A stretch of DNA of 64,000 bases, from NCBI RefSeq assembly GCF_017163755.1, contig NZ_JAFIWC010000004.1, positions 1 through 64,000 of the forward strand, given 5' to 3'. Shown here piece after piece: positions 1 through 64,000 of the stretch (within the stretch, counting starts at the first letter, position 1; the number at the start of each line of letters is the position of its first letter). The position numbers and the translations under genes are program-made. The DNA comes from Xanthomonas sp. (GTDB taxonomy: Bacteria; Pseudomonadota; Gammaproteobacteria; Xanthomonadales; Xanthomonadaceae). The notes beneath the pieces were generated by a model, which saw nothing but the letters and a program-made list of their open reading frames with translations, made no database searches and was not told the origin of the DNA.

Positions 1-19
1 CGCAATCACCGCACCGGTG

Positions 20-70
20 GCCCGTACCCTCATCCGCCCCTGCGGGGCACCTTCTCCCGATGGGAGAAGG
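20..70. repeat. Intergenic hairpin repeat, copy 1
   Basis: The segment contains the self-complementary 21 bases at 50-70 (CCTTCTCCCGATGGGAGAAGG) preceded by a small hairpin GCCCC-TGC-GGGGC and CCCTCATCC. The same element occurs in inverted orientation at 57878-57928, where the inner hairpin is GGCGC-GAA-GCGCC, so the stem pairing is kept although the bases differ. The rest of 1-196 holds no recognisable gene; it is the leader of the POT transporter gene. Confidence 0.7.
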
Positions 71-196
71 AAGCGCTTCCGGCGTGCACATACAGCGACC
101 CATTGCACCTCCCGCCATGGACCCGGCCCCTTCGGCCGCTGCGCTACCGCCAGCGCGCCTATACTCCGCCGCTGCCCTACTTCGCCAAGGCCCGCC

Positions 197-1963
197 GTGC
201 CCGCTTCCGCCCTGCCGCTGCGCGACGCGCGCGACGATTTCCTCGGCCATCCCAAGGGCGTCTACGTGTGTTTCTTCACCGAGATGTGGGAGCGCTTTTC
301 GTTCTACGGCATGAAGGCGCTGCTGTTGCTGTACCTGACCAAGTACCACCTGTTCGGCGACAAGGCTGGCCTGGATCTGCTCGGCGCCTATGGCGGGCTG
401 GTGTACTGCGTACCGGTGTTCGGCGGGCTGCTCGCCGACCGCTGGCTGGGCATGCGCAAGGCGGTGGTGTTCGGCGGCATCCTGCTGGTGCTGGGCCATC
501 TGGGCATGGCCTTCGAGGGCCACGCCGCCAGCCGCGTCGGCGGCCAGGTGCTGCGCGACACCTCGGCGCTGGGCGTGACCTACCTGTCGCTGGCGCTGAT
601 CATCATGGGCGTGGGCTTCCTCAAGCCGAACATCTCCAGCATCGTCGGCAAGCTGTACGCAGCCGACGATCCGCGCCGCGATTCGGGGTTCTCGCTGTTC
701 TACGCCGGCATCAACCTGGGCGCGCTGTTCGCCTCGCTGGTATGCGGCTTCCTCGGCGAGGCGTATGGCTGGCGCTACGGCTTCGGCGCCGCCGGCATCG
801 GCATGCTGCTCGGCCTGGGCATGTTCCTGTGGGGGCAGAAGTATCTGCACGGCCACGCCGAGCCGGCGCAGCCGGCGCTGCTGCGCCAGCGCGTGGCCGG
901 GCTGCCCCGCGAGTGGGCGATCTACCTGGGCGCGGTGCTGGCGGTGCTCCCGGTCGCGGGACTGATGTGGGCCGCGGCCAACGGCGCCTTCAGCCTCGGC
1001 GGCGAGATCTCGCTGGCGTTGATGCTGATGCTGGTGGTGCTCGGCGGCGTGCTGCTGTGGTTCGCCTGGTTCACCGGCACGCAGTGCACGTCGGTGCAGC
1101 GCCAGCAGATGATCGCGCTGATGCTGCTGATCGCGATGGCGCTGGTGTACTTCACCCTGTACGAGCAGAGCTACGGCTCCTGGGTCACCTTCACCGACCG
1201 CCTGCTGACCAAGGACATCGTGCCGGCGCTGGTGGTCCGCGACGGCACGCCGCTGCCGTGGTCGATCGCCTCGCTGCTGCTGGCGCCGCTGGGCTTCGTC
1301 GCCGCGGCGTGGCTGTCCGACCGCGATCCGGCATCGCGCGCGCCGCGCGTGCTGTTCGTCGCGGTAAGCGTGGCGATGCTGCTGTTCCTGGTGCGCGACT
1401 GCCTGGTGCTGCCGCAGACCGCCGGTTCGCTGACCTACCTGGGCGCGCTGTTCCTGGTGCTGCTGGCGCCGCTGTTCGCCGCGCTGTGGGCGTGGCTGGG
1501 GCGGCGCGGCGCCGATCCGTCGAAGCCGGCCAAGTCGGCGCTGGGGCTGCTGCTGGCCGGCCTGTCGTTCGTGCCGTTGGCGCTGGCCGCGCAACAGGTC
1601 GGCGCCAGCGGGCAGATGGCCAGCGTGTGGTGGCTGGTGCTGGCGTACTTCGTGCTGGAGGCAGGCGAGATGTGCCTGTCGCCGGTCGGCCTGTCGGCGG
1701 TGACGCAGCTGGCGCCGCCGCGCGTGGTCAGCCTGATGATGGGCACCTGGTTCCTGGCCACCGCGTTCTCCGAAGCGCTGGCGGCGCTGTTCGGCAAGCT
1801 CGCCGCGATCGAGGTGCCGGAGGGACAGACGATGGACGTCGCCGACGCGGCGGCCAGCTATGCGCAGTTGTTCTGGCTGATGACCGGGATCGGGCTGGGC
1901 TGCGCGGTGCTGGCGTTCCTCGCCGCGCCGCTGCTGCGGCGGATGATGCACGGCGTGCACTGA
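197..1963 (+). CDS. POT/PTR family peptide:proton symporter
   Basis: This is a proton-dependent oligopeptide transporter of the major facilitator superfamily in the inner membrane, expected to import di- and tripeptides. The N-terminal helix carries the family signature FFTEMWERFSFYGMKALL (ExxERFxYY-like) followed by a long series of hydrophobic segments. It has 588 residues from the GTG at 197, longer than the usual 450-520 of bacterial members, which fits the members with two extra helices. I chose the GTG because the 60 in-frame codons upstream read as low-complexity Arg/Pro translation of a repeat; the conserved part begins with LPLRDARDDFLGHPKGVYVCF. The next gene on the same strand is a metal transporter 111 bases away. 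Substrate is inferred from the family only. Confidence 0.9.
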   Translation: MPASALPLRDARDDFLGHPKGVYVCFFTEMWERFSFYGMKALLLLYLTKYHLFGDKAGLDLLGAYGGLVYCVPVFGGLLADRWLGMRKAVVFGGILLVLGHLGMAFEGHAASRVGGQVLRDTSALGVTYLSLALIIMGVGFLKPNISSIVGKLYAADDPRRDSGFSLFYAGINLGALFASLVCGFLGEAYGWRYGFGAAGIGMLLGLGMFLWGQKYLHGHAEPAQPALLRQRVAGLPREWAIYLGAVLAVLPVAGLMWAAANGAFSLGGEISLALMLMLVVLGGVLLWFAWFTGTQCTSVQRQQMIALMLLIAMALVYFTLYEQSYGSWVTFTDRLLTKDIVPALVVRDGTPLPWSIASLLLAPLGFVAAAWLSDRDPASRAPRVLFVAVSVAMLLFLVRDCLVLPQTAGSLTYLGALFLVLLAPLFAALWAWLGRRGADPSKPAKSALGLLLAGLSFVPLALAAQQVGASGQMASVWWLVLAYFVLEAGEMCLSPVGLSAVTQLAPPRVVSLMMGTWFLATAFSEALAALFGKLAAIEVPEGQTMDVADAAASYAQLFWLMTGIGLGCAVLAFLAAPLLRRMMHGVH

Positions 1964-2074
1964 GCGCGGCGCGGCCGCGGCGAGTGCATTCACGCGATGC
2001 ATGCATCGGCGGCCACGCGGAATTGATATCGCGGTTCCTACGCTCGGGGTCCTTTGGTTCGCGACGTTGCCGCA

Positions 2075-3400
2075 ATGGCATCTTCTTCTTCCCAAGCCCC
2101 CGCCCAGGCCGAAGTGCCGCAAGACACCCAGTCCCCGCCGTCGCGCCCGCCCGGACGCGGCCTGCTGCGCACGCTGGCCTCGGGCATCATCACCGGCGCC
2201 GCCGACGACGACCCGTCCGCGATCGGCACCTATGCCAGCGCCGGCGCACGCTTCGGCTTCGCGTTCCTGTGGGTGGCGCCGGTATTGCTGCCGATGATGT
2301 ACCTGGTGGTGTACCTGTCGGCGAAGCTGGGCCAGGTCTACGGCAAGGGCCTGTTCGCTATCATCCGCGACCGCTATCCGCGCTGGATCCTGTACCCGGC
2401 GGTGGCTGGCGCGTTCGTCGGCAACGTGATCGAGGCGGCGGCCAACCTGGGCGGCATCGGCGCCGCGTTGAACCTGCTGGTGCCGGTCCCGGTGCCGGTG
2501 ATCGTCGTGGTCGCCGCGGTGACGATCTTCGCGCTGCAGTTCTTCGGCTCCTACGAACTGCTCAAGCGGATCTTCAAGTGGCTGGCGCTGGCGCTGTTCG
2601 CCTACATCGGCGCGGCGCTGCTGGCCAAGCCGGATCCGTGGCAGGTGCTGCGCGGCACCTTCGTGCCGAAGATCGAGTTCAGCAAGGAGTACCTGTCGAT
2701 GATCGTCGCCTGCATCGGCACGTCGCTGTCGGCGTACATCTTCACCTGGCAATCCAACCAGGAAGTGGAGGACCAGATCGCCGCCGGGCGCACGACCGTG
2801 GCCCAGCGCAAGGGCGCCAGCGCCGCCGAGCTGCGCCGCACCCGCCGCGACGTGGTCGCCGGCATGCTGTTCTCCAACATCATCCTGTACTTCATCATCC
2901 TGTCCACCGCCTCGACCCTGCACAGCTCCGGGCAGACCGAGATCGACAGCGCCGCGCAGGCCGCCGCGGCGCTGGAGCCGATCGCCGGCAATGCGGCCAA
3001 GTGGCTGTTCGCGCTGGGCGTGGTCGGCGTGGGTTTCCTGGCGGTGCCGGTCATGACCACCGGCGCGGCCTACGACCTGGTCCAGGGCGCGGGCCTGAAG
3101 GGCAGCCTGCACGCGCGTCCCGGCCAGGCCAAGGTGTTCTACGCCACCATCGCGCTGGTGACGGCGGTGGCGGTGGCGCTGAACTTCCTCGGCTTCAACC
3201 CGATGAAGGCGCTGGTGTGGTCGGGCATCGTGCAGGGCTTCTCGGTGCCGCCGCTGCTGTTGCTGATGATGCTGATGGCCAACGACCGCAAGGTGGTGGG
3301 CGCGCGCACCAACAGCCGCTTCACCAATGTGCTCGGCTGGATCACGGTGGCGGCGACCTTCGCCGCGACAGGCTGCCTGGTGTTCACGATGCTGCTGTAG
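2075..3400 (+). CDS. NRAMP-family divalent metal transporter, atypical subgroup
   Basis: This is a multi-spanning inner-membrane protein of the NRAMP (SLC11) fold, 441 residues from the ATG at 2075; a TTG seven codons earlier is possible. Helix 1 carries DDDPSAIGTY where classical NRAMPs have the metal-binding DPGN. The helix 6 region reads GTSLSAYIFTWQSNQEVE where classical members have MPH. This matches a subgroup seen in proteobacteria with DPSGIxTY and TxxQxxQEVE motifs. Because the methionine that selects manganese or iron is absent, the transported ion cannot be assigned; magnesium or manganese are both possible. Confidence 0.82.
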   Translation: MASSSSQAPAQAEVPQDTQSPPSRPPGRGLLRTLASGIITGAADDDPSAIGTYASAGARFGFAFLWVAPVLLPMMYLVVYLSAKLGQVYGKGLFAIIRDRYPRWILYPAVAGAFVGNVIEAAANLGGIGAALNLLVPVPVPVIVVVAAVTIFALQFFGSYELLKRIFKWLALALFAYIGAALLAKPDPWQVLRGTFVPKIEFSKEYLSMIVACIGTSLSAYIFTWQSNQEVEDQIAAGRTTVAQRKGASAAELRRTRRDVVAGMLFSNIILYFIILSTASTLHSSGQTEIDSAAQAAAALEPIAGNAAKWLFALGVVGVGFLAVPVMTTGAAYDLVQGAGLKGSLHARPGQAKVFYATIALVTAVAVALNFLGFNPMKALVWSGIVQGFSVPPLLLLMMLMANDRKVVGARTNSRFTNVLGWITVAATFAATGCLVFTMLL

Positions 3401-3504
3401 CTGCGCAAAAGCTGCGCAACTGAAAAACTTTCGCTGCGCGCCGCGGCGCGGCCGCCATGCAAGCGCGGCATGGCGCACGTTGCGGCGCGAGCGACCGGTT
3501 GTAG

Positions 3505-4149
3505 ATGCTGGCATGTTTTCTGCAACGCTTGGACACCGCTTTCGTGGCTGTGATGGCGATGATCCGTAGCTTCCTTCAAGTGCGCGTGCCGGCGTGGCCG
3601 ATCCAGGATCCGGCCGCGGCAGGCAGGACCAGCGAAATCTCCCTGGGCGGCCAGGCGCAGATCCTGGTGTTCTGGGGCGGCGACGTGCGCAACGAACGCG
3701 CGCTGTTCGGGCGCCGCGACGGCGCGCCCGGCGAGGTGATCGCCAGCGAGCATCGCGATCTTGGAATTCGCGGCGCGCAGGCGGCGGTATGGGAAACCCA
3801 GCGTTGCCTGGTGCCGATGACCGGGTTCAGCGTCGGCGAGGGCGCGCATGCCGGCAGCTGGATCTGCGAGGACCGCGGCCCGTTGTTCGCGGTGGGCGTT
3901 CGCAGCGCCATCGCCACGCGCGAAGGTTTCCATCTGTCGTGTTTTTCGCTGCTGACGCAGCCGTGCGCCACGCGCGGCGGGGGACCGCCGGAAGTGCCGG
4001 TACTGATCGGCGCCGACGACGTGATCGAGTGGTTCTATCTGGATGGCGAGCAGGCGCTGCAGCGCGTGAAACAGGCCAAATCCAGGCGTTTCCTCAGCGC
4101 GCTAGCGGGCCCGCAGACGGGCACGCTCGGGTCCCGCCGCGTGCACTGA
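3505..4149 (+). CDS. Degenerate SRAP (YedK/HMCES)-like protein
   Basis: The 214-residue product is not clearly like a characterised enzyme, but its middle resembles the SOS-response-associated peptidase fold. VRNERA (61-66) matches the INARAET strand, RCLVPMTGF (100-108) matches RCLIPADGFYEW, LFAVGVRS (about 127-134) matches the following FAGLW strand, and FSLLTQ...PPEVPVLIGADDVIEWF matches the IHDRMPVIL-type C-terminus. The residues needed for DNA-protein crosslinking are missing: there is no Met-Cys start, the Glu after GF is Val/Gly, and the IHDRMP histidine is absent. The start is uncertain; ATG 3553 or 3559 are alternatives. It sits alone between the metal transporter and the sigma-54 regulator. 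Function unknown; the resemblance is my reading of motifs. Confidence 0.6.
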   Translation: MLACFLQRLDTAFVAVMAMIRSFLQVRVPAWPIQDPAAAGRTSEISLGGQAQILVFWGGDVRNERALFGRRDGAPGEVIASEHRDLGIRGAQAAVWETQRCLVPMTGFSVGEGAHAGSWICEDRGPLFAVGVRSAIATREGFHLSCFSLLTQPCATRGGGPPEVPVLIGADDVIEWFYLDGEQALQRVKQAKSRRFLSALAGPQTGTLGSRRVH

Positions 4150-4294
4150 TTGCACGCCGCGTCGACGGATGCTTGACGGCGCGCGAACGCGATCGCCGCG
4201 CTTCAGCATGCTGAGCGGACATCGACATTTTTTTCGCCTCGCGATCACGGCGCATGGGCAACATAGAGGTTCCCATTCTTTCCGGACTCAACGC

Positions 4295-5623
4295 ATGGGC
4301 AGGCCATTGCTCGCGATCGTGGAAGGCGACCGGCCCTTCCTCGAGCGCACCGCGGAGTTCGCCGTCAGGCGCGGATTCGCGGTCACCCAACTCAAGTCCC
4401 CGGCGCATGCGCGCGCGTGGCTGCAGCAGCACCGCGCCGACCTGCTGCTGCTCGACACCGATGCGCATCACGACGACGCGATGGACCTGGTCAACGGCCT
4501 GGTCGGCAAGCCGTGCCCGCGGATCGTGCTGCTGACTGCGGCCGAGCAGATGCCGCAGTGGCGCGGGTTGGCCGCAGAGAGCGTGGATCTGCTGGAAAAG
4601 CCGCAGGCGCCGCAGCAGCTGGACGTGCTGCTCGGCGACGTCCTGCGCCGCCTGCCGCAGCAGCGCGGGCATGCCCCGTTCGGCATCGTCGGCGATTGCG
4701 CGGCGATCGCCAGGGTGCAACGGGACATCGCCCGCGTGGCGCCGCTGGACATCTCGGTACTGATCACCGGCGAGACCGGCACCGGCAAGGAACTGATGGC
4801 CAAGGCGATACACGAGGCGAGCGGGCGCGAGGGACGGCTGGTGGCGGTCAACTGCGGCGCCATCCCGGCCGAACTGCTCGCCAGCCAGCTGTTTGGCCAC
4901 GAGCGCGGCAGCTTCACCGGCGCCAACCAGCGCCATGCCGGCTACTTCGAACAGGCGCAGGGCGGCACGCTGTTCCTCGACGAAGTGGGCGAGATGCCGC
5001 CGGAACTGCAGGTGTACCTGCTGCGCTGCCTGGAGACCCGCGCGATCACCCGCGTGGGCAGCGAGGCGGAGGTGAAGCTGGACGTGCGCATCGTGGCGGC
5101 GACGCACCGCGATCTGGTCAGCTCGGAAAGCACGCTGCGCCGCGACCTGTACTACCGCCTGTCGCAATACGTGATCGAACTGCCGCCGTTGCGCGAGCGC
5201 GGCGACGACGTGCACCTGATCGCCGATGCGCTGCTGGACGAGCTCAACGAGCGCTACGGCACCCGCAAGCAGATGGACGCGTTCTCGCGCAGCGTGCTCG
5301 AGCGGCACAGCTGGCCGGGCAACGTGCGCGAGCTGTCCAGCGCGGTCGCGCGCGCCTACTACCGCGCCGACGGCGACGTGGTCACGGTGGAGCCGCTGGT
5401 GGACGCTTCGCCGGCCGCGCATCCGCCGGCCGCGCGCGGCCGCCACGCCGCGTCCGACGAGGAAGTGACGTTCCGCGTCGGCACGCCGCTCAAGCAGGTC
5501 GAGGAGGAGATGCTGGCGCGCACGCTGATGGTCAACGGCGGCGACAAGTCGGCCGCCGCGCGCAGCCTCGGCATCAGCGTGCGCACCATCTACAACCTGA
5601 TGTCGCGCAGCAACCGCAACTGA
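4295..5623 (+). CDS. Sigma-54-dependent response regulator (enhancer-binding protein)
   Basis: This is an NtrC-type transcriptional activator of 442 residues. Residues 1-115 form a receiver domain with the expected acidic pocket (Glu10, Asp12), phosphoacceptor Asp54, Thr81 and Lys102. Residues about 128-360 form the AAA+ domain with Walker A GETGTGKE (159-166), the sigma-54 contact loop GSFTGA (205-210; Ser replaces the usual Ala), Walker B GTLFLDEVGEMP, and WPGNVREL. The C-terminus is a Fis-type helix-turn-helix (SAAARSLGISVRTIYNLM). ATG 4295 is chosen because the receiver begins there. No histidine kinase gene is adjacent. It converges on the glycan operon at 5669-17451, whose promoter looks sigma-54 dependent, so that operon is its probable target. 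Confidence 0.92.
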   Translation: MGRPLLAIVEGDRPFLERTAEFAVRRGFAVTQLKSPAHARAWLQQHRADLLLLDTDAHHDDAMDLVNGLVGKPCPRIVLLTAAEQMPQWRGLAAESVDLLEKPQAPQQLDVLLGDVLRRLPQQRGHAPFGIVGDCAAIARVQRDIARVAPLDISVLITGETGTGKELMAKAIHEASGREGRLVAVNCGAIPAELLASQLFGHERGSFTGANQRHAGYFEQAQGGTLFLDEVGEMPPELQVYLLRCLETRAITRVGSEAEVKLDVRIVAATHRDLVSSESTLRRDLYYRLSQYVIELPPLRERGDDVHLIADALLDELNERYGTRKQMDAFSRSVLERHSWPGNVRELSSAVARAYYRADGDVVTVEPLVDASPAAHPPAARGRHAASDEEVTFRVGTPLKQVEEEMLARTLMVNGGDKSAAARSLGISVRTIYNLMSRSNRN

Positions 5624-5625
5624 GA

Positions 5626-5663
5626 GCGCCTGCCGCTGGAATGTCCGCTGGCGCCGCAGGCGC
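5626..5663. terminator. Hairpin between convergent genes
   Basis: GCGCCTGC at 5626-5633 pairs perfectly with GCAGGCGC at 5656-5663 in the gap between the stop of the sigma-54 regulator and the stop of the methyltransferase. No T-tract follows on either side, so it is at best a weak bidirectional terminator or a transcript-end stabiliser. Confidence 0.3.
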
Positions 5664-5668
5664 GCCGC

Positions 5669-6445
5669 TCAGCCCTGGGTGGCCGCGCGCAGTTCCTCCT
5701 CGATCATCTGCGCATAGCCGCGCGGCACCTCCCTGGGGCGGCACAGGTAGGTTTCGTCGGCGATGCGCGCGTCCACCGCAAAGCCCGCGCTGCGCAGCAT
5801 CGCCTCGACCGCGGCATGGTTGGGCGCCCACCAGTTGGTGGGATCGTCGGCCAGGCGATGCTCGATGAACGCCATCTTCGGCCAGCCGGGCTCGAGCATC
5901 AGCGTGCGCTCGACCATGTCGATATCGCGCGGCGCGGCGTACACCTCCTCGCCGGGCATGGTCATGGTCTGCAGTACCAGGCAGCGGCGGGTGATGCGGC
6001 GCACGATGTCCAGCGCCAGCAGCGGATGCCGCAGGTGGTAGAGCACGCCCATCAGCCAGACCAGGTCGTACTGCCCGGCCTCGCGCGCCAGGTCGTAGAT
6101 CTGCATCTGCCGGAACTGGACCTGCCGTTCCAGGCCCAGCTGCGTCGCCGCCCAGCGCGCCTGGCGCAGGTAGTGCGCGTTCACGTCGATGGCGGTGACC
6201 TGCGCGCCGCGCTTGGCCAGCTCGAAGCTGTAGTAGCCGGCGTTGCAGCCGATGTCCAGCACGCGCCAGCCGCGCAGGTCGGCGGGAACGTGCGCGGCGA
6301 TCTGGCGCCACTTGAACGCGGGAAAATCGCCGTAGGGATGGTCCGGCGCGGTCTGCCGCCCTCCCGGCAGGTGCAGGTTGTGGAACCAGGGCGCCAGGGT
6401 CTGGATGTCGGCGTCGGCGGTCGCTAGCGGTGCGGCGGAGTTCAT
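5669..6445 (-). CDS. SAM-dependent methyltransferase of a glycan cluster
   Basis: This is a class I S-adenosylmethionine methyltransferase of 258 residues. The SAM-binding motif VLDIGCNAGYYSFELAKRGAQVTAIDVN lies at about residues 67-94, and the acidic post-motif QYDLVWLMGVLYHLRHPL follows. The N-terminal FHNLHLPGGRQTAPDHPYGDFPAFKW is typical of a family (TIGR04290-like, related in fold to CmoB) that I recall being found next to glycosyltransferases and sugar epimerases. It is the last gene of the minus-strand operon, 41 bases after the small acidic protein. It probably methylates a sugar of the glycan made by the operon, but no acceptor can be read from the sequence. Confidence 0.8.
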   Translation of the reverse strand: MNSAAPLATADADIQTLAPWFHNLHLPGGRQTAPDHPYGDFPAFKWRQIAAHVPADLRGWRVLDIGCNAGYYSFELAKRGAQVTAIDVNAHYLRQARWAATQLGLERQVQFRQMQIYDLAREAGQYDLVWLMGVLYHLRHPLLALDIVRRITRRCLVLQTMTMPGEEVYAAPRDIDMVERTLMLEPGWPKMAFIEHRLADDPTNWWAPNHAAVEAMLRSAGFAVDARIADETYLCRPREVPRGYAQMIEEELRAATQG

Positions 6446-6486
6446 GGCGGTGTCTGCCTCGTTCTTGGCCGGAGATGGAGCGGCTG

Positions 6487-6762
6487 TCAGTCGCGACGCA
6501 CGAGCTTGAAGAAGCGGCTTTGGCTGCCGTCGCTGGTCTTGTCCTGGTACAGGAACGCCAGTTCCTCTTCCTCGAACTTGTCGAAGAACTCTTCCCAGGT
6601 GATCTCCTCCAGCGAGGCGTCGTCGCGGAACAGGATGCGCAGGATGCCGGCGTCCTCGTCGCCCTCGGTGCCGCGCACGTTGGCCGGCCGTCCGCCGCGC
6701 GCTTCGGCCCAGCGGCGGATCTCGTCGTGGTCGGTGGTGGTCTTGGCGTCGTGGTTGCTCAT
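6487..6762 (-). CDS. Small acidic conserved protein
   Basis: This 91-residue protein is rich in Asp and Glu and begins MSNHDAKTTTDHDEIRRWAEARGGRPANV. It contains the segment LEEITWEEFFDKFEEEELAFLYQD and ends SQSRFFKLVRRD. It has no signal peptide, membrane segment or known catalytic motif. I recall proteins of this type being labelled 1,4-alpha-glucan branching enzyme by annotation transfer; it is far too short for that enzyme and the name should not be used. Its ATG overlaps the stop of the upstream CgeB-type gene as ATGA, which implies translational coupling and a role in the same locus. Function unknown. Confidence 0.8.
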   Translation of the reverse strand: MSNHDAKTTTDHDEIRRWAEARGGRPANVRGTEGDEDAGILRILFRDDASLEEITWEEFFDKFEEEELAFLYQDKTSDGSQSRFFKLVRRD

Positions 6763-7865
6763 GCTGCGTACTCCCGTGGTTGAGAAGACCTGGCGGGGCG
6801 CGCGGCCAGGTCCAGGTAGTGCCGGAGCGCCTGCGCCCGGTGCGCGGCGGTGTGCTCGGCCAGCACCCGGCGCCGCGCGCCCTGCCCGATCGCCTGGCGC
6901 TGCGCCTCGGGCATGTCGCGCAGCCAGCCGACCACCTGCTCGGCGCTGCGCGCGATCAGGATCTCCTTGCCCGGCTCGAACAATTCCTCCAGGCCGTCCC
7001 ACGCGTCGGAGATGATCGGGGTGGCGCAGGCGGCCGCCTCGAACAGCCTCACGCTCGGCGACCAGCCCGCGGCGACCATGTCGGCGCGGGTGACGTTGAG
7101 CGTGAAGCGCTGCCGGTTGTAGAAGTCGCGGTGCCGCGCCGGCGGCAGGTGCTCGATGCGCTCCACGTTGCCCGGCCACTCGATCGTCGGCGGGTACATC
7201 GGGCCGGCGACGACGAAGCGCCCGTCGCGCCAGTCGCGCGCCGGCTGCAGCAGCAGGCGCTCGAGCACCGGCTGGCGGTCGTCGCTGTAGGTGCCCATGT
7301 AGCCCAGGTCGTGCTGCGCCGGCTGCGCCTGCGGGTAGTAGCGCGCCGGGTCGAACGCGCAGTACAGCGGCAGCGCGCGCGGCGCGCCGTAGCGCTGTTC
7401 CAGGCGCTGCAGGGTCGGGCCGCCGGTGAACGACAGGTACAGGTCGTAGCGCGGAATCAGCGCCGGCGACAGGTACTCGCAGCGGCCCCGCTCCAGCGCC
7501 GCCAGGGTCACCGGGGTGTCGATATCGTAGAAGGCGACGACGCCGCGCGCGGTGCGCTGCGCCCAGGCGCCGACCGCGATGCCGTCCGGCACGTAGGAAC
7601 CCACGATCACTAGGTCCGCCGCGGCCACCGCGTCGGCGTAGCGGTCGTGCAGCTCGTCCAGGCTGGCGTACAGCGCCGGTTCGCACGGCAGCTCGTGCGC
7701 CGCGTCCTGGTTGTCGGCGTACCACGGCACGTCGCGCTCCAGGAACAGCACGCGGTCGCCCTGGGCCTGCAGCGCGTCGACCAGCGCACGGAACGTGGTG
7801 GCATGGCCGTTGCCCCACGACGAACGCAGGCTCAGGCCGAGGATGACGATGTCGCGCGCGCCCAT
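6759..7865 (-). CDS. CgeB-type glycosyltransferase (first of three)
   Basis: This 368-residue cytoplasmic glycosyltransferase has the GT-B layout of the spore-protein CgeB/YkvP family. The N-terminal Rossmann half starts DIVILGLSLRSSWGNGHATTFRALVDAL. A middle segment reads VVAFYDIDTPVTLAAL...YLSFTGGPTLQRLEQ. The C-terminal half carries VRLFEAAACATPIISDAWDGLEELFEPGKEILI, the donor-binding E-rich motif of the glycosyltransferase 1-2 domain. Its start overlaps the stop of the next upstream gene as ATGA. It is clearly paralogous to the products at 7865-8956 and 8949-10079, so the three probably add successive sugars. Donor and acceptor are unknown. Confidence 0.85.
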   Translation of the reverse strand: MGARDIVILGLSLRSSWGNGHATTFRALVDALQAQGDRVLFLERDVPWYADNQDAAHELPCEPALYASLDELHDRYADAVAAADLVIVGSYVPDGIAVGAWAQRTARGVVAFYDIDTPVTLAALERGRCEYLSPALIPRYDLYLSFTGGPTLQRLEQRYGAPRALPLYCAFDPARYYPQAQPAQHDLGYMGTYSDDRQPVLERLLLQPARDWRDGRFVVAGPMYPPTIEWPGNVERIEHLPPARHRDFYNRQRFTLNVTRADMVAAGWSPSVRLFEAAACATPIISDAWDGLEELFEPGKEILIARSAEQVVGWLRDMPEAQRQAIGQGARRRVLAEHTAAHRAQALRHYLDLAARPARSSQPREYAA

Positions 7866-8956
7866 CACGCCGCCTCGCGCTGGCGAGCGCCGAGCAGCGC
7901 TTCCACTTCCACGGCGCGCCGCGCATAGGTGTGGTCGCGCAGCAGCCGCAGCCGCGCGCGCTCGCCGATGCGCCGCGCCTGCTCGGCATCGATGCGCTGC
8001 AGGTGCGCGACGACCTCGTCGCTGTCGTGCGCCACCAGCACCTCGCGGCCAGGCTCGAGGAAGTCCTCGATGCCCTCCCACGCGTCCACGATCAGGCAGG
8101 CGCCGGCGCCGGCGGCCTCGAACACCCGCGTCGGCGGCGACCAGCCGAACCGCGCCATGCTGTCGCGGTTGACGTTGAGGACCATGCGCACGCTGCAGTT
8201 GAACTGGTTGTGGTCGCGGGTGGAGACATGCCCCAGGCGCCGCACGTTGGGCGGTATCGCGGTGTCCCAGCCGCTGCCGCCGAGCAGGAATCCGCACTGC
8301 GGCGCGCGCCGCGCCGGCTCCAGGAAGAACTGCTCCACCCGCGCCTCGCGGTCCGGCAGGCGGTTGCCCAGGAATCCCAGGTCGGCGCGGAACGTCGCGT
8401 CCGGCGCGACCGGATGGTGCGTGCCCGGGTCCAGCGCGTTGTAGACCGGCACGCAGTCGGCCGCGCCCAGCGCCTGGTACGCGGCGACCACGCGCGGCCC
8501 GCCGCCATAGGTGAGGATCAGGTCGTAGCGCGGAATGTGCGCGCGGAACGGATCGGCCGGATCGGCGTGCACCCGCTCCAGCGTCGCCGGCGCGTCCACG
8601 TCCCAGAACAGCACCTGGGTGCGCGGCGAACGCAGGTTCAGCACCTCGCGCTCGAGGAATTCGTCGAACACCCCCACCCCGCTCGCCTTGACCACCACGT
8701 CGGCGCCGCGCGCCTGCTCCAGCGCGCGCGCCGCGTCGCGCTCGTCGCCGCCCGGGTACACCACCACGCGCGCCCAGTCCGGATCGTCGATGTCGCGGTG
8801 CTGCTGGCGCTCGAACGCGTCCGGCTCGTAGAAGGTGATGCGGTGGCCGCGCTGCGCCAGCGCATGCACGATGCCGCGGTAGTAGGTGGCCGCGCCGTTC
8901 CAGTACGACGACACCAGGCTGGAACCAAAGAAGGCGATGTGCAGCGGACTAGGCAT
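7865..8956 (-). CDS. CgeB-type glycosyltransferase (second of three)
   Basis: The product has 363 residues. The N-terminus IAFFGSSLVSSYWNGAATYYRGIVHALAQRGHRITFYEPD matches the CgeB/YkvP family. The middle VLFWDVDAPATLERV...LILTYGGGPRVVAAYQALGA parallels the first paralogue closely. The C-terminal donor-site region is TRVFEAAGAGACLIVDAWEGIEDFLEPGREVLVAHD. There is no signal peptide. Its start overlaps the preceding gene by eight bases and its stop overlaps the following gene as ATGA. It probably transfers a sugar to the growing glycan on the cytoplasmic side. Confidence 0.85.
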   Translation of the reverse strand: MPSPLHIAFFGSSLVSSYWNGAATYYRGIVHALAQRGHRITFYEPDAFERQQHRDIDDPDWARVVVYPGGDERDAARALEQARGADVVVKASGVGVFDEFLEREVLNLRSPRTQVLFWDVDAPATLERVHADPADPFRAHIPRYDLILTYGGGPRVVAAYQALGAADCVPVYNALDPGTHHPVAPDATFRADLGFLGNRLPDREARVEQFFLEPARRAPQCGFLLGGSGWDTAIPPNVRRLGHVSTRDHNQFNCSVRMVLNVNRDSMARFGWSPPTRVFEAAGAGACLIVDAWEGIEDFLEPGREVLVAHDSDEVVAHLQRIDAEQARRIGERARLRLLRDHTYARRAVEVEALLGARQREAA

Positions 8957-10079
8957 GGGCGAAGCTCCGGTCGGCGGGAAGGGGCCGGCGCGAGGCCGGC
9001 TGCAGTTCGGCGATGATCGCCATCAGTTCGTCGACGCGATGCGCGCAGCTGTGGCGCTCGCGGATGGTGCGCTGGCCGTGTTCGCCGAGCTCGGCGGCCA
9101 GGGCCGGATCGTTCAGCACGTCGCGCAGCTGCCGCTGCATGTGCGGCCCGTCCTGCGCGACCAGGTAGTCGCGGCCCGGCGAGAACAGGTGCTCGGCGTC
9201 CTCCCACGGCGCGCTGATCAGCGGAATGCCGCAGGCCAGCGCCTCGAACACGCGGATGGTCGGTATGCCGGGCAGCGCGCGCACATAGGGCCGCCGCGGC
9301 ACGTGCACGGTGACCTGAAAATCGGCGAAGGCCTGCGGCGCCAGGTAGTTCGGCAGCCAGCCGGCGTACTCGATCCCGGCGCGCGCCAATGCCTGCAACG
9401 CCGCCGCGGGGTAGCGCACGCCGTGGATGCGCGCGCGCAGCCCCAGCCGCCGCACCGGCTCGATCAGGAACTCGTCCAGCTCCTGGGTGCGTTCCTCGTC
9501 GCCCCAGTTGCCGACCCAGATCAGCTCGCCCTCCAGCGCGCGCCGCGGCTGCGGATGGAAGATGCGCAGGTCCGCCGCCTCGTGCCAGGTCCACACGCGC
9601 CGGCTCCAGCCCTGGCGCAGGTATTCCTGGCGCACGGTCTCGCCGAACGCCAGCACGCCGTCGTAGCGCGACAGGTCGAACCGCGCCATTTCCTGCGGCG
9701 CGCTGACCGAACGGTGGTGGGTATCGTGGAACAGCAGGCTGCAGCCGGGCGGCGCGTGGCGGCCGATGCGCGCGATCAGCGCCGGCTCGTTCCATTCGTG
9801 CACCAGGACCACGTCCGCGCCCTCCAGCGCGCGGTCCAGGTCGAGCGTGTCCGGATCGTAGCGATGGCTGCGCAAGGCGGGGAAGCGCCGCTGGAAATCC
9901 TCCAGCGGCGCCTGCCCTTCGTTGGCCACCAGTTGCGCGCGGCTCCAGCTGTCGTGCGGCTCGTATACGGTCACCTGGTGCCCGCGCGCCTGCAGTTCGC
10001 TGACGATGCCGCGCAGGAAATGCGCATTGCCGTGGTTCCAGTCCGACAGCAGCGAGTGGTAGAACAGGACGAACTTCAT
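8949..10079 (-). CDS. CgeB-type glycosyltransferase (third of three)
   Basis: The product has 376 residues and begins MKFVLFYHSLLSDWNHGNAHFLRGIVSELQARGHQVTVYEP, the family N-terminus. It has a central GELIWVGNWGDEERTQELDEFLIEP, and the C-terminal donor site is IRVFEALACGIPLISAPWEDAEHLFSPGRDYLVAQD. It differs from the other two in the middle (LLFHDTHHRSVSAPQEM in place of the FYDIDTP/FWDVDAP segment), which suggests another acceptor. The start overlaps the stop of the upstream glycosyltransferase as ATGA. Confidence 0.86.
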   Translation of the reverse strand: MKFVLFYHSLLSDWNHGNAHFLRGIVSELQARGHQVTVYEPHDSWSRAQLVANEGQAPLEDFQRRFPALRSHRYDPDTLDLDRALEGADVVLVHEWNEPALIARIGRHAPPGCSLLFHDTHHRSVSAPQEMARFDLSRYDGVLAFGETVRQEYLRQGWSRRVWTWHEAADLRIFHPQPRRALEGELIWVGNWGDEERTQELDEFLIEPVRRLGLRARIHGVRYPAAALQALARAGIEYAGWLPNYLAPQAFADFQVTVHVPRRPYVRALPGIPTIRVFEALACGIPLISAPWEDAEHLFSPGRDYLVAQDGPHMQRQLRDVLNDPALAAELGEHGQRTIRERHSCAHRVDELMAIIAELQPASRRPLPADRSFAHA

Positions 10080-11212
10080 GCGTCGACTCCAGAAGTGAGC
10101 AAGGGGGCCGGAGCGGCAGCGCGCGGCGTCCGCCGTCCGACCAGGTTCGAGTACAGGCGGCGATAGCCGACCGCCATCGCGCCGGGGGTGTAGCGGGCGG
10201 CGCGCGCGTGAGCGCGGGCGGCCATGCGTTCGCGCAACGCGGGGTCGTCGATCAGCCGCTGCAGCGCCGCGGCCAGCGCCGTCCCGTCGTGCGGATCGAC
10301 GTACAGCGCCGCCTCGCCCCATACCTCGCGCAGGCTGGGGATATCGCCGAGCACCAGCGCGCAGCGTGCCTGCGCCGCCTCCAGCGCCGACAGCCCGAAC
10401 GGTTCGTAGCGCGCCGGCAGCGCGTAGATGCTGGCGCGCGCCAGCCAGGCGCGCAGCTGCCGGTCCGGCAGCGGCCCCAGCGTCAGCGCCGGGTCCACTG
10501 CCGCGCGGCCGCCGTCGGGATGCTCGGCCTGGCCGGCGATGCGCACCGGCCACGGCAGCGTCGGCGCCAGCGCCGCCAGCGCGTGCAGGTTCTTCGCCTC
10601 GTCCCACAGCCGGCCGGCGGCGAGGATCAACGGTTCCTTGGGCGCCGGCGCGACCGCCGGCGCGCGGCCGTTGGGCACCACGCTGGCGGGCGCTGCGAAC
10701 GGATGCTCGGCGCGCAGCGCGGCGAGCATGGCCCGCGTCGGCGCCACCACGTGGTCGGCCGCGGCCAGGCCGGCGGCGACCGCCTGCCGATAGCGGTCCC
10801 ACGCCGCCGGCGCCGGCGCGCCGTGCACGGCGCGCCACCACGAAGCGACGCACGAGTGCGCCACCATCAGCACCGGCGCATGCCATGCCAGCGGCCCATG
10901 CGCGTAGTCGTTGAGGTGCACCACGTCCGCGCGCACCTCGTCGGCCAGCGCCTGCAGCCAGCGCCCGGCGGCGGCGACGTCGTCCCACGGGTCTTCCATC
11001 CACAGCAAGCGGTAGCCGCTGGCATGCAGCCGCAGTCCCGGTATCGCCGCGGCGTCCTGCCGCTGTTGCGGCGTGGGCGCCGCGCCCATCGTCGCCAGCA
11101 CCACTTCGCCGCCGGCCGCGGCCAGTTCGCGGCACAGGGTCATGGCGTACTGCCAGACGCCGCCGACGGTGTCGGCGGTCATCAGCACGCGCAGCGACCG
11201 CTCAGCGTCCAT
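10076..11212 (-). CDS. Glycosyltransferase family 4 (GT-B)
   Basis: This 378-residue retaining glycosyltransferase starts MDAERSLRVLMTADTVGGVWQYAMTLCRELAAAGGEVVLAT, the glycine-rich acceptor-side strand of GT4 enzymes. It has VVPNGRAPAV...LILAAGRLWDEAKNLHALAALAP at the interdomain linker. The ExxxxxxE donor motif lies in YEPFGLSALEAAQARCALVLGDIPSLREVWGEAALYVDPHD. A start three codons upstream (ATG 11221) is possible; either overlaps the end of the Gfo/Idh gene. It is the only GT4 enzyme in the operon and could begin or branch the chain. Confidence 0.88.
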   Translation of the reverse strand: MDAERSLRVLMTADTVGGVWQYAMTLCRELAAAGGEVVLATMGAAPTPQQRQDAAAIPGLRLHASGYRLLWMEDPWDDVAAAGRWLQALADEVRADVVHLNDYAHGPLAWHAPVLMVAHSCVASWWRAVHGAPAPAAWDRYRQAVAAGLAAADHVVAPTRAMLAALRAEHPFAAPASVVPNGRAPAVAPAPKEPLILAAGRLWDEAKNLHALAALAPTLPWPVRIAGQAEHPDGGRAAVDPALTLGPLPDRQLRAWLARASIYALPARYEPFGLSALEAAQARCALVLGDIPSLREVWGEAALYVDPHDGTALAAALQRLIDDPALRERMAARAHARAARYTPGAMAVGYRRLYSNLVGRRTPRAAAPAPLLTSGVDA

Positions 11213-12215
11213 AGAGCGCATCCACGGTGCGCGCGACCTGGAGCAGGTGCGCCGCCGACGGATCGTAGCGGTCGTCCTCGCCCAGCCGCTGCGCCCAATG
11301 CAGCAGCGCGCGGCCGCCCCACGCGTCCGGCGGCTCGGCCAGGCGCTCGCGGCGCGTGCCGTCGAACCGGTCGACGGTGAAATCGAAGAACGAGCCGCCG
11401 ACGTTGCGCAGCGCCGCGCCGCCGCCGGTGCCGTAGAGGTTGGCCTCGATCACCGCGTCGCAGCCGGCCGGCAGCCGCCACGAGCACGCCATGCGCACGC
11501 TGGCGCCGTTGTCCATGCGCCACTGCGCGGTGGCGTAGTCCTCCACGCTGCGGATCGGCCGCTGCAGGCGCTGGCCCTGCGCATACAGCGCCGCGTCCAT
11601 GCCGTGGTGGCCGCCGCTGCCGGTGAGCCACATCGCCAGGTCCACCAGGTGGATGCCCAGGTCCATCACGCAACCGCCGCCGGAGCGGGAAAGGTCGTAG
11701 AACCATTCCTTGTCCGGGCCATAGGCGTTGTGGAACACCAGGTCGATCGCGAACAGCTCGCCGAGTTCGCCGGCGGCGATCATCTCGCGCAGCCGCGCCA
11801 TGCCGTTGACGAAGCGGTAGCTGAAATCCACGTCGAGCAGCCGGTCCTGGCGCTGCGCCACGGCAAGCAGCCGCTGCGCCTCCTCGGCGGTGCGGGTCAG
11901 CGGTTTCTGGCAGAACACCGCCAGCCCGCGCTCCAGCGCCGCGGCCGCCTGCGCGGCATGCTCGCCGCTCGGGGTGGCGATGACGATGCCGTCCAGGTCC
12001 TCGCGCGCCAGCAACGCCTCCAGGCCGCTGGCGCGCTCGGCGCCCGGCGCCTCGTCCAGCGCCAGCCGCAGCGCCTCGTCGCTCGCGTCGGCGATCGCCA
12101 CCGCCGTGCCCAGTCCGCTGTCCAGCAGCGCGCGCATGCGCGCCCGGCCGATCCAGCCCACGCCCAGGAAGCCCAGCCGCGGTGCGCGCCATTGCGCCTT
12201 GGGTTGCGCGTTCAT
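11202..12215 (-). CDS. Gfo/Idh/MocA family NAD(P)-dependent oxidoreductase
   Basis: The product has 337 residues. The N-terminal Rossmann fold reads LGFLGVGWIGRARMRALLDSG. The family EKP motif appears as VFCQKPLTRTAEEAQRLL, with Gln in place of Glu but the catalytic-site Lys kept. A C-terminal alpha/beta domain follows, with SGGGCVMDLGIHLVDLAMWLTG containing the conserved DxGxHxxD. Members oxidise or reduce sugars and nucleotide sugars. In this operon it may set a keto group or its reduced form on an activated sugar. Its start overlaps the stop of the dehydrogenase gene upstream as ATGA. Confidence 0.88.
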   Translation of the reverse strand: MNAQPKAQWRAPRLGFLGVGWIGRARMRALLDSGLGTAVAIADASDEALRLALDEAPGAERASGLEALLAREDLDGIVIATPSGEHAAQAAAALERGLAVFCQKPLTRTAEEAQRLLAVAQRQDRLLDVDFSYRFVNGMARLREMIAAGELGELFAIDLVFHNAYGPDKEWFYDLSRSGGGCVMDLGIHLVDLAMWLTGSGGHHGMDAALYAQGQRLQRPIRSVEDYATAQWRMDNGASVRMACSWRLPAGCDAVIEANLYGTGGGAALRNVGGSFFDFTVDRFDGTRRERLAEPPDAWGGRALLHWAQRLGEDDRYDPSAAHLLQVARTVDALYGR

Positions 12216-13174
12216 GCCAGCACCATCCCTTTCAGGAAGCCGTCCGGACGCTCGCTCATCGCGGCGAAGGCCTGGTCCAGCTGGTCCAGCGCGTAACGGT
12301 GGGTGAGCAGCGGGAACGGGTCCAGGCGCCCGTCGGCGACCGCGTCCACCGCCTCCTGCAGGCCCTGCAGCGCGACCCGCGGATCGCGCTCGTGCGCGTT
12401 CACCACGTCCAGGCCGCGCCAGTTCCACTGCTGCATGTCCACCTGGCGCGGCCCGTCCTGGTGGTAGCCGGCGATGATCAGGCGCCCGCCTTCGCTGGCG
12501 ATCGCGCTGGCGATGTCCAGCGTCACCTGTTCGCCGGCGGCCTCGATGACGCGCAGGCAGCCGGTGCCGCCGGTCATCTCCTGCACCGCGCCGATCGCCG
12601 CGTAGCGGTCCTCGGTGCCGAGCGTGGCGCTGGCGCCGCACTGGCGCGCCACGTCCAGCGAGAACTCGCGCCGCGACAGCGCGATCACCTGCGCGCCCAG
12701 CCCGGTCGCCAGCTGGGTCAGCAGCGCGCCGATGAAACCGACGCCGACGATCGCCACGGTCTGTCCGGCGCGGATGTCGCTGCGGCGCAGGATGTTCATC
12801 GCGCAGGCCAGCGGCTCGCCCGGCAGCGGCTTGCCCGCCAACGACGCCGGCAGGCGTACCAGCGCGCCGGCGTCGGCCACGTCGTAGTCGGCGTAGGCGC
12901 GGCCGGACAGCAGCGCCACGCGGTCGCCCGGCCGCCAGTCCTGTACGCCGTCGCCGACCGCGTCGACCTCGCCCCAGCCCTCGTGGCCGGGCGCGCCGGG
13001 CGCGAACGGATACTCGAACCACGGGCGCCCGGCCCATACCGGCAGATTGGACGCGCACACGCCGCAGCCTTCCAGGCGCACGCGCACCTCGTGCGCGGCG
13101 GGTTGCGGACGCGGCTGGCGCTGCGTGCTGATACGGCCTTGGCCTTCGAATACGGCGGCATGCATGCTGTTCAT
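12212..13174 (-). CDS. Medium-chain zinc-type alcohol dehydrogenase-like protein
   Basis: The product has 320 residues and belongs to the medium-chain dehydrogenase/reductase family. The catalytic zinc site is visible as GCGVCASNLPVW and APGHEGWGEVDAVGDGV (Cys and His-Glu), and the nucleotide-binding fold as VAIVGVGFIGALLTQLATGLGAQVIALSR. The structural four-cysteine zinc loop found in many members is absent, making it shorter than the usual 340-370. It is probably a sugar or polyol dehydrogenase serving the glycan pathway. ATGA overlap with the preceding gene fixes the start at 13174. Confidence 0.86.
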   Translation of the reverse strand: MNSMHAAVFEGQGRISTQRQPRPQPAAHEVRVRLEGCGVCASNLPVWAGRPWFEYPFAPGAPGHEGWGEVDAVGDGVQDWRPGDRVALLSGRAYADYDVADAGALVRLPASLAGKPLPGEPLACAMNILRRSDIRAGQTVAIVGVGFIGALLTQLATGLGAQVIALSRREFSLDVARQCGASATLGTEDRYAAIGAVQEMTGGTGCLRVIEAAGEQVTLDIASAIASEGGRLIIAGYHQDGPRQVDMQQWNWRGLDVVNAHERDPRVALQGLQEAVDAVADGRLDPFPLLTHRYALDQLDQAFAAMSERPDGFLKGMVLA

Positions 13175-15297
13175 GCGGCGTGGATCCTCCTTTGCGGGTG
13201 GGGAACGGGAACGGCGCGCTCGCGCTGGTCGCGCAGCCAGGCGTGCAGCCGCGCGATGCCGTCGTCGGCCGCGACCTTCGCCGACCAGCCGGTGGCGGCG
13301 GAGAACGCGCGCGTGTCGGACACGTAGTAGCGCTGGTCGCCGACGCGCCAGGTGTCGTGGTCGATCGCCAGGCGGTGCCCGACCAGCGACTCGATGCGCT
13401 GCAGCACCTCGCGCAGGCTGGCCGCGTTGGCCGGTCCGCCGCCCATGTTGAAGGCGCGCCCGGACAGCGTGGCCATCTGCGCCTGGCAGCGCAGGAACGC
13501 CTCGACCAGATCCTCGACGTACAGCAGGTCGCGCACCTGGCGGCCGTCGCCGTACAGGGTGATCGGGCGGTCCTGCAGCGCGCGGATCAGGAAGTGCGCG
13601 ACCCAGCCCTGGTCCTCGTTGCCGCGCTGGTGCGGGCCGTAGATGCAGCTCATCCGCAGCACCACCGCCTGCAGCCCGAAGCTGCGCGCGTAATCGATCA
13701 CGTACTGGTCGGCGCCGCCCTTGGAACAGCCGTAGGGGCTATGGAAGTCCAGCGGGCGCGCCTCGCCGATGCCGGTCGCGCGCAGCCCGGCGTCGACCGG
13801 CTGGTAGCGCGCGTCGGTGGCTTCCAGCGCCACGTCGTCGAGTGCGCCGTAGACCTTGTTGGTGGAGGTGAACACCAGCGGCGGCGGGCGGCGTGCCTGG
13901 CGGATCGCGTCGAGCACGTTGAACGTGCCGCGCAGGTTCACCTCGAAATCGTGCGACGGGTCGTCCAGGCTGGACGTCACCGCCACCTGCGCCGCCAAGT
14001 GGAACACCTGCGAGGCCTGCGCCACCGCGTCACGCACCAGGTGCCGGTCGCGCACGTCGCCGACCTCCACCTGCAGCCGCTCCGGATAGCGCTCGCGCAG
14101 CCAGGCCAGGTTGTCCTCGACCCCCGGCCGCGACAGGTTGTCGTACACGATGACCCGGCGCCCGCTGTCGAGCAGCCGCGACGCCAGGTTGGTGCCGATG
14201 AAACCGGCGCCGCCGGTGATCAGCACCGTCTCGCCCTGCTGCCCGCGGTGCCGGTTGAGCACGCGCACCGTGCCGCCATCCGGCCCGGCCGCCGGCACCT
14301 GCCGCTCGGCCTCGGGCGGCGCCGGCCGCGGCGCCCGCGACAGGTTCGCGCCATGGGCATGGTGCAGCGTGGACAGCGAATCGATGCCGTCGAAGCCCTG
14401 CCCGGCCCAGATCCGGTACAGCAGCTTGGCCCGCCCCTGGTCGTCGCGCAGGCCGAAATGGTAGTGGCGCTCGTCCTCGTGGAAGCCGTCCTGGTGGCTG
14501 ATGCTGCCGTGCAGGTCGCGCGCGGCGTACCAGTAGATGCGGTCGGCCGGCGCATCCAGCGTGTCGCGCAGCTGCCGCACCTGCTCGATCTCGTCGTGGC
14601 GCCAGGTCGAATAACCGGTCTCGCTCAGCCATATCTGCGGGCCGACGCCATGCGCATCGAGCACGCCGCGGATCTCGCCGATCACCTCGTCCCAGGGACG
14701 CTTGCGGAAATCCCAGGTGCCGGGGAAGCCGTGCAGGCCCACCGCGTCGATATGGTCGAGCACGCCGCGCCGCCCCATCAGCGCCAGCCAGTTGGGATCG
14801 GTCGGGCACATGCCGCCGAGCAGCGTCTTCTTGCCCAGTTGGTGGGCCCAGTGCGCGGCCTGCCCGATCATCTCGGAAAAGCGCTGCCAGTCGTGGTCCA
14901 GGTGCCAGTCCCAATCGTTGAGATTGTTCGGCTCGTTCCACAGCTCGACCCACTCGAAGCCGTCGCCGTAGCGGCCGATCGCCTGGTCGATGAAGTCGGC
15001 GAACGCCTTGCTGTCGCGCGGCGGCGAGGCGGTGCGCGGCTCCAGGCCCAACGAGGGCGGCGTATAGCAGAAGCACGGCAGCACCTCGCATTGCGCGCTG
15101 AGCGTGGGCATCAGCCAGTCGTACCAGCGCTCGCCTTCGGGCGTGTGCCAGTCGGCCCAGGAAAACTGGGTGCGCAGCCGGCGCACGCCTAGCTCGCGCA
15201 TGTCGCGCAGCAGCGTGTGCACCGCATCGGTATCGCCGATGCGCAGCCACTCGATCAGGCCGATGTCGGACAAGCGTTCTCTTGCACGATCGCTCAT
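13171..15297 (-). CDS. Fused clan GH-A glycoside hydrolase and CDP-paratose 2-epimerase-like protein
   Basis: One 708-residue frame joins two enzymes. Residues about 1-320 are a TIM-barrel glycosidase of clan GH-A: the acid/base Glu122 lies in ELWNEPNN and the nucleophile Glu226 in IWLSETGYST, resembling GH39/beta-xylosidase types. A Pro/Ala-rich linker (about 321-355) follows. Residues about 357-700 are an extended SDR with GGAGFIG (362-368), STNKVYG (478-484) and the catalytic YxxxK at Tyr522/Lys526. STNKVYG is characteristic of CDP-paratose 2-epimerase. There is no signal peptide, so the hydrolase half is cytoplasmic. Both ends overlap neighbouring genes as ATGA. The fusion implies that both activities act on the same pathway intermediate. 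Confidence 0.87.
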   Translation of the reverse strand: MSDRARERLSDIGLIEWLRIGDTDAVHTLLRDMRELGVRRLRTQFSWADWHTPEGERWYDWLMPTLSAQCEVLPCFCYTPPSLGLEPRTASPPRDSKAFADFIDQAIGRYGDGFEWVELWNEPNNLNDWDWHLDHDWQRFSEMIGQAAHWAHQLGKKTLLGGMCPTDPNWLALMGRRGVLDHIDAVGLHGFPGTWDFRKRPWDEVIGEIRGVLDAHGVGPQIWLSETGYSTWRHDEIEQVRQLRDTLDAPADRIYWYAARDLHGSISHQDGFHEDERHYHFGLRDDQGRAKLLYRIWAGQGFDGIDSLSTLHHAHGANLSRAPRPAPPEAERQVPAAGPDGGTVRVLNRHRGQQGETVLITGGAGFIGTNLASRLLDSGRRVIVYDNLSRPGVEDNLAWLRERYPERLQVEVGDVRDRHLVRDAVAQASQVFHLAAQVAVTSSLDDPSHDFEVNLRGTFNVLDAIRQARRPPPLVFTSTNKVYGALDDVALEATDARYQPVDAGLRATGIGEARPLDFHSPYGCSKGGADQYVIDYARSFGLQAVVLRMSCIYGPHQRGNEDQGWVAHFLIRALQDRPITLYGDGRQVRDLLYVEDLVEAFLRCQAQMATLSGRAFNMGGGPANAASLREVLQRIESLVGHRLAIDHDTWRVGDQRYYVSDTRAFSAATGWSAKVAADDGIARLHAWLRDQRERAVPVPHPQRRIHAA

Positions 15298-16451
15298 ATC
15301 TGCAGTCCCCTGCGCGCCAGTTCGGCATGCGCCGCCTCCACGCCATCGAACGCCTGTTGGCTGAGCAGCCAGGCCACCAGTTCCTCCAGGCCGTCGTCCA
15401 GCTCCACCCGCGGGCGGTAGCCCATCAGTTCGCCGGCCAGCGAGATGTCGGCGAAGCAGTGGCGGATGTCGCCGACGCGGTACTTGCCGGAGATCTGCGG
15501 CGGCAGATCGTCGATGCCCATCGCGTGCGCCATGCGCTCGGCCACCTGGTTGATGCTGATCGAGCGGCCGCTGCCGATGTTCATCACCCGGCCGGCAGTG
15601 GCGTCGGTCTCGTACGCCATCCGGCACGCGTGGGCGACATCGGAGACGTGGACGAAATCGCGGCGTTGCTCGCCGTCCTCGAAGATCACCGGCGCCTTGC
15701 GGTTCAGCATCCGCGACGCGAAGATCGCCAGCACTCCCGTGTACGGATTGGACAGCGCCTGGCGCGTGCCGTAGATGTTGAAGAAGCGCAGTGCGGTGGT
15801 GGGGATCGAATAGGCCTGACCGGTGATCAGGCACAGGCGCTCCTGGTCCAGCTTGGACAGCGCGTACACCGACGAGGGTGCCGACGGCTTGTGCTCGTCG
15901 GTGGGCAGCGGCGTGAGCGGCACGCCGTCGTGGGTGGGTTCCCACTGCGCCTGTCGCAGCTGCCGCAGCGGCCGCTCCTGCGGGAACACGCGCCTGCCGT
16001 CGGGCGTCTGGTACGCACCCTCGCCGTAGATGCTCATGCTCGAGGCCACCAGCAGCCGCTCCACCGGACGCTCCACCAGCGCCTCCAGCAGCACCGCCGT
16101 GCCGAGGTTGTTGGTGCGGGTGTAGTGCTCGATCTGGTACATGCTCTGGCCCACGCCGACCGCCGCGGCCAGGTGGAACACGCCGTCCACACCGTCCAGC
16201 GCACCGCGCACCGCCGCCGGGTCGCATACGTCGCCGACCACCAGCTCCACGTCCTCGGCCAGATATCCCGGCCGCCCGGCGCCTTCGCCGTGGACCTGCG
16301 CGCACAGGTTGTCCAGTACGCGTACCTGGTAGCCGCTGGCCAGCAATTCGTCGGCCAGATGCGAGCCGACGAAGCCGGCGCCACCGGTGATGAGCACCTT
16401 CTTGCCGTTGCGGCCGCGGCCGTTGCCGCTTCTCAATTCATGCACAGTCAC
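15294..16451 (-). CDS. NAD-dependent nucleotide-sugar epimerase, dTDP-L-rhamnose 4-epimerase-like
   Basis: The 385-residue extended SDR has VLITGGAGFVGSHLADELLASGYQVRVLDNLCAQVHGEG at the N-terminus. The AQVHG segment is the one I associate with dTDP-L-rhamnose/6-deoxytalose 4-epimerases of the WbiB type. The catalytic triad is in SSMSIYG and SSVYALSKLDQE, followed by RFFNIYGTRQALSNPYTGVLAIF and RRDFVHVSDVAHA. The start is a GTG at 16451 (or GTG 16445), overlapping the end of the decarboxylase gene. The substrate is probably a dTDP- or UDP-sugar; which one cannot be decided. Confidence 0.85.
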   Translation of the reverse strand: MTVHELRSGNGRGRNGKKVLITGGAGFVGSHLADELLASGYQVRVLDNLCAQVHGEGAGRPGYLAEDVELVVGDVCDPAAVRGALDGVDGVFHLAAAVGVGQSMYQIEHYTRTNNLGTAVLLEALVERPVERLLVASSMSIYGEGAYQTPDGRRVFPQERPLRQLRQAQWEPTHDGVPLTPLPTDEHKPSAPSSVYALSKLDQERLCLITGQAYSIPTTALRFFNIYGTRQALSNPYTGVLAIFASRMLNRKAPVIFEDGEQRRDFVHVSDVAHACRMAYETDATAGRVMNIGSGRSISINQVAERMAHAMGIDDLPPQISGKYRVGDIRHCFADISLAGELMGYRPRVELDDGLEELVAWLLSQQAFDGVEAAHAELARRGLQI

Positions 16452-17451
16452 GTTGCGCCTCCATCGTGGCGGTGATGTCGCTCAGGTGCGCCTGGAACCA
16501 GGCGATGGTGTGGCGCAACCCGTCGTCCAGGCTGACCTGCGGCTCCCAGCCCAGCTCGCCCCGTGCCAGGCCGATGTCGGGGCAGCGCCGGGTCGGGTCG
16601 TCCTTCGGCACCGGGCGGCGCACGATGCGCGACGACGAGCCGGTCAGCGCCAGCACCCGCTCGGCCAGCTCGGCCACGGTGATCTCGTGCGGATTGCCCA
16701 GGTTCACCGGGCCGGTCCAGCCGCGCGGGCTGGCCATCAGGCGCATGATCCCCTCGACCAGGTCGGAGACGTAGCAGAAGGAACGGGTCTGGCTGCCGTC
16801 GCCGTACAGCGTCAGCGGCTCGCCGCGCAGCGCCTGCACGATCAGGTTCGACACCACGCGGCCGTCGTCGGTACGCATCCGCGGGCCGTAGGTGTTGAAG
16901 ATGCGCCCGACCTTGATGTCGGTACCGTAGAGGCGGTGGTAGTCGAAGAACGCCGCCTCGGCGCAGCGCTTGCCTTCGTCGTAGCATGCGCGCGGGCCGA
17001 TGGTGCTCACCGCGCCGCGGTAGTCCTCGCGCTGCGGATGCACTTCCGGCTCGCCGTAGATCTCGCTGGTGGAGGCCTGGAAGATGGTCGCGTCGTTGAG
17101 CCTGGCGACCTCGAGCATGTTGACCGCCCCGTCCAGGCAGGTCTGCAGCGTCTTCAGCGGACGCGCCTGGTAGTGCACCGGCGATGCGCAGCAGGCCAGG
17201 TTGAACACCAGGTCCGCCTGGCCGTGGTACGGCTCGCACACATCGTGCTGCACGAAATGGAAACGCGGTTGTCCGAGCAGCTCGCCCAGGTTGCTCAACG
17301 AGCCGGTCACCAGGTTGTCCAGCGCGGTGACATCGTAGCCTTCGGCCAGCAGCCGCTGGCACAGGTGCGCGCCGACGAAACCGGCGCCGCCGGCGACCAA
17401 GGCACGGGGTGCCTTCTTTGTTCCACGGGAGGGGGTTGCACCATCCATCAT
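16438..17451 (-). CDS. UDP-glucuronate decarboxylase (UDP-xylose synthase)
   Basis: The 337-residue product converts UDP-glucuronate to UDP-xylose. Diagnostic segments are GGAGFVGAHL, ASTSEIYGEPEVHPQ, TIGPRACYDEGKRCAEA with the catalytic Tyr-x-x-x-Lys, RIFNTYGPRMRTDDGRVVSNLIVQAL and QTRSFCYVSDLVEGI. Two ATGs (17451, 17448) follow a GAGGAG ribosome site. As first gene of the operon it would supply a pentose donor to the downstream glycosyltransferases, and it is the gene directly behind the sigma-54-type promoter at 17497-17513. Confidence 0.92.
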   Translation of the reverse strand: MMDGATPSRGTKKAPRALVAGGAGFVGAHLCQRLLAEGYDVTALDNLVTGSLSNLGELLGQPRFHFVQHDVCEPYHGQADLVFNLACCASPVHYQARPLKTLQTCLDGAVNMLEVARLNDATIFQASTSEIYGEPEVHPQREDYRGAVSTIGPRACYDEGKRCAEAAFFDYHRLYGTDIKVGRIFNTYGPRMRTDDGRVVSNLIVQALRGEPLTLYGDGSQTRSFCYVSDLVEGIMRLMASPRGWTGPVNLGNPHEITVAELAERVLALTGSSSRIVRRPVPKDDPTRRCPDIGLARGELGWEPQVSLDDGLRHTIAWFQAHLSDITATMEAQRDCA

Positions 17452-17496
17452 CGACTCCTCTTCGGTGCCAGTCGCATCGCCGGCCTCGAAGCGGTA

Positions 17497-17513
17497 GCGC
17501 AAATTGCATGCCA
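17497..17513 (-). promoter_or_regulatory. Sigma-54 (-24/-12) promoter of the glycan operon
   Basis: Read on the minus strand the bases are TGGCATGCAATTTGCGC. The GG (17512-17511) and GC (17500-17499) doublets are separated by exactly ten bases, and the match to TGGCAC-N5-TTGC is close. A start about 12 bases beyond GC would lie near 17487, leaving a leader of roughly 36 bases before the ATG of the decarboxylase gene. Confidence 0.68.
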
Positions 17514-17599
17514 ACTGCCGATCTATGCGCAGGCGCACCGCGAACGCGCCATGGGCGGCCTTGCGCAAGGTAGAAGATGCTTGCAGGGCGCACCCCGGA

Positions 17600-17621
17600 C
17601 CGCATGCGCCCGCACATGCGG
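17600..17621. promoter_or_regulatory. Inverted repeat, candidate enhancer (UAS) for the sigma-54 regulator
   Basis: CCGCATG at 17600-17606 and CATGCGG at 17615-17621 form a perfect seven-base inverted repeat with an eight-base spacer. Its centre is about 120 bases upstream of the start predicted from the -24/-12 element, a usual distance for binding sites of NtrC-type activators. Confidence 0.45.
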
Positions 17622-18159
17622 CGCGCGCGGCGCCGGCGTCATCGACGCGTGAAGCCGTTCCGCGGTCGCACCGCGGCCAGCGAAAATTTTTCCGATGACG
17701 AACTTCTTGCAGCCCCTTCGCCGGGCGTCTTCGCAGCGGCGCGGCGGTATGCACCGGCTACGGCGTCTTGGCCGAAGGAGTGGGTGCGAAACGCGCGCGA
17801 CAAGCGCCGGCGGTACGTTTCTGCCGCCGGCATTGCGCCTTCGGCGGCATCCGGCGGAATGCTTCTATCCGTTGCAGTCCTTGCAGAACCACCGAACCCG
17901 ATACGTCGCCCTTGCGCGGCTCAGCCCAGGCTCGCAGCCGATCGCTGCAAGCGAGGCATTGCCCGGGAAGCCCGCCGCTCCGCGCGCCCGCACCGCCGTC
18001 CGCCATCTACGCCGCGGCGGCGGCACCCCGCGTCATCGCCAAAAGCCGACGCAAGCGGCCGTCGCTCCGGTCGCCGGTACAGCGGCGATCGATGCGGCGC
18101 GGCGCGGCAGCGTGTACGGCGGTGCGCTGCCGCCCATCCAGCCCATCCATCCGTGGCCG
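17622..18159. other. Non-coding stretch upstream of the glycan operon
   Basis: No frame here gives a convincing protein; the open frames are GC-rich shadows without conserved motifs. One AT-rich patch (GAAAATTTTTCC, about 17681-17692) stands out. The stretch separates the glycan operon promoter region from the 3' end of the peptidase gene. Confidence 0.5.
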
Positions 18160-20124
18160 CTATTTCGCCTGCGCGCCGCCCAGGGAGCGGCTCAGGAACG
18201 CCAGCAGCTTCGCGTAGTACTCGCGCTGGTGCGCTTCGGTGTAGAAGCCGTGGCCCTCGGTATCGAAGTACAACGTCTCCACTGGCACGCCCGCCTTGCC
18301 CAGCGCCGCGGCCATGCGCCGCGAGTGCTGGATCGGTGCGCGCTCGTCCTCGCCGCCGGCCGCCAGGAACACCGGCACCTTGATCTTGTCGGCCAGGTTC
18401 ACCGGCGACAGCGCCGCCAGCTTGCCACGCTCGCCGATCCATTCGCGCAGGTAGGTTTCGCCCGAGCCGCGGCGCTGGATGTCGCCGCTGACGAACATCG
18501 CCGGCAAGTCGTAGACGCCCACGTAGCCGGCGGCGCAACGGTACAGCGAAGGCTCCTTGGCCGCCCCCATCAGCGCGGCGTACGCGCCGTAACTGGCTCC
18601 GTAGATGCAGATGCGCCCGGCGTCGGCGATACCCTGCTGGATCGCCCAGCGCGTGGCATCGGTGACGTCGTCCTGCATCGCCCCGCCCCACTGCTGCGCA
18701 CCGGCTTCCCGAAACGCGCGGCCATAGTTGCCGGAACCACGGTAATTGACCTGCAGCACCGCATAGCCGGCGGCGGCGAGCATCTGCGCGCCGGTGTCGA
18801 ACTGCCAGGCGTCGAAGATGCCGAACGGGCCGCCGTGCGGCATCACCACCGTAGCCAGGCCGCGGCCGTCGCTGCCGGGCGGCAGGGTCAGGTAGCCGTG
18901 CAGCGTGGTGCCGTCGCGCGCCTGCAGCGCGACCGGCTTCACCTGTCCCATCTTCGCCGGATCGAACCACTGGCGGCGGCTGGTCAGGTGCTCGGCCTTC
19001 TTGGCCACGGTGTCGAACACGAAGAAATCGCCCGGATCGTGGCCTGCATCGGCCTGCACCAGCACCAGGCGCCCGTCGCGCGTGCTGGAGGTGATGTACA
19101 CCGACTTGCCCGGAAACGCCGCTTCCAGGCTGCGATACGTCCTGGCTTGCGGCGACGCGTCGTCGAAGAACAGCGACTTCTGCTTGCCGTCCATCACCAT
19201 CGCCCCGACCGGGATCGTGGTGCCGTCGCGGTGGATGATCTTCAGCGGATCGGCCACCGTGTCGCGCAGCACCTCGCGGCGCTCGCCGCCGGCCGGGTTC
19301 CAGGCCACGATCGCGTCGGGGCCTTTGTCGCTCTCCACCTGCAGGTACGCCAGCGCGTTGTCCGCGGAGAACCCGAGCGGCCGTTCGATGCGGCCGCTGA
19401 CCCGTTCGTCGTTGACCAGTTTCCATTCGCTGCCGCGCGCATCGCGGTGGTAGAGCTTGTTGACGTTGTCGCTGCCGGCGCCCAGCGCGAAACGCACCTC
19501 GCCGTTGCGGTCGGTGGCGAACTGCGCGCGGCGCACTGGCGCCTTGGCCACCGGCGTGCGCCGCCCGGAGTACACGTCCATCTTCTCGGCGCGCGTGTAC
19601 GGATCCTCGCCGGTCAACGGCCACACCGTGATCACCACCGAACGGTCGTCGCCGGGCAGCTCGTCGGCCAGGAACGCCGCCACCGGCTCGACCTTCTTCG
19701 GCTGGATCTTGGTGCCCAGTCCGGCGCCCTGGACCCGGTAGCCGACCAGCAGTTCGGCGCCGCTGCCGTCGGCGTTGGTCGCGTAGAGCTCGCCGCTCGG
19801 CTGCGGCGCATCGAGCGTGCCGAACTTCTCGGCGATGCTCATCAACAGGCGCTGGTCGTTGACCCAGACGAAGTCGTCGACGTGGGTGTTCCTGCCCTGC
19901 GCGAACGTGGACATCAGCTTGTTGTCGGCGCGCCGCACCACCGCGAGCGCGGTGCGGTCCTCCAACGGCACGGTCGCCGCGTAGTACTCCCCGGTGGGCG
20001 AGAGCTTGATCTCGCCGAAGGCGTCCTTCTTGATGAAGGCGGCCACGTCGACCTGCGCGCTGGCCGTGCCTGCCGCCGACAGCAGCAGCAACGTCCATAT
20101 CCCATGCTTCATCCCATGCGTCAT
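18160..20124 (-). CDS. Exported S9-family prolyl-oligopeptidase-like peptidase
   Basis: The 654-residue protein has a Sec signal peptide (MTHGMKHGIWTLLLLSAAGTASAQ) and should be periplasmic or secreted. The N-terminal two thirds read like a beta-propeller. The C-terminal third is an alpha/beta hydrolase with oxyanion HGGPFG, nucleophile Ser in GASYGAYAALMG, Asp in AAGGEDERAP and His in DTEGHGFY, so the triad is complete. Family members cleave short peptides, often behind proline, or remove dipeptides. ATG 20112 is an alternative start. It is separated by 56 bases from the downstream-encoded SDR operon and may be an independent gene. Confidence 0.88.
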   Translation of the reverse strand: MTHGMKHGIWTLLLLSAAGTASAQVDVAAFIKKDAFGEIKLSPTGEYYAATVPLEDRTALAVVRRADNKLMSTFAQGRNTHVDDFVWVNDQRLLMSIAEKFGTLDAPQPSGELYATNADGSGAELLVGYRVQGAGLGTKIQPKKVEPVAAFLADELPGDDRSVVITVWPLTGEDPYTRAEKMDVYSGRRTPVAKAPVRRAQFATDRNGEVRFALGAGSDNVNKLYHRDARGSEWKLVNDERVSGRIERPLGFSADNALAYLQVESDKGPDAIVAWNPAGGERREVLRDTVADPLKIIHRDGTTIPVGAMVMDGKQKSLFFDDASPQARTYRSLEAAFPGKSVYITSSTRDGRLVLVQADAGHDPGDFFVFDTVAKKAEHLTSRRQWFDPAKMGQVKPVALQARDGTTLHGYLTLPPGSDGRGLATVVMPHGGPFGIFDAWQFDTGAQMLAAAGYAVLQVNYRGSGNYGRAFREAGAQQWGGAMQDDVTDATRWAIQQGIADAGRICIYGASYGAYAALMGAAKEPSLYRCAAGYVGVYDLPAMFVSGDIQRRGSGETYLREWIGERGKLAALSPVNLADKIKVPVFLAAGGEDERAPIQHSRRMAAALGKAGVPVETLYFDTEGHGFYTEAHQREYYAKLLAFLSRSLGGAQAK

Positions 20125-20180
20125 TGCACCACGTCCTTGCTGGCGGATATCGCGGCGATTCTAGCGGCAATCCGGCGCCG

Positions 20181-21266
20181 CTAGCGAGCGGGCATCCGCG
20201 CCGGCGCATGCGCCGCCGCGCCCTCCGGGTCGGCGCAGCCGGACAGGATCAGGCTCCTGGCGCCGTCGATGATGCTTTCGCGCGCGTTGCGGCTGCGCCA
20301 GCCCAGCACCTGCGCGGCCTTGCCCGCGGTGTAGTGGCGGCGCTTGCCCAGTTCCGGCACCAGCGATCGCAGGTCGGCGTCGAACAGGGCGCGCACGCGG
20401 ATTTCCAGGTCCGGCGCCGTACGGGCCGGCAGCTTGGCGGCGTACTGCGGAAAGCGCGCGCGCAGCAGTTGGACGATGTCGCCCATCTGCACGAATTCGC
20501 CAGTGCCGAGGAAGCGCTGGCCAGCGGCCTGGGGATGGACCATCGCCCGCACCAGCAGCGCGGCCAGATCGCGCACGTCCACCACGTTGAAGCCGGCCCG
20601 CGGCACGCGGCGGATCCGGCCCTGCAACAGCCGCGCGAGGAAATCGACGGAGGCCGGGTAGTCCGCGCCGATCAACGGGCCCAGGACGAAGCCCGGCAGC
20701 ACCGTGGTCAAGGCCATCGGCGTGCGCGTGCGTTCGATGAACGCCCATGCCTCGCGTTCGGCCAGGATCTGCGCGCGGGTGTCCTGGTCCACGCGGGCGT
20801 GGCGCAGATCGGTCCAGCAACGCTCGTCGCCCGGACCTGCGGTATCCGCCGGTGGCGACGCCGCCGACGCCGGCGAGGTCATCACCACGCGGCGCACGCC
20901 GGCGTGCTCGGCCGCATGCAGCACGCGCCGCGCACCGTCGCCGGCGGCGCGCACGCGGTCGCTGCGCTCCATCCCGGCCGAGGCGGCGGCATGCACGACG
21001 AAGCGACAGCCCTCGCAGGCACGCGTCCAGCCAGCGTCGCTGCCGATGTCGGCAACGTGGACCGAGAGCCGATGGTCGGCACGGATGTGCCGCGCCAGGA
21101 CCGTGCGCAACTCCGCTTCCCTGCGCGGATCGCACAGCGTGGTCCGCACCCGGTAGCCCTCCGCGAGCAGGGCCAGGATGGTCCACCGCGCCAGATAGCC
21201 GGAACCTCCGGTCACCAACGCGACGGCCTCGGTCTTTCCAACGGTCTCGGTCTTTCCATGAGCCAT
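20181..21266 (-). CDS. Extended SDR (dihydroflavonol-reductase-like), active-site residues missing
   Basis: The 361-residue protein has the Rossmann start AVALVTGGSGYLARWTILALLAEGYRVRTTLCD, then VVHAAASAG and VRRVVMTSPASA as in NAD-dependent epimerase/dehydratases. Where the YxxxK catalytic pair should stand, the sequence reads QDTRAQILAERE, with Asp and Gln aligned to Tyr and Lys, so ordinary SDR chemistry looks impossible or altered. The N-terminus contains a small tandem duplication (GKTETVGKTEAV, about 21228-21257). The gene is 25 bases behind the LpxR-like gene, in an operon-like arrangement with envelope genes. Confidence 0.72.
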   Translation of the reverse strand: MAHGKTETVGKTEAVALVTGGSGYLARWTILALLAEGYRVRTTLCDPRREAELRTVLARHIRADHRLSVHVADIGSDAGWTRACEGCRFVVHAAASAGMERSDRVRAAGDGARRVLHAAEHAGVRRVVMTSPASAASPPADTAGPGDERCWTDLRHARVDQDTRAQILAEREAWAFIERTRTPMALTTVLPGFVLGPLIGADYPASVDFLARLLQGRIRRVPRAGFNVVDVRDLAALLVRAMVHPQAAGQRFLGTGEFVQMGDIVQLLRARFPQYAAKLPARTAPDLEIRVRALFDADLRSLVPELGKRRHYTAGKAAQVLGWRSRNARESIIDGARSLILSGCADPEGAAAHAPARMPAR

Positions 21267-21291
21267 GGCGGATCCTTAGGGAGAAGGCGGG

Positions 21292-22356
21292 TCAGAACGC
21301 GCGACTGACGCTGAGGCTGCCGAACACCGGCGGTTCGCGCTGCCGGTCGAACTCGCGGGTTCTCCGGTACTGGGCGAGGCTGATCCGCCAGCGCCCGCGC
21401 AGCAGCACCGCGCCGTAGCCCAGGTCGCCGACCCATGCGCGCGGATCGATGCGCGTGCCGCCTCGCACGGCGCCGCCGCCCAGGGTCAGATCGCGCGCCA
21501 TCCAGCGTGCATCGACGCCGACGAACAGGTGCCACGCCCATGGGCGCGATGCCCAGCCCGCGTCCTGCACCGCGGCGTGCTCGCCGGCCGGCCGCAGCGG
21601 ATCGCTGCCGAAATCGTCCGGCAGTCCCCGGCCCCAGCGCCATTCGACGCCGGCATTGGCATAGCGGGCGAAGTTGCCGACACTGCCGCCGGCGTGACCG
21701 ATGCCGTCCCAGTTCCGGCCCGCGGCCGTGCCGTCCGCGGCAGCCGGCCAGCGGCGCAGGCGCTCGTGCACCAGCTGCAGCACCGGCCTGTCGCGCAGTT
21801 GATGGTCCCAGCCGCCGAAGCGTTGCAGGCCGAACGCATCGTGTACCGCGTCCTGCACTTCACGCCCGCGCGCGGATGGGCCGAGCATGCCGATCCGCAG
21901 TTGGGTGCTGCGCAGGCGCCGCGCATCGCTGGCGTTGTAGCCCATGGCGAGCATCGCCACCGCCGCATAGGGACGGTCGTCGGCGATCGGATCGCGACGG
22001 TCCGCCTCGCTCGGGGTGAAGATGCCCTGACCGATGCTGATGCTCAGCTGCTGCCGCGCGAACGCGCCCGGATGGCGCCGCTCGGCGTGCGCGTTGAGCC
22101 AGCGCGCCACGTATCCCCGGCACGGATCCTGCGCCGCGCCGACCAGGTCGGGCAGCACCCAGGTCGCCACCAGCCCGTTGCTGTAGCCTTGGTCCTGCTT
22201 CGCCGCGCCGAGAAAGTCGTTGTCCACGCGCAGGCCGAACACCGACGGCTTGTGCGCCGCCGTGCATGGCTGCGCGAGCGCGGGCATCGGCAGCAGGGCC
22301 ATTGCCGCGGCCACGCACAAACGGCGCGTCGGCGCCCGAAACCGTTCAGAACACAT
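21292..22356 (-). CDS. LpxR-like lipid A 3'-O-deacylase (DUF2219), outer membrane
   Basis: The 354-residue protein has a signal peptide ending PALAQP and a beta-barrel-like body ending in Phe (SLSVSRAF). LpxR signature residues are visible: Asn46-Asp47 in RVDNDFLG, YSNGLVATW (Ser59), DDRPYAAVAML, and the catalytic His in EVQDAVHDAFG (His162) followed by GGWDHQLRDRP. LpxR removes the 3'-acyloxyacyl chain of lipid A in the outer membrane, altering immune recognition. ATG 22356 overlaps the end of the MipA/OmpV gene by 11 bases. Activity is inferred from motifs only. Confidence 0.78.
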   Translation of the reverse strand: MCSERFRAPTRRLCVAAAMALLPMPALAQPCTAAHKPSVFGLRVDNDFLGAAKQDQGYSNGLVATWVLPDLVGAAQDPCRGYVARWLNAHAERRHPGAFARQQLSISIGQGIFTPSEADRRDPIADDRPYAAVAMLAMGYNASDARRLRSTQLRIGMLGPSARGREVQDAVHDAFGLQRFGGWDHQLRDRPVLQLVHERLRRWPAAADGTAAGRNWDGIGHAGGSVGNFARYANAGVEWRWGRGLPDDFGSDPLRPAGEHAAVQDAGWASRPWAWHLFVGVDARWMARDLTLGGGAVRGGTRIDPRAWVGDLGYGAVLLRGRWRISLAQYRRTREFDRQREPPVFGSLSVSRAF

Positions 22357-23236
22357 GGACGTAGCCCAGCACGATGCGCGTCTGCACCGTCGCGTCGACC
22401 AGCGGACTGCGCCGGACCTGCGTGCCGACCCTGTCCACGCCGAGGTCCAGGAACAGCGAGTCGCGGTGCGCGACGCGGTAGGCTGCGCGCAGGCCGCCCT
22501 CGATGTCGACCGTGGCGCCGGGGCGATACGCGACGCGACCGGCGCGCGCCTCATGCGGCCGCACGCCGTAGTAGTAGTCCACATAGCGGCGGTCCAGCCA
22601 CGCCATGCCCAAGCGCGGCGTCAATTCGAATTTCCCCAGGTCGAAGACGTGCTCGACCGACACGCCGGCGCGGCGCCCGTGGCTGTTGCCGGACGCATCG
22701 CCCATCCATTCGATGCGGGTATCGGCATACGCCGTGCGCCAGGTCGCCGCACCGCCCAGCCACAGGCGATCCTTGCGCCGATCCATGCCGGCCAGATAGC
22801 GCGAATCGGACGCCTCGTAGCCGTCGTGCGCCAGCCGCGTGGTCAGCGACAGCGCGGCCGGCCCCAGCGACGGCAGGTTCAGGCTCAGCGACGTGCCGTA
22901 CATGCTCCACCACGTGCTTTCGTAGACCAGCAGCGGGAGCGCGACGTGCTCCGGACGAACCCCGCGATACGGCGTGTGCATCGTCACCACGGCCGCGCCC
23001 AGGCCCCAGCGTGCGCCCCTGGCCGGCGCGTCCTGGTCGGGCCGCGCCGCATGCGCCGAGAAGATCGGCCAGGCCACCAGCGCCAACAGCGCGATGGCGC
23101 TCAGCGCTGCCCGCCACAGCAGCGCCGCGCCCGGCCCGTGGCGCCGCGGCGCGATGTCCGGCAGATCGTACAAGGCCTGGCGTCCCGGACTGAGGCCATG
23201 CGCGAGGCGTGGCGGGACGGATCGACGCGACTGCAT
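22346..23236 (-). CDS. MipA/OmpV-family outer membrane protein
   Basis: The 296-residue protein has an unusually long N-terminus, with a hydrophobic export segment at about residues 40-65 (LLWRAALSAIALLALVAWPIFSAHA). The body is typical of MipA/OmpV: WGLGAAVVTMHTPYRGVRPEHVALPLLVYESTWWSMYG, later FELTPRLGMAWLDRRYVDYYYGV, and a C-terminal strand GYVHVF ending in Phe for BAM recognition. Family members are barrel proteins, some binding peptidoglycan hydrolase complexes. The gene overlaps the LpxR-like gene, so the two are likely co-translated. A start at the preceding in-frame codons cannot be excluded. Confidence 0.75.
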   Translation of the reverse strand: MQSRRSVPPRLAHGLSPGRQALYDLPDIAPRRHGPGAALLWRAALSAIALLALVAWPIFSAHAARPDQDAPARGARWGLGAAVVTMHTPYRGVRPEHVALPLLVYESTWWSMYGTSLSLNLPSLGPAALSLTTRLAHDGYEASDSRYLAGMDRRKDRLWLGGAATWRTAYADTRIEWMGDASGNSHGRRAGVSVEHVFDLGKFELTPRLGMAWLDRRYVDYYYGVRPHEARAGRVAYRPGATVDIEGGLRAAYRVAHRDSLFLDLGVDRVGTQVRRSPLVDATVQTRIVLGYVHVF

Positions 23237-23355
23237 GAGGGAATCCCGAGCGGATGAGTGAGGTAACCAGCGCCCGTCCATGGCGTGCAAAAAATGGCCA
23301 GCGCGCGCAGCGCTCGCGGCGCAACAGGGCGGCCTGCGGCCGCGTCCGGCAGCGC

Positions 23356-24018
23356 TCAGTCCAGGCGCGCGAGCAGATCCGTTGCGCCCTTCTGGATCCC
23401 CGCCTTCGATGCGCTCAAGCCGCCGACGCTGGCCTTGACGTTCATCGCATTGGGGTACTGCTTGCTCACATAGGCGCTCAGCAGGCGGTTGGTCGACGCG
23501 TCGTAGATCTCCACCGCGTAGCTGACCGAACCGATGAGCGCGCCTTCCTTGCCGCGGATGGCCTGCACGATGTTGTAGGGCGCGCCGGCGGCATCGAACT
23601 TGGTGAAGGTCCCGGCCACCGGCATGGTCTTCTTCGCGCCGGTCAGCGTCAGCGCGACCCGCAGGCCATGCGGCTGCGGATGATTCGCCACGATGAAGCG
23701 GCTCCGCAGCGCCTCGCTGAATTTCGCGCGCATGAACTGCGCCAGTTCCGCCTTGTCCTGTTCGGAGACCTTTTCGTCGAACTGTCGGTCCGGCCCGCGA
23801 TAGATCGCCACCGGCCCGACGACCACGCTGGTGTAGTCGCGCCAGTCGGCGCCGGCCGAATAGTCGTAGGGCACCCGACCGGACCTGTCGCCGGAACTGG
23901 GCTGCAGCTGCGGCGACGATGCGATGCCGGAATAGGCGACCGGGCGCGTGCTCGCGCAGCCGGTCAGGCCGACGCAGGCGAGCAGACCCAGCCGGTACAG
24001 CAAGGAGGAACGCTTCAT
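23356..24018 (-). CDS. DUF3313-type lipoprotein
   Basis: The 220-residue protein carries a lipoprotein signal, MKRSSLLYRLGLLACVGLTGCAS with Cys21 in LTGC. The mature part (DYTSVVVGPVAIYRGPDRQFDEKVSEQDKAELAQFMRAKFSEALRSRF...VSYAVEIYDASTNRLLSAYVSKQYPNAMNV) matches the DUF3313 family of small envelope lipoproteins. It is the first gene behind the promoter at 24205-24232 and is followed after 119 bases by the MipA/OmpV gene. Function unknown. Confidence 0.82.
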   Translation of the reverse strand: MKRSSLLYRLGLLACVGLTGCASTRPVAYSGIASSPQLQPSSGDRSGRVPYDYSAGADWRDYTSVVVGPVAIYRGPDRQFDEKVSEQDKAELAQFMRAKFSEALRSRFIVANHPQPHGLRVALTLTGAKKTMPVAGTFTKFDAAGAPYNIVQAIRGKEGALIGSVSYAVEIYDASTNRLLSAYVSKQYPNAMNVKASVGGLSASKAGIQKGATDLLARLD

Positions 24019-24185
24019 TGGACAAGCCTCGTGAGGGATGGAAGATCTGGCGGCGCGACCGCGCCGGCAGCGTTTTCGACGGCAGCGCGTGCAGCGGTCC
24101 GTAGGGATACGAGCCGCCCGACCGCAGCCGAACGGCCACGCCGAGGCATGCCATTCGAGGTCTACGCGACGCCGCGCCTTAAGTG

Positions 24186-24202
24186 AACCGTACTGTACGG
24201 TT
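24186..24202. promoter_or_regulatory. Palindromic operator, probably of the TetR regulator
   Basis: AACCGTACTGTACGGTT is a perfect 17-base palindrome around T24194. It lies directly downstream of the -10 of the leftward promoter, so a bound repressor would block it. A second GTACAGTT half-site with TTCACTT (24239-24257) sits just before the regulator start, and AAGTGAAC (24181-24188) is inverted as GTTCACTT (24250-24257). Confidence 0.7.
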
Positions 24203-24204
24203 TC

Positions 24205-24232
24205 ATTATGCGACGCGTTTCGTCGTTGTCAA
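24205..24232 (-). promoter_or_regulatory. Sigma-70 promoter of the envelope operon
   Basis: On the minus strand TTGACA (24232-24227) and CATAAT (24210-24205) are separated by 16 bases. This is close to consensus and runs toward the DUF3313 lipoprotein gene. Confidence 0.7.
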
Positions 24233-24268
24233 GAAAAATGTACAGTTGAGTTCACTTTAGGAGACGCA

Positions 24269-24946
24269 ATGAAGGTTCGAACCGAGGCCAGACGCGAGGC
24301 CATCGTCGAAGAGGCGACGAAGCTGTTCCAGGAATTCGGCTACGAGCGCGCCTCGATGAACGAACTGGCCAAGCGCCTGCGCGGCTCCAAGGCCACGCTC
24401 TATGGCTACTTCGCCTCGAAGGAGGAACTGTTCGTCGCGGTGGTCCGCAGCGCGGCCACCGCGCACCTGTCGGACGCGATCCAGGCCATGCACTCGCCCG
24501 CCGCCGCGCGCGCCGACCTGCGCACGGTGCTGACCCGTTTCGGCGAAGGCATGCTGCAGGTGGTGACCAACGACACCGTCGCGATGGCGGTGTACCGGAT
24601 GGTGGTCGCCGAAGCCGGTCGGTCCGAGGTCGGCGAGCTGTTCTACCGCTCCGGCCCCAGTGAAGCCAACCTGGCTATCGCCAAGGTGCTGGAGGCGGCA
24701 ATGGCGCGCGGCGAGTTGCGCCAGAGCGACCCTATGGTGAGCGCTCTGTACTTCCTCGGGCTGATCACCGCGGAGATCCAGGTGCGGATGTTCCAGCGCG
24801 ATCCGCCGCCGGTCGCACCCGCGGCGATCCGCGCGATGGTGCAGCGCGGCGTCGAGATGTTCCTGCTCGGCGCGGCCCCGCGTACGGATACCGACCCGGC
24901 GCCCCGCCCCCCCGGCAAAGCGCGAAAGACCCGCGCGCGGTCCTGA
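24269..24946 (+). CDS. TetR/AcrR-family transcriptional regulator
   Basis: The 225-residue protein has the N-terminal TetR helix-turn-helix at about residues 8-52 (REAIVEEATKLFQEFGYERASMNELAKRLRGSKATLYGYFASKEELF). An all-helical ligand-binding domain and a C-terminal TetR_C-like region (AAIRAMVQRGVEMFLLG) follow. ATG 4 bases after TTTAGGAGACGC is well supported by the AGGAG site. It is divergent from the DUF3313-MipA-LpxR-SDR genes, and the palindrome between them suggests that it represses both directions until an unknown ligand binds. The Arg/Lys-rich tail (PPGKARKTRARS) is unusual. Confidence 0.9.
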   Translation: MKVRTEARREAIVEEATKLFQEFGYERASMNELAKRLRGSKATLYGYFASKEELFVAVVRSAATAHLSDAIQAMHSPAAARADLRTVLTRFGEGMLQVVTNDTVAMAVYRMVVAEAGRSEVGELFYRSGPSEANLAIAKVLEAAMARGELRQSDPMVSALYFLGLITAEIQVRMFQRDPPPVAPAAIRAMVQRGVEMFLLGAAPRTDTDPAPRPPGKARKTRARS

Positions 24947-25524
24947 GCCGCGGCGGCGCGACGCGCACCTGCCGCTGACGCGGACGCACGCGACGCCGGC
25001 ATGGACCTGCGCCTGGTGGCCGTGACCGCTGCGACGGCGACGTAGTTCGACGTGGCATGGGCCCCGGGTCTGCCTTCTACGACAAACGGAACCTGCAAGC
25101 GTGAAGCCTCCCGGAAGGGCCAGGTGCAACACGCGACGTTTTCCCTCGTGCGTCTGTCGGCGCTGCCGGAACCGCTGCCAGCCGAACTGCGTCTCGTGCG
25201 GACCCAAGGACTCTTTTCATGCAGCTGGTCCAGCGCCTGACCGCCCATCCGGTGCATGCCGATGGCCGGCAGGTGGCCAACGCCAGTTGCCACGCGGGGC
25301 GGCTCCCGCACCAGACCCGAGAGGCTGCGCCCGACCGCCTAAACAGCAAAGCCCGGCAGACGCAAGGTCTACTGGGGCGCAATCAACTATGACCCGGTAG
25401 ACGTCAGATCAGAACGGTTTGCACATACACCGGACGCCTGGGCGTGAGAATGCCTAAATGGCTTGACGTCAAGGATTGGTGGAATCGCCGAAGGTTGGGA
25501 TATCAACCGGATCCGGGAAATCGG
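24947..25524. other. Intergenic stretch without a recognised gene
   Basis: About 580 bases between the TetR and LacI genes. One short plus-strand frame (25219-25392, 57 residues, beginning MQLVQRLTAHPVHADGRQVANASCHAGRL) has an AAGGA site before its ATG but no recognisable motif. It could be a small gene or a remnant. I see no hairpin with a T-tract. Confidence 0.35.
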
Positions 25525-26607
25525 TCAAAAGGGCCGATGGGAGCCGAGCCCCTGGTCGGGAACTGCGCCAACCGCCCCGTTGCCCCCTGCCCCTGCCGTC
25601 ACCCTACTCCTTGGCGCACCCGTCGACCCGCGCAACATCAAGCTGAAATCCAGCGTCTGCTGAAGCGGCACGTCCACACTTTCAATGATGGCGAGCAGCA
25701 GGTTGACCGCGCGGACACCGATCTCCCGCATGGGTTGCCTGATGGTCGTCAAGGGGGGCGTGAGATAACTGGACGATGCCAGGTCGTCGAAGCCGACGAT
25801 GGACAGGTCGTCCGGCACGCGGATGCCCAGGTCCCGGCAGGCCGCCAGGGCGCCCAGCGCCATCTGGTCGCTGAAGCAGAAGATCGCGGTCGGCACGGGC
25901 GCGCGGGCCAACAGCGCCATCGCGGCCGCGTGGCCGGATTCCACGGAGAAGTCGCCCGGCACGACGGTCAGGTTGCGCAGGCGGCCACGCGCCTTGCCGC
26001 AGGCCCGGGCCCCTTCCAGTCGTTGCTGGTGCAGGGGATTGTCAGGCGGGCCACCGACCACGGCGATCCGCTCGTGCCCCAGTCCATACAGGTGTTCCAT
26101 CACGGCGCGCGCGGCGGCCGCGTTGTCGATGTGGACGCTGGGGATGCCCAGCGCCGGGTCGAACTCGCACCCGTTGACCACCGGCGCGGCAGCGCCCAGC
26201 TGCTTGACGATCTCGCGCGCCGTCGGCGGGAGGCGGTGCCCCAGCACGATCAGGCCGTCCGCCTCGTTGCGCCGGAGCATCTGCGCGTAGCGCTCCTCGC
26301 GGTCGGGCTGGTGTTGGGTATCGCCGAGCAGGACCGCGTAGCCGACAGCCTGCGCCGCTTCCTCCGCGCCCTGCAGGATCTGCGCGAAGAATGGATTGGC
26401 GATGTCCGGGACGGTGACCAGGATCTTGCCGCTGCGCTGGGTCTTGAGCGTCCTGGCGACCGTGTTGGGGACATAGCCCAGCGCGGCGGCGGCCTGCTCG
26501 ATGCGCGTGCGCGTGGCCGGCAGGACTTTTTCCGGCCGGGAAAGCGCGCGCGACACCGTGCCGGCGGAGACGCCGACATGCTTTGCGATGTCGTAAATGG
26601 TTGCCAT
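25525..26607 (-). CDS. LacI-family transcriptional regulator
   Basis: The 360-residue repressor has the LacI helix-turn-helix and hinge at residues 1-60 (ATIYDIAKHVGVSAGTVSRALSRPEKVLPATRTRIEQAAAALGYVPN). The periplasmic-binding-protein-like domain includes ILVTVPDIANPFFAQILQGAEEAAQ, VVNGCEF, SVHIDNAAAARAVMEHL and DLSIVGFDDLASSSYLTPPLTTI. It is divergent from the sugar operon at 26702, and its probable operator (26673-26688) lies between them. A near-identical operator lies at the far end of the locus (35397-35412). The ligand is presumably a sugar or keto-sugar of this pathway. The last 30 residues are low complexity. Confidence 0.92.
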   Translation of the reverse strand: MATIYDIAKHVGVSAGTVSRALSRPEKVLPATRTRIEQAAAALGYVPNTVARTLKTQRSGKILVTVPDIANPFFAQILQGAEEAAQAVGYAVLLGDTQHQPDREERYAQMLRRNEADGLIVLGHRLPPTAREIVKQLGAAAPVVNGCEFDPALGIPSVHIDNAAAARAVMEHLYGLGHERIAVVGGPPDNPLHQQRLEGARACGKARGRLRNLTVVPGDFSVESGHAAAMALLARAPVPTAIFCFSDQMALGALAACRDLGIRVPDDLSIVGFDDLASSSYLTPPLTTIRQPMREIGVRAVNLLLAIIESVDVPLQQTLDFSLMLRGSTGAPRSRVTAGAGGNGAVGAVPDQGLGSHRPF

Positions 26608-26672
26608 GGCTTAGTTCTTCTTTCTGCTGTGCAGCGCACAACGGGTCTTGCGGGAGGCCCATGCTAGGATAA

Positions 26673-26688
26673 ATGCAATCGATTGCAT
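26673..26688. promoter_or_regulatory. LacI-type operator O1
   Basis: ATGCAATCGATTGCAT is a perfect 16-base palindrome with the central CG typical of LacI-family operators. It lies 14 bases before the TTG start of the isomerase gene and 65 bases before the repressor gene, so it can control both. Fifteen of its sixteen bases recur at 35397-35412. Confidence 0.85.
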
Positions 26689-26701
26689 CGGACGAATCAC
26701 G

Positions 26702-27754
26702 TTGAAGACGCTCAAGGGTCCGGCGCTGTTCCTGGCGCAGTTCATCGGCGACAAACCTCCCTTCGATCGCTTGGACACGCTGGCCGGGTGGGCCGCGGGC
26801 CTGGGCTATTCTGGCCTACAAGTCCCGACCAGCGCGCCCCACCTGTTCGATCTGGCCCAGGCCGCGCGCAGCCAGGCGTACTGCGACGATGTCGCCGGCA
26901 TGCTGGCCGGGCACGGCCTGCAGATCACCGAGCTGTCCACCCACCTGCAAGGGCAACTGGTCGCCGTCCACCCCGCCTACGACGACCTGTTCGACGGATT
27001 CGCACCGCCGGACAAGCGCGGCGATCCCGCCGCCCGCCAGGCCTGGGCGGTGGAACAGTTGCGGTTGGCGGCCAAGGCCAGCCAGCGCCTGGGGCTGACG
27101 GCGCATGCCACGTTCTCCGGCGCGCTGGCCTGGCCCTACTTCTATCCCTGGCCGCAACGCCCGCCCGGCTTGGTGGAAGCAGCCTTCGCCGAACTCGGCC
27201 GCCGCTGGCGCCCCATCCTCGATGCCTTCGACGCCTGCGGCGTGGACCTGTGCTTCGAGATCCACCCGGGCGAGGACCTGCACGACGGCGCGACCTTCGA
27301 GCGCTTCCTCGAGGTGGTCGACCACCACCCGCGCGCCAGGATCCTGTACGACCCCAGCCACCTGCTGCTGCAGCAGATGGACTACCTGGGCTTCATCGAC
27401 CGGTATCACGCGCGCATCGGCATCTTCCACGTCAAGGACGCGGAGTACCGCGCCAGTGCGCGCAGCGGCGTCTATGGCGGTTACCAGGACTGGATCGATC
27501 GTCCGGGGCGGTTCCGTTCGCTCGGCGATGGCCAGATCGACTTCAAGGCGATCTTCTCGAAGTTCGCGCAATACGATTTCCCGGGCTGGGCAGTGCTGGA
27601 GTGGGAGTGCTGCCTGAAGCATCCGGAAGACGGCGCACGCGAGGGTGCCGCGTTCATCCGCGACCACATCATCCGCGTGACCGAACGCGCCTTCGACGAC
27701 TTTGCCGACAGCGGCGCCGATCCGGAATCGCTGCGCCGCATGCTGGGGACCTGA
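26702..27754 (+). CDS. Cytoplasmic sugar phosphate isomerase/epimerase-like TIM barrel
   Basis: This 350-residue AP-endonuclease-2-type TIM barrel has a divalent-metal site readable in four strands: Glu in LCFEIHPGEDLHDG, Asp/His in RILYDPSHLLLQQMDY, His in IGIFHVKDAEY and Glu in AVLEWECCLK. Family members isomerise or epimerise sugars and keto-sugars. I chose TTG 26702 because the operator palindrome occupies 26673-26688, and the earlier in-frame codons would place it inside the coding region. There is no signal peptide, unlike the other two TIM barrels of the locus. It is first in the five-gene plus-strand operon. Confidence 0.83.
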   Translation: MKTLKGPALFLAQFIGDKPPFDRLDTLAGWAAGLGYSGLQVPTSAPHLFDLAQAARSQAYCDDVAGMLAGHGLQITELSTHLQGQLVAVHPAYDDLFDGFAPPDKRGDPAARQAWAVEQLRLAAKASQRLGLTAHATFSGALAWPYFYPWPQRPPGLVEAAFAELGRRWRPILDAFDACGVDLCFEIHPGEDLHDGATFERFLEVVDHHPRARILYDPSHLLLQQMDYLGFIDRYHARIGIFHVKDAEYRASARSGVYGGYQDWIDRPGRFRSLGDGQIDFKAIFSKFAQYDFPGWAVLEWECCLKHPEDGAREGAAFIRDHIIRVTERAFDDFADSGADPESLRRMLGT

Positions 27755-27781
27755 GCCAATACCGCCCTGGGAGGGGAAGCC

Positions 27782-29014
27782 ATGACGCACACCATGTCGC
27801 GCTTGGGCGCGATGATGTTTCTGCAGTTCTTCATCTGGGGCGCATGGTTCGTGACCCTGGGGACCTATCTGGTGCAGGGACCCCTGCAGGCCAGCGCGAG
27901 CCAGGTGGCGACGGCCTTCCTCAGCCAGTCCATCGGCGCCATCGTGGCGCCGTTCCTGGTCGGCCTGATCGCCGATCGCTACTTCGCGGCGCAACGCATC
28001 CTCGCGGTGCTGCACCTCGCCGGCGCGGCGCTCATGTGGCTGGCGTCCACGGCGACGAGCTTCGGCATGTTCTCCGCCTGCGTCATGGCGTACATGCTGC
28101 TGTTCATGCCGACGCTGGCACTGGCCAACAGCGTGGCGATGCGGCACATGCAATCGCCCGAAAAGCAGTTTCCGCTCGTGCGGGTGGCCGGCAGCGTCGG
28201 CTGGATCGTGGCGGGCGTGCTGATCGGCTGGCTGGGCTGGGAACAGGCGCACCGGCTCGAGCTGACGTTCCGGATGGCGGCGCTGGCGTCGCTGGCCCTG
28301 GGCTTGTACGCCTTCACCCTGCCGCACACGCCGCCGCTGGCGCAACAGCGCGACGCCGGGCTGGGGCAGATGCTGGGACTGGACTCGCTGCGGCTGCTGA
28401 AGTCGCGCTCCTACCTGGTGTTCTTCCTGGCGTCCATCGCCATCTGCATCCCGCTGGCGTTCTACTACAACTTCACCAACCCGTATCTCAACGATCTGGG
28501 CGTGCGCGGCGCGGCCGGCCTGCAGTCGCTGGGCCAGGTCTCCGAAGTCCTGCTGATGCTGGCCATGCCGTTCCTGTTCGTGCGGCTGGGGGTCAAGACG
28601 ATGCTGGCGGTGGGCATGGCGGCGTGGGTGGTGCGCTACGCCATGTTCGCCTTCGGCGATGCGGGCGGCGGCTTCTCCTTGCTGGTGATCGGCATCGTGC
28701 TGCACGGCATCTGCTACGACTTCTTCTTCGTCACCGGCCAGATCTACACCGATGCGCATGCCGGCCCCGCCGCGCGCAGCAGCGCGCAGGGGTTCATCAC
28801 CCTGGCCACGTACGGCGTGGGCATGTTGATCGGCACGTTCCTGTCCGGCGCGGTCGTGGAGCACTACACCACGGCGGCGGGCCCGGACTGGCAGCAGATC
28901 TGGCTGTTCCCGGCAGGCGTGGCGCTGGTCGTGCTGGTCGCCTTCCTGTTGCTGTTCCGCGACCGGCCGGTCGTCGCGGCCGTGCCCTCCACGCCTGAGA
29001 ACCCCACCCGATGA
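27782..29014 (+). CDS. MFS transporter of the nucleoside:H+ symporter (NupG-like) type
   Basis: The 410-residue inner-membrane protein has about 12 hydrophobic segments. The N-terminus MSRLGAMMFLQFFIWGAWFVTLGTYL and the loop SIGAIVAPFLVGLIADRYFAAQRILAVLHLAGA match the NupG/XapB family. Many homologues of this group sit in sugar loci with Gfo/Idh dehydrogenases and isomerases, so a monosaccharide, keto-sugar or glycoside is a likelier substrate here than a nucleoside. The end overlaps the next gene as ATGA. A GGGAGG ribosome site precedes the ATG. Confidence 0.87.
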   Translation: MTHTMSRLGAMMFLQFFIWGAWFVTLGTYLVQGPLQASASQVATAFLSQSIGAIVAPFLVGLIADRYFAAQRILAVLHLAGAALMWLASTATSFGMFSACVMAYMLLFMPTLALANSVAMRHMQSPEKQFPLVRVAGSVGWIVAGVLIGWLGWEQAHRLELTFRMAALASLALGLYAFTLPHTPPLAQQRDAGLGQMLGLDSLRLLKSRSYLVFFLASIAICIPLAFYYNFTNPYLNDLGVRGAAGLQSLGQVSEVLLMLAMPFLFVRLGVKTMLAVGMAAWVVRYAMFAFGDAGGGFSLLVIGIVLHGICYDFFFVTGQIYTDAHAGPAARSSAQGFITLATYGVGMLIGTFLSGAVVEHYTTAAGPDWQQIWLFPAGVALVVLVAFLLLFRDRPVVAAVPSTPENPTR

Positions 29015-30135
29015 GCAAGCTTGGAATCGCCATCGTCGGCACCGGCATGATCGGCGCCGTGCATCGTCGCGCGGCGCTGCTGGCCGGTGCCGTGGTCCGC
29101 GGCGTAGCCGCCTCTTCCCCGCAACGCGCACGCGACGTGGCCCAGTCATGGGATGTCCCGCGCGCCTATCGCGACATCGAGGACGTGGTCGCCGATCCGC
29201 AGGTGCAGGTCGTGCACGTCTGCACGCCCAACCATCTGCACCGCGCCATGGCGCAGGCGGCGCTGCAAGCCGGCAAGCACGTGATCTGCGAGAAGCCGCT
29301 GGCCACGACGTTGCAGGACGCCCAGGCCCTGGCGGCATTGGCCGCCTCGACCGGGCTGGTCGCCACGGTGCCCTTCGTCTACCGCTACCACCCGGTGGTC
29401 CGCGAAGCGCGCGCGCGCATCGCGCAGGGCGAACTGGGGCCGCTGCGCCTGATCCACGGCAGCTACCTGCAGGACTGGCTGCTGGACCCGGCCAGCAACA
29501 ACTGGCGCGTGGACCCGGCACTGGGCGGCGCGTCGCGCGTGTTCGCCGACATCGGCTCGCACTGGTGCGACCTGGTGGAATGGGTCGGCGGCGAGCGGTT
29601 CGTCGAGGTCAGCGCGGCGTTCGCCACCGTGATCGCCGAACGCGGCGCCGTCACCGGGCAGAGCTTCACCACGCCGGCGGGGGGCGGCGCGATGCAGACG
29701 GTATCGAGCGAGGACGTGGCCGCGGCGATGTTCAGGACCGGCGCGGGCACGCTGGCGTCATTGACGGTCAGCCAGGTCTCGGCGGGACGCCGCAATCGCC
29801 TCTGGTTCGAGATCGATGGCGCCAGGGCCAGCGTGGCGTTCGACCAGGAGGACGCCGAACGGCTGTGGATCGGCCGGCCCGACCAGCGCGAGGAAATCTT
29901 CGTGCGCGGGCCGGGTGCCGGCAGTGCCGAACAACGCCGGCTGTCGACGTTGCCGGCCGGGCACGCGCAGGGCTACGGCGATTGCTTCGAGGCGTTTGTC
30001 GCCGACACCTATCGCGCCATCGAAGGCGAGCGGCCGCAAGGCCTGCCCACCTTCGAAGACGGGTTGCGCTCGGCGCTGATCGTCGATCGCGTCATCACAT
30101 CGGCCAGGACGCGCGCCTGGACAGACATCGGTTGA
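29011..30135 (+). CDS. Gfo/Idh/MocA-family sugar dehydrogenase
   Basis: The 374-residue cytoplasmic oxidoreductase has LGIAIVGTGMIGAVHRRAALLAGAVVRGVAAS for nucleotide binding, the EKP motif in VICEKPLATTLQDAQALAAL, and the second-domain motif GGASRVFADIGSHWCDLVEWVGG (DxGxHxxD). Enzymes of this subfamily interconvert sugars and their 3-keto forms with NAD(P). In this operon it is the likely reductase of the imported keto-sugar. It is translationally coupled to the transporter gene. Confidence 0.88.
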   Translation: MSKLGIAIVGTGMIGAVHRRAALLAGAVVRGVAASSPQRARDVAQSWDVPRAYRDIEDVVADPQVQVVHVCTPNHLHRAMAQAALQAGKHVICEKPLATTLQDAQALAALAASTGLVATVPFVYRYHPVVREARARIAQGELGPLRLIHGSYLQDWLLDPASNNWRVDPALGGASRVFADIGSHWCDLVEWVGGERFVEVSAAFATVIAERGAVTGQSFTTPAGGGAMQTVSSEDVAAAMFRTGAGTLASLTVSQVSAGRRNRLWFEIDGARASVAFDQEDAERLWIGRPDQREEIFVRGPGAGSAEQRRLSTLPAGHAQGYGDCFEAFVADTYRAIEGERPQGLPTFEDGLRSALIVDRVITSARTRAWTDIG

Positions 30136-30154
30136 ATCCCGGGAGGACTCCTTG

Positions 30155-31021
30155 ATGAACACCCCTGCACGCAGGACCGCGACCCTCGCACTGCTGTTCC
30201 TCGTTGCCCTGCCCGCCTTCGCACGCGAAGCCGCTGGCCCGCAGAAACCCATCGCGGTGCAGATGTACACGCTGCGCAACGCCGGCTCGCTCGACCAACA
30301 GTTGAAGATCGTCCACGACGCGGGCGTGGGCGCGGTGGAAACGGTCGGCACGCAGAACGTCAGCGCTGCGGAACTCAAGCGGCTGCTGGACAGGTATGCG
30401 ATCAAGGCGATCTCGTCCCACGTGCAACTGGCCGAGCTGCGCAAGGACCTGGACGGCGTTGTGGCCTTCAACCGGTCGATCGGCAACACGACGCTGGTGG
30501 TGCCCTACCTGGACGAGAAGGATCGGCCGACCGATGCCGCGGGATGGACCGCATTGGGCAAGGAACTGGGCCAGATCGCGAAGCGGGTACGGGCCAAGGG
30601 TCTGCGCCTGGCCTACCACAACCACGACTTCGAACTGGTCGACTTCAATGGCAAGACGGGCCTGGAACTGCTGTTCGCAGCCGCCGGCCCCGACCTGCAG
30701 ACCGAGCTGGACCTGGCCTGGGTCGCGCGCGCGGGCTACGACCCGGCGGCGATGCTGGGCAAGTTCAAGGGCCGCATGTTCGCGGTACACGCCAAGGACA
30801 ATGCGCCGAAAGGCCAGGCCGAGGATGAGGGCGGTTTCGCCGCCGTGGGCCAGGGCGTGCTGGACTGGAACGCGATCCTGCCTGCCGCGGCGGGTGCCGG
30901 CGTGCGCTGGTACATCATCGAGCACGACCGTCCGCGCGATCCGGCCGCGGTCGTCCAGACCGGCGCGGACTACCTGCGTGAACACCTGCCCGCCAGCCTG
31001 CCCGCCAACGCACAGCGCTAG
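30155..31021 (+). CDS. Exported sugar isomerase/epimerase-like TIM barrel
   Basis: The 288-residue protein has a Sec signal peptide (MNTPARRTATLALLFLVALPAFA-REAAG) and should act in the periplasm. The mature part is an AP-endonuclease-2-type barrel: PIAVQMYTLRNAGSLDQQLKIVHDAGVGAVETVG, LRLAYHNHDFELVDF, TELDLAWVARAGYDP, GRMFAVHAKDNA and WYIIEHDRPRDPAA supply the metal-site residues. ATG 30155 has a GGGAGGA ribosome site at 30141-30147. Export of this fold suggests that it handles a keto-sugar produced outside the cytoplasm by the dehydrogenase complex. Confidence 0.83.
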   Translation: MNTPARRTATLALLFLVALPAFAREAAGPQKPIAVQMYTLRNAGSLDQQLKIVHDAGVGAVETVGTQNVSAAELKRLLDRYAIKAISSHVQLAELRKDLDGVVAFNRSIGNTTLVVPYLDEKDRPTDAAGWTALGKELGQIAKRVRAKGLRLAYHNHDFELVDFNGKTGLELLFAAAGPDLQTELDLAWVARAGYDPAAMLGKFKGRMFAVHAKDNAPKGQAEDEGGFAAVGQGVLDWNAILPAAAGAGVRWYIIEHDRPRDPAAVVQTGADYLREHLPASLPANAQR

Positions 31022-31039
31022 CCCGCGAAGGAGCCCCGC

Positions 31040-31336
31040 TTGAAAACGATCCTGACAGTGGCCGCAGTTCTACTGGGGGCGACGCTTGCGACCACGGCGT
31101 GGTCCAAGGACGACCCTGCGGCCGGCGCGCAGCTCTACGCAACGAACTGCACGGCCTGCCACGGCGCCGATCGCGCGGGCGTCCCCGGCGCGTTCCCCGC
31201 GCTCACCGACGTGGGCAAGCGGCTGGAGCCCGCGCAGATCAAGGAGAAGATCAGCAAGGGCGGTGGGTTGATGCCGCCCTTTTCCCAGCTGTCCCAACAG
31301 GATATCGACAACATCGCCAGCTTCCTGGCGCAATAG
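31040..31336 (+). CDS. Class I cytochrome c, periplasmic
   Basis: The 98-residue protein has a signal peptide (MKTILTVAAVLLGATLATTAWS), a single haem site CTACH (Cys37, Cys40, His41) and a distal Met78 in GGLMPPF. The start is a TTG preceded by GAAGGAG. It is the last gene of the plus-strand operon and is the obvious electron acceptor for the FAD dehydrogenase encoded by the converging operon. Confidence 0.9.
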   Translation: MKTILTVAAVLLGATLATTAWSKDDPAAGAQLYATNCTACHGADRAGVPGAFPALTDVGKRLEPAQIKEKISKGGGLMPPFSQLSQQDIDNIASFLAQ

Positions 31337-31345
31337 GATGCCGGC

Positions 31346-31368
31346 GCCGGCGCCAGCTGCGCGCCGGC
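31346..31368. terminator. Hairpin between the two convergent sugar operons
   Basis: GCCGGCGC (31346-31353) and GCGCCGGC (31361-31368) pair perfectly around a seven-base loop, exactly between the cytochrome and DUF1080 stops. There is no T-tract, so it may end or protect both transcripts rather than act as a classical intrinsic terminator. Confidence 0.4.
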
Positions 31369-31372
31369 GGCG

Positions 31373-32116
31373 CTACAGCTCGCGCACCCAGATGTTGCGG
31401 TAGCTGACCTTGGAATCGTGCTCCTGCAGGGAGATCGGCGCGCACGCATGCGGCGAGTACGAAGGCGCGCCGATGTACTCGGTCTTGCCCGACAGGACGG
31501 TGTCGTCCTGCACCAGGACGCCGTTGTGCAGGACGGTGATGCGGGCGGGTGAAATGAGCCCGCCCCCCGGCGAGAAGCGCGGCGCCTTCCAGACGATGTC
31601 GTAGGCCTGCCATTCGCCCGGCGCACGCGAGGCGTTCACCAGCGGAATGGCCTGCTTGTAGATCGAGCCGGCCTGGCCGTTGGCATAGGTCGGGTTGTTG
31701 TAGCTGTCGAGCACCTGCAGCTCATACAGGTCCTGCAGGAAGATGCCGCTGTTGCCCCGCTGCTGGCCGTCGAAACCCCGGGTCGCGGTGGGCGTGCGCC
31801 ACTCGACATGCAGCTGGATGTCGCAGAAGCGCTGCTTGGTGCGGATGCCCTTGCTCCCCGGCACCACGGTCAGCGCGCCGCCGGCCACGCTCCAGGGTAC
31901 GCGTCCGCCCTGCTCCGACTCCCAGGCGGAGAGATCCTTGCTACCGAACAGCACGATCGCGTCGGAGGGCGCGCGGCCCGCGGGCGTGGCCACGACCGCG
32001 GGCACGGGCGTCCACGCCTCGGTCTTGGTCGGATCGCGCGGCAGGTCGCCGCTGGCCTGCGCGAACGCAGGCGCCGCGGCCAGCAGGCAGGCCGCCATCA
32101 GCAGGGGTCTGGTCAT
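31373..32116 (-). CDS. Exported DUF1080 (3-keto-disaccharide hydrolase-type) protein
   Basis: The 247-residue protein has a signal peptide (MTRPLLMAACLLAAAPAFAQA). The DUF1080 beta-sandwich is visible in DAIVLFGSKDLSAWESEQGGRVPWSVAGGALTVVPGSKGIRTKQRFCDIQLHVEWRTP, the RGNSGIFLQDLYELQVLDSYNNPTYANGQAGSIYKQ core, and the C-terminal KVSYRNIWVREL. Proteins with this domain have been shown to cleave 3-keto-glycosides. ATG 32116 is chosen because the signal peptide starts there. It closes the minus-strand operon whose earlier genes make the dehydrogenase that could generate such 3-keto substrates. Confidence 0.87.
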   Translation of the reverse strand: MTRPLLMAACLLAAAPAFAQASGDLPRDPTKTEAWTPVPAVVATPAGRAPSDAIVLFGSKDLSAWESEQGGRVPWSVAGGALTVVPGSKGIRTKQRFCDIQLHVEWRTPTATRGFDGQQRGNSGIFLQDLYELQVLDSYNNPTYANGQAGSIYKQAIPLVNASRAPGEWQAYDIVWKAPRFSPGGGLISPARITVLHNGVLVQDDTVLSGKTEYIGAPSYSPHACAPISLQEHDSKVSYRNIWVREL

Positions 32117-32160
32117 GGTGTTCCCGGGAAAGTGGTGCATGGGCGAAGCGGTGCGGTCCA

Positions 32161-32736
32161 TCAGCTGGTCGCCCACGCGGGCGTACCGGGGGCATAGGCC
32201 AAGTCGCCGTCGTAGCGACCCGGCACGGCGACGTACCGCAGCACTTCGGTCGCGGCGACCTTCGAGGTGAAGAAGCTGAAGATGACCAGTTGCTTGATCA
32301 TCGTGAAGTGATGCGGCATCGCGTCGGCCACTTTGGCGGTGCCGGTGTCGGCCACGTCGACGGCGTGTTTCCTGGCTTCTGCATCCAGCGCGCGCAGCAG
32401 CTCGGTGCGGGCCTGCGGGGTGAGCGACACGAAGCGGCCGCCGGCGCGCTTGTCGATATCGGCCAGGCCGGCACGGAACGCCGCCTGCTGCTGGGCGGTG
32501 TAGCAGTCGGTGACGAATTGCGCCATGAACAGGCCCACGCCGGCGTCCTTCGCCCCCGGTGTCTTGGTTCGCGGCAGGATGGTCTCGGCGATCTCGTCCA
32601 GCGTGCCGACATCGGCGGCGGAGAAGGCGTTCTTCGCCCCGGCGGCCGGCGCCTGTGCATGGGCGAGCGCGGGCAGGCCGACCATGGCCGCGCCCGTGGC
32701 GGCGACGATCATCTTCAGCAGTTCGCGGCGTTCCAT
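32161..32736 (-). CDS. Gluconate 2-dehydrogenase subunit 3-like (gamma) subunit, Tat-exported
   Basis: The 191-residue protein has a twin-arginine leader (MERRELLKMIVAATGAAMVGLPALAHA) and the subunit-3 body with LDEIAETILPRTKTPGAKDAGVGLFMAQFVTDCYTAQQQAAF and KQLVIFSFFTSKVAATEVLRYVAVPGRYDGDL. In FAD-dependent dehydrogenase complexes this small subunit carries the Tat signal that exports the folded FAD subunit, which lacks a signal of its own. The ATG overlaps the stop of the GMC gene by one base. Confidence 0.9.
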   Translation of the reverse strand: MERRELLKMIVAATGAAMVGLPALAHAQAPAAGAKNAFSAADVGTLDEIAETILPRTKTPGAKDAGVGLFMAQFVTDCYTAQQQAAFRAGLADIDKRAGGRFVSLTPQARTELLRALDAEARKHAVDVADTGTAKVADAMPHHFTMIKQLVIFSFFTSKVAATEVLRYVAVPGRYDGDLAYAPGTPAWATS

Positions 32737-34421
32737 CACAGGTTCCCCGCTTTCAGCTCGCGCACGGCATGGTCGGCTGCCCGTGCGGTCAGCGCCATGT
32801 AGGTCAGCGAGGGATTCACGCAGGCGCTGGAGGTCATGCAGGCGCCGTCGGTCACGTAGACGTTCGGCGCGTCCCAGACCTGGTTGTGCTGGTTCAGCAC
32901 GGAGTTCCTGCGGTCACGGCCCATGCGCGCGGTGCCCATCTCGTGGATGCCCTTGCCCGGGGCGTAGTCGTCATCGTGCATCTCCACGTCCTTGACCCCG
33001 GCGGCCTCGAACATCTCCGCGGCATCGGCGGCCATGTCCTTGCGCATGGCCTTCTCGTTCGCGCGCAGGGACACGTCCATCGCCAGCACCGGCAGCCCCC
33101 ATTTGTCCTTGCGCTGCGGGTCCAGGCGAATCGTATTGTCGTGGTGAGGCAGCATTTCGCCGAATCCCGTCATGCCGATGCGCCAGTCGCCCGGCAGGGT
33201 CAGCGCGTCCTTCAGGTCGGCGCCGATGTTCAACTCGGCGATCTCGCGCGACCACCCGGTGCGGCTGGCGCCGCCCTGGTAGCCGAACCCGCGCAGGTAG
33301 CCGCGCTTGTCCGCGGCGACGTTGCGGAAACGGGGAATGTAGAAGCCGCAGGGACGACGGCCGAAGTAGTACTTGTCGTCGTAGCCCTCGACCCGGCCGG
33401 AGGCACCCGCGCCGAAATGATGGTCCATCACGTTGTGCCCAAGTTCGCCGGACGAAGAACCCAGCCCGCCTTCCCAGACATCGGTGGCCGAGTTCATCAG
33501 CAGCCAGGTCGAGTTGAAGGAGGACGCGTTGAGGAAGATGACGTTGGCCGTGTACTGGTAGGTCTGTCCGCTCTCGGCATCGATGATCTCCACGCCCCGC
33601 GCACGCTTGCGGTCCTTGTCGTAGAGCACTTCCTTGACGATCGAGAACGGCCGCAAGGTCAGGTTGCCCGTCTTCATGGCCGCCGGCAGCGTCGCCGACT
33701 GGGTCGAGAAGTAGGCGCCGTAGGGACAGCCCAGGATGCACTTGTTGCGGTACTGGCAATTGACGCGGCCCTGCTCGACCTTGGGTTCGGTGATGTTCGC
33801 GGTGCGCGAGTGGATCAGGTGCCGGGTCCCGCCGAAGGCCTTCTTGATCCGCGCGGCCACGTCCTTCTCGACGATGTTCAACGGGATCGGCGGCAGGAAC
33901 TCGCCGTCGGGCAGCACGTCCAGGCCTTCGCGCGTGCCGGCGATGCCGGCGAACTTCTCCACGTAGTCGTACCAGGGCGCGATGTCGGCGTAACGGATCG
34001 GCCAATCGGTGGCGATGCCGTCCTTGAGGTTCGCCTGGAAATCCAGGTCCGACAGGCGATAGCTCTGCCGCCCCCACATCAGCGAGCGACCGCCCACGTG
34101 GTAGCCGCGGAACCAGTCGAACCGCTTGGTCTCGACATAGGGCGATTCCTTTTCGTTGGCCCACATGCCTTGCAGGTTCTCGACCAGGCCGTAGTCGCGC
34201 ATCAGCACCGGATAGTCGGCCTTCATCGCCTGGGTCGGCCGGTTGCGGTGCGGGAAATCCCACGCCTCCTTCATCGCGTTGACGTAGTCCTTGACATGCT
34301 CGATGTTGCGTCCGCGTTCCAGCATCAGGACCTTGAGGCCTTTCTCGGTCAGCTCCTTCGCCGCCCAACCGCCACTGATTCCCGAGCCAACGACGATGGC
34401 GTCGTAGTGATTGTCTGCCAT
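32736..34421 (-). CDS. GMC oxidoreductase, catalytic FAD subunit of a sugar dehydrogenase complex
   Basis: The 561-residue flavoprotein has the FAD motif YDAIVVGSGISGGWAAKELTEKGLKVLMLERG at residues 6-37 and RGYHVGGRSLMWGRQSYR (about 105-122). The C-terminal active-site pair is a His in GIHEMGTARMG and an Asn in CVNPSLTYMAL. Cys222, Cys228 and Cys232 have the same C-x5-C-x3-C spacing as the cysteines that bind a 3Fe-4S cluster in bacterial FAD-glucose dehydrogenase, so electrons can pass to a cytochrome c. There is no leader peptide; export would rely on the subunit encoded next. It is probably a glycoside or sugar 3-dehydrogenase; the substrate is inferred. Confidence 0.91.
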   Translation of the reverse strand: MADNHYDAIVVGSGISGGWAAKELTEKGLKVLMLERGRNIEHVKDYVNAMKEAWDFPHRNRPTQAMKADYPVLMRDYGLVENLQGMWANEKESPYVETKRFDWFRGYHVGGRSLMWGRQSYRLSDLDFQANLKDGIATDWPIRYADIAPWYDYVEKFAGIAGTREGLDVLPDGEFLPPIPLNIVEKDVAARIKKAFGGTRHLIHSRTANITEPKVEQGRVNCQYRNKCILGCPYGAYFSTQSATLPAAMKTGNLTLRPFSIVKEVLYDKDRKRARGVEIIDAESGQTYQYTANVIFLNASSFNSTWLLMNSATDVWEGGLGSSSGELGHNVMDHHFGAGASGRVEGYDDKYYFGRRPCGFYIPRFRNVAADKRGYLRGFGYQGGASRTGWSREIAELNIGADLKDALTLPGDWRIGMTGFGEMLPHHDNTIRLDPQRKDKWGLPVLAMDVSLRANEKAMRKDMAADAAEMFEAAGVKDVEMHDDDYAPGKGIHEMGTARMGRDRRNSVLNQHNQVWDAPNVYVTDGACMTSSACVNPSLTYMALTARAADHAVRELKAGNL

Positions 34422-34451
34422 GGGTTCTACTTCACCTGGGTGGATATCGTT

Positions 34452-35348
34452 TCAGACGTCGCAGAGGCGGATCGCCTCGCGCAGCGAGCCGACGGGATCC
34501 AGCGCCGTAGGAATGAATTCCTGCGCCAGATAGCCATCGAAACCGGTATCGCGGATCGCGCGACAGATGGCGGGATAGTGGAGTTCCTGAGCGTCTCCGA
34601 TCTCGTGCCGGCCAGGCACGCCCGCGGTGTGGTAATGCTTGAAGCAAGCGTGATGCTTGCCGATGGTGGCGATGATGTCGCCCTCCATGATCTGCATGTG
34701 GTAGATGTCGTACAGCAGGCCGAAATGCTCCGAGCCGAGCCGCCGGCACAGTTCGACGCCCCATGCGGAGTGGTCGCACAGGTAGTCGTGATGATCGACC
34801 TTGGAGTTCAGCAGCTCCATCACCAGCACGACGCCGCGCTTCTCGGCATGCCCGAGGATGCGCTTGAGTCCCGCTTCGGCGTGGGCCATGCCTTCCTGGG
34901 GGTCCATGCCGTTGCGATTGCCGGAAAAACAGATGAGGTTGCGATAGCCGGCGTCGGCCACCAGGTCGATGTGCCGCGTGTAGCGCTCGACCAACTGGTC
35001 GTGGAACTGGCTGCCGGCGAAGCCCTTGTCCAGGCCCAGCTCCGCGCCGTTGCACATCGAGCTGTGCACGCCATTGGCCTTCAGCGTGGGCCAATCCGCC
35101 GGGCCCACCAGATCGATGGCGGCGAAACCGATGCCCTTCACCGTCTGGCAGAGCTGGGCGATCGACTGCTGCGGAAACGTCCATCGGGCGACGGAATGCT
35201 TCAGGTTGCCCTTGAGCGGCGTGGTGGCGGCAAACGCAGGCAGCATGCCAGCCGCGCCCAGGCCAAGGCTCCCGGCGACGGCAACGCGCAACGCGTCTCG
35301 CCTCGTGAACCCCGAGGCCGCCGCTGGTCCGATCGAATGGATAGACAT
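34452..35348 (-). CDS. Tat-exported hydroxypyruvate isomerase-like TIM barrel
   Basis: The 298-residue protein has a twin-arginine leader (GFTRRDALRVAVAGSLGLGAAGMLPAFA, Arg16-Arg17) and a TIM barrel of the hydroxypyruvate isomerase/AP-endonuclease-2 group. Metal-site strands are VLVMELLNSKVDH, LLYDIYHMQIMEG, CFKHYHTAGVPGRHEIGD and GYLAQEFIP. It is the first gene of the minus-strand operon, behind operator O2. The start at ATG 35348 is set by the leader; an ORF further upstream runs through the operator and is not credible. Its periplasmic location parallels the TIM barrel at 30155-31021. Confidence 0.86.
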   Translation of the reverse strand: MSIHSIGPAAASGFTRRDALRVAVAGSLGLGAAGMLPAFAATTPLKGNLKHSVARWTFPQQSIAQLCQTVKGIGFAAIDLVGPADWPTLKANGVHSSMCNGAELGLDKGFAGSQFHDQLVERYTRHIDLVADAGYRNLICFSGNRNGMDPQEGMAHAEAGLKRILGHAEKRGVVLVMELLNSKVDHHDYLCDHSAWGVELCRRLGSEHFGLLYDIYHMQIMEGDIIATIGKHHACFKHYHTAGVPGRHEIGDAQELHYPAICRAIRDTGFDGYLAQEFIPTALDPVGSLREAIRLCDV

Positions 35349-35396
35349 CCACTTTCCGGCCTCCCAACCGGTATCAAATGCTAAGGATTCGCCGCA

Positions 35397-35412
35397 ATGC
35401 AATCGATTGCAC
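35397..35412. promoter_or_regulatory. LacI-type operator O2
   Basis: ATGCAATCGATTGCAC matches operator O1 at 15 of 16 positions; the inner 14 bases are a perfect palindrome. It lies 49 bases upstream of the Tat TIM-barrel gene. An extra half-site GCAATCG follows at 35423-35429. Together with O1 it brackets the whole sugar locus. Confidence 0.84.
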
Positions 35413-35814
35413 CATAAAGTACGCAATCGTTTTTTTGCAAGACGCAGTGCACGAAAACCCATGCTGCAGAGCACAACGCCTGTCGCGTCGGTCGCTGCAT
35501 GACGGTGCTGGAATTTCGGGCGGCGCACGGAGGTGGACTACTGGACGTGCAGTGGATTGGCATCCCATGAACCCTGACCTGCCGCAGGCGATGCATGGCG
35601 AGAAGCCGGTGAAACCGTGGTTCCTCCTGCCGCGTTCGAGCTGGGCCGATGGATCGGGCACTACCATCGAGAAGAATTTGCCCGACACCGTAGACGAACG
35701 CCCAGGTTGCGGCTGCGCGCTGGATGAGGGCGCCGTTGACGCGTTCGATGGCGGCCTATGCGTCTACCCAAGCGATGGCGCGTTGATTCGCTTTGTCATG
35801 GAAGCATCATTGAG
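35413..35814. other. Intergenic stretch upstream of the second sugar operon
   Basis: About 400 bases without a convincing gene. The plus-strand frame 35378-35833 would start inside the operator region and has no motif. A T-rich run (TTTTTTTGCAA, about 35430-35440) lies near the probable promoter of the minus-strand operon. Confidence 0.4.
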
Positions 35815-35815
35815 A

Positions 35816-35843
35816 AAAGAAAAAGCCCCGTAAAAACGGGGCT
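35816..35843 (-). terminator. Intrinsic terminator of ssb
   Basis: AGCCCCGT and ACGGGGCT (35824-35831 and 35836-35843) form an eight-base stem with a four-base loop. On the minus strand it is followed by TTTTTCTTTTC. It lies 30 bases after the ssb stop. Confidence 0.88.
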
Positions 35844-35872
35844 CTCTTCAGATCTTTATCGACACGTGTTGT

Positions 35873-36388
35873 CTAGAACGGGATGTCGTCGTCGGCGAAA
35901 TCGTCCATCGGCGCGGACTGCTGCGGCGCCGGCTGCTGGCGGCGCGGCGCGTAGTCCTGTCCGCCGCCGCCCTGGTTCGGGCGCTCCTGCCGTGGCGCCG
36001 CCGAGCGCTGCGGGCGATCGCCGCCCATGCCGGCACCGCCACCGCCGCCTTCGCCGCGGCCGCCGAGCATCTGCATCTCGTCGGCGACGATGTCGGTGGA
36101 GTACTTCTCCACGCCGTCCTGGCCGGTGTACTTGTCATAGCGGATCGAGCCTTCGACGTAGACCGAGCTGCCCTTGCGCAGGTACTCGCCGGCGATCTCG
36201 CCGAGCTTGCCGAAGAACACCACGCGGTGCCATTCGGTGCGCTCCTGCTGGTTGCCGTCCTTGTCCTTGCGCACGCTGGTGGTGGCCAGGCTGATGCGGG
36301 TGATCGCCATGCCGGCCTGGGTGTACTTGGTGTCGGGATCGTTGCCGAGGTTGCCGACGAGGATGACTTTGTTGATGCCGCGGGCCAT
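35873..36388 (-). CDS. ssb: Single-stranded DNA-binding protein
   Basis: The 171-residue protein has the OB-fold at residues 1-110 (ARGINKVILVGNLGNDPDTKYTQAGMAITRISLATTS...TEWHRVVFFGKLGEIAGEYLRKGSSVYVEGSIRYDKYTGQDGVEKYSTDIVADEMQML). A flexible Gly/Gln/Pro-rich linker follows, and the acidic tip MDDFADDDIPF recruits replication and repair partners. It binds single-stranded DNA as a tetramer. ATG 36388 is the conserved start. It is monocistronic with its own terminator and is divergent from the polyprenyl synthase gene. Confidence 0.97.
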   Translation of the reverse strand: MARGINKVILVGNLGNDPDTKYTQAGMAITRISLATTSVRKDKDGNQQERTEWHRVVFFGKLGEIAGEYLRKGSSVYVEGSIRYDKYTGQDGVEKYSTDIVADEMQMLGGRGEGGGGGAGMGGDRPQRSAAPRQERPNQGGGGQDYAPRRQQPAPQQSAPMDDFADDDIPF

Positions 36389-36475
36389 GGAATTCTTCCG
36401 TTCGGGGTGGTGAACCCGCTCGGGCGCGGGCATGTCTGACAGGGTCGCCCGCTCGGGGACGGGCGAAGACAGTGA

Positions 36476-36554
36476 ATTATACCGGGCTGGGGGCGGATAT
36501 CAGCCTTCCCCCGGTTCAGGCGTCAGACTTGCCCCCGCCGGGGTGGCCTATAAT
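36476..36554. promoter_or_regulatory. Back-to-back -10 elements for ssb and ispB
   Basis: A perfect TATAAT on the minus strand (36481-36476) faces ssb, and another on the plus strand (36549-36554) faces the polyprenyl synthase gene, 27 bases before its ATG. The matching -35 boxes are weak; TTGCCC at 36529-36534 is 14 bases from the second one. Confidence 0.5.
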
Positions 36555-36580
36555 CCCTGCACTCCCCCTAGTCCGACCGC

Positions 36581-37579
36581 ATGAGCCTCGCCGAAGACCT
36601 CCGCCCCGCCCTGGGCCTGTCCCAGATCCAGGCGCTCGCCGCGCCCGACATGGAGGCCGCCGACGCGCTGATCCGGCGCCGCCTGGCCTCGGACGTGGTG
36701 CTGATCAACCAGATCGCCGACCACATCATCTCCGCTGGCGGCAAGCGCCTGCGGCCGATGCTGGTCATGCTGGCCGGCCGCGCCTGCGGCAGCGGCGGTG
36801 CGCAGCACCAGCAGTTGGCGGTGATCGTCGAGTTCATCCACACCTCGACCCTGCTGCACGACGACGTGGTCGACGAATCGGACCTGCGCCGCGGCCGCAG
36901 CACCGCCAACGCGTTGTGGGGCAACGCGCCCAGCGTGCTGGTCGGCGATTTCCTGTACTCGCGCAGCTTCCAGCTGATGGTCGAACTGGACAGCATGGCG
37001 GTGATGCGGCTGCTGGCCGACACCACCAACCGCATCGCCGAGGGCGAAGTGCTGCAGCTGCTGCACGTGCACAACCCCGATACCGACGAAGCCGCCTACC
37101 TGCGGGTGATCGAACGCAAGACCGCGGTGCTGTTCGCCGCCGGCACCCGGCTCGGCGCGATGGCCTCCGGCGCCTCGGCGGACGTGCAGCAGCGCCTGTA
37201 CGACTACGGCATGCACCTGGGCTACGCGTTCCAGATCGCCGACGACGTGCTCGACTACGCCGCCGATGCCGCCGACCTGGGCAAGAACCTCGGCGACGAC
37301 CTGGCCGAGGGCAAGGCCACGCTGCCGCTGATCCACGCGATGGCGCACTCGGACGATGCCGTCCGGCAGCGCTTGCGCGCGATCGTCGAACAGGGCGACG
37401 CCGGCGCGATGCCCGAGGTGCTCGGCGCCATCCGCGCCACCGGCGGGCTGGAATACAGCCGCCGCCGCGCCGCCGAGTACGCCGCCGCCGCCGAGCGGGC
37501 GCTGGACGGCCTGCCGGAAAGCGATGCGCTCGCCGCGCTGCGCGGCCTGGCGCGCTACGCGGTCGAACGCAGGCATTGA
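36581..37579 (+). CDS. ispB: Polyprenyl diphosphate synthase (octaprenyl type)
   Basis: The 332-residue trans-prenyltransferase elongates farnesyl diphosphate with isopentenyl diphosphate to make the ubiquinone side chain. GGKRLRPMLVMLAGRACG and the first aspartate-rich motif LLHDDVVDESDLRRGRST are followed by NALWGNAPSVLVGDFLYSRSF. The second aspartate motif is YAFQIADDVLDYAADAADLGKNLGDDLAEGKATLPLI. Length and motifs fit IspB; the exact chain length cannot be read with certainty. It is monocistronic, with a -10 TATAAT directly upstream. Confidence 0.93.
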   Translation: MSLAEDLRPALGLSQIQALAAPDMEAADALIRRRLASDVVLINQIADHIISAGGKRLRPMLVMLAGRACGSGGAQHQQLAVIVEFIHTSTLLHDDVVDESDLRRGRSTANALWGNAPSVLVGDFLYSRSFQLMVELDSMAVMRLLADTTNRIAEGEVLQLLHVHNPDTDEAAYLRVIERKTAVLFAAGTRLGAMASGASADVQQRLYDYGMHLGYAFQIADDVLDYAADAADLGKNLGDDLAEGKATLPLIHAMAHSDDAVRQRLRAIVEQGDAGAMPEVLGAIRATGGLEYSRRRAAEYAAAAERALDGLPESDALAALRGLARYAVERRH

Positions 37580-37603
37580 TCCGGCGCGCGTTTCGCGCCG
37601 AAC

Positions 37604-37685
37604 GGGACTGGAGATTTGGGATTTGCAAGCGCCTTCCGGCAAGGGCATGCGCTTTTACCAATCCCCAATCCCGCCGCCTAATCCC
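37604..37685. repeat. Inverted heptad-type intergenic repeat
   Basis: GGGACTGGAGATTTGGGATTT at the left is mirrored by CCAATCCCCAATCCC and CTAATCCC at the right. The seven-base periodic G/C-rich units in inverted orientation resemble the elements at 39936-39963 and 61314-61446. The right end overlaps the last codons of the dienelactone-hydrolase gene. Confidence 0.55.
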
Positions 37686-38469
37686 ATCGCTCCTCAAAGA
37701 AGTCGTGCAGCATGCGGTAGGCGCGCTTGGCCGCACGTTCGTTGTACAGGCAGCCGGGCGGGCTGTTCGCGTCGGCCTCGGCGAAGCAATGCACCGCGCC
37801 GCTGAAGTTGACGAACTGCCAGTCGGCGCCGGCGCCGTCCATCTCCTGCTCGAAAGCGGCGATGTCGTCGCGGCTCACGCTCTTGTCGTCGGCGCCGTTG
37901 AGCACCAGCAGTGGCGTCTTGGCGCTGCCCGCGGCGGCCGGCGTCGGCGTGGCGAGGCCGCCGTGCAGGCTGACCGCCCCATCCAGCTGCGCGCCGGCAC
38001 GGACCAGTTCCAGCACCGTGCTGCCGCCGAAGCAGAAGCCGACCGCACCGATCCGCGTGGCATCCAGCGGCGCCTTGCCGGCCTGCGCCTTCAGCGCCTC
38101 GACCGCCTTCAGCGCACGCGCGCGCAGCGTCGCCGGATCCTTCTTCAACGCACCAGCGAACTGCCCGGCCTCGGCGTCGTCGGCCGGGCGCTTGCCCTTG
38201 CCGTAGACGTCGGCCACCAGCACCACGTAGTCGTCGCCGGCGAGCTGCTTGGCCTTGTCGATCGCCGAAGCGTTGACCCCGCGCCAGTTCGGCACCATCA
38301 CCAGGCCCGGGCGCTTGTCCTGGTCGCCATCGTCGAACACCAGCACGCCGCTGAAGCTGTCCTTGCCGACCTTCCATTCCACCGGCGTTGCCTGCATCGC
38401 GGCCAGCGCCGGCAACGGCAGCGCCAGGACCAGCAGGCCTATCCAGCGCCGCATCGAACGAATGCGCAT
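37678..38469 (-). CDS. Exported dienelactone hydrolase-family protein
   Basis: The 263-residue alpha/beta hydrolase has a signal peptide (MRIRSMRRWIGLLVLALPLPALAA). The triad is that of dienelactone hydrolase: Cys in GAVGFCFGGSTVLEL, Asp in LLVLNGADDKSVSRDD and His in FSGAVHCFAEADANSPPGCLYNERAAKRAYRMLHDFF. The substrate is unknown; family members cleave lactones or small esters. It is flanked by a heptad repeat on one side and murD2 on the other, both non-overlapping. Confidence 0.88.
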   Translation of the reverse strand: MRIRSMRRWIGLLVLALPLPALAAMQATPVEWKVGKDSFSGVLVFDDGDQDKRPGLVMVPNWRGVNASAIDKAKQLAGDDYVVLVADVYGKGKRPADDAEAGQFAGALKKDPATLRARALKAVEALKAQAGKAPLDATRIGAVGFCFGGSTVLELVRAGAQLDGAVSLHGGLATPTPAAAGSAKTPLLVLNGADDKSVSRDDIAAFEQEMDGAGADWQFVNFSGAVHCFAEADANSPPGCLYNERAAKRAYRMLHDFFEERWD

Positions 38470-38619
38470 CTGCCTTCTCCCATCGGAACCCAGCCGGCAG
38501 TCTAGATCGTTTTCTCTCCGCTCTTAGGTCCGGCTTTGGAGCGACCCGATCGACGATGCTTCGTGCACGGCAGCGAGCCAACGGCGTCCGCCAGCCGGTG
38601 CGCTGCCGGAGCAGACAGC

Positions 38620-40050
38620 TCAGGCGATGCCCAGCCCCGGAATCGCACTGATCGTGTCCGGGTCGAACCCGGCCAGTTCGGCGAAGTGACGGCCGCGCGC
38701 CACGTAGTCGGTGTAGGCGCCGAAGCTCGGCGCGCCCGGCGACAGCAGCACCACGCCGCCGCCTTCGCCCAGCGCCGCCTGCGCCAGCGCCACTGCCGAC
38801 GACAGGTCCGCCGCGGCATGCAGGCCGAAGCCGCCGGCCGCGGCCAACGGGGCGAGCAAGGCGTGGATACGCGGCCCGTTGGCGCCCATGGTGACGATCT
38901 CCAGCGGCGCGTCCTGGCGCATCGCGTCGGCGAAATCCTGCCAGTCCAGGCCGCGGTCGTGGCCGCCGACCAGCAGCGCGATGCGCCGCCCAAGAAAGCA
39001 GTCCAGCGCCGCCAGCGTGGCGTGCGGCGTGGTGCTGATCGAATCGTTGACGTAGGCGATGCCATCGCGCTCGCCGAGCGTCTGCAAGCGGTTGGGCAGC
39101 GGACGGAAGCTCAGCGCCGCCGGCGCCAGTGCAGGCGCGTCCAGCCCCAGCGCCTCGATGGCCGCCAGCACCGCGCACAGGTTGCCGCGGTTGTGCCGGC
39201 CCGGCAGCGGCACCTGCGCGGTATCGAACACGGCCACCTCGCCGCGGTACACGGTGTCGTGGCGAAGGTGCCAGCCGTCCTCGCGGTTGAACCAGCGCAC
39301 CTGGCTGTCCGGCAGCGCCAGCGCGGCCAGCCGCGGGTCGGCGGCATTGAGCAAGGCGATGCGCGGCCTGGCCGCGGTCACCAGCGCCAGCTTGTCCTCG
39401 ACATAGCGCGCCTGCCCGCCATGCCAGTCCAGATGTTCCGGAAAAACGTTCAGCACCAGCGCCAGCTGCGGCCGCGCGCCGCTGCGGCCGACATCGCCGG
39501 TCTGGTAGCTGGACAACTCGATCGCCCAGTACGCCGGCGGCGGCGTCGGCGCCAGCACCTCCAGCAGCGGCAGGCCGATGTTGCCGACCAGGCCGGTGCG
39601 ATGGCCGCCGGCGCGCAACAGGTGCGCCAGCAACGCCGTGGTGGTGCTCTTGCCCTTGGTGCCGGTGACGCACACGCTGCCGGGCACCACGCCATCGGCG
39701 CCGGCGTGTTCGGCGAACCACAGCGAGGTGCCGCCGATGAAGCGGGTGCCCTGCGCCGCGGCCGCCTGCGCTTCCGGGCGGTACGGGCTGATCCCCGGCG
39801 ACTTGATCACCACGTCGAACGCGGCCAGCCGCTCGGCGCTGGCATCGGTCTCCACGCGCAGCTCAGGATCGTGCAGCGACACGATCTCAATGGCTTCGTC
39901 AGCCGAACAGAACACTGTCAGCGGCCGCTTTTCCGGGTCCCCGGTCCCCGGTCCCCGGTCCCGATCGCGCAGTGCGCGATAGGCCGCCCGCCCCTCGCGG
40001 CCCCACCCCCACAGCGCGACCCGCAAGCCCTCAAGCTGCGAAATTCGCAC
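38620..40050 (-). CDS. murD2: UDP-MurNAc-L-alanine--L-glutamate ligase
   Basis: This 476-residue Mur ligase has [17 protein letters not shown] at the N-terminus, the ATP site [19 protein letters not shown] (Thr129-Thr136), [20 protein letters not shown], and [17 protein letters not shown] in the C-terminal domain. The adjacent downstream-overlapping partner is MurL, the epimerase that converts the terminal L-Glu to D-Glu. This identifies the Xanthomonas-type MurD2, which uses L-Glu, rather than canonical MurD. The start is GTG 40050, overlapping murL by 20 bases. Residues about 29-42 ([14 protein letters not shown]) are encoded by a heptad repeat and look like an insertion. Confidence 0.9.
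39936..39963. repeat. GGTCCCC heptad array inside murD2
   Basis: Four consecutive seven-base units (GGTCCCC three times, then GGTCCCG) occupy 39936-39963. On the coding strand they read CGGGACC and GGGGACC, like the CGGGACT units between sufS and the GNAT gene. They keep the murD2 frame open and encode roughly residues 30-39. Confidence 0.75.
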
Positions 40051-41416
40051 GCACGCGTTCCCACAGGGCGGCCGGGATGCGGTGCTGCGTGTCCAGCGTC
40101 AGCAGCGGTTCGATCCGCAGCGCATCGGCATCGAGCTGCGGCTGGATCTCGCGGACGAAGCGCGCCACCAGCGCGTCTTCCTTCCACTCCGGGCGCGCCG
40201 CCAGCGTGGCCATCGCCGCGCGCGATTCGCGGCCCTCGCCGACGCATTCGAACGGCTTGTGGTCCTGGAACTCCAGCAGCGCGTCGAACCCCGGCGCCTG
40301 CCCGGCATCGTCGAGCAGGTTGCGGCCGAAGATGCGCACCAGCCGCGGCTTGGGCATGAACGGCGCCAGCGCCAGGAACACGAAATGGCATTTCGGGCAC
40401 ACCCCGCACCAGCGGTGCGCCGGGCGCTCGCCGAGGATGTGGAAGTTGCGGTTGCAGCTGGAGAAATGCGCGTCGTAGTGGTCGTTCCTGGCGAACTGCC
40501 GCGCCACCGCCAGCTCCGACAGCGGGCGCAGCAGCGAGTAGTAGTGCAGGTCGGCGGCGACGTGGCGCTGCACGTACTCGCCGAACGCCTGCTCGAACGC
40601 CCAGCCCTTGGACCACTGGTGGTTGACCTCGGCGGTGCCGCTGCCGTCGGCGGCGATGATCTGGCTGCCGTAGCTGGCCGAGTGCTCGTTGGAGAACACC
40701 ACCTGGTTGGCACCCTGCAGCAGTGCGGCGAACACCAGGATCGCCGAGTTCACCGCGGTCACCGGGATGTGCCCGTTCCACGCGCCCTGGCGGTTCAGTT
40801 CGAACAGTTCCGGCGCCAGCGCGCGGCCGATGTTCAAGGTCGGCAGGCCGGTGCGTTCGGCGCAGGCGCGGATCAGCTGCGAGCCGCCGACCCAGGCCAC
40901 GGTCTGCTCCACGCCCGCCGCGCGCAGCGCTTCGATGCTGACCAGTGAGTCCTTGCCGCCGCCGATCGCGACCAGCGCATGGTCGCGCAGGCCCAGCGCC
41001 GCGGCGCCGGCGTCTTCACCTTCGGCGGGCGCGGTGGCAGCGACCGGGAACCTGATCTTGCCGTGCAGGTCCAGGCCGTTGCGGTACGCGAACTCGCCCA
41101 GGCCGTGCAGGTACAGGCTCTCCAGCAATGCCGCGGTATCGGCGTCGATCGCGTAGCCGTCGATCGCGATCTGCGGCGGCACCGCCGCCTTGTAGTAGCT
41201 GACGCCGGCGACCAGGTGCAACAGGCGCAGCGCGCGTTGCGCCGCCTGCGCGCGCGCGCCGTCCAGCGCGAACGGCGCGCCGGGCACGGTGATGGTCTCC
41301 ACCAGTTCCGGGCCCTGGTCGAAGGCGTAGACCAGGCGGACGATGCCGGTGTCGGCGACGAATTCGCAGCGGACGAAGCGGAAGGTGGCGATCTGGCGTT
41401 TGTCGAAAGCGGTCAT
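40031..41416 (-). CDS. murL: UDP-MurNAc-L-Ala-L-Glu epimerase
   Basis: The 461-residue enzyme epimerises the terminal L-glutamate of UDP-MurNAc-dipeptide to the D form in peptidoglycan precursor synthesis, an ATP-dependent step known from Xanthomonas. Visible are a PP-loop-like [22 protein letters not shown] and the segment [44 protein letters not shown]. The cysteine cluster [37 protein letters not shown] resembles a zinc site. ATG 41416 is selected as the residues upstream are not conserved-looking. The stop overlaps murD2, so ligase and epimerase are co-produced. Confidence 0.9.
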
Positions 41417-41503
41417 GGCATATCCGGAATCAGGCGGACCGGTTTTCGCGCGCGTGCGCGGCGCACCGGTCGCAATGCGCACGGTGGCGCGAGGGCGGCA
41501 AGC

Positions 41504-44113
41504 TCACGGCGCGGGCGCATCGATCGCGTCCTCCCGCGGCAGCTCGCGCTGGTTGTAGGTGCTGGCCATCGCATAGCCGTAGGCGCCGGCATCGGCGATC
41601 AGCATCACGTCGTCCGGCGCGGTGCCGGCCGGCAGCCGGCGGCGCTTGCCGAACACGTCGCTGGATTCGCAGATCGGCCCGACCACGTCGAACAGCGCGT
41701 CGGCGTCGTGCTCCAGGCGGCTGAGGTTGACCACGTCGTGCCAGGCGTCGTACAGCGCCGGGCGCACCAGCGCGTTCATGCCCGCGTCCAGGCCGACGCG
41801 GCGGACGCCGTCCTTGTCGATCACCTGGGTGGCGCGCGCCAGCAGCACCCCGGCCTCGCCGACCAGGTAGCGGCCCGGCTCCACCGCCAGGCGGAACGCC
41901 GGGTGCACGGCCTTGACCTCGGCCAGTCCGGCGGCCCAGCTGTCCAGGTCGAACGGTTCGTCGTCGGCGCTGTACGGGATCGGCAGGCCGCCGCCGATGT
42001 CGATGACCTCCACGCTGCCGATGCGCCGCGCGAAGCCGGCCAGTTCGTCGCACATCAGCCGCCAGTGCTGCGAGGTCTCCACTCCGCTGCCCAGGTGCGC
42101 ATGCAGGCCGACGATGCGGATGTCCAGCGCGCGCGCGGCCTCGACGAACTCGTCCACGCGCGTGGCCGACAGGCCGAACTTGGACGCCTTGCCGCCGGTG
42201 TTGACCTTCTCGTGGTGGCCGTCGCCATGGCCCAGGTCGATGCGCAGCCACAGGTTGCGGCCGCGGAACAGGTCCGGCCAGCGCTGCAGCGCCTCGACGT
42301 TGTCGACGGTCACGGTCACGCCCAGCGCGAACGCGGCCTCGTACTCGGTCCTGGGCGCGAAGCTGGGGGTGAACAGCACCCGCCGCGGCGACAGCTCCGG
42401 CAGCGTGTTGAACACCCGCTGCAGCTCGCCGTGGGATACGCACTCCAGGCCGAAGCCTTCCTCCACCAGCGCCTCCAGGATCGCCGGATGCGAGTTGGCC
42501 TTGATCGCGTAGTAGCGCTGGTCGATCGGCGCGATCGCGGCCAGCGCGCGGGCGCGGGCGCGCACCGTCGGCAGGTGGTAGACGTAGCGCGGCGTGCCGG
42601 CCTCGGCCAGGGTCAGCAGGTGCGCGCGCTCCTCGCGCCACCACGGCGTGGGCCGCGGGCGCACGCTGCCGGCGATCTCGCGCCAGCGCGGGCCGAACAC
42701 CTCGGTCTCCTCGACCGGCATCGCGCCGCTGTCGATCAGCTCGGCGTGCAGGATCGGCAGCAGGCCGTCGGCATCGGCCTCGTCGATGACGAAGGTGAGG
42801 TTCAGGTCGTTGGACGACTGCGAGATCATGTGCACGCGCTCGCGGCCGAACGTGGCCCACACGTCCGACAGCTTGTGCAGCAGCGAACGCATGCCGCGCC
42901 CGACCAGGGTGATCGCCGCGCACGGCACGATGACCTTGACCCGGCAGATCTCCGCCAGGTCGGCCGACAACGCGGCCAGCACGTCGGTGTTGACCAGGTT
43001 CTCGCTCGGGTCCAGCGACACGGTGACGTTGGTCTCGGCGGTGCCGATCAGGTCCACCGACAGCCCGTGGCGGGCGAAGCGCGCGAACACGTCGGCCAGG
43101 AAGCCGACCTGCTGCCACATGCCGATGCCTTCCATCGACACCAGCACGATGCCGTTGCGGCGGCTGATCGCCTTGACCCCGGGCACGGTGCGCGCATCGC
43201 CGTCGATGCTGGTGCCGGGCAGATCGGGGCGCTCGGTGTCCAGGATCGCCATCGGCACGCCGCCGTCGCGGCACGGCTTGATCGAGCGCGGGTGCAGCAC
43301 CTTGGCGCCGGTGGTGGCGATTTCCTGCGCCTCGTAGTAGTCCAGCCGGGTCAGCAGGCGCGCGTCGGGCACCTCGCGCGGGTTGGCGCTGAACATGCCC
43401 GGCACGTCGGTCCAGATCTCCACCCGGGCCGCGCCGAGCAGCGCGCCGAAGTACGCCGCCGAGGTGTCCGAGCCGCCGCGGCCGAGGATCGCGGTGCCGC
43501 CGTCGCGGTGCCGGGCGATGAAGCCCTGGGTGATCAGCATGCGCGCGGGCTGGGCGACGAAGCGCGCGCGCCAGTCCGCGTCGGACTGCCACTGGCACGA
43601 CACCGACAGGCGCTTGGACCACTCGCTCTGATTCGGCTGCGGCGGCAGCGCATCCAGCCATTGCCGCGCGTCCATCCAGCCGAAATCCAGGCCGCCGGCG
43701 CGCAGGTACGCCGCGCCCAGCGTCGACGACAGCAGTTCGCCCTGCCCCAGCACCTCGGCCTGCCAGTCCAGCGTGCGCGCTTGCGCGCGCGGATCGGCCA
43801 GCAACCCGCGCAGCGCCGCCAGGCGTTCGCCCAGCACCGCCTCGGCGTCCAGTTCCAGCTCGGCCAGGAAGTCGCGGTGGCGCTGCTCCAGCGCCGCCAC
43901 CCGCTGCGCGCTGTCGGCGGCGCCTTCGGCGATCGCGGTCAGCTCGTTGGTGACCCCGGACAGCGCCGATACCACCACCAGCACCCGCGCCCCAGTTTCC
44001 TCGGCCCGTTTTTTCGCCAGCTTCCCGATCGTGTCCCAGCGATGACGACGCGACACCGAGGTGCCGCCGAACTTGAGGACGATCCAGCGATCGACGTGGG
44101 GGGAAGAGGACAT
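41504..44113 (-). CDS. lysC-lysA fusion: Bifunctional aspartate kinase / diaminopimelate decarboxylase
   Basis: One 869-residue polypeptide joins the first and last enzymes of lysine synthesis. The N-terminal kinase has IVLKFGGTSVSRRHRWDTI, GRGGSDTSAAYFGALLGAARVEIWTDVPGMFSANPREV and an ACT regulatory part (VSMEGIGMWQQVGFLADVFARFARHGLSVDLIGTAETNVTVSLD). The C-terminal PLP decarboxylase has RYYAIKANSHPAILEALVEEGFGLECVSHGEL (PLP lysine), IVGLHAHLGSGVETSQHW, EVIDIGGGLPIPY, VEPGRYLVGEAG and GPICESSDVFGKRR. Such fusions are a known trait of Xanthomonas and Xylella. It supplies or drains diaminopimelate beside the peptidoglycan genes murD2 and murL. Confidence 0.95.
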   Translation of the reverse strand: MSSSPHVDRWIVLKFGGTSVSRRHRWDTIGKLAKKRAEETGARVLVVVSALSGVTNELTAIAEGAADSAQRVAALEQRHRDFLAELELDAEAVLGERLAALRGLLADPRAQARTLDWQAEVLGQGELLSSTLGAAYLRAGGLDFGWMDARQWLDALPPQPNQSEWSKRLSVSCQWQSDADWRARFVAQPARMLITQGFIARHRDGGTAILGRGGSDTSAAYFGALLGAARVEIWTDVPGMFSANPREVPDARLLTRLDYYEAQEIATTGAKVLHPRSIKPCRDGGVPMAILDTERPDLPGTSIDGDARTVPGVKAISRRNGIVLVSMEGIGMWQQVGFLADVFARFARHGLSVDLIGTAETNVTVSLDPSENLVNTDVLAALSADLAEICRVKVIVPCAAITLVGRGMRSLLHKLSDVWATFGRERVHMISQSSNDLNLTFVIDEADADGLLPILHAELIDSGAMPVEETEVFGPRWREIAGSVRPRPTPWWREERAHLLTLAEAGTPRYVYHLPTVRARARALAAIAPIDQRYYAIKANSHPAILEALVEEGFGLECVSHGELQRVFNTLPELSPRRVLFTPSFAPRTEYEAAFALGVTVTVDNVEALQRWPDLFRGRNLWLRIDLGHGDGHHEKVNTGGKASKFGLSATRVDEFVEAARALDIRIVGLHAHLGSGVETSQHWRLMCDELAGFARRIGSVEVIDIGGGLPIPYSADDEPFDLDSWAAGLAEVKAVHPAFRLAVEPGRYLVGEAGVLLARATQVIDKDGVRRVGLDAGMNALVRPALYDAWHDVVNLSRLEHDADALFDVVGPICESSDVFGKRRRLPAGTAPDDVMLIADAGAYGYAMASTYNQRELPREDAIDAPAP

Positions 44114-44510
44114 TTCGTTTGGGGTCTGGTAGTGGGAGGCAGGCCCGGAACGCCGGGCGGAACCTGCGATTCTATGCCAACCTCGGCGCCGCCACGCACT
44201 TGCGCGCCAACCGCGCCGTGTCCCGCTTCTGCAGGGGCCGCGCGCGCTGGCGGCGCATGCGTTCTGCCCGGCCTGCGGCGCCACTGGGGATCCGCCCACA
44301 GCAGCGCCAACGCCGACATCCCGCGCGCCGGCATCGCGGGCAGGCGCTGCCGGGAAGCCGAGCCATGTCGCCAGGCGGGACGAATGGAGCCATGACGGCC
44401 ACGTCCAGATCCGCATCGGTGCCGGGGCCTGGATCGGCGCCAGGCTCAGCCGGTGATCGGCGGCGGCCTCGGTTGCTAAGCTGCGCAGCCCTCCTCCCCT
44501 CGTGGCCGCC
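44114..44510. other. Divergent intergenic stretch
   Basis: About 400 bases between the lysC-lysA start and the PhzF-like start. The open frames are shadows without motifs. It must hold promoters for both directions, but I cannot pick a convincing -35/-10 pair. Confidence 0.4.
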
Positions 44511-45389
44511 ATGACTTCGCGCCGTTTCCTGCAACTGGATGTGTTCTCCCCGCGCCCCGGCGCCGGCAATCCGCTGGCGGTGGTGCTCGATGCGCAGGGC
44601 CTGGACGATCCGGCCATGCAGGCGATCGCGCGCTGGACGCGGCTGCCGGAGACCACCTTCGTGTTCCCGGCCACGCAGCCGGGCGCCGATTACGGCATCC
44701 GCATGTTCAGCCCGCAGAAGGAAGTGCCTTTCGCCGGCCACCCCAGCGTCGGCACCGCGCACGCGGTGCTGGAGGCGGGCATCGCATCACCCCGTGACGG
44801 CCTGCTGGTGCAGGAAGGCATCGCCGGCCTGCTGCCGTTGCGCGTGGACGGGGACGGCGGCGCGCGCAGCATCGCGATCCGCACCCCGCGCGCTCAGGTG
44901 GCCGAAATCGCCGACGCCGCCGATCCGCGCCTGGCCGCCGCGATGCACGATTGGAGGCTGGGCGCGCTGCCGCCGGCGCTGATGGACGGCGGCCGCCGCT
45001 GGTGGCTGGTCGAGATCGCCGACGAGGCCGCGCTGCGCGGCCTGGCGCCGGACTGGGACGCGATCGCCGCGCTGGCGGAGAACACCGGCAGCATGGGCGT
45101 GTTCGCCTATGCGCGCGCATCGGGCCAGGCCTACGCGCTTGCGGTGCGCGCCTTCGTCGGCAACGGCCGCCGCTTCGAGGACGCCGCGTCCGGTGCCGCC
45201 AACGCGGTGCTCGCGGCCTGGCTCGACCATCGCGACGCCCTGCCCGGCTCTGACGGCCGCTACGTCGTCAGCCAGGGCCGCGAAGTCGGCCACGACGCCT
45301 TGCTGACCCTGAGCGTGGACAGCGCCGGCGAGGTCTGGTCCGGCGGCCAGGTGCAGACGGTGATCGACGGACGCATCGACTGGCGCTGA
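44511..45389 (+). CDS. PhzF-family isomerase-like protein
   Basis: The 292-residue protein has the PhzF diaminopimelate-epimerase-like fold with two similar halves: FLQLDVFSPRPGAGNPLAVVLDAQGLDDPAMQAIARWTRLPETTFVFPAT, RMFSPQKEVPFAGHPSVGTAHAVLEAG and, in the second half, FVGNGRRFEDAASGAANAVLAAWLDH. The catalytic Glu lies in LPETTFVF. Most homologues are not phenazine enzymes; without a phenazine cluster here the substrate is unknown. ATG 44511 is preferred over GTG 44502. Confidence 0.88.
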   Translation: MTSRRFLQLDVFSPRPGAGNPLAVVLDAQGLDDPAMQAIARWTRLPETTFVFPATQPGADYGIRMFSPQKEVPFAGHPSVGTAHAVLEAGIASPRDGLLVQEGIAGLLPLRVDGDGGARSIAIRTPRAQVAEIADAADPRLAAAMHDWRLGALPPALMDGGRRWWLVEIADEAALRGLAPDWDAIAALAENTGSMGVFAYARASGQAYALAVRAFVGNGRRFEDAASGAANAVLAAWLDHRDALPGSDGRYVVSQGREVGHDALLTLSVDSAGEVWSGGQVQTVIDGRIDWR

Positions 45390-45655
45390 GCCGGGTCGCT
45401 GCCGCCGCGCAACCGGCGCGACGCCCGTCGCAGGGTCCAGATTCGCCGAGCGATGCGCCAGGCACGCACTGGCCAGGGCGACCGGCTGGATGATTCAGGC
45501 ACGCACCATGTCGGCCGCGATCCCTGGCAACGGCGCACGCCAGGTCCCGGCAATGGGCATCCGGCCAGGACAGTACGCGCGCACTGCGCCCCCGTGAGGG
45601 TCACGGATGAGTCGGAAACGTCCAGGCCGCCAAGCGGCCCGGACCGTCATCCGGC

Positions 45656-46447
45656 TCACAGCGCCAGACCGCAAGCCCGGCGAATCGCGATCTGCACGGG
45701 GGATGGCGGCAGCGCCGGATCGAAGTCCGCTTTGGGCAACAACGGCGGCTGCGCCATGAAGCGAGGCTGTTTCCCCCGGTGGGATTGCGCGGCATGGACC
45801 AGGAACGGATGGCATAGATAGACGGTGCCCGCCGCGCCGGTGGCCACCTCGATTTGGCAGTCCCGCGTGGAAGCGTAGCCGTCAGCCGACAGCTGCCTGA
45901 GCGTCGCGCCCGCGGCGCCATAGGGCAGCAACTGCCGCGCAATGGCGCGATGCGAACCTTTGCGTATCCGGGTGGGCGCATCGGCCGGACCGACATCGGA
46001 GAGCAGGAAGAGCATCAACAATGCCCTGCCGCTGCTGCGCACGTTCGCCCGCCACTCCATGAAGTCCGGATGGTCGGCACCGAAGCTCACATCCACATGC
46101 CAGCCATCATCGCCAGGGGCCTGCGACGAAGGGAAGCGGATCGGGAACGTTCCCAATCCGGTTGGCGCGATCCAGCGCCCTTCTCCGACGAGTTGATCGT
46201 AGGCCTTGTGCAATCGCGGCGTATTGGCAGCTTCGATGAACGGCGGCGAAAACTTCGACGCCACACGGACCACCGGCGCGGTCCAGTTGGCCGGAGCATC
46301 CGCCGACAGACCGATCTCCGCCCACAATTCGTCCCTGCATCGGGCCGCGGTGTCGGTGCTGAAGGCATGTTCGACCTTGACGAAGCCGTCTTCCATGAAG
46401 CGCTGGATCTGCTGGCCAGTCAGGCCACCATGTTCGATTCTGTGCAT
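45656..46447 (-). CDS. Phytanoyl-CoA dioxygenase (PhyH)-family protein
   Basis: This 263-residue Fe(II)/2-oxoglutarate oxygenase-like protein has the HxD pair at His117-Asp119 (GWHVDVSFGADHPDF). The distal His218 and 2-oxoglutarate-binding Arg229 are in YLCHPFLVHAAQSHRGKQPRFMAQPPL, so the facial triad looks complete. The substrate is unknown. ATG 46447 is chosen over an upstream Met because the family start MHRIEHGGLTGQQIQRFMEDGFVKVEHAFS fits. Gaps of about 270 and 420 bases surround it, so it is likely monocistronic. The 45390-45655 gap shows nothing recognisable. Confidence 0.83.
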   Translation of the reverse strand: MHRIEHGGLTGQQIQRFMEDGFVKVEHAFSTDTAARCRDELWAEIGLSADAPANWTAPVVRVASKFSPPFIEAANTPRLHKAYDQLVGEGRWIAPTGLGTFPIRFPSSQAPGDDGWHVDVSFGADHPDFMEWRANVRSSGRALLMLFLLSDVGPADAPTRIRKGSHRAIARQLLPYGAAGATLRQLSADGYASTRDCQIEVATGAAGTVYLCHPFLVHAAQSHRGKQPRFMAQPPLLPKADFDPALPPSPVQIAIRRACGLAL

Positions 46448-46865
46448 CGTTCGTTCTCCATGCGGCTGCCGCATCGGCGGCCACGCTGTTGATCCGTTCG
46501 GCGCAATCGCGCCGCTACGACCTGGGTCGCTTTCAGACCAGCGGGAAGAACGTGGACATGAACATCATGCAACCTATTGGATCAAGGCTGAGGGCAAGGC
46601 CGGTTCGAGCACACGGCCGCCACCTGGCAGCGCGCGCAGAACAGCGTACATGAATTTCCGCGTCGCACCGAAGCCAGGTGGCGGGACCGAACCGGGCAGC
46701 GATGCCAGAACGGCGCCGGGCGCCGGCCACACGAGCGCCCGCCACCCGTCGGCCACCAGCGAGGCTCCACGCTTTATCTGTTCGGACTGCCGTCGCCACC
46801 TGTCGTTGCGATACGCGATTTCATCGGCTCACCCGTTTGGTGCTGAGGTAGCGCACGCGGCCAGG
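46448..46865. other. Intergenic stretch
   Basis: No supported gene. A minus-strand frame at 46533-46799 (about 88 residues) has no motif, signal peptide or ribosome site. The stretch precedes the PhyH-like gene. Confidence 0.4.
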
Positions 46866-47513
46866 TCAATCCGGCAGCACGTCCACGCGCACGCGGATGC
46901 GGTCGCCCGGGCGCTGTTCGCTGCGCGTGTGGTAGTAGCGGCCGCCGTACTCATAGGTGACGTCGTAGCCGTCGATGCGGTCGTAGCTCTCGCTGCGGTA
47001 GGCGACCGGCTCGCACACGCTCACCGTGCCGCGGACCGGGGCGCTGCGCACGTTGCTGTCGTAGATCGAGCGGCCGCCCAGGCCGCCGACCATGGTGCCC
47101 ACCGCGGTGCCCAGGAACCGGCCGTTGCCGCCGCCCACGCGGCTGCCGAGCACCGCGCCGGCGATGCCGCCGACCACGGTGGCGGCGCTGCGCCCGCCTT
47201 CGGTGCCGCGGTAGCCATCGTTGCGGTAGGCATCGCCGCCGTAGCCGTTGTCGTAGTAGCCGTCGCCGCGATAGCCGTCTTCGGCGTATTCGCCGGACGC
47301 CGGGCGCTCGTAGCAGCGCTCTTCGGTCTGGCGCGGACCGCGCACCGGCACGATGATCGGGTCGGCGCGGACCACCCGCGCATAGTCGTAGGCGCCGCTG
47401 CGGGCATAGCCGCGATCGTGGTAGTCGTCGTAGCGGCCGTAGTCCTGCGCGGCGGCATTGCCGCACACGCCGACCAGCGCGGCGGCCAACAGACAGAAGG
47501 AGAGCTTGTGCAT
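46866..47513 (-). CDS. Glycine-zipper (2TM-like) envelope protein
   Basis: The 215-residue exported protein has a signal peptide (MHKLSFCLLAAALVGVCGNAAAQ). A Tyr/Asp/Arg-rich low-complexity segment with GY/GDGYYDNGYGGDAYRNDGYRG repeats follows. The glycine zipper SAATVVGGIAGAVLGSRVGGGNGRFLGTAVGTMVGGLGGRSIYD is of the kind seen in RcnB/SlyB-like outer-membrane proteins. The C-terminal YDVTYEYGGRYYHTRSEQRPGDRIRVRVDVLPD resembles the end of many such proteins. The exact role is unknown; homologues often respond to envelope stress. Confidence 0.82.
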   Translation of the reverse strand: MHKLSFCLLAAALVGVCGNAAAQDYGRYDDYHDRGYARSGAYDYARVVRADPIIVPVRGPRQTEERCYERPASGEYAEDGYRGDGYYDNGYGGDAYRNDGYRGTEGGRSAATVVGGIAGAVLGSRVGGGNGRFLGTAVGTMVGGLGGRSIYDSNVRSAPVRGTVSVCEPVAYRSESYDRIDGYDVTYEYGGRYYHTRSEQRPGDRIRVRVDVLPD

Positions 47514-47654
47514 GGCGAAGGTCCCAGGCGCGTGGATCGCGCCAGGGCATGCTCGGCCCGGCGCGGTGAAACCGCCCTGAACTCCAGGGCCTGCGCGCGC
47601 GGTGTTTAGCCTCGCGACAGCTGGGCGTGGAGGCCGACGCGCGCGCCGCATGCG

Positions 47655-47681
47655 AAAAAAAGGCCGGCATCGCGCCGGCCT
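47655..47681 (-). terminator. Intrinsic terminator of osmC
   Basis: AGGCCGGC (47661-47668) and GCCGGCCT (47674-47681) form a stem with a five-base loop. On the minus strand a run of seven T follows (47661-47655). It sits 25 bases after the OsmC stop. Confidence 0.88.
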
Positions 47682-47706
47682 TCTGGATCCGCGCAGCGCG
47701 GAAGAC

Positions 47707-48138
47707 TCAGCCCAGTTCGGCGTCCAGGCTGATCGGCACCGCGCTCAGCGCCTTGGACACCGGGCAGTTCTGCTTGGCGTCGTCGGCGATCGCGCGGAAC
47801 TGCGCGGCCTCGATGTTCGGCACCACGGCCTTGACCTTGAGCCGGATCTGCGACAGCTGCGGACCGCCTTCCATCGACAGGTCGACCTCGGCGCGGGTAT
47901 CCAGCGAAGTCGGCGGGAACCCGGCTTCGCCCAGCTTGGCCGACAGCGCCATGGTGAAGCAGCCGGCATGCGCGGCGGCGATCAGTTCTTCCGGATTGGT
48001 GCCCTTCTCGTCGCCGAAGCGGCTGCTGAAGGCATAGCGGGTGTTTTCCAGCAGGCCGCTCTGCGGCGTGCTCAGCTGTCCCTTGCCGGTCTTGAGGTCG
48101 CCTTCCCAGTGCGCGGTGGCGTGACGCGAGATGCCCAT
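47707..48138 (-). CDS. OsmC-family peroxiredoxin
   Basis: This 143-residue thiol peroxidase acts on organic hydroperoxides. It begins GISRHATAHWEGDLKTGKGQLSTPQSGLLENTRYAFSSRFGDEKGTNPEELIAAAHAGCFTMAL, with peroxidatic Cys60, and has the resolving Cys125 in AKQNCPVSKAL. The start at ATG 48138 fits the family. It is monocistronic with its own terminator, upstream and divergent from the EF-G paralogue. Confidence 0.93.
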   Translation of the reverse strand: MGISRHATAHWEGDLKTGKGQLSTPQSGLLENTRYAFSSRFGDEKGTNPEELIAAAHAGCFTMALSAKLGEAGFPPTSLDTRAEVDLSMEGGPQLSQIRLKVKAVVPNIEAAQFRAIADDAKQNCPVSKALSAVPISLDAELG

Positions 48139-48344
48139 GTTGTTGCTCCTGTTGACGGATGAGGCGCCCAGCTTAGGGCAGCGCGCGTTACGGCCTTGTG
48201 CGGCGCAGCGCGCGCGGCGCGACATGCGCGCGCTACAGTGGCGTCCCGCCATGCGCCCCCACCCGCCCTCGCCGGCACGTCGGCGATGCGCCGAGGGGAC
48301 CTCCGTGACGGCCTTTCGATCCAGCTCGCATGGAGAACGGCCTC

Positions 48345-50390
48345 ATGACGTACCGCACCCAGGACATCCGCAACGTGGCCCTCGCCGGCCACCCCGGCGC
48401 CGGCAAGACCACCTTGTTCGAGGCGCTGCTGCACGCCGGCGGCACGTTGCAGGCGCCGGGCAGCATCGAACGCGGCAACACGGTGTCCGACCACGATCCG
48501 CTGGAGCGCCAGCGCGGCCATTCGATCGACAGCGCGATCGCCGCGATCGACCGCGACGGCATGCACCTGAACCTGATCGACACCCCCGGCTATCCGGAGT
48601 TCCGCGGCGCGACGCTGTCGGCGCTGGCGGTGGTGGAGACCGCGCTGATCGTGGTGGATGCCGCGCGCGGAATCGAGCACGGCACCCGCCGCCTGCTGCA
48701 GCGCGCCGGCGAACGCGGCCTGTGCCGGGCGATCGCGATCAACAAGATCGACCAGGACGGGCTGGACTGCGCGGCGCTGCTGGCGCAGCTGCGCAGCGAG
48801 TTTGGCAACGTGGTGCTGCCGGTCAACCTGCCGGCCGACGGCGGCCGGCGGGTGGTCGAATGCTTCGCCGGCAGCGACGCATCCAGCGACCTGGGCCCGG
48901 TCGCCGAATGGCACCAGCGCATCGTCGACCAGGTGGTGGAGATCGACGAGCGCACGATGGAGCGCTACCTGGACCGCGGCGAGGCCGGGGTCGGCGCCGA
49001 CGAGCTGCACGCCGCGTTCGAGCAGTGCCTGCGCGAAGGCCACCTGATCCCGGTGCTGTTCGTGTCCGCGCGCAGCGGCGCCGGCCTGCACGCGCTGCTC
49101 GACGTGGCCGCGCGCCTGCTGCCCAATCCGGCCGAGGGCAACCCGCCGGCGTTCGTCGCGCCCGGCGCCGACGGCGCGCAGCCGCTGGCCGTCGCGCCCG
49201 ATCCGCAGGCGCCGCTGGTCGCCGATGTCTTCAAGATCGTCAACGATCCCTTCGTCGGCAAGATCGGCGTGCTGCGCGTCTACCAGGGCACGCTGCGCAA
49301 GGAGATGCCCTTGCTGGTCGACGACGCGCGCAAGCCGATCAAGGCCAGCCACCTGTTCCGCGTGCACGGCAGGGAGCACCTGCCGGTGGAGCAGCTGATC
49401 GCCGGCGACATCGGCGCGATCGCCAAGGCCGAGACGGTGCATTTCGACGCGGTGCTGCACGACCACCCGGCGCCGGACGGGCTGCACCTGGCGCCGATCG
49501 ACTTCCCGCGGCCGATGTTCGGCCTGGCGATCGCGCCGGCCAGCCGCGGCCAGGAACAGAAACTGGCGCTGGCGCTGGAAAAGCTGGCGCAGGAAGACCC
49601 CGCGTTCCGGGTCGAGCACTCGGCCGAACTGAACGAGACGGTGATCCACGGCCTGTCCGACCTGCATCTGCGGGTGATGCTCGAGCGCCTGCGCGAGCGC
49701 CACGGCGTGGAGGTCGCCACGCATCCGCCGCGCATCGCCTACCGCGAGACCATCGCCGCCGCCGCCGAAGGCCACCACCGGCACAAGAAGCAGACCGGCG
49801 GCGCCGGCCAGTTCGGCGAAGTGTTCCTGCGCGTGGCGCCGCTGCCGCGCGGCGCCGGCTTCGAGTTCGTCGACGAGGTCAAGGGCGGCAGCATTCCCGG
49901 GCAGTTCCTGCCGGCGGTGGAAAAAGGCGTGCGCCAGGTGCTGGAGGCCGGCGCGATCGCCGGGTTCCCGATGCAGGACCTGCGCGTGGTGGTCTACGAC
50001 GGCCGCCACCATCCGGTCGACAGCAAGGAGGTGGCCTTCGTCAGCGCCGGCAAGAAGGCCTTCCTCGACGCCATCGGCAAGGCCTCGCCGCAGGTGCTGG
50101 AGCCGATAGTGGCGCTGGAGATCGGCGCACCGGAGGCGCAGGCAGGCGACGTCACCGGCACCCTGGCGGCCAAGCGCGCGCGCATCCACGGCACCGACAG
50201 CGGCGACGGACAGATCGTGATCCGCGCGCAGGTGCCGCTGTCGGAGCTGGACGGCTATGCCGCCGAGCTCAAATCGCTGACCGCCGGCCAGGGCCGCTAC
50301 GCGCTGGATTTCAGCCACTACGAAGCGGTGCCGCCGGCGCTGCAGCAGCGCCTGGTCGCCGCCTGGCAGCGTCATGCCGAAGAGGAATGA
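48345..50390 (+). CDS. Elongation factor G paralogue (EF-G2-like GTPase)
   Basis: The 681-residue translational GTPase has P-loop GHPGAGKT (15-22), an altered switch I (RGHSIDSA, residues 57-64, where EF-G has RGITI), DTPGYPEF (79-86) and NKID. The downstream domains include the domain IV segment HHRHKKQTGGAGQFGEVFLRVAPLPRGAGFEFVDEVKGGSIPGQFLPAVEKGV. The usual catalytic His of DTPGH is Tyr83, as in Thermus EF-G-2. GGAG nine bases before ATG 48345 favours that start; ATG 48330 is the alternative. It has no ribosomal-protein neighbours, so it is an accessory factor rather than the main fusA. Confidence 0.88.
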   Translation: MTYRTQDIRNVALAGHPGAGKTTLFEALLHAGGTLQAPGSIERGNTVSDHDPLERQRGHSIDSAIAAIDRDGMHLNLIDTPGYPEFRGATLSALAVVETALIVVDAARGIEHGTRRLLQRAGERGLCRAIAINKIDQDGLDCAALLAQLRSEFGNVVLPVNLPADGGRRVVECFAGSDASSDLGPVAEWHQRIVDQVVEIDERTMERYLDRGEAGVGADELHAAFEQCLREGHLIPVLFVSARSGAGLHALLDVAARLLPNPAEGNPPAFVAPGADGAQPLAVAPDPQAPLVADVFKIVNDPFVGKIGVLRVYQGTLRKEMPLLVDDARKPIKASHLFRVHGREHLPVEQLIAGDIGAIAKAETVHFDAVLHDHPAPDGLHLAPIDFPRPMFGLAIAPASRGQEQKLALALEKLAQEDPAFRVEHSAELNETVIHGLSDLHLRVMLERLRERHGVEVATHPPRIAYRETIAAAAEGHHRHKKQTGGAGQFGEVFLRVAPLPRGAGFEFVDEVKGGSIPGQFLPAVEKGVRQVLEAGAIAGFPMQDLRVVVYDGRHHPVDSKEVAFVSAGKKAFLDAIGKASPQVLEPIVALEIGAPEAQAGDVTGTLAAKRARIHGTDSGDGQIVIRAQVPLSELDGYAAELKSLTAGQGRYALDFSHYEAVPPALQQRLVAAWQRHAEEE

Positions 50391-50487
50391 CGCCATGCGC
50401 GGGCGCGGCGCGGCAGCCGAAAGCGGCGCCGAAAGCGAAAAAAACGCCGCCGAAGCAATTTTTCCGCGCTTTTTTGCCGATTGCCTA

Positions 50488-50516
50488 TTGGCGCGGCGTA
50501 GCACATGCCCTACATT
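50488..50516 (+). promoter_or_regulatory. Probable sigma-70 promoter of the HU-like gene
   Basis: TTGGCG (50488-50493) and TACATT (50511-50516) are 17 bases apart and 60 bases before the ATG. Confidence 0.5.
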
Positions 50517-50576
50517 TCGCCATGCCGACGGGGTCGGCGCGACCCAACCACCAACCGTTTACGGAATCAGGACATC

Positions 50577-50975
50577 ATGGCAAAGACCGCTAAAAAGGCT
50601 GCTCCCAAGAAGGCAGCGAAGAAAGTAGCCACCAAGGCCGCCGCCAAGCCGGCCGCCCCCAAGCCGATCAAGGACGCACTGAGCAAGTCGGCGCTCGTCG
50701 CGCACATCGCAGAAACCAGCGGCGTCGTCGCCAAGGACGTCCGCGCGGTGATGGCCTCGCTGGAACAGGCCGTGGCCGGTTCGGTCAGCAAGAAGGGTGC
50801 CGGTTCGTTCACCCTGCCGGGCCTGCTGAAGATCACCGCCGTCAACGTGCCGGCCAAGCCGAAGCGCAAGGGCATCAACCCGTTCACCAAGGAAGAGCAG
50901 TGGTTCGCCGCCAAGCCCGCCAGCATCAAGCTGAAGGTGCGCCCGCTGAAGAAGCTCAAGGACGCCGCGCTCTGA
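50577..50975 (+). CDS. HU-family DNA-binding protein with histone-H1-like tail
   Basis: The 132-residue protein starts with a Lys/Ala/Pro-rich tail (AKTAKKAAPKKAAKKVATKAAAKPAAPKP, residues 2-30) like eukaryotic linker histones. An HU/IHF domain follows: IKDALSKSALVAHIAETSGVVAKDVRAVMASLEQAVAGSVSKKGAGSFTLPGLLKITAVNVPAKPKRKGINPFTKEEQWFAAKPASIKLKVRPLKKLKDA. It should bind and bend or compact nucleoid DNA. Its strong promoter and stand-alone position suggest high expression. Confidence 0.93.
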   Translation: MAKTAKKAAPKKAAKKVATKAAAKPAAPKPIKDALSKSALVAHIAETSGVVAKDVRAVMASLEQAVAGSVSKKGAGSFTLPGLLKITAVNVPAKPKRKGINPFTKEEQWFAAKPASIKLKVRPLKKLKDAAL

Positions 50976-51008
50976 GCCGCGACGCCTGATCCAGGCAAGC
51001 ATCCCGAC

Positions 51009-51028
51009 GAGACGGCCAAGGCCGTCTC
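51009..51028 (+). terminator. Hairpin after the HU-like gene
   Basis: GAGACGGCC (51009-51017) pairs with GGCCGTCTC (51020-51028). The following bases GTCTCGTTTC contain only a short T-run, so termination strength is uncertain. Confidence 0.5.
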
Positions 51029-51142
51029 GTCTCGTTTCGGGCCTGCGACGCGCGCGTTGCTGCGGCTGCTCCGGCCGGGTTGACGGCCTGCTAAGGCAAA
51101 GCCGGCTATAACGTCCGACTCCAACCATCAGGAATCGCGTGC

Positions 51143-51832
51143 ATGAAGCTACAGGGCTTTCTCGACCAGCTGCTGCAATCGGCCCAGGGCGCGGCCGGCC
51201 AGGCCATGGCCAAGACCGGCACTTCCACCACCAAGGGCGCGGGCGGCGGACTGGGCGGTCTGCTCAATGCCGACTTCGGCAAGGGCGCGCTGACCGGCGG
51301 CGCGCTCGGCCTGCTGCTCGGCAAGAACCGCACCACGCGCAAGCTGGCGACCTACGGCGGGCTGGCCGCGCTCGGGGTGATGGCGTACCGCGCCTATGGC
51401 GACTACAAGCGCCAGCAGCTCGGCGCGGCCGCGCCGGAGCCGCAGACCGTGGACCGGCTGCCGCCGCTGGAAGTGGAGCAGCACAGCCAGGCGATCCTGC
51501 GCGCCCTGGTCGCCGCGGCCAAGGCCGACGGCCATATCGACGCGCGCGAACGCGAACTGATCGAAGGCGAGTTCACCCGCCTCAACGGCGACAGCGACGT
51601 GCAGCACTGGCTGCACGCGGAACTGGAAAAGCCGCTGGACCCGGCCGAGGTGGCGCAGGCCGCGACCACGCCGGAAATGGCGTCGGAAATGTACCTGGCC
51701 AGCCTGTTGGCCGCCGACGAGCAGAGCTTCATGGAGCGCAGCTACCTGGACGAACTGGCGCGGCAACTGCAGATCGACGATGCGCTGAAGGGCCATCTGC
51801 AGCAGCAGGCCGCAGCCGCACGCCAGGAGTGA
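51143..51832 (+). CDS. DUF533/TerB-like membrane-associated protein
   Basis: The 229-residue protein resembles YebE. It has a glycine-rich amphipathic N-terminus (GGGLGGLLNADFGKGALTGGALGLLLGKNRTTRKLATYGGLAALGVMAYRAYGDYK, about residues 34-88, one probable membrane segment). The C-terminal TerB-like helical domain is HSQAILRALVAAAKADGHIDARERELIEGEFTRL...MYLASLLAADEQSFMERSYLDELARQLQID. Function unknown. It is followed by the M23 gene after four bases, so the two are co-transcribed. Confidence 0.86.
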   Translation: MKLQGFLDQLLQSAQGAAGQAMAKTGTSTTKGAGGGLGGLLNADFGKGALTGGALGLLLGKNRTTRKLATYGGLAALGVMAYRAYGDYKRQQLGAAAPEPQTVDRLPPLEVEQHSQAILRALVAAAKADGHIDARERELIEGEFTRLNGDSDVQHWLHAELEKPLDPAEVAQAATTPEMASEMYLASLLAADEQSFMERSYLDELARQLQIDDALKGHLQQQAAAARQE

Positions 51833-51836
51833 GGCC

Positions 51837-52400
51837 TTGGCGGCCGCGCCCGCTTCGCCCGCGCGCCGGCTGCGGCGCTGGCTGCTGCGGCTGACCTGGC
51901 TGGCCTGCATCGCCCTCGCCGCGGCGTGGGCCTGGAAGCAACCGTGGGCGTTGCGCGCGCGGGTGGCGTGGGAGCTGTCGCGGCAGCCGCCGCCAAGCAG
52001 CCTGCGCATGCCGGTGCAGGGCGTGGATGCGCGCCGCGTCGCCGCCACCTTCGGCGCCCCGCGCGGGCGCGACCGCCAGCATGCCGGGGTCGACATCTTC
52101 GCCGCGCGCGGCACCCCGGTGCTCAGCGCCACGCGCGGCATCGTCACCTCGATCGGCGACCATGGCCTGGGCGGACGCCAGGTCTGGGTGCTGGGGCCGG
52201 CGCTGCAGCGCCACTACTATGCCCACCTGCAGGACTGGGCGCCCGGCCTGCAGGTGGGCGACGTGGTCCAGGCCGGCGACCGGCTCGGCAGCGTCGGCGA
52301 CAGCGGCAACGCGCGCGGTACGCCGCCGCATCTGCACTACGGCGTGTACGCCTCCTCCGGCGCATACGATCCGTTGCCGCTGTTGCGCGCGCCGCGCTGA
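51837..52400 (+). CDS. M23-family (LytM-type) metallopeptidase, membrane-anchored
   Basis: The 187-residue protein has a short N-terminal membrane anchor (RRWLLRLTWLACIALAAAWAW). The LytM zinc site is complete: His82-x3-Asp86 in RQHAGVDIFA, His130 in HYYAHLQDW, and HLH at 165-167 in GTPPHLHYGVY. It should cleave peptidoglycan cross-links in the periplasm. The start is a TTG at 51837 immediately behind the DUF533 stop, with GGAG in the overlap region as ribosome site. Confidence 0.86.
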   Translation: MAAAPASPARRLRRWLLRLTWLACIALAAAWAWKQPWALRARVAWELSRQPPPSSLRMPVQGVDARRVAATFGAPRGRDRQHAGVDIFAARGTPVLSATRGIVTSIGDHGLGGRQVWVLGPALQRHYYAHLQDWAPGLQVGDVVQAGDRLGSVGDSGNARGTPPHLHYGVYASSGAYDPLPLLRAPR

Positions 52401-52704
52401 GGCCGGCCTGCCGACGTTGTTGGAATACACCATTGCCGTACCGGCGCCCAGGCGATCGCGCACGTGCCGCGGCACGCCACCGATCCCCGGCGCCGGCCGC
52501 CGCCGGGGATCGCCAAGAAGGCGGCGCTGGCGCACTGTGGCTGCGCCTGGCTCGGTCGCCGTTCCCCGCCTGCATCGGAGCATTGCGCCGCCGTTTCCGC
52601 CAGCGCCGGCACGCGCTGGAACAGTCCGTCGCGGGCGGCCCCCTCGTGGCGGCGCCGGGCGCGCCCTATCTTGGACGCATCGTCCAGCACGCAGCCCTAT
52701 CGCC
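52401..52704. other. Intergenic stretch
   Basis: About 300 bases between the M23 gene and the DUF3861 gene. I see no credible gene, hairpin with T-tract or promoter. Confidence 0.4.
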
Positions 52705-53004
52705 ATGTCCTCGTCCCGCCAACGCTACCGCATCACCGTCACCCCGATCGAAGCCGACGGGCTGCAATGCCGCGGCCGCTGCACCATCGAGTTCGAAGCG
52801 CGCTGCCAGAGCGACTGGATGCGCCTGCTGGAAGCCGCACAGCGCCAGCCCGGGCTCAGCGGCGACGAGCGCGCCGCGTTGACCGTCGGCACGCAACTGC
52901 TGCAGGGCCTGGCGCAGCGCAGCGAAGGCGACGCGCAGGCCTTGCTCGCGCCGCTGCGGCCGACGCTGGATGCGATCCTGGCGCGGTTGCAGTCCGCCGC
53001 CTGA
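52705..53004 (+). CDS. DUF3861-type small cytoplasmic protein
   Basis: The 99-residue protein MSSSRQRYRITVTPIEADGLQCRGRCTIEFEARCQSDWMRLLEAAQRQPGL ends with LSGDERAALTVGTQLLQGLAQRSEGDAQALLAPLRPTLDAILARLQSAA. The pattern (RYRI strand, then DExxALxxGxxLL and a final helix) fits the DUF3861 family of unknown function. It has no signal peptide. Confidence 0.72.
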   Translation: MSSSRQRYRITVTPIEADGLQCRGRCTIEFEARCQSDWMRLLEAAQRQPGLSGDERAALTVGTQLLQGLAQRSEGDAQALLAPLRPTLDAILARLQSAA

Positions 53005-53074
53005 GCCCGATCGCAAGCCGCTGCGCGGACGGCGGACCGCCGCTACACTGCGCGCATTCCGATGGAGCCTGCCG

Positions 53075-53620
53075 ATGCGCGCCTGCTGGCCGATGCTGCT
53101 GCTGTTGCCCTGCCTGACGATCAGCTGCTCCTGCGAACGCCGCGCCGACGACGACCGCGTCGCGACGGCCACGACCGCGGCCGGTTCCGCACCCACGGCG
53201 GCCGCGGAACCGGCCAGCGCCGCCGCGCCGGACACGGCCGCCGCCTCGTCGGACACCGATTCCCGCGCCGCGCAGGCCCGGCAGCAGGCCGCCAGCACCG
53301 TGCAGCGTTACCTGGGCCTGCTGCCCGCGGCGGACCGCAGCGGCGCCGATGCGCTGTGGGTCGGCGGGCGTCCACCGCCGCGCGCGGACGACGCGGTGCT
53401 GCGCGAGATGACCGACATCCGCAGCCTGCGCATCGAGACCGACCGGCCGCAGCCGTTGGACCGCGAAGACCCGCCGCGCGCGCTGGAGGTTCCGGTGCGC
53501 CTGCGCCTGCACGGCGACGGCGGCAGCCGCCGCCTGCAGGGCTGGTACCGGGTGCGCGCGAAGATCGGCGGCGACGGCTGGGAGATCACCTCCGCCAGCC
53601 TGCAGCCGCAGTTGGATTGA
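53075..53620 (+). CDS. Exported hypothetical protein, possible lipoprotein
   Basis: The 181-residue protein has an N-terminal hydrophobic leader (MRACWPMLLLLPCLTISCSCERR) with Cys18 or Cys20 as a possible lipidation site, although the lipobox is weak. An Ala/Thr-rich linker (residues about 28-65) precedes a compact domain ending VPVRLRLHGDGGSRRLQGWYRVRAKIGGDGWEITSASLQPQLD, which reads like a beta-sheet. I do not recognise the family. Confidence 0.7.
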   Translation: MRACWPMLLLLPCLTISCSCERRADDDRVATATTAAGSAPTAAAEPASAAAPDTAAASSDTDSRAAQARQQAASTVQRYLGLLPAADRSGADALWVGGRPPPRADDAVLREMTDIRSLRIETDRPQPLDREDPPRALEVPVRLRLHGDGGSRRLQGWYRVRAKIGGDGWEITSASLQPQLD

Positions 53621-53693
53621 AATAGCCGCTAACCGCGCATTCACCGGCCGCGGTTATGTTGGAAGCCCGATTCCGCCTGAAGCGATCCCCACG

Positions 53694-54287
53694 ATGAAGC
53701 TCCGCTCGCTGACGTTGCGCGCCACCGCCGTCCTGCTGCTCGCCGCGGCCGCCGCACAGGCCGCACCGACGATCCAGGGTAAGCAGGTCAGCGTCGGCGC
53801 CGCCGACGTGCAGCAGTACCTGGACGGCAGCTTCCCGCAGACGCACAAGGCCCTTGGCGGGCTGCTGCTGATGACCGTGCGCGATCCCAAGCTGTCGCTG
53901 CCGCCGGGCGACCGCCTGAAGATGCAGTTCGACCTGAGCATGGCCACCGCTGGCGGCGCGCCCACCCCGGTGGGTACGGTGCTGCTGACCAGTGGCCTGC
54001 GCTACGAGCAGCAGACCCGCGGCTTCCACCTGCAGGCGCCGACCATCGACGAGTTCCACCCTGCCGCCAGCGGCGGCAAGCTCGACGCCAACACCCGCGA
54101 ACTGCTCAACGCCTGGCTCGGCGACTACGCGCGCAAGGAGCCGATCTACAAGCTCGACCCGGCGCTGGCCGCGGTCATGGGCAACGTGCAGATCGAATCG
54201 GCGGCGGTGGAGAACGGCAAGCTGGTGGTGCACTTCAACCAGGACATCAGCCAGCTGGTGCCGGCGGACGCGCTGCAGGGCCAGTAA
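53694..54287 (+). CDS. DUF1439 (YceB-like) exported protein
   Basis: The 197-residue protein has a signal peptide (MKLRSLTLRATAVLLLAAAAAQAA) without a lipobox. The mature part GKQVSVGAADVQQYLDGSFPQTHKALGGLLLMTVRDPKLSLPPGDRLKMQFDLSMATAGG and LRYEQQTRGFHLQAPTIDEFHPAASGG matches the tubular lipid-binding-like DUF1439 fold of YceB. YceB itself is a lipoprotein. The function is unknown, with envelope lipid handling as a possibility. Confidence 0.75.
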   Translation: MKLRSLTLRATAVLLLAAAAAQAAPTIQGKQVSVGAADVQQYLDGSFPQTHKALGGLLLMTVRDPKLSLPPGDRLKMQFDLSMATAGGAPTPVGTVLLTSGLRYEQQTRGFHLQAPTIDEFHPAASGGKLDANTRELLNAWLGDYARKEPIYKLDPALAAVMGNVQIESAAVENGKLVVHFNQDISQLVPADALQGQ

Positions 54288-54503
54288 GCCTCGCTGGGCT
54301 GCGCAGGCTTGGGATCGAAACGGACCTGCAGGTCGGACCGTGGCCGAAGAAGTCGCGGCGGCGGTCCGGTCCAGGCGGCTGCGCAGCGACCGGTCCCATC
54401 GTTGATGGTGGCGGCGTCACGCGCAAACGGTTCGCAAGGCCTCGGCTAGACCGGCGAGAGACCTCGCCTGGACCGGGGGTCGCCGCTTGTGCGGATTTCG
54501 GTC

Positions 54504-54517
54504 GCGGCTGAAGCCGC
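54504..54517. repeat. REP-like palindrome
   Basis: GCGGCTGAAGCCGC, within GGTCGCGGCTGAAGCCGCTCCTACAA, is the kind of short palindrome common between Xanthomonas genes. Apart from this and the hairpin at 54605-54632, the stretch 54288-54659 holds nothing that I recognise. Confidence 0.6.
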
Positions 54518-54604
54518 TCCTACAAGACGCCGGCTGTGCGCCATGGGCAGGCGCGTGTGCCCCAAAGCCGGCAACGCCAGGCAAAGCCCGCTGCGGCTTC
54601 TTCC

Positions 54605-54632
54605 AGAAAGAACGGCGGCCCTGAGGCCGCCG
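54605..54632 (-). terminator. Terminator of the PfpI-family gene
   Basis: CGGCGGCC (54613-54620) and GGCCGCCG (54625-54632) form an eight-base stem with a CTGA loop. On the minus strand TTCTTTCT follows, 28 bases after the stop. Confidence 0.7.
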
Positions 54633-54659
54633 CGGGTCTTCGCTGGAACGCAGCGAAGC

Positions 54660-55205
54660 TCAGGCCAGCGCCTTGGCCACCGCATCGGCGAAAGCGGGAA
54701 TGTCGTCCGGCTTGCGGCTGGTGATCAGGTTGCCGTCCACCACCACTTCGGCGTCCTGCCAGCGTCCGCCGGCGTTGCTCAGGTCGGTCTTCACCGACGG
54801 CCACGAGGTCACCTGCCTGTCGCGCACCAGGCCGCTTTCGGCGAGCAGCCACGGGCCGTGGCAGATCGCCGCCACCGGCTTGCCGGCGCTGGCGAAGGAC
54901 TGGATGAAGCGGATCGCCGACGCCTCGGTGCGCAGGTTGTCCGGATTGATCACGCCGCCGGGCAGCACCAGCGCGTCGTAGTCGCCGACGTCGGCGCCGT
55001 CCAGGCGCTTGTCGACCGGCACGCTGTCGCCCCAGTCCTTCTTGTTCCAGCCGCGGATGCTGGACGCGTCGCCGGGCGCGATCACGTCGACCTGCGCGCC
55101 CCACGACTCGAGCAGGCGCTTGGGTTCCTGCAACTCGGACTGTTCGAAACCGTCGGTGGCCAGTACCGCGACGTGCTTGCCGGCAAGGGAATGGGCTTGG
55201 CTCAT
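54660..55205 (-). CDS. PfpI/DJ-1-family protein (type 1 glutamine amidotransferase-like)
   Basis: The 181-residue protein has the PfpI fold: KHVAVLATDGFEQSELQEPKRLLESWGAQVDVIAPG with Glu21, DALVLPGGVINPDNLR, and the nucleophile elbow VAAICHGPWLLAE with Cys115-His116. Members act as stress-related glyoxalases, deglycases or chaperones. Neighbouring genes do not narrow the role. ATG 55205 has an upstream GGAG-type site (CAGGAGCCCCCCA). Confidence 0.9.
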   Translation of the reverse strand: MSQAHSLAGKHVAVLATDGFEQSELQEPKRLLESWGAQVDVIAPGDASSIRGWNKKDWGDSVPVDKRLDGADVGDYDALVLPGGVINPDNLRTEASAIRFIQSFASAGKPVAAICHGPWLLAESGLVRDRQVTSWPSVKTDLSNAGGRWQDAEVVVDGNLITSRKPDDIPAFADAVAKALA

Positions 55206-55299
55206 TGGGGGGCTCCTGCTGACTTGGCAAAGCGCCACCCTAGGCATGGCGCGGTTCGAACCCCGTGAACCGGATGTATGCGCCGCGTCAGGCCCTGCG

Positions 55300-55767
55300 T
55301 CAGCGCTTGGGCTGCAGCATGGTGCCGGTGCAGTTCTTCGCGCCGCAGCGGCAGGCCCAGATCTTCTTCAACCGCGGGGTATGGCGCTCGGCCAGGGTGA
55401 TGCCGTAGTTGTAGGTCAGCTCCTCGCCCGGCTTGATGTTGCGCAGCGCCTCGATCACCACCTTGTCCTTGCGCCGGTCGTCGCCTTCGGCCTCCACGAT
55501 CAGCGCCTCGCAGTTCGGCGAGCAGCTGTGGTTGATCCAGCGCGCGTCGTTGCCTTCGTAGTTGGCGTCGATGACGTAGTCGTCGCTCAGGGTGAACAGG
55601 AAGGTGTGGCCGGTCTCGACGTCGCCGGCATCGTCGCGGTCCACTTCGGCGTGGCTGCGGCGGCGACCCTTGTATTCGATGACCCGCTCGCCTTTCTTGA
55701 GCGGCAGCACGGCGAATACGCCATTGCCGTGGATGCGGGACTTGCGGGCGGCGATCTTGCGGGGCAT
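55300..55767 (-). CDS. SET-domain protein (putative lysine methyltransferase)
   Basis: The 155-residue protein consists of a compact SET domain with post-SET: RKSRIHGNGVFAVLPLKKGERVIEYKG (residues 9-34), DANYEGNDARWINHSCSPNCEALIV (67-91), GEELTYNYG (114-122). Post-SET cysteines Cys139, Cys141 and Cys146 with Cys86 could hold zinc. These are the SAM-binding and catalytic elements of histone-type lysine methyltransferases. The target in a bacterium is unknown; the lysine-rich HU-like protein encoded at 50577 is one possible target. It is divergent from the suf operon. Confidence 0.88.
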   Translation of the reverse strand: MPRKIAARKSRIHGNGVFAVLPLKKGERVIEYKGRRRSHAEVDRDDAGDVETGHTFLFTLSDDYVIDANYEGNDARWINHSCSPNCEALIVEAEGDDRRKDKVVIEALRNIKPGEELTYNYGITLAERHTPRLKKIWACRCGAKNCTGTMLQPKR

Positions 55768-55890
55768 GCGGCGGTCCGTGACGGGAAAGCGACGATTCTG
55801 GCGCACATCGGCGGCGATCCCAAGCCCCGTGGCGCAGCGCCGGTCCGGGAGCGGCTCCCGGCGCAACGCTAATGTGCATGAACGGACGGC

Positions 55891-55920
55891 TTGGACGCAG
55901 CCGGAGCAAAAGAGTACAAT
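55891..55920 (+). promoter_or_regulatory. Sigma-70 promoter of the suf operon
   Basis: TTGGAC (55891-55896) and TACAAT (55915-55920) are 18 bases apart, 31 bases before the sufR ATG. Confidence 0.72.
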
Positions 55921-55951
55921 TTCGGTCCGCATTGAAATCCGGTCCCACGCC

Positions 55952-56410
55952 ATGCTCCGCGTCACCAAGCTGACCGATTACGCCACCGTCGTGCTGACCG
56001 TGCTCGCCTCGCGCGCGAGCCAAGTGCTGAGCGCGACCGAACTGGCCGAACAGTCCGGCCTGGAACCGCCCACCGTCAGCAAGCTGCTCAAGCCGCTGGC
56101 CCAGGCCGGGCTGGTCGAAGGCCTGCGCGGCGTGCACGGCGGATACCGGCTGGCGCGGCCGGCCAGCGAGATCACCCTGATCCAGATCGTCGAGGCGATG
56201 GAAGGCCCGCTGGCGATCACCGAATGCAGCCACCAGGAAAGCCAGTGCAGCATCGCGCAGAAATGCGGCGTGCGCTCCAACTGGCGGCTGATCAACGACG
56301 TGGTCGCCGACGCGCTGCGCGGCGTGACCCTGGCGCAGATGCTCCACCCCCTCTCTCCCTCCGGCGAAACCCGGCGGCGCCCGATCGCCGTCCGTTTCGC
56401 GACCACCTGA
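55952..56410 (+). CDS. sufR: Rrf2-family regulator of the SUF system
   Basis: The 152-residue protein has the Rrf2 winged helix (LRVTKLTDYATVVLTVLASRASQVLSATELAEQSGLEPPTVSKLLKPLAQAGLVEGLRGVHGGYRLARP). Three cysteines, Cys92, Cys99 and Cys105, lie in ECSHQESQCSIAQKC and are expected to hold a 2Fe-2S cluster that senses Fe-S status. It heads the suf operon, 15 bases before sufB, and probably represses its own promoter when clusters are plentiful. The symbol follows common usage for this regulator type and not the cyanobacterial SufR family. Confidence 0.9.
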   Translation: MLRVTKLTDYATVVLTVLASRASQVLSATELAEQSGLEPPTVSKLLKPLAQAGLVEGLRGVHGGYRLARPASEITLIQIVEAMEGPLAITECSHQESQCSIAQKCGVRSNWRLINDVVADALRGVTLAQMLHPLSPSGETRRRPIAVRFATT

Positions 56411-56425
56411 CTGTAGGCAGCCCCC

Positions 56426-57868
<1,443 letters not shown>

Positions 57869-57877
57869 CGCAGATTC

Positions 57878-58004
57878 CCTTCTCCCATCGGGAGAAGGTG
57901 GCGCGAAGCGCCGGATGAGGGTACGGGCGAAGCCTCGTGCACCTGAATTCCATGAGGCTTCGCCCGCACCCTCACCCCAACCCCTCTCCCGGCAGGAGAG
58001 GGGC
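57878..58004. repeat. Structured repeat between sufB and sufC (copy 2 and attached inverted arm)
   Basis: 57878-57928 is an inverted copy of the element at 20-70, with inner stem GGCGC-GAA-GCGCC. GGGCGAAGCCTC (57925-57936) is mirrored exactly by GAGGCTTCGCCC (57954-57965), and the pairing extends outward through GATGAGGGTAC/GCACCCTCACC. A further palindromic block CCCCTCTCCCGG-CAGGAGAGGGG ends near 58004. The transcript can fold into a long hairpin inside the operon. Confidence 0.75.
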
Positions 58005-58033
58005 TATCTACAGAATTCCGACGGACCCTCTTC

Positions 58034-58797
<764 letters not shown>

Positions 58798-58801
<4 letters not shown>

Positions 58802-60060
58802 GCGCCCTGCTCGACTCCCTGACCGCCGCCTTCCACGGCGACGGCGCGCGCCGCGCGCCGCTGGAACAGGCGCTGCGCGAAGGCCTGCCCGGCCCGCGCA
58901 GCGAAGCGTGGAAATACACCTCGCTGCGCGCGCTGGAGCGGCGCAGCTTCAGCCCCGCGCCAGGCGCGGCGGCGGACGTGGACGCTTCCATCGTCGACGG
59001 CATTCCCGCGCCGCGGCTGGTGTTCGTCAACGGCCGCGCCAGCGACGCGCTGAGCGACCTGCGCGAGCTGCCGGCCGGGGTCGAACTGCAGCGCCTGTCG
59101 GCGATCCTGCGCAGCGGCGACGACGCGATGCGCTTCCTCGGCCGCCGTTTCGAGCGCAGCGACGAGGTGTTCGCCCAGCTCAACGCCGCGCTGGCCGACG
59201 AAGGCGTGGTGTTGCGGGTGGACGCCGGCGTCGCCGTGGCGCTGCCGCTGCACCTGGTGTTCGTCTCCACCGCCGGCGATGGCGACCATGCCTGGCACCA
59301 TCGCCACCTGATCGAACTGCGCCAGGACGCGTCGCTGTCGCTGGTCGAGCACCACCTGCACGCCGGCGACGCGGCGCACCTGAGCAACACCCTGGCGCAC
59401 GTGCACCTGGCCGCCGGCGCGCAGCTGACCCACGCGCGGGTGCAGGCCGACGCGTCCGCCATCACCGCGCTGCTGCGCACCGACGCGGTGCTGGCACGCG
59501 AAACGCAGTACCGCCGCATCGACCTGGAGCTGGGCGCGGCGCTGTCGCGGCACGAGCTCAACGTGCGCCTGGAAGGCGACAACGCGCGGCTCACCGCCAA
59601 TGGCGTGCTGCTGGGCAACGGCCGCCGCCACGTCGACACGCGGCTGGGCATCGAGCACATCGCCCGCGACACCGCCTGCGAGCTGCTGTGGCGCGGCGCG
59701 GCCGCGGCGCGCAGCCGGGTGGTGTTCCATGGCGGCATCCATATCCGCCAGGGCGCCGACGGCAGCGATGCCAACCTGTCGAACAAGAACCTGCTGCTGT
59801 CGGCCGACGCCGAGATCGACACCCAGCCGGTGCTGGTGATCGACGCCGACGAGGTCAAGGCCGCGCACGGCGCCACCGTCGGCCAGCTGGACAGCAACGC
59901 GTTGTTCTACCTGCGTTCGCGCGGTCTGCCGCGCGAACGCGCGCAACAGCTGCTGACCGCCGCGTTCTGCCACGAGCCGCTGCGCGTGCTCGATGCGCCG
60001 CTGGCCGAGTTCCTGGTCGCGCGGCTGGACCAGGCGCTCGCCGCCGCGGGCGTGGCATGA
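58798..60060 (+). CDS. sufD: Fe-S cluster assembly protein SufD
   Basis: The 420-residue partner of SufB in the scaffold complex has the N-terminal GPRSEAWKYTSLRALERRSF and the C-terminal beta-helix core ARSRVVFHGGIHIRQGADGSDANLSNKNLLLSADAEIDTQPVLVIDADEVKAAHGATVGQLDSNALFYLRSRGLPRERAQQLL. The latter contains the family His (AAHGATVG). It overlaps sufC and sufS by four bases each. Confidence 0.96.
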
Positions 60061-61307
60061 GCGGCGTGGCCACCCAGGCGCAGCCGAACCAGGCGCCGGA
60101 CTGGGACAAGGTGCGCACCGACTTCCCGCTGCTGATGCGGCAGGTCCACGGCAAGCCGCTGATCTATTTCGACAACGCCAATACCGGGCAGAAGCCGCTG
60201 CAGGTGATCGCCGCGCTGGACGAGTTCTACCGGCGCTACAACGCCAACGTCAGCCGCGCGGTGCATGCGCTCGGCACCGAGGCCACCGACGCCTATGAGG
60301 GCGCGCGCAACAAGCTGGCGCGCTTCCTCAACGTGCGCGCCGACGAACTGGTGCTGTGCAGCGGCACCACCTTCGCGCTCAACCTGGTGGCCTACTCGTG
60401 GGCGCTGCCGCGGCTGAAGGCCGGCGACAGCATCCTGGTGTCGCGGATGGAACACCACGCCAACATCGTGCCGTGGCAACTGGTCGCGCAGCGCACCGGC
60501 GCCACGATCAAGGTCGCCGAGATCACCGCCGACGGCGCGCTGGACCTGGACGCGCTGCGCGCGGCGATGACCCCGGACGTGAAGCTGCTGGCGCTGACCC
60601 ACGTCTCCAACGTGCTGGGCACGGTCAACCCGGTGCGCGAGATCTGCCGCGAGGCGCGCAAGCGCGGCATCGTCAGCGTCATCGACGGCTCGCAGGCCGC
60701 GCCGCACCGCAAGCTGGACGTGGCCGCGATCGGCTGTGACTTCTACGCCATCACCGGGCACAAGATGTGCGGCCCCACCGGCACCGGCGCGCTGTGGGCG
60801 CGGCGCGAGCACCTGCAGGCGATGCCGCCGTTCATCGGCGGCGGCGAGATGATCAAGGAAGTCAGCTTCGACGGCACCGTATTCAACGACCCGCCGCACA
60901 AGTTCGAGGCCGGCACGCCGAACATCGCCGGCTTCGTCGGCCTGGGCGCGGCGGTGGACTACCTGACCGCGCTGGGCCTGGAACAGGTGGAAGCGCGCGA
61001 GGCCGAACTGCTGGCGCATTTCACCGAGGAACTGCAGCAGGTCGACGGTCTGCGCATCTTCGGCACCGCGCCGGGCAAGGCCGCGGTGGTGTCGTTCCTG
61101 GTCGAGGGCGCGCACGCGCACGACCTGGCCACCCTGCTCGACCTGGAAGGCGTGGCGGTGCGCTCCGGCCAGCACTGCGCGCACCCGCTGCTGCAGTTCT
61201 ACGGCGTGGCCGCCACCTGCCGCGCGTCGCTGGCGTTCTACAACACGCATGCGGAGATCGAGCGCTTCGTGGCGGCGTTGCTGAAGGTGCGGAAGTTGTT
61301 GGGCTGA
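60057..61307 (+). CDS. sufS: Cysteine desulfurase SufS
   Basis: The 416-residue PLP enzyme releases sulfur from cysteine for cluster assembly. It shows LIYFDNANTGQKPLQVI, the cofactor-stacking His in RMEHHANIVPWQL, the PLP lysine in DFYAITGHKMCGPTGTGALW, and the active Cys in VAVRSGQHCAHPLLQFYGV. No sufE or sufU sulfur-transfer partner follows; the next genes are a GNAT protein and a Rieske protein. Start by ATGA overlap. Confidence 0.96.
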   Translation: MSGVATQAQPNQAPDWDKVRTDFPLLMRQVHGKPLIYFDNANTGQKPLQVIAALDEFYRRYNANVSRAVHALGTEATDAYEGARNKLARFLNVRADELVLCSGTTFALNLVAYSWALPRLKAGDSILVSRMEHHANIVPWQLVAQRTGATIKVAEITADGALDLDALRAAMTPDVKLLALTHVSNVLGTVNPVREICREARKRGIVSVIDGSQAAPHRKLDVAAIGCDFYAITGHKMCGPTGTGALWARREHLQAMPPFIGGGEMIKEVSFDGTVFNDPPHKFEAGTPNIAGFVGLGAAVDYLTALGLEQVEAREAELLAHFTEELQQVDGLRIFGTAPGKAAVVSFLVEGAHAHDLATLLDLEGVAVRSGQHCAHPLLQFYGVAATCRASLAFYNTHAEIERFVAALLKVRKLLG

Positions 61308-61313
61308 TTTGTT

Positions 61314-61446
61314 CGGGACCCGGGACTCGGGACTCGGGACTCGGAAAAGCAGCACTTTGCAACCGGAGAACGGTCTGCACTGGGCACGCGCGACAATGTC
61401 GCAGGGATTCTTGAATCGAGTCCCGAGTCCCCAGTCCCGAGCCCCG
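61314..61446. repeat. Heptad inverted-repeat element after sufS
   Basis: Four seven-base units CGGGACC/CGGGACT (61314-61341) are mirrored by four units AGTCCCG/AGTCCCC/AGTCCCG/AGCCCCG (61419-61446), with about 77 bases between the arms. The element lies directly after the sufS stop and before the GNAT gene. Confidence 0.78.
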
Positions 61447-61468
61447 TTCCCTGACATAAAATCCCCCC

Positions 61469-62005
61469 ATGCAAACCCTAACCTTCCGCACCGCCACCGT
61501 CGACGACATCGACGCCATCGCCGCCCTGGTCACCGCCGCCTATCGTGGCGACAGCAGCCGCGTGGGCTGGACCACCGAGGCCGACCTGCTCGACGGCAAC
61601 CGCATCGACCCCCAGGTGCTGCGCGAGGACATCCTGCGCCCGCGCAGCCTGGTGCTGCTGGCCGAGCGCGATGGCGAACTGGTCGCTTGCGCGCACATCG
61701 CCGACGCGCAGGGCATGGGCTACTTCGGCATGTTCTCGGTGCTGCCGCAGGCGCAGGGCGACGGCCTGGGCAAGACCGTGCTCGCCGAAGCCGAGCGCAT
61801 CGCCTGGCAGGAATGGAAGCTGCCGGCGATACAGATGACGGTGATCGACCTGCGCGAGGAACTGATTGCGTTCTACGAGCGCCGCGGCTACCGCCGCACC
61901 GGCATCAAGAAGCCGTTCCCCTACGGCGACGAACGTTTCGGCACCCCCAAGCGCGACGACCTGCGCTTCGAGGTGCTGGAGAAGCCGCTGGGCGGCGCGG
62001 CATGA
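61469..62005 (+). CDS. GNAT-family N-acetyltransferase
   Basis: The 178-residue protein has the GNAT fold: LTFRTATVDDIDAIAALVTAAYRGDSSRVGWTTEADLLDGNRID, LVLLAERDGELVACAHIADAQGMGYFGMFSVLPQAQGDGLGKTVLAEAERIAWQEW (acetyl-CoA motif Q/R-x-x-G-x-G/A as QAQGDGLGK), and the final AFYERRGYRRTGIKKPFPYGD. The substrate is unknown. It is coupled by ATGA overlap to the Rieske gene and follows the suf operon after a repeat. Confidence 0.9.
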   Translation: MQTLTFRTATVDDIDAIAALVTAAYRGDSSRVGWTTEADLLDGNRIDPQVLREDILRPRSLVLLAERDGELVACAHIADAQGMGYFGMFSVLPQAQGDGLGKTVLAEAERIAWQEWKLPAIQMTVIDLREELIAFYERRGYRRTGIKKPFPYGDERFGTPKRDDLRFEVLEKPLGGAA

Positions 62006-62334
62006 GCGAGGCCTGGACCTTCGTCTGCGCCGACGGCGAACTGCTGCCCGGCGAGATGAAGACGGTGTGGGACGAGGTCACCGCCACGCCGATCGTGGTG
62101 TTCAACTTCGACGGCACGTTCTACGCGCTGGAGGACCGCTGCAGCCACGAGGACTACGAACTGTCGCCGGGCAGCTTCGACCCCGCCGAGGGCAGCATCG
62201 AATGCGTGCTGCACGGCGCGCGCTTCGACATCCGCGACGGGCGCCCGCTGTGCGCCCCGGCCTACAGCCCGGTGCCCAAGTTCCCGGTCAAGTCCGAACA
62301 TGGCGGGATCTGGACCCGCGACGACCGCGGCTGA
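62002..62334 (+). CDS. Rieske [2Fe-2S] ferredoxin-like protein of the suf locus
   Basis: The 110-residue protein has a complete Rieske site: Cys47-x-His49 in EDRCSHEDYELSPGSF and Cys68-x2-His71 in ECVLHGARFDIRDGRP. It resembles ferredoxin subunits of ring-hydroxylating oxygenases, but no oxygenase gene is present. A location behind suf genes is known for such proteins and suggests an electron-transfer or cluster-trafficking role. Confidence 0.92.
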   Translation: MSEAWTFVCADGELLPGEMKTVWDEVTATPIVVFNFDGTFYALEDRCSHEDYELSPGSFDPAEGSIECVLHGARFDIRDGRPLCAPAYSPVPKFPVKSEHGGIWTRDDRG

Positions 62335-62454
62335 CAGCCTGCGCAGCGGATTGATCCAGCGCTTCCCATCCTTTCGGGACCTGAAGAGCAGCTTTTTGCG
62401 CGCCGTTCGATGACGGGAATTGCCGTCGTGTGACGCAATGTTACGAAAGGTATT

Positions 62455-62473
62455 GCAAATAATTCGCATTTGC
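62455..62473. promoter_or_regulatory. Fur-box-like inverted repeat
   Basis: GCAAATAATTCGCATTTGC is an inverted repeat GCAAAT-N7-ATTTGC of 19 bases, matching the Fur consensus at about 11 of 19 positions, in an AT-rich patch 150 bases before the receptor start. The remaining bases of 62335-62624 show no gene. Confidence 0.55.
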
Positions 62474-62624
62474 GTCGAAATAGGCGGGATGACCGCATTC
62501 CGCGGCCAGAGGCAGCCAGTTCGTCTGGCGCCCGTTCGATCCAGCGGCGGCCCTGCCCTCTCACGAGCGGGTGTCCCTGGTCGCGCGGCAGTCCTCCCTC
62601 CTTTCCCGCATGGCCGAACCGTCA

Positions 62625-64000
62625 ATGACCACCCCGATCAAGAGCCGCAAGCACGCCGCTTCCCGCCAGGTGTCCGCGCAGACCCTCACCGCCGCCGCGC
62701 TGCTGGGCGGCCTGAGCCTGCTCTCCTCCCCCGCGCTCGCCGCCGATGCCGCGGCCGCCGACCAGCCGACCACGCTCGACAAGGTCGACGTGGAGGCCCA
62801 GCGCGCCAAGCGCTACCTGGTGGAAGCGCCGGCCTCGCCGAAGTTCACCCAGCCGTTGCTCGACACGCCGCAGACGATCACCGTGATCAGCAAGGACCTG
62901 TTCACCGAACAGGGCGCCACCACGCTCACCGAGGCGCTGCGCAACAGCCCGGGCGTGGGCACCTTCTACGTCGGCGAGAACGGCAACACCACCACCGGCG
63001 ATGCGATCTACATGCGCGGCTTCGACAGCTCCAGCAGCATCTTCGTCGACGGCGTGCGCGACCTCGGCTCGATCTCGCGCGACGTCTTCAACATCGAGCA
63101 GATCGAGGTCGAGAAGGGCCCGGCCGGCACCGACAACGGCCGCAGCGCGCCGACCGGCGCGATCAACCTGGTGACCAAGCAGGCGTACACCACCGACGCG
63201 GTGAGCGCGGCGCTGTCCGGCGGCACCGACGACCAGCGCCGGGTGACCGCGGACTGGAACCAGACCCTCGGCGCCAGCAGCGCGCTGCGGGTGAACGTCA
63301 TGGGCCAGGACAGCGATGCGATCGGCCGCGACCACGTCAACAACAAGCGCTGGGGCGTGGCCTCGTCGCTGGGCTTCGGGCTCGACAGCGACACCCGCTA
63401 TTTCCTCGACCTGCTGTACGTGAAGCAGGACAACGTGCCCGACGGCGGCGTGCCGACCCTCGGCCTGCCCGGCTACTCCTCGCCCGACCCCGCGCGTCCG
63501 TGGCTGTCCACCGCCCCGCGCGTGGACAGCGAGAACTTCTACGGCACCCGCTACGACCACGACGACGTGACCGCGAAGATGGCCACGTTCCGCTTCGAGC
63601 ACGACTTCTCCGAGACGGTCAAGCTGACCAACACCGCGCGCTGGGGCCGCAACGAGCAGGACTACCTGCTGTTCGCGTTCATGCCCAACACCGCCAACCT
63701 GCGCACGCCCAACCCCGGCGACACCTCGACCTGGACCGTGGCGCGCAGCCTGCCCACGTTCAAGGACCAGCAGTACACCATCGCCACCGACCAGTTGAAC
63801 CTGCGCGTGGACTTCGCCACCGGCGCGGTGCGGCACAACCTCAGCACCGGCGTGGAAGTCGCGCGCGAGGAACTGGAGAGCTGGGGCCACAACATCGTCG
63901 GCCGCGCCGCCTGGCTGGCCGCCAACCCGGCCAACGTCTACGCCCCGGACTGGAACACCACGCCGCTGGCGACCGCGCGCAACGGCGCCCACAGCAAGGG
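62625..64000 (+). CDS. TonB-dependent siderophore receptor, Fiu-like (3' end outside the window)
   Basis: The frame is open from 62625 (or ATG 62610) to the window edge, giving 458 residues. The signal peptide is MTTPIKSRKHAASRQVSAQTLTAAALLGGLSLLSSPALAA; its start resembles the catecholate receptor Fiu. The plug domain follows: LDTPQTITVISKDLFTEQGATTLTEALRNSPGVGTFYVGENGNTTTGDAIYMRGFDSSSSIFVDGVRDLGSISRDVFNIEQIEVEKGPAGTDNGRSAPTGAINLVTKQ, and then the first barrel strands. It imports ferric catecholate siderophores through the outer membrane with TonB energy. The Fur-like box upstream fits iron-repressed expression. Confidence 0.93.
   Translation, partial: MTTPIKSRKHAASRQVSAQTLTAAALLGGLSLLSSPALAADAAAADQPTTLDKVDVEAQRAKRYLVEAPASPKFTQPLLDTPQTITVISKDLFTEQGATTLTEALRNSPGVGTFYVGENGNTTTGDAIYMRGFDSSSSIFVDGVRDLGSISRDVFNIEQIEVEKGPAGTDNGRSAPTGAINLVTKQAYTTDAVSAALSGGTDDQRRVTADWNQTLGASSALRVNVMGQDSDAIGRDHVNNKRWGVASSLGFGLDSDTRYFLDLLYVKQDNVPDGGVPTLGLPGYSSPDPARPWLSTAPRVDSENFYGTRYDHDDVTAKMATFRFEHDFSETVKLTNTARWGRNEQDYLLFAFMPNTANLRTPNPGDTSTWTVARSLPTFKDQQYTIATDQLNLRVDFATGAVRHNLSTGVEVAREELESWGHNIVGRAAWLAANPANVYAPDWNTTPLATARNGAHSK

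What the first reader, a model, noticed from the sequence alone, without database searches (positions are those of the whole stretch)
25525..35412. LacI-controlled locus for a probable periplasmic 3-keto-glycoside pathway
Seen: two convergent operons, each behind almost the same palindrome (26673-26688 and 35397-35412, 15 of 16 bases identical), next to a LacI gene. Their products are a Tat-exported FAD dehydrogenase complex, a cytochrome c, an exported DUF1080 protein, three TIM-barrel isomerases (two exported), an NupG-type transporter and a Gfo/Idh dehydrogenase. Known: GMC/subunit-3/cytochrome complexes include glucoside 3-dehydrogenases, DUF1080 proteins cleave 3-keto-glycosides, and Gfo/Idh enzymes interconvert 3-keto sugars. 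Inference: a glycoside is oxidised at C3 and cleaved in the periplasm, then imported and reduced, with LacI sensing an intermediate.
Basis: partly seen in the sequence, partly recalled or inferred. Interest (0 to 1): 0.82.

Follow-up and report, generated by a model that had tools for sequence, protein, structure and literature searches.

The report
LacI-controlled 3-keto-glucoside cleavage locus
These two operons very probably let the bacterium take glucose from glycosides by oxidising them at carbon 3 and splitting them outside the cytoplasm by elimination rather than hydrolysis, under one local repressor; the chemistry is already known from Agrobacterium, so this is a well-supported new example with a few new details.

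Summary
A LacI gene and two convergent operons are present, and the two 16-base palindromes differ at one base. Their 14-base core is exact at only two places in the 5.07 Mb genome. Against the Agrobacterium glucoside operon, the GMC protein is 76% identical, the first TIM barrel is 74% identical to the 2-hydroxy-3-keto-glucal hydratase, and the exported one is 58% identical to the O-glycoside beta-eliminase, with metal and catalytic residues kept. Cleavage is therefore most likely elimination in the periplasm, then import, hydration and reduction in the cytosol. Gene order is kept in 34 of 34 relatives bar noted losses, operator 1 in 34, operator 2 in 33. LacI helix type and both operators change together, in one or two events. 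Beyond the papers I could read: the importer is swapped (MFS here, ABC in Agrobacterium), and in GMC-linked loci the eliminase is exported in 15 of 15 with the Tat subunit and 0 of 2 without. Outside GMC-linked loci that rule fails. Substrate, inducer and the third TIM barrel's role are inferred. Novelty: new member of a known kind.

The parts
25525..26607 (-). LacI-family regulator (HTH PF00356 + Peripla_BP_3), divergent from the + operon
   Evidence: best NCBIfam model CytR 316.9 bits, below its 436 cut-off
26673..26688 (.). operator 1, ATGCAATCGATTGCAT, in the LacI/hydratase divergent gap
26702..27754 (+). cytosolic TIM barrel, 2-hydroxy-3-keto-glucal hydratase homologue (no signal peptide by eye)
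   Evidence: 8ro4 hit E 3.5e-181; 73.6% identical to the Agrobacterium copy
27782..29014 (+). NupG-type MFS symporter (PF03825), proposed importer of the cleaved sugar
   Evidence: kept in 34 of 34 relatives
29011..30135 (+). Gfo/Idh/MocA oxidoreductase, proposed 3-keto-glucose reductase
   Evidence: 34.9% to the Agrobacterium operon's Gfo
30152..31021 (+). exported TIM barrel, O-glycoside beta-eliminase homologue; AtOGE residues H132, H134, D163, H189, E233 = H156, H158, D187, H213, E257
   Evidence: 8bvk hit E 7e-97; residues from PMC10628242; kept in 63 of 63 proteins aligned, window included
31040..31336 (+). exported cytochrome c with one CXXCH, proposed electron acceptor
31373..32116 (-). 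exported DUF1080 (PF06439) protein, proposed 3-keto-glycoside lyase/hydrolase, perhaps for alpha-linkages
   Evidence: 4qhz E 9.4e-72
32161..32736 (-). Gluconate_2-dh3 subunit with Tat signal (MERRELLK...), thought to carry the GMC protein out
   Evidence: hitch-hiker export is recalled
32736..34421 (-). GMC flavoprotein, glucoside 3-dehydrogenase catalytic subunit
   Evidence: 75.9% over 561 residues to the Agrobacterium operon's GMC; PF05199/PF00732
34452..35348 (-). Tat-exported TIM barrel with E178/D214/H240/E277, proposed 3-keto-sugar epimerase or isomerase
35397..35412 (.). operator 2, ATGCAATCGATTGCAC, upstream of the - operon

Best explanation
A LacI-repressed glycoside-utilisation locus of the oxidation-elimination-hydration-reduction type. 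(1) In the periplasm the GMC protein, carried out by its Tat subunit and passing electrons to cytochrome c, oxidises the glucosyl C3 hydroxyl of a glycoside. (2) The exported Mn-type TIM barrel eliminates the aglycone from beta-linked 3-keto-glucosides; DUF1080 cleaves other (perhaps alpha-linked) ones, and the Tat-exported TIM barrel epimerises or isomerises 3-keto sugars. (3) The MFS symporter imports the cleaved sugar, 2-hydroxy-3-keto-glucal or 3-keto-glucose. (4) In the cytosol the hydratase and the Gfo/Idh enzyme make 3-keto-glucose and then glucose. LacI sits on both palindromes over the promoters and on its own divergent gap until an inducer, probably made after the oxidation, releases it. 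Shown here by sequence: gene content, signals (by eye), conserved active-site residues, conserved operators, LacI/operator co-change. Inferred: every reaction in this organism, repression, substrate, inducer, transported molecule, roles of DUF1080 and the third TIM barrel.
For: Agrobacterium locus L155: GMC 75.9%, hydratase 73.6%, eliminase 58.1%, Tat subunit 49.4%, LacI 39.5%, Gfo 34.9%. PMC10628242 (passages) shows C3 oxidation by the Rhizobium GlycDH (95.5% identical to the A. tumefaciens one) and beta-elimination with Mn by AtOGE; it calls the hydratase evidence preliminary. Eliminase metal and catalytic residues kept in 63 of 63 proteins, window included. Same gene order in 34 of 34 relatives except cytochrome c missing in 4 and one locus cut by a contig end; operator 1 in 34 of 34, operator 2 in 33 of 34. 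Operator cores 97.8% and 95.8% conserved against 65.1% and 73.0% in flanks (35 and 24 rows; 10 rows dropped from the second because the site lay outside the stretch cut). LacI with Thr (helix start, recalled): 10 of 10 have TTCAATCG in both operators; with Ser: 25 of 25 TGCAATCG in operator 1, 23 of 24 in operator 2. Caulobacter cluster with LacABC, DUF1080, a transporter, two epimerases and a reductase has lactose phenotypes, some genes also salicin and raffinose (PMC9007349 section 10).
Against: No experiment in this organism. The Gfo enzyme is only 35% identical to the Agrobacterium one and misses the levoglucosan dehydrogenase cut-off (190.8 of 650 bits). The LacI/operator co-change is one or two evolutionary events, not ten. 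Cytochrome c is missing from 4 of 34 relatives' loci, L068-L071. The CytR and nucleoside-permease models (both below cut-off) would fit a nucleoside locus. Exported eliminases also occur in 6 genomes with no GMC or Tat-subunit match, so the enzyme need not work with this dehydrogenase everywhere.
Confidence: 0.8

Rival explanations
1. Whole 3-keto-glycosides are imported and cut in the cytosol; the exported TIM barrels only trim or epimerise.
For: Distant eliminase homologues lack signal peptides: 75 loci scored as no signal and no GMC (one of them, L154, looks exported by eye), so cytosolic cleavage probably exists in the wider family.
Against: The closest homologues are exported: 15 of 15 GMC-linked loci with the Tat subunit (13 by rule; L156 and L245 by eye). 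The hydratase has no signal, and the Agrobacterium importer is a ribose-type ABC system, a type that I recall as importing monosaccharides.
Confidence: 0.1
2. A nucleoside or nucleoside-like glycoside locus: CytR-like LacI and NupG-like symporter handle nucleosides.
For: PF03825 Nuc_H_symport 380.7 bits; TIGR00889 nucleoside permease 369.1; CytR model 316.9.
Against: The TIGR00889 and CytR cut-offs are missed (446.1 and 436). GMC, hydratase and eliminase match glucoside enzymes at 58-76%.
Confidence: 0.05
3. The main job is degradation of galactosides such as lactose, as in Caulobacter, with the Tat-exported TIM barrel turning 3-keto-galactosides into 3-keto-glucosides.
For: Caulobacter lac cluster phenotypes; top Foldseek match of the third TIM barrel is YcjR, 3-keto-D-glucoside 4-epimerase, E 7.6e-13; alphaproteobacterial loci L244 and L245 have much the same gene set.
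Confidence: 0.2
4. The palindromes are bound by another regulator, and the LacI neighbour is coincidence.
For: No binding data.
Against: Even palindrome with central CG is the usual LacI form (PMC4052901, passages); only two exact cores in the genome; recognition helix and both operators change together; distant loci L198, L200 and L205 have cores with 0-1 mismatch close to their own LacI gene.
Confidence: 0.04

Closest known systems
Agrobacterium tumefaciens glucoside operon: GlycDH, AtOGE (8bvk), AtHYD (8ro4), Gfo (PMC10628242)
   Same: Close homologues of GMC (75.9%), hydratase (73.6%) and eliminase (58.1%), Tat subunit, LacI gene; the native eliminase gene in L155 also encodes a signal peptide
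   Different: No DUF1080 or Tat-exported TIM barrel found in the 20 kb of L155, a ribose-type ABC importer instead of an MFS symporter, genes all on one strand, and palindromes of another spelling in front
Caulobacter crescentus lac cluster: LacABC, two DUF1080, transporter, two epimerases, reductase (PMC9007349)
   Same: Same inventory of functions, periplasmic oxidation and cleavage proposed there, genetic phenotypes
   Different: Its sequences were not compared here; unnamed alphaproteobacterial loci L244 and L245 that resemble the description have GMC 54-57%, hydratase 77-79%, LacI 54-55%, and eliminases with Tat signals by eye
Bacteroides thetaiotaomicron 3-keto-O-glycoside lyase (PMC13273386 passages, citing Kastner 2024)
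   Same: A lyase acting on a 3-keto-alpha-glucoside; recalled, not from a call, to be a DUF1080-type protein
   Different: Bacteroides is recalled to use Gfo/Idh dehydrogenases (models BT_2158 and BT_2159 appear) rather than a GMC complex
Levoglucosan pathway of Bacillus smithii (PMC7676230, start of abstract seen in listings)
   Same: Four steps: oxidation, elimination, hydration, reduction
   Different: Starts with levoglucosan dehydrogenase (Gfo/Idh type, recalled); the window's Gfo misses that model's cut-off

Membership tests
Non-hydrolytic glucoside pathway (Agrobacterium type) | GMC glucoside 3-dehydrogenase with Tat subunit | tested here: met
   75.9% over 561 residues and Tat subunit 49.4%; PF13618
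Non-hydrolytic glucoside pathway (Agrobacterium type) | Eliminase with His-Asp-His-Glu metal site and catalytic His | tested here: met
Non-hydrolytic glucoside pathway (Agrobacterium type) | 2-hydroxy-3-keto-glucal hydratase | tested here: met
   8ro4, E 3.5e-181; 73.6%; by homology only
Non-hydrolytic glucoside pathway (Agrobacterium type) | Gfo/Idh 3-keto-glucose reductase | tested here: inconclusive
   Gfo/Idh enzyme present but only 34.9% to the Agrobacterium one
Non-hydrolytic glucoside pathway (Agrobacterium type) | Measured conversion of a glucoside to glucose plus aglycone | not testable with these tools
   needs enzyme assays
LacABC-type membrane dehydrogenase | GMC + gluconate-2-dh3 subunit + cytochrome c | tested here: met
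   cytochrome absent in 4 of 34 relatives
LacI-family regulator | LacI HTH plus sugar-binding domain | tested here: met
   PF00356 57.7 bits, PF13377 135.7 bits
LacI-family regulator | Even palindromic operator with central CG near target starts | tested here: met
   form described in PMC4052901
LacI-family regulator | Binding of the protein to both operators | not testable with these tools
   co-change only
CytR | NCBIfam NF008269 cut-off 436 bits | tested here: not met
   316.9 bits
3-keto-disaccharide hydrolase (DUF1080, PF06439) | Pfam gathering score 26.8 | tested here: met
   142 bits
3-keto-disaccharide hydrolase (DUF1080, PF06439) | Activity on 3-keto-alpha-glucosides | not testable with these tools
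   only inferred from the Bacteroides lyase
Levoglucosan dehydrogenase | NF052479 cut-off 650 bits | tested here: not met
   190.8 bits
Nucleoside permease TIGR00889 | cut-off 446.1 bits | tested here: not met
   369.1 bits; wider Pfam family PF03825 met
Ketose/3-keto-sugar epimerase (YcjR or tagatose-epimerase like) for the Tat-exported TIM barrel | Fold and metal residues | tested here: inconclusive

The most novel reading that the evidence does not exclude
In loci built on the GMC dehydrogenase, the whole front of the pathway moves together. With the Tat-carried subunit, oxidation, elimination and the TIM-barrel epimerase are all periplasmic, and the membrane step is import of the reactive enone 2-hydroxy-3-keto-glucal (or 3-keto-glucose), by an MFS symporter in Xanthomonadaceae and an ABC importer in Agrobacterium. 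Without the subunit the same enzymes carry no signal and the pathway is cytosolic. Evidence: eliminase exported in 15 of 15 GMC-linked loci with the subunit and 0 of 2 without (L242, L243, whose genomes have no PF13618 match). Against: two loci are few, and in 6 of 8 genomes with an exported eliminase but no GMC nearby there is neither subunit nor GMC match, so the subunit is not what decides export in general.
Probability: 0.3. Interest if true: 0.55.

Novelty: new member of a known kind. Interest (0 to 1): 0.42.

Why it matters
It extends the glucoside pathway worked out with Agrobacterium and Rhizobium enzymes to Xanthomonadaceae, with a compact, conserved regulon whose exact operator core occurs at only two places in the genome, so inducer and substrates can be sought with one reporter. 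It also predicts where each step happens and which molecule crosses the membrane. The main text of the Agrobacterium enzyme paper has no hit for periplasm, signal peptide, transport, secret-, cytosol or export, though it names a TAT-pathway signal protein.

Tried and rejected
Idea that export of the eliminase is new in this lineage: rejected. The native Agrobacterium gene in L155 also encodes a signal peptide; the crystal chain 8bvk lacks it. Idea that the Tat subunit decides eliminase export everywhere: rejected. The eight distinct genomes with an exported eliminase and no GMC nearby were searched; 6 have no PF13618 match and the same 6 no GMC match at 1e-20. L132 and L158 are the same stretch, so one search's 9 such loci are 8; no two of the 17 GMC-linked loci share more than a fifth of their 31-mers. 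Idea of a conserved leader peptide before the Tat-exported TIM barrel: rejected, reading frames are not conserved. Nucleoside locus: unlikely. Palindromes elsewhere: in 107 loci (2.02 Mb) the core with 0-1 mismatch is found in L148-L151 (two exact each) and in L198, L200, L205 (five sites, near LacI). In selected stretches of 15 loci other palindromes turned up: L130 (two), L157, L153 and L173 (one each). PMC4052901 (passages only) has no hit for Xanthomon- in its main text. A paper search for Xanthomonas, LacI, GMC oxidoreductase and related terms listed 5 papers, none on this locus by title and abstract start; one search listed only off-topic papers among its 20. No wider claim of absence from print is made. 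Kastner 2024 (Angew. Chem.) and Arellano 2010 are not held; what I say of them beyond citations in held papers is recalled. In one search the TetR query was out of frame (7 stops), so its result is not used.
Full report
OBSERVATION. Both palindromes are where stated and differ at one base. The window holds 3 matches with up to 3 mismatches against 0.20 expected from shuffles. In the whole 5.07 Mb genome the 14-base core is exact only at these two sites, there is no one-mismatch site, and four sites have two mismatches. All ten genes are confirmed by profile search. The genes are packed as operons: MFS and Gfo overlap by 4 bases, the GMC stop overlaps the Tat-subunit start at 32736, other gaps are 16-44 bases, and the operons converge across 36 bases. 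LacI is divergent from the + operon, so operator 1 may also control LacI itself.

WHAT THE ENZYMES ARE. The first TIM barrel (26702-27754) matches 8ro4, named 2-hydroxy-3-keto-glucal hydratase, over its whole length at E 3.5e-181. The exported TIM barrel (30152-31021) matches 8bvk at E 7e-97, which PMC10628242 identifies as AtOGE, an O-glycoside beta-eliminase needing Mn (passages). Its metal ligands His132, Asp163, His189, Glu233 and catalytic His134 fall on His156, Asp187, His213, Glu257 and His158 here, with no gap in the alignment, and are kept in 63 of 63 proteins aligned, window included. The Agrobacterium locus L155 (genomospecies 13; its eliminase and hydratase are 97.1% and 96.0% identical to the 8bvk and 8ro4 pieces compared) gives GMC 75.9% over 561 residues, hydratase 73.6%, eliminase 58.1%, Tat subunit 49.4%, LacI 39.5%, Gfo 34.9%. 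In that paper the Rhizobium flavoenzyme GlycDH, 95.5% identical to the A. tumefaciens one, oxidises glucosides at C3, AtOGE cleaves, and the hydratase role is called preliminary. The 8ro4 title and a later paper's outline of the four steps (PMC13273386, passages) agree. DUF1080 here is close to 4qhz (E 9.4e-72), named a putative glycosyl hydrolase. A Bacteroides lyase acting on a 3-keto-alpha-glucoside is cited in PMC13273386; that it is DUF1080-type is recalled. A division of labour by anomer is plausible, not shown.

CONSERVATION AND REGULATION. The hydratase is found in 35 of 247 sampled genomes of the family, own genome included, in 8 of 54 genera. In 34 of 34 relatives with the main copy the order LacI, hydratase, MFS, Gfo, eliminase, (cytochrome c), DUF1080, Tat subunit, GMC, TIM barrel is kept, except that cytochrome c is missing in 4 (L068-L071), which have another GMC gene there, and one locus (L050) ends before the last gene. 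Operator 1 is present in 34 of 34 and operator 2 in 33 of 34, with up to 2 mismatches allowed. Operator cores are far more conserved than flanks (0.978 against 0.651; 0.958 against 0.730; 35 and 24 rows, 10 rows dropped from the second set because the site lay outside the stretch cut, though one search shows it). All 10 LacI proteins with Thr at what I recall as the start of the recognition helix (they also have one extra residue near the N-terminus) go with TTCAATCG in both operators. All 25 with Ser, window included, go with TGCAATCG in operator 1, and 23 of 24 in operator 2 (the other is TACAATCG). Trees of 34 sequences give 2 changes on hydratase+MFS+GMC (deciding nodes support 0.004 and 0.28) and 1 on LacI without its first 65 codons (Thr clade support 0.85), so this is one or two natural experiments, not ten. 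It still ties LacI to both sites. Three distant loci (L198, L200, L205) have cores with 0-1 mismatch near their LacI gene, and L130 and L157 have palindromes of another spelling by the same genes.

COMPARTMENTS. Of 107 loci examined (L128-L227, L242-L248), 106 had an eliminase match; 6 were set aside because the start motif was not found. By rule, 13 are exported with a GMC gene nearby, 9 exported without, 3 unexported with GMC, 75 unexported without. Of the three unexported with GMC, L245 has a Tat signal that the rule missed. L156, one of the six set aside, has a signal by eye, and L154, scored as no signal, looks like one too. So all 15 GMC-linked eliminases with the Tat subunit are exported, and they are distinct loci, though several are related. 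The two GMC-linked loci without it (L242, L243) have no signal on eliminase or TIM barrel, and their genomes have no PF13618 match (3 of the 6 genomes given had one). The rule does not hold outside GMC-linked loci: of the 8 distinct genomes with an exported eliminase and no GMC nearby, 6 have neither a PF13618 match nor a GMC match at 1e-20, so another enzyme must oxidise the sugar there. In Agrobacterium L155 a ribose-type ABC importer precedes LacI, while here an MFS symporter sits next to the hydratase. This supports import of a small product after periplasmic cleavage. The main text of PMC10628242 has no hit for periplasm, signal peptide, transport, secret-, cytosol or export; the 2024 follow-up is not held.

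GENETIC SUPPORT ELSEWHERE. PMC9007349 section 10 (read) reports that in Caulobacter crescentus LacABC, a DUF1080 gene, and a nearby transporter, two epimerases and a reductase matter for lactose, with salicin and raffinose phenotypes for some. That inventory matches the window. Two unnamed alphaproteobacterial loci (L244, L245) have it with hydratase 77-79%, GMC 54-57%, LacI 54-55% (that they are alphaproteobacterial is inferred from 'same phylum' kinship and likeness). I recall, from no call, that Caulobacter lac expression depends on the dehydrogenase itself, which would fit an inducer made after oxidation.

ORGANISM. The best-matching named records are Pseudoxanthomonas and Luteimonas (which warns that records very near the window's genome may be left out), so the window is from the Xanthomonadaceae; no call named the genus.

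VERDICT. The finding is real, well conserved and well interpreted. It is a new member of a known pathway, with a regulon and an importer swap that I did not find in the papers held. Substrate and inducer are the open questions.

Noticed in passing
L075 (own genome contig C75), about 6610-12777: A second site in the same genome has a GMC gene 59% identical to the window's with its own Gluconate_2-dh3 subunit, beside a further GMC, subunit and DUF1080 set on the other strand; one search lists no operator-like core on that contig.
   Followed up: partly
L068-L071 and L151: In these relatives another GMC gene sits between eliminase and the - strand genes; in L068 and L071, the two looked at closely, it is a DUF1080-GMC-subunit triad in place of cytochrome c.
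   Followed up: partly
L072, L073, L074: Three genomes of one genus carry a second hydratase copy, 64-65% identical, with none of the other pathway genes found in the 18 kb around it.
   Followed up: no
L130, L131, L132 (= L158), L133, L157, L159, L160: Loci including named Enterobacteriaceae (Pantoea, Enterobacter, Leclercia, Mangrovibacter) have an exported eliminase, mostly with LacI, but no GMC nearby; in L130, L131, L133, L159 and L160 the whole genome has no GMC or Tat-subunit match, so what oxidises the glycoside there is unknown.
   Followed up: partly
window 35873-37579: The locus lies beside ssb and a polyprenyl synthetase-like gene in 6 of 7 loci of the same genus and 4 of 5 of another genus, and beside ssb in 7 of 9 of a third; in the other 13 of the 34 loci neither was found.
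   Followed up: partly
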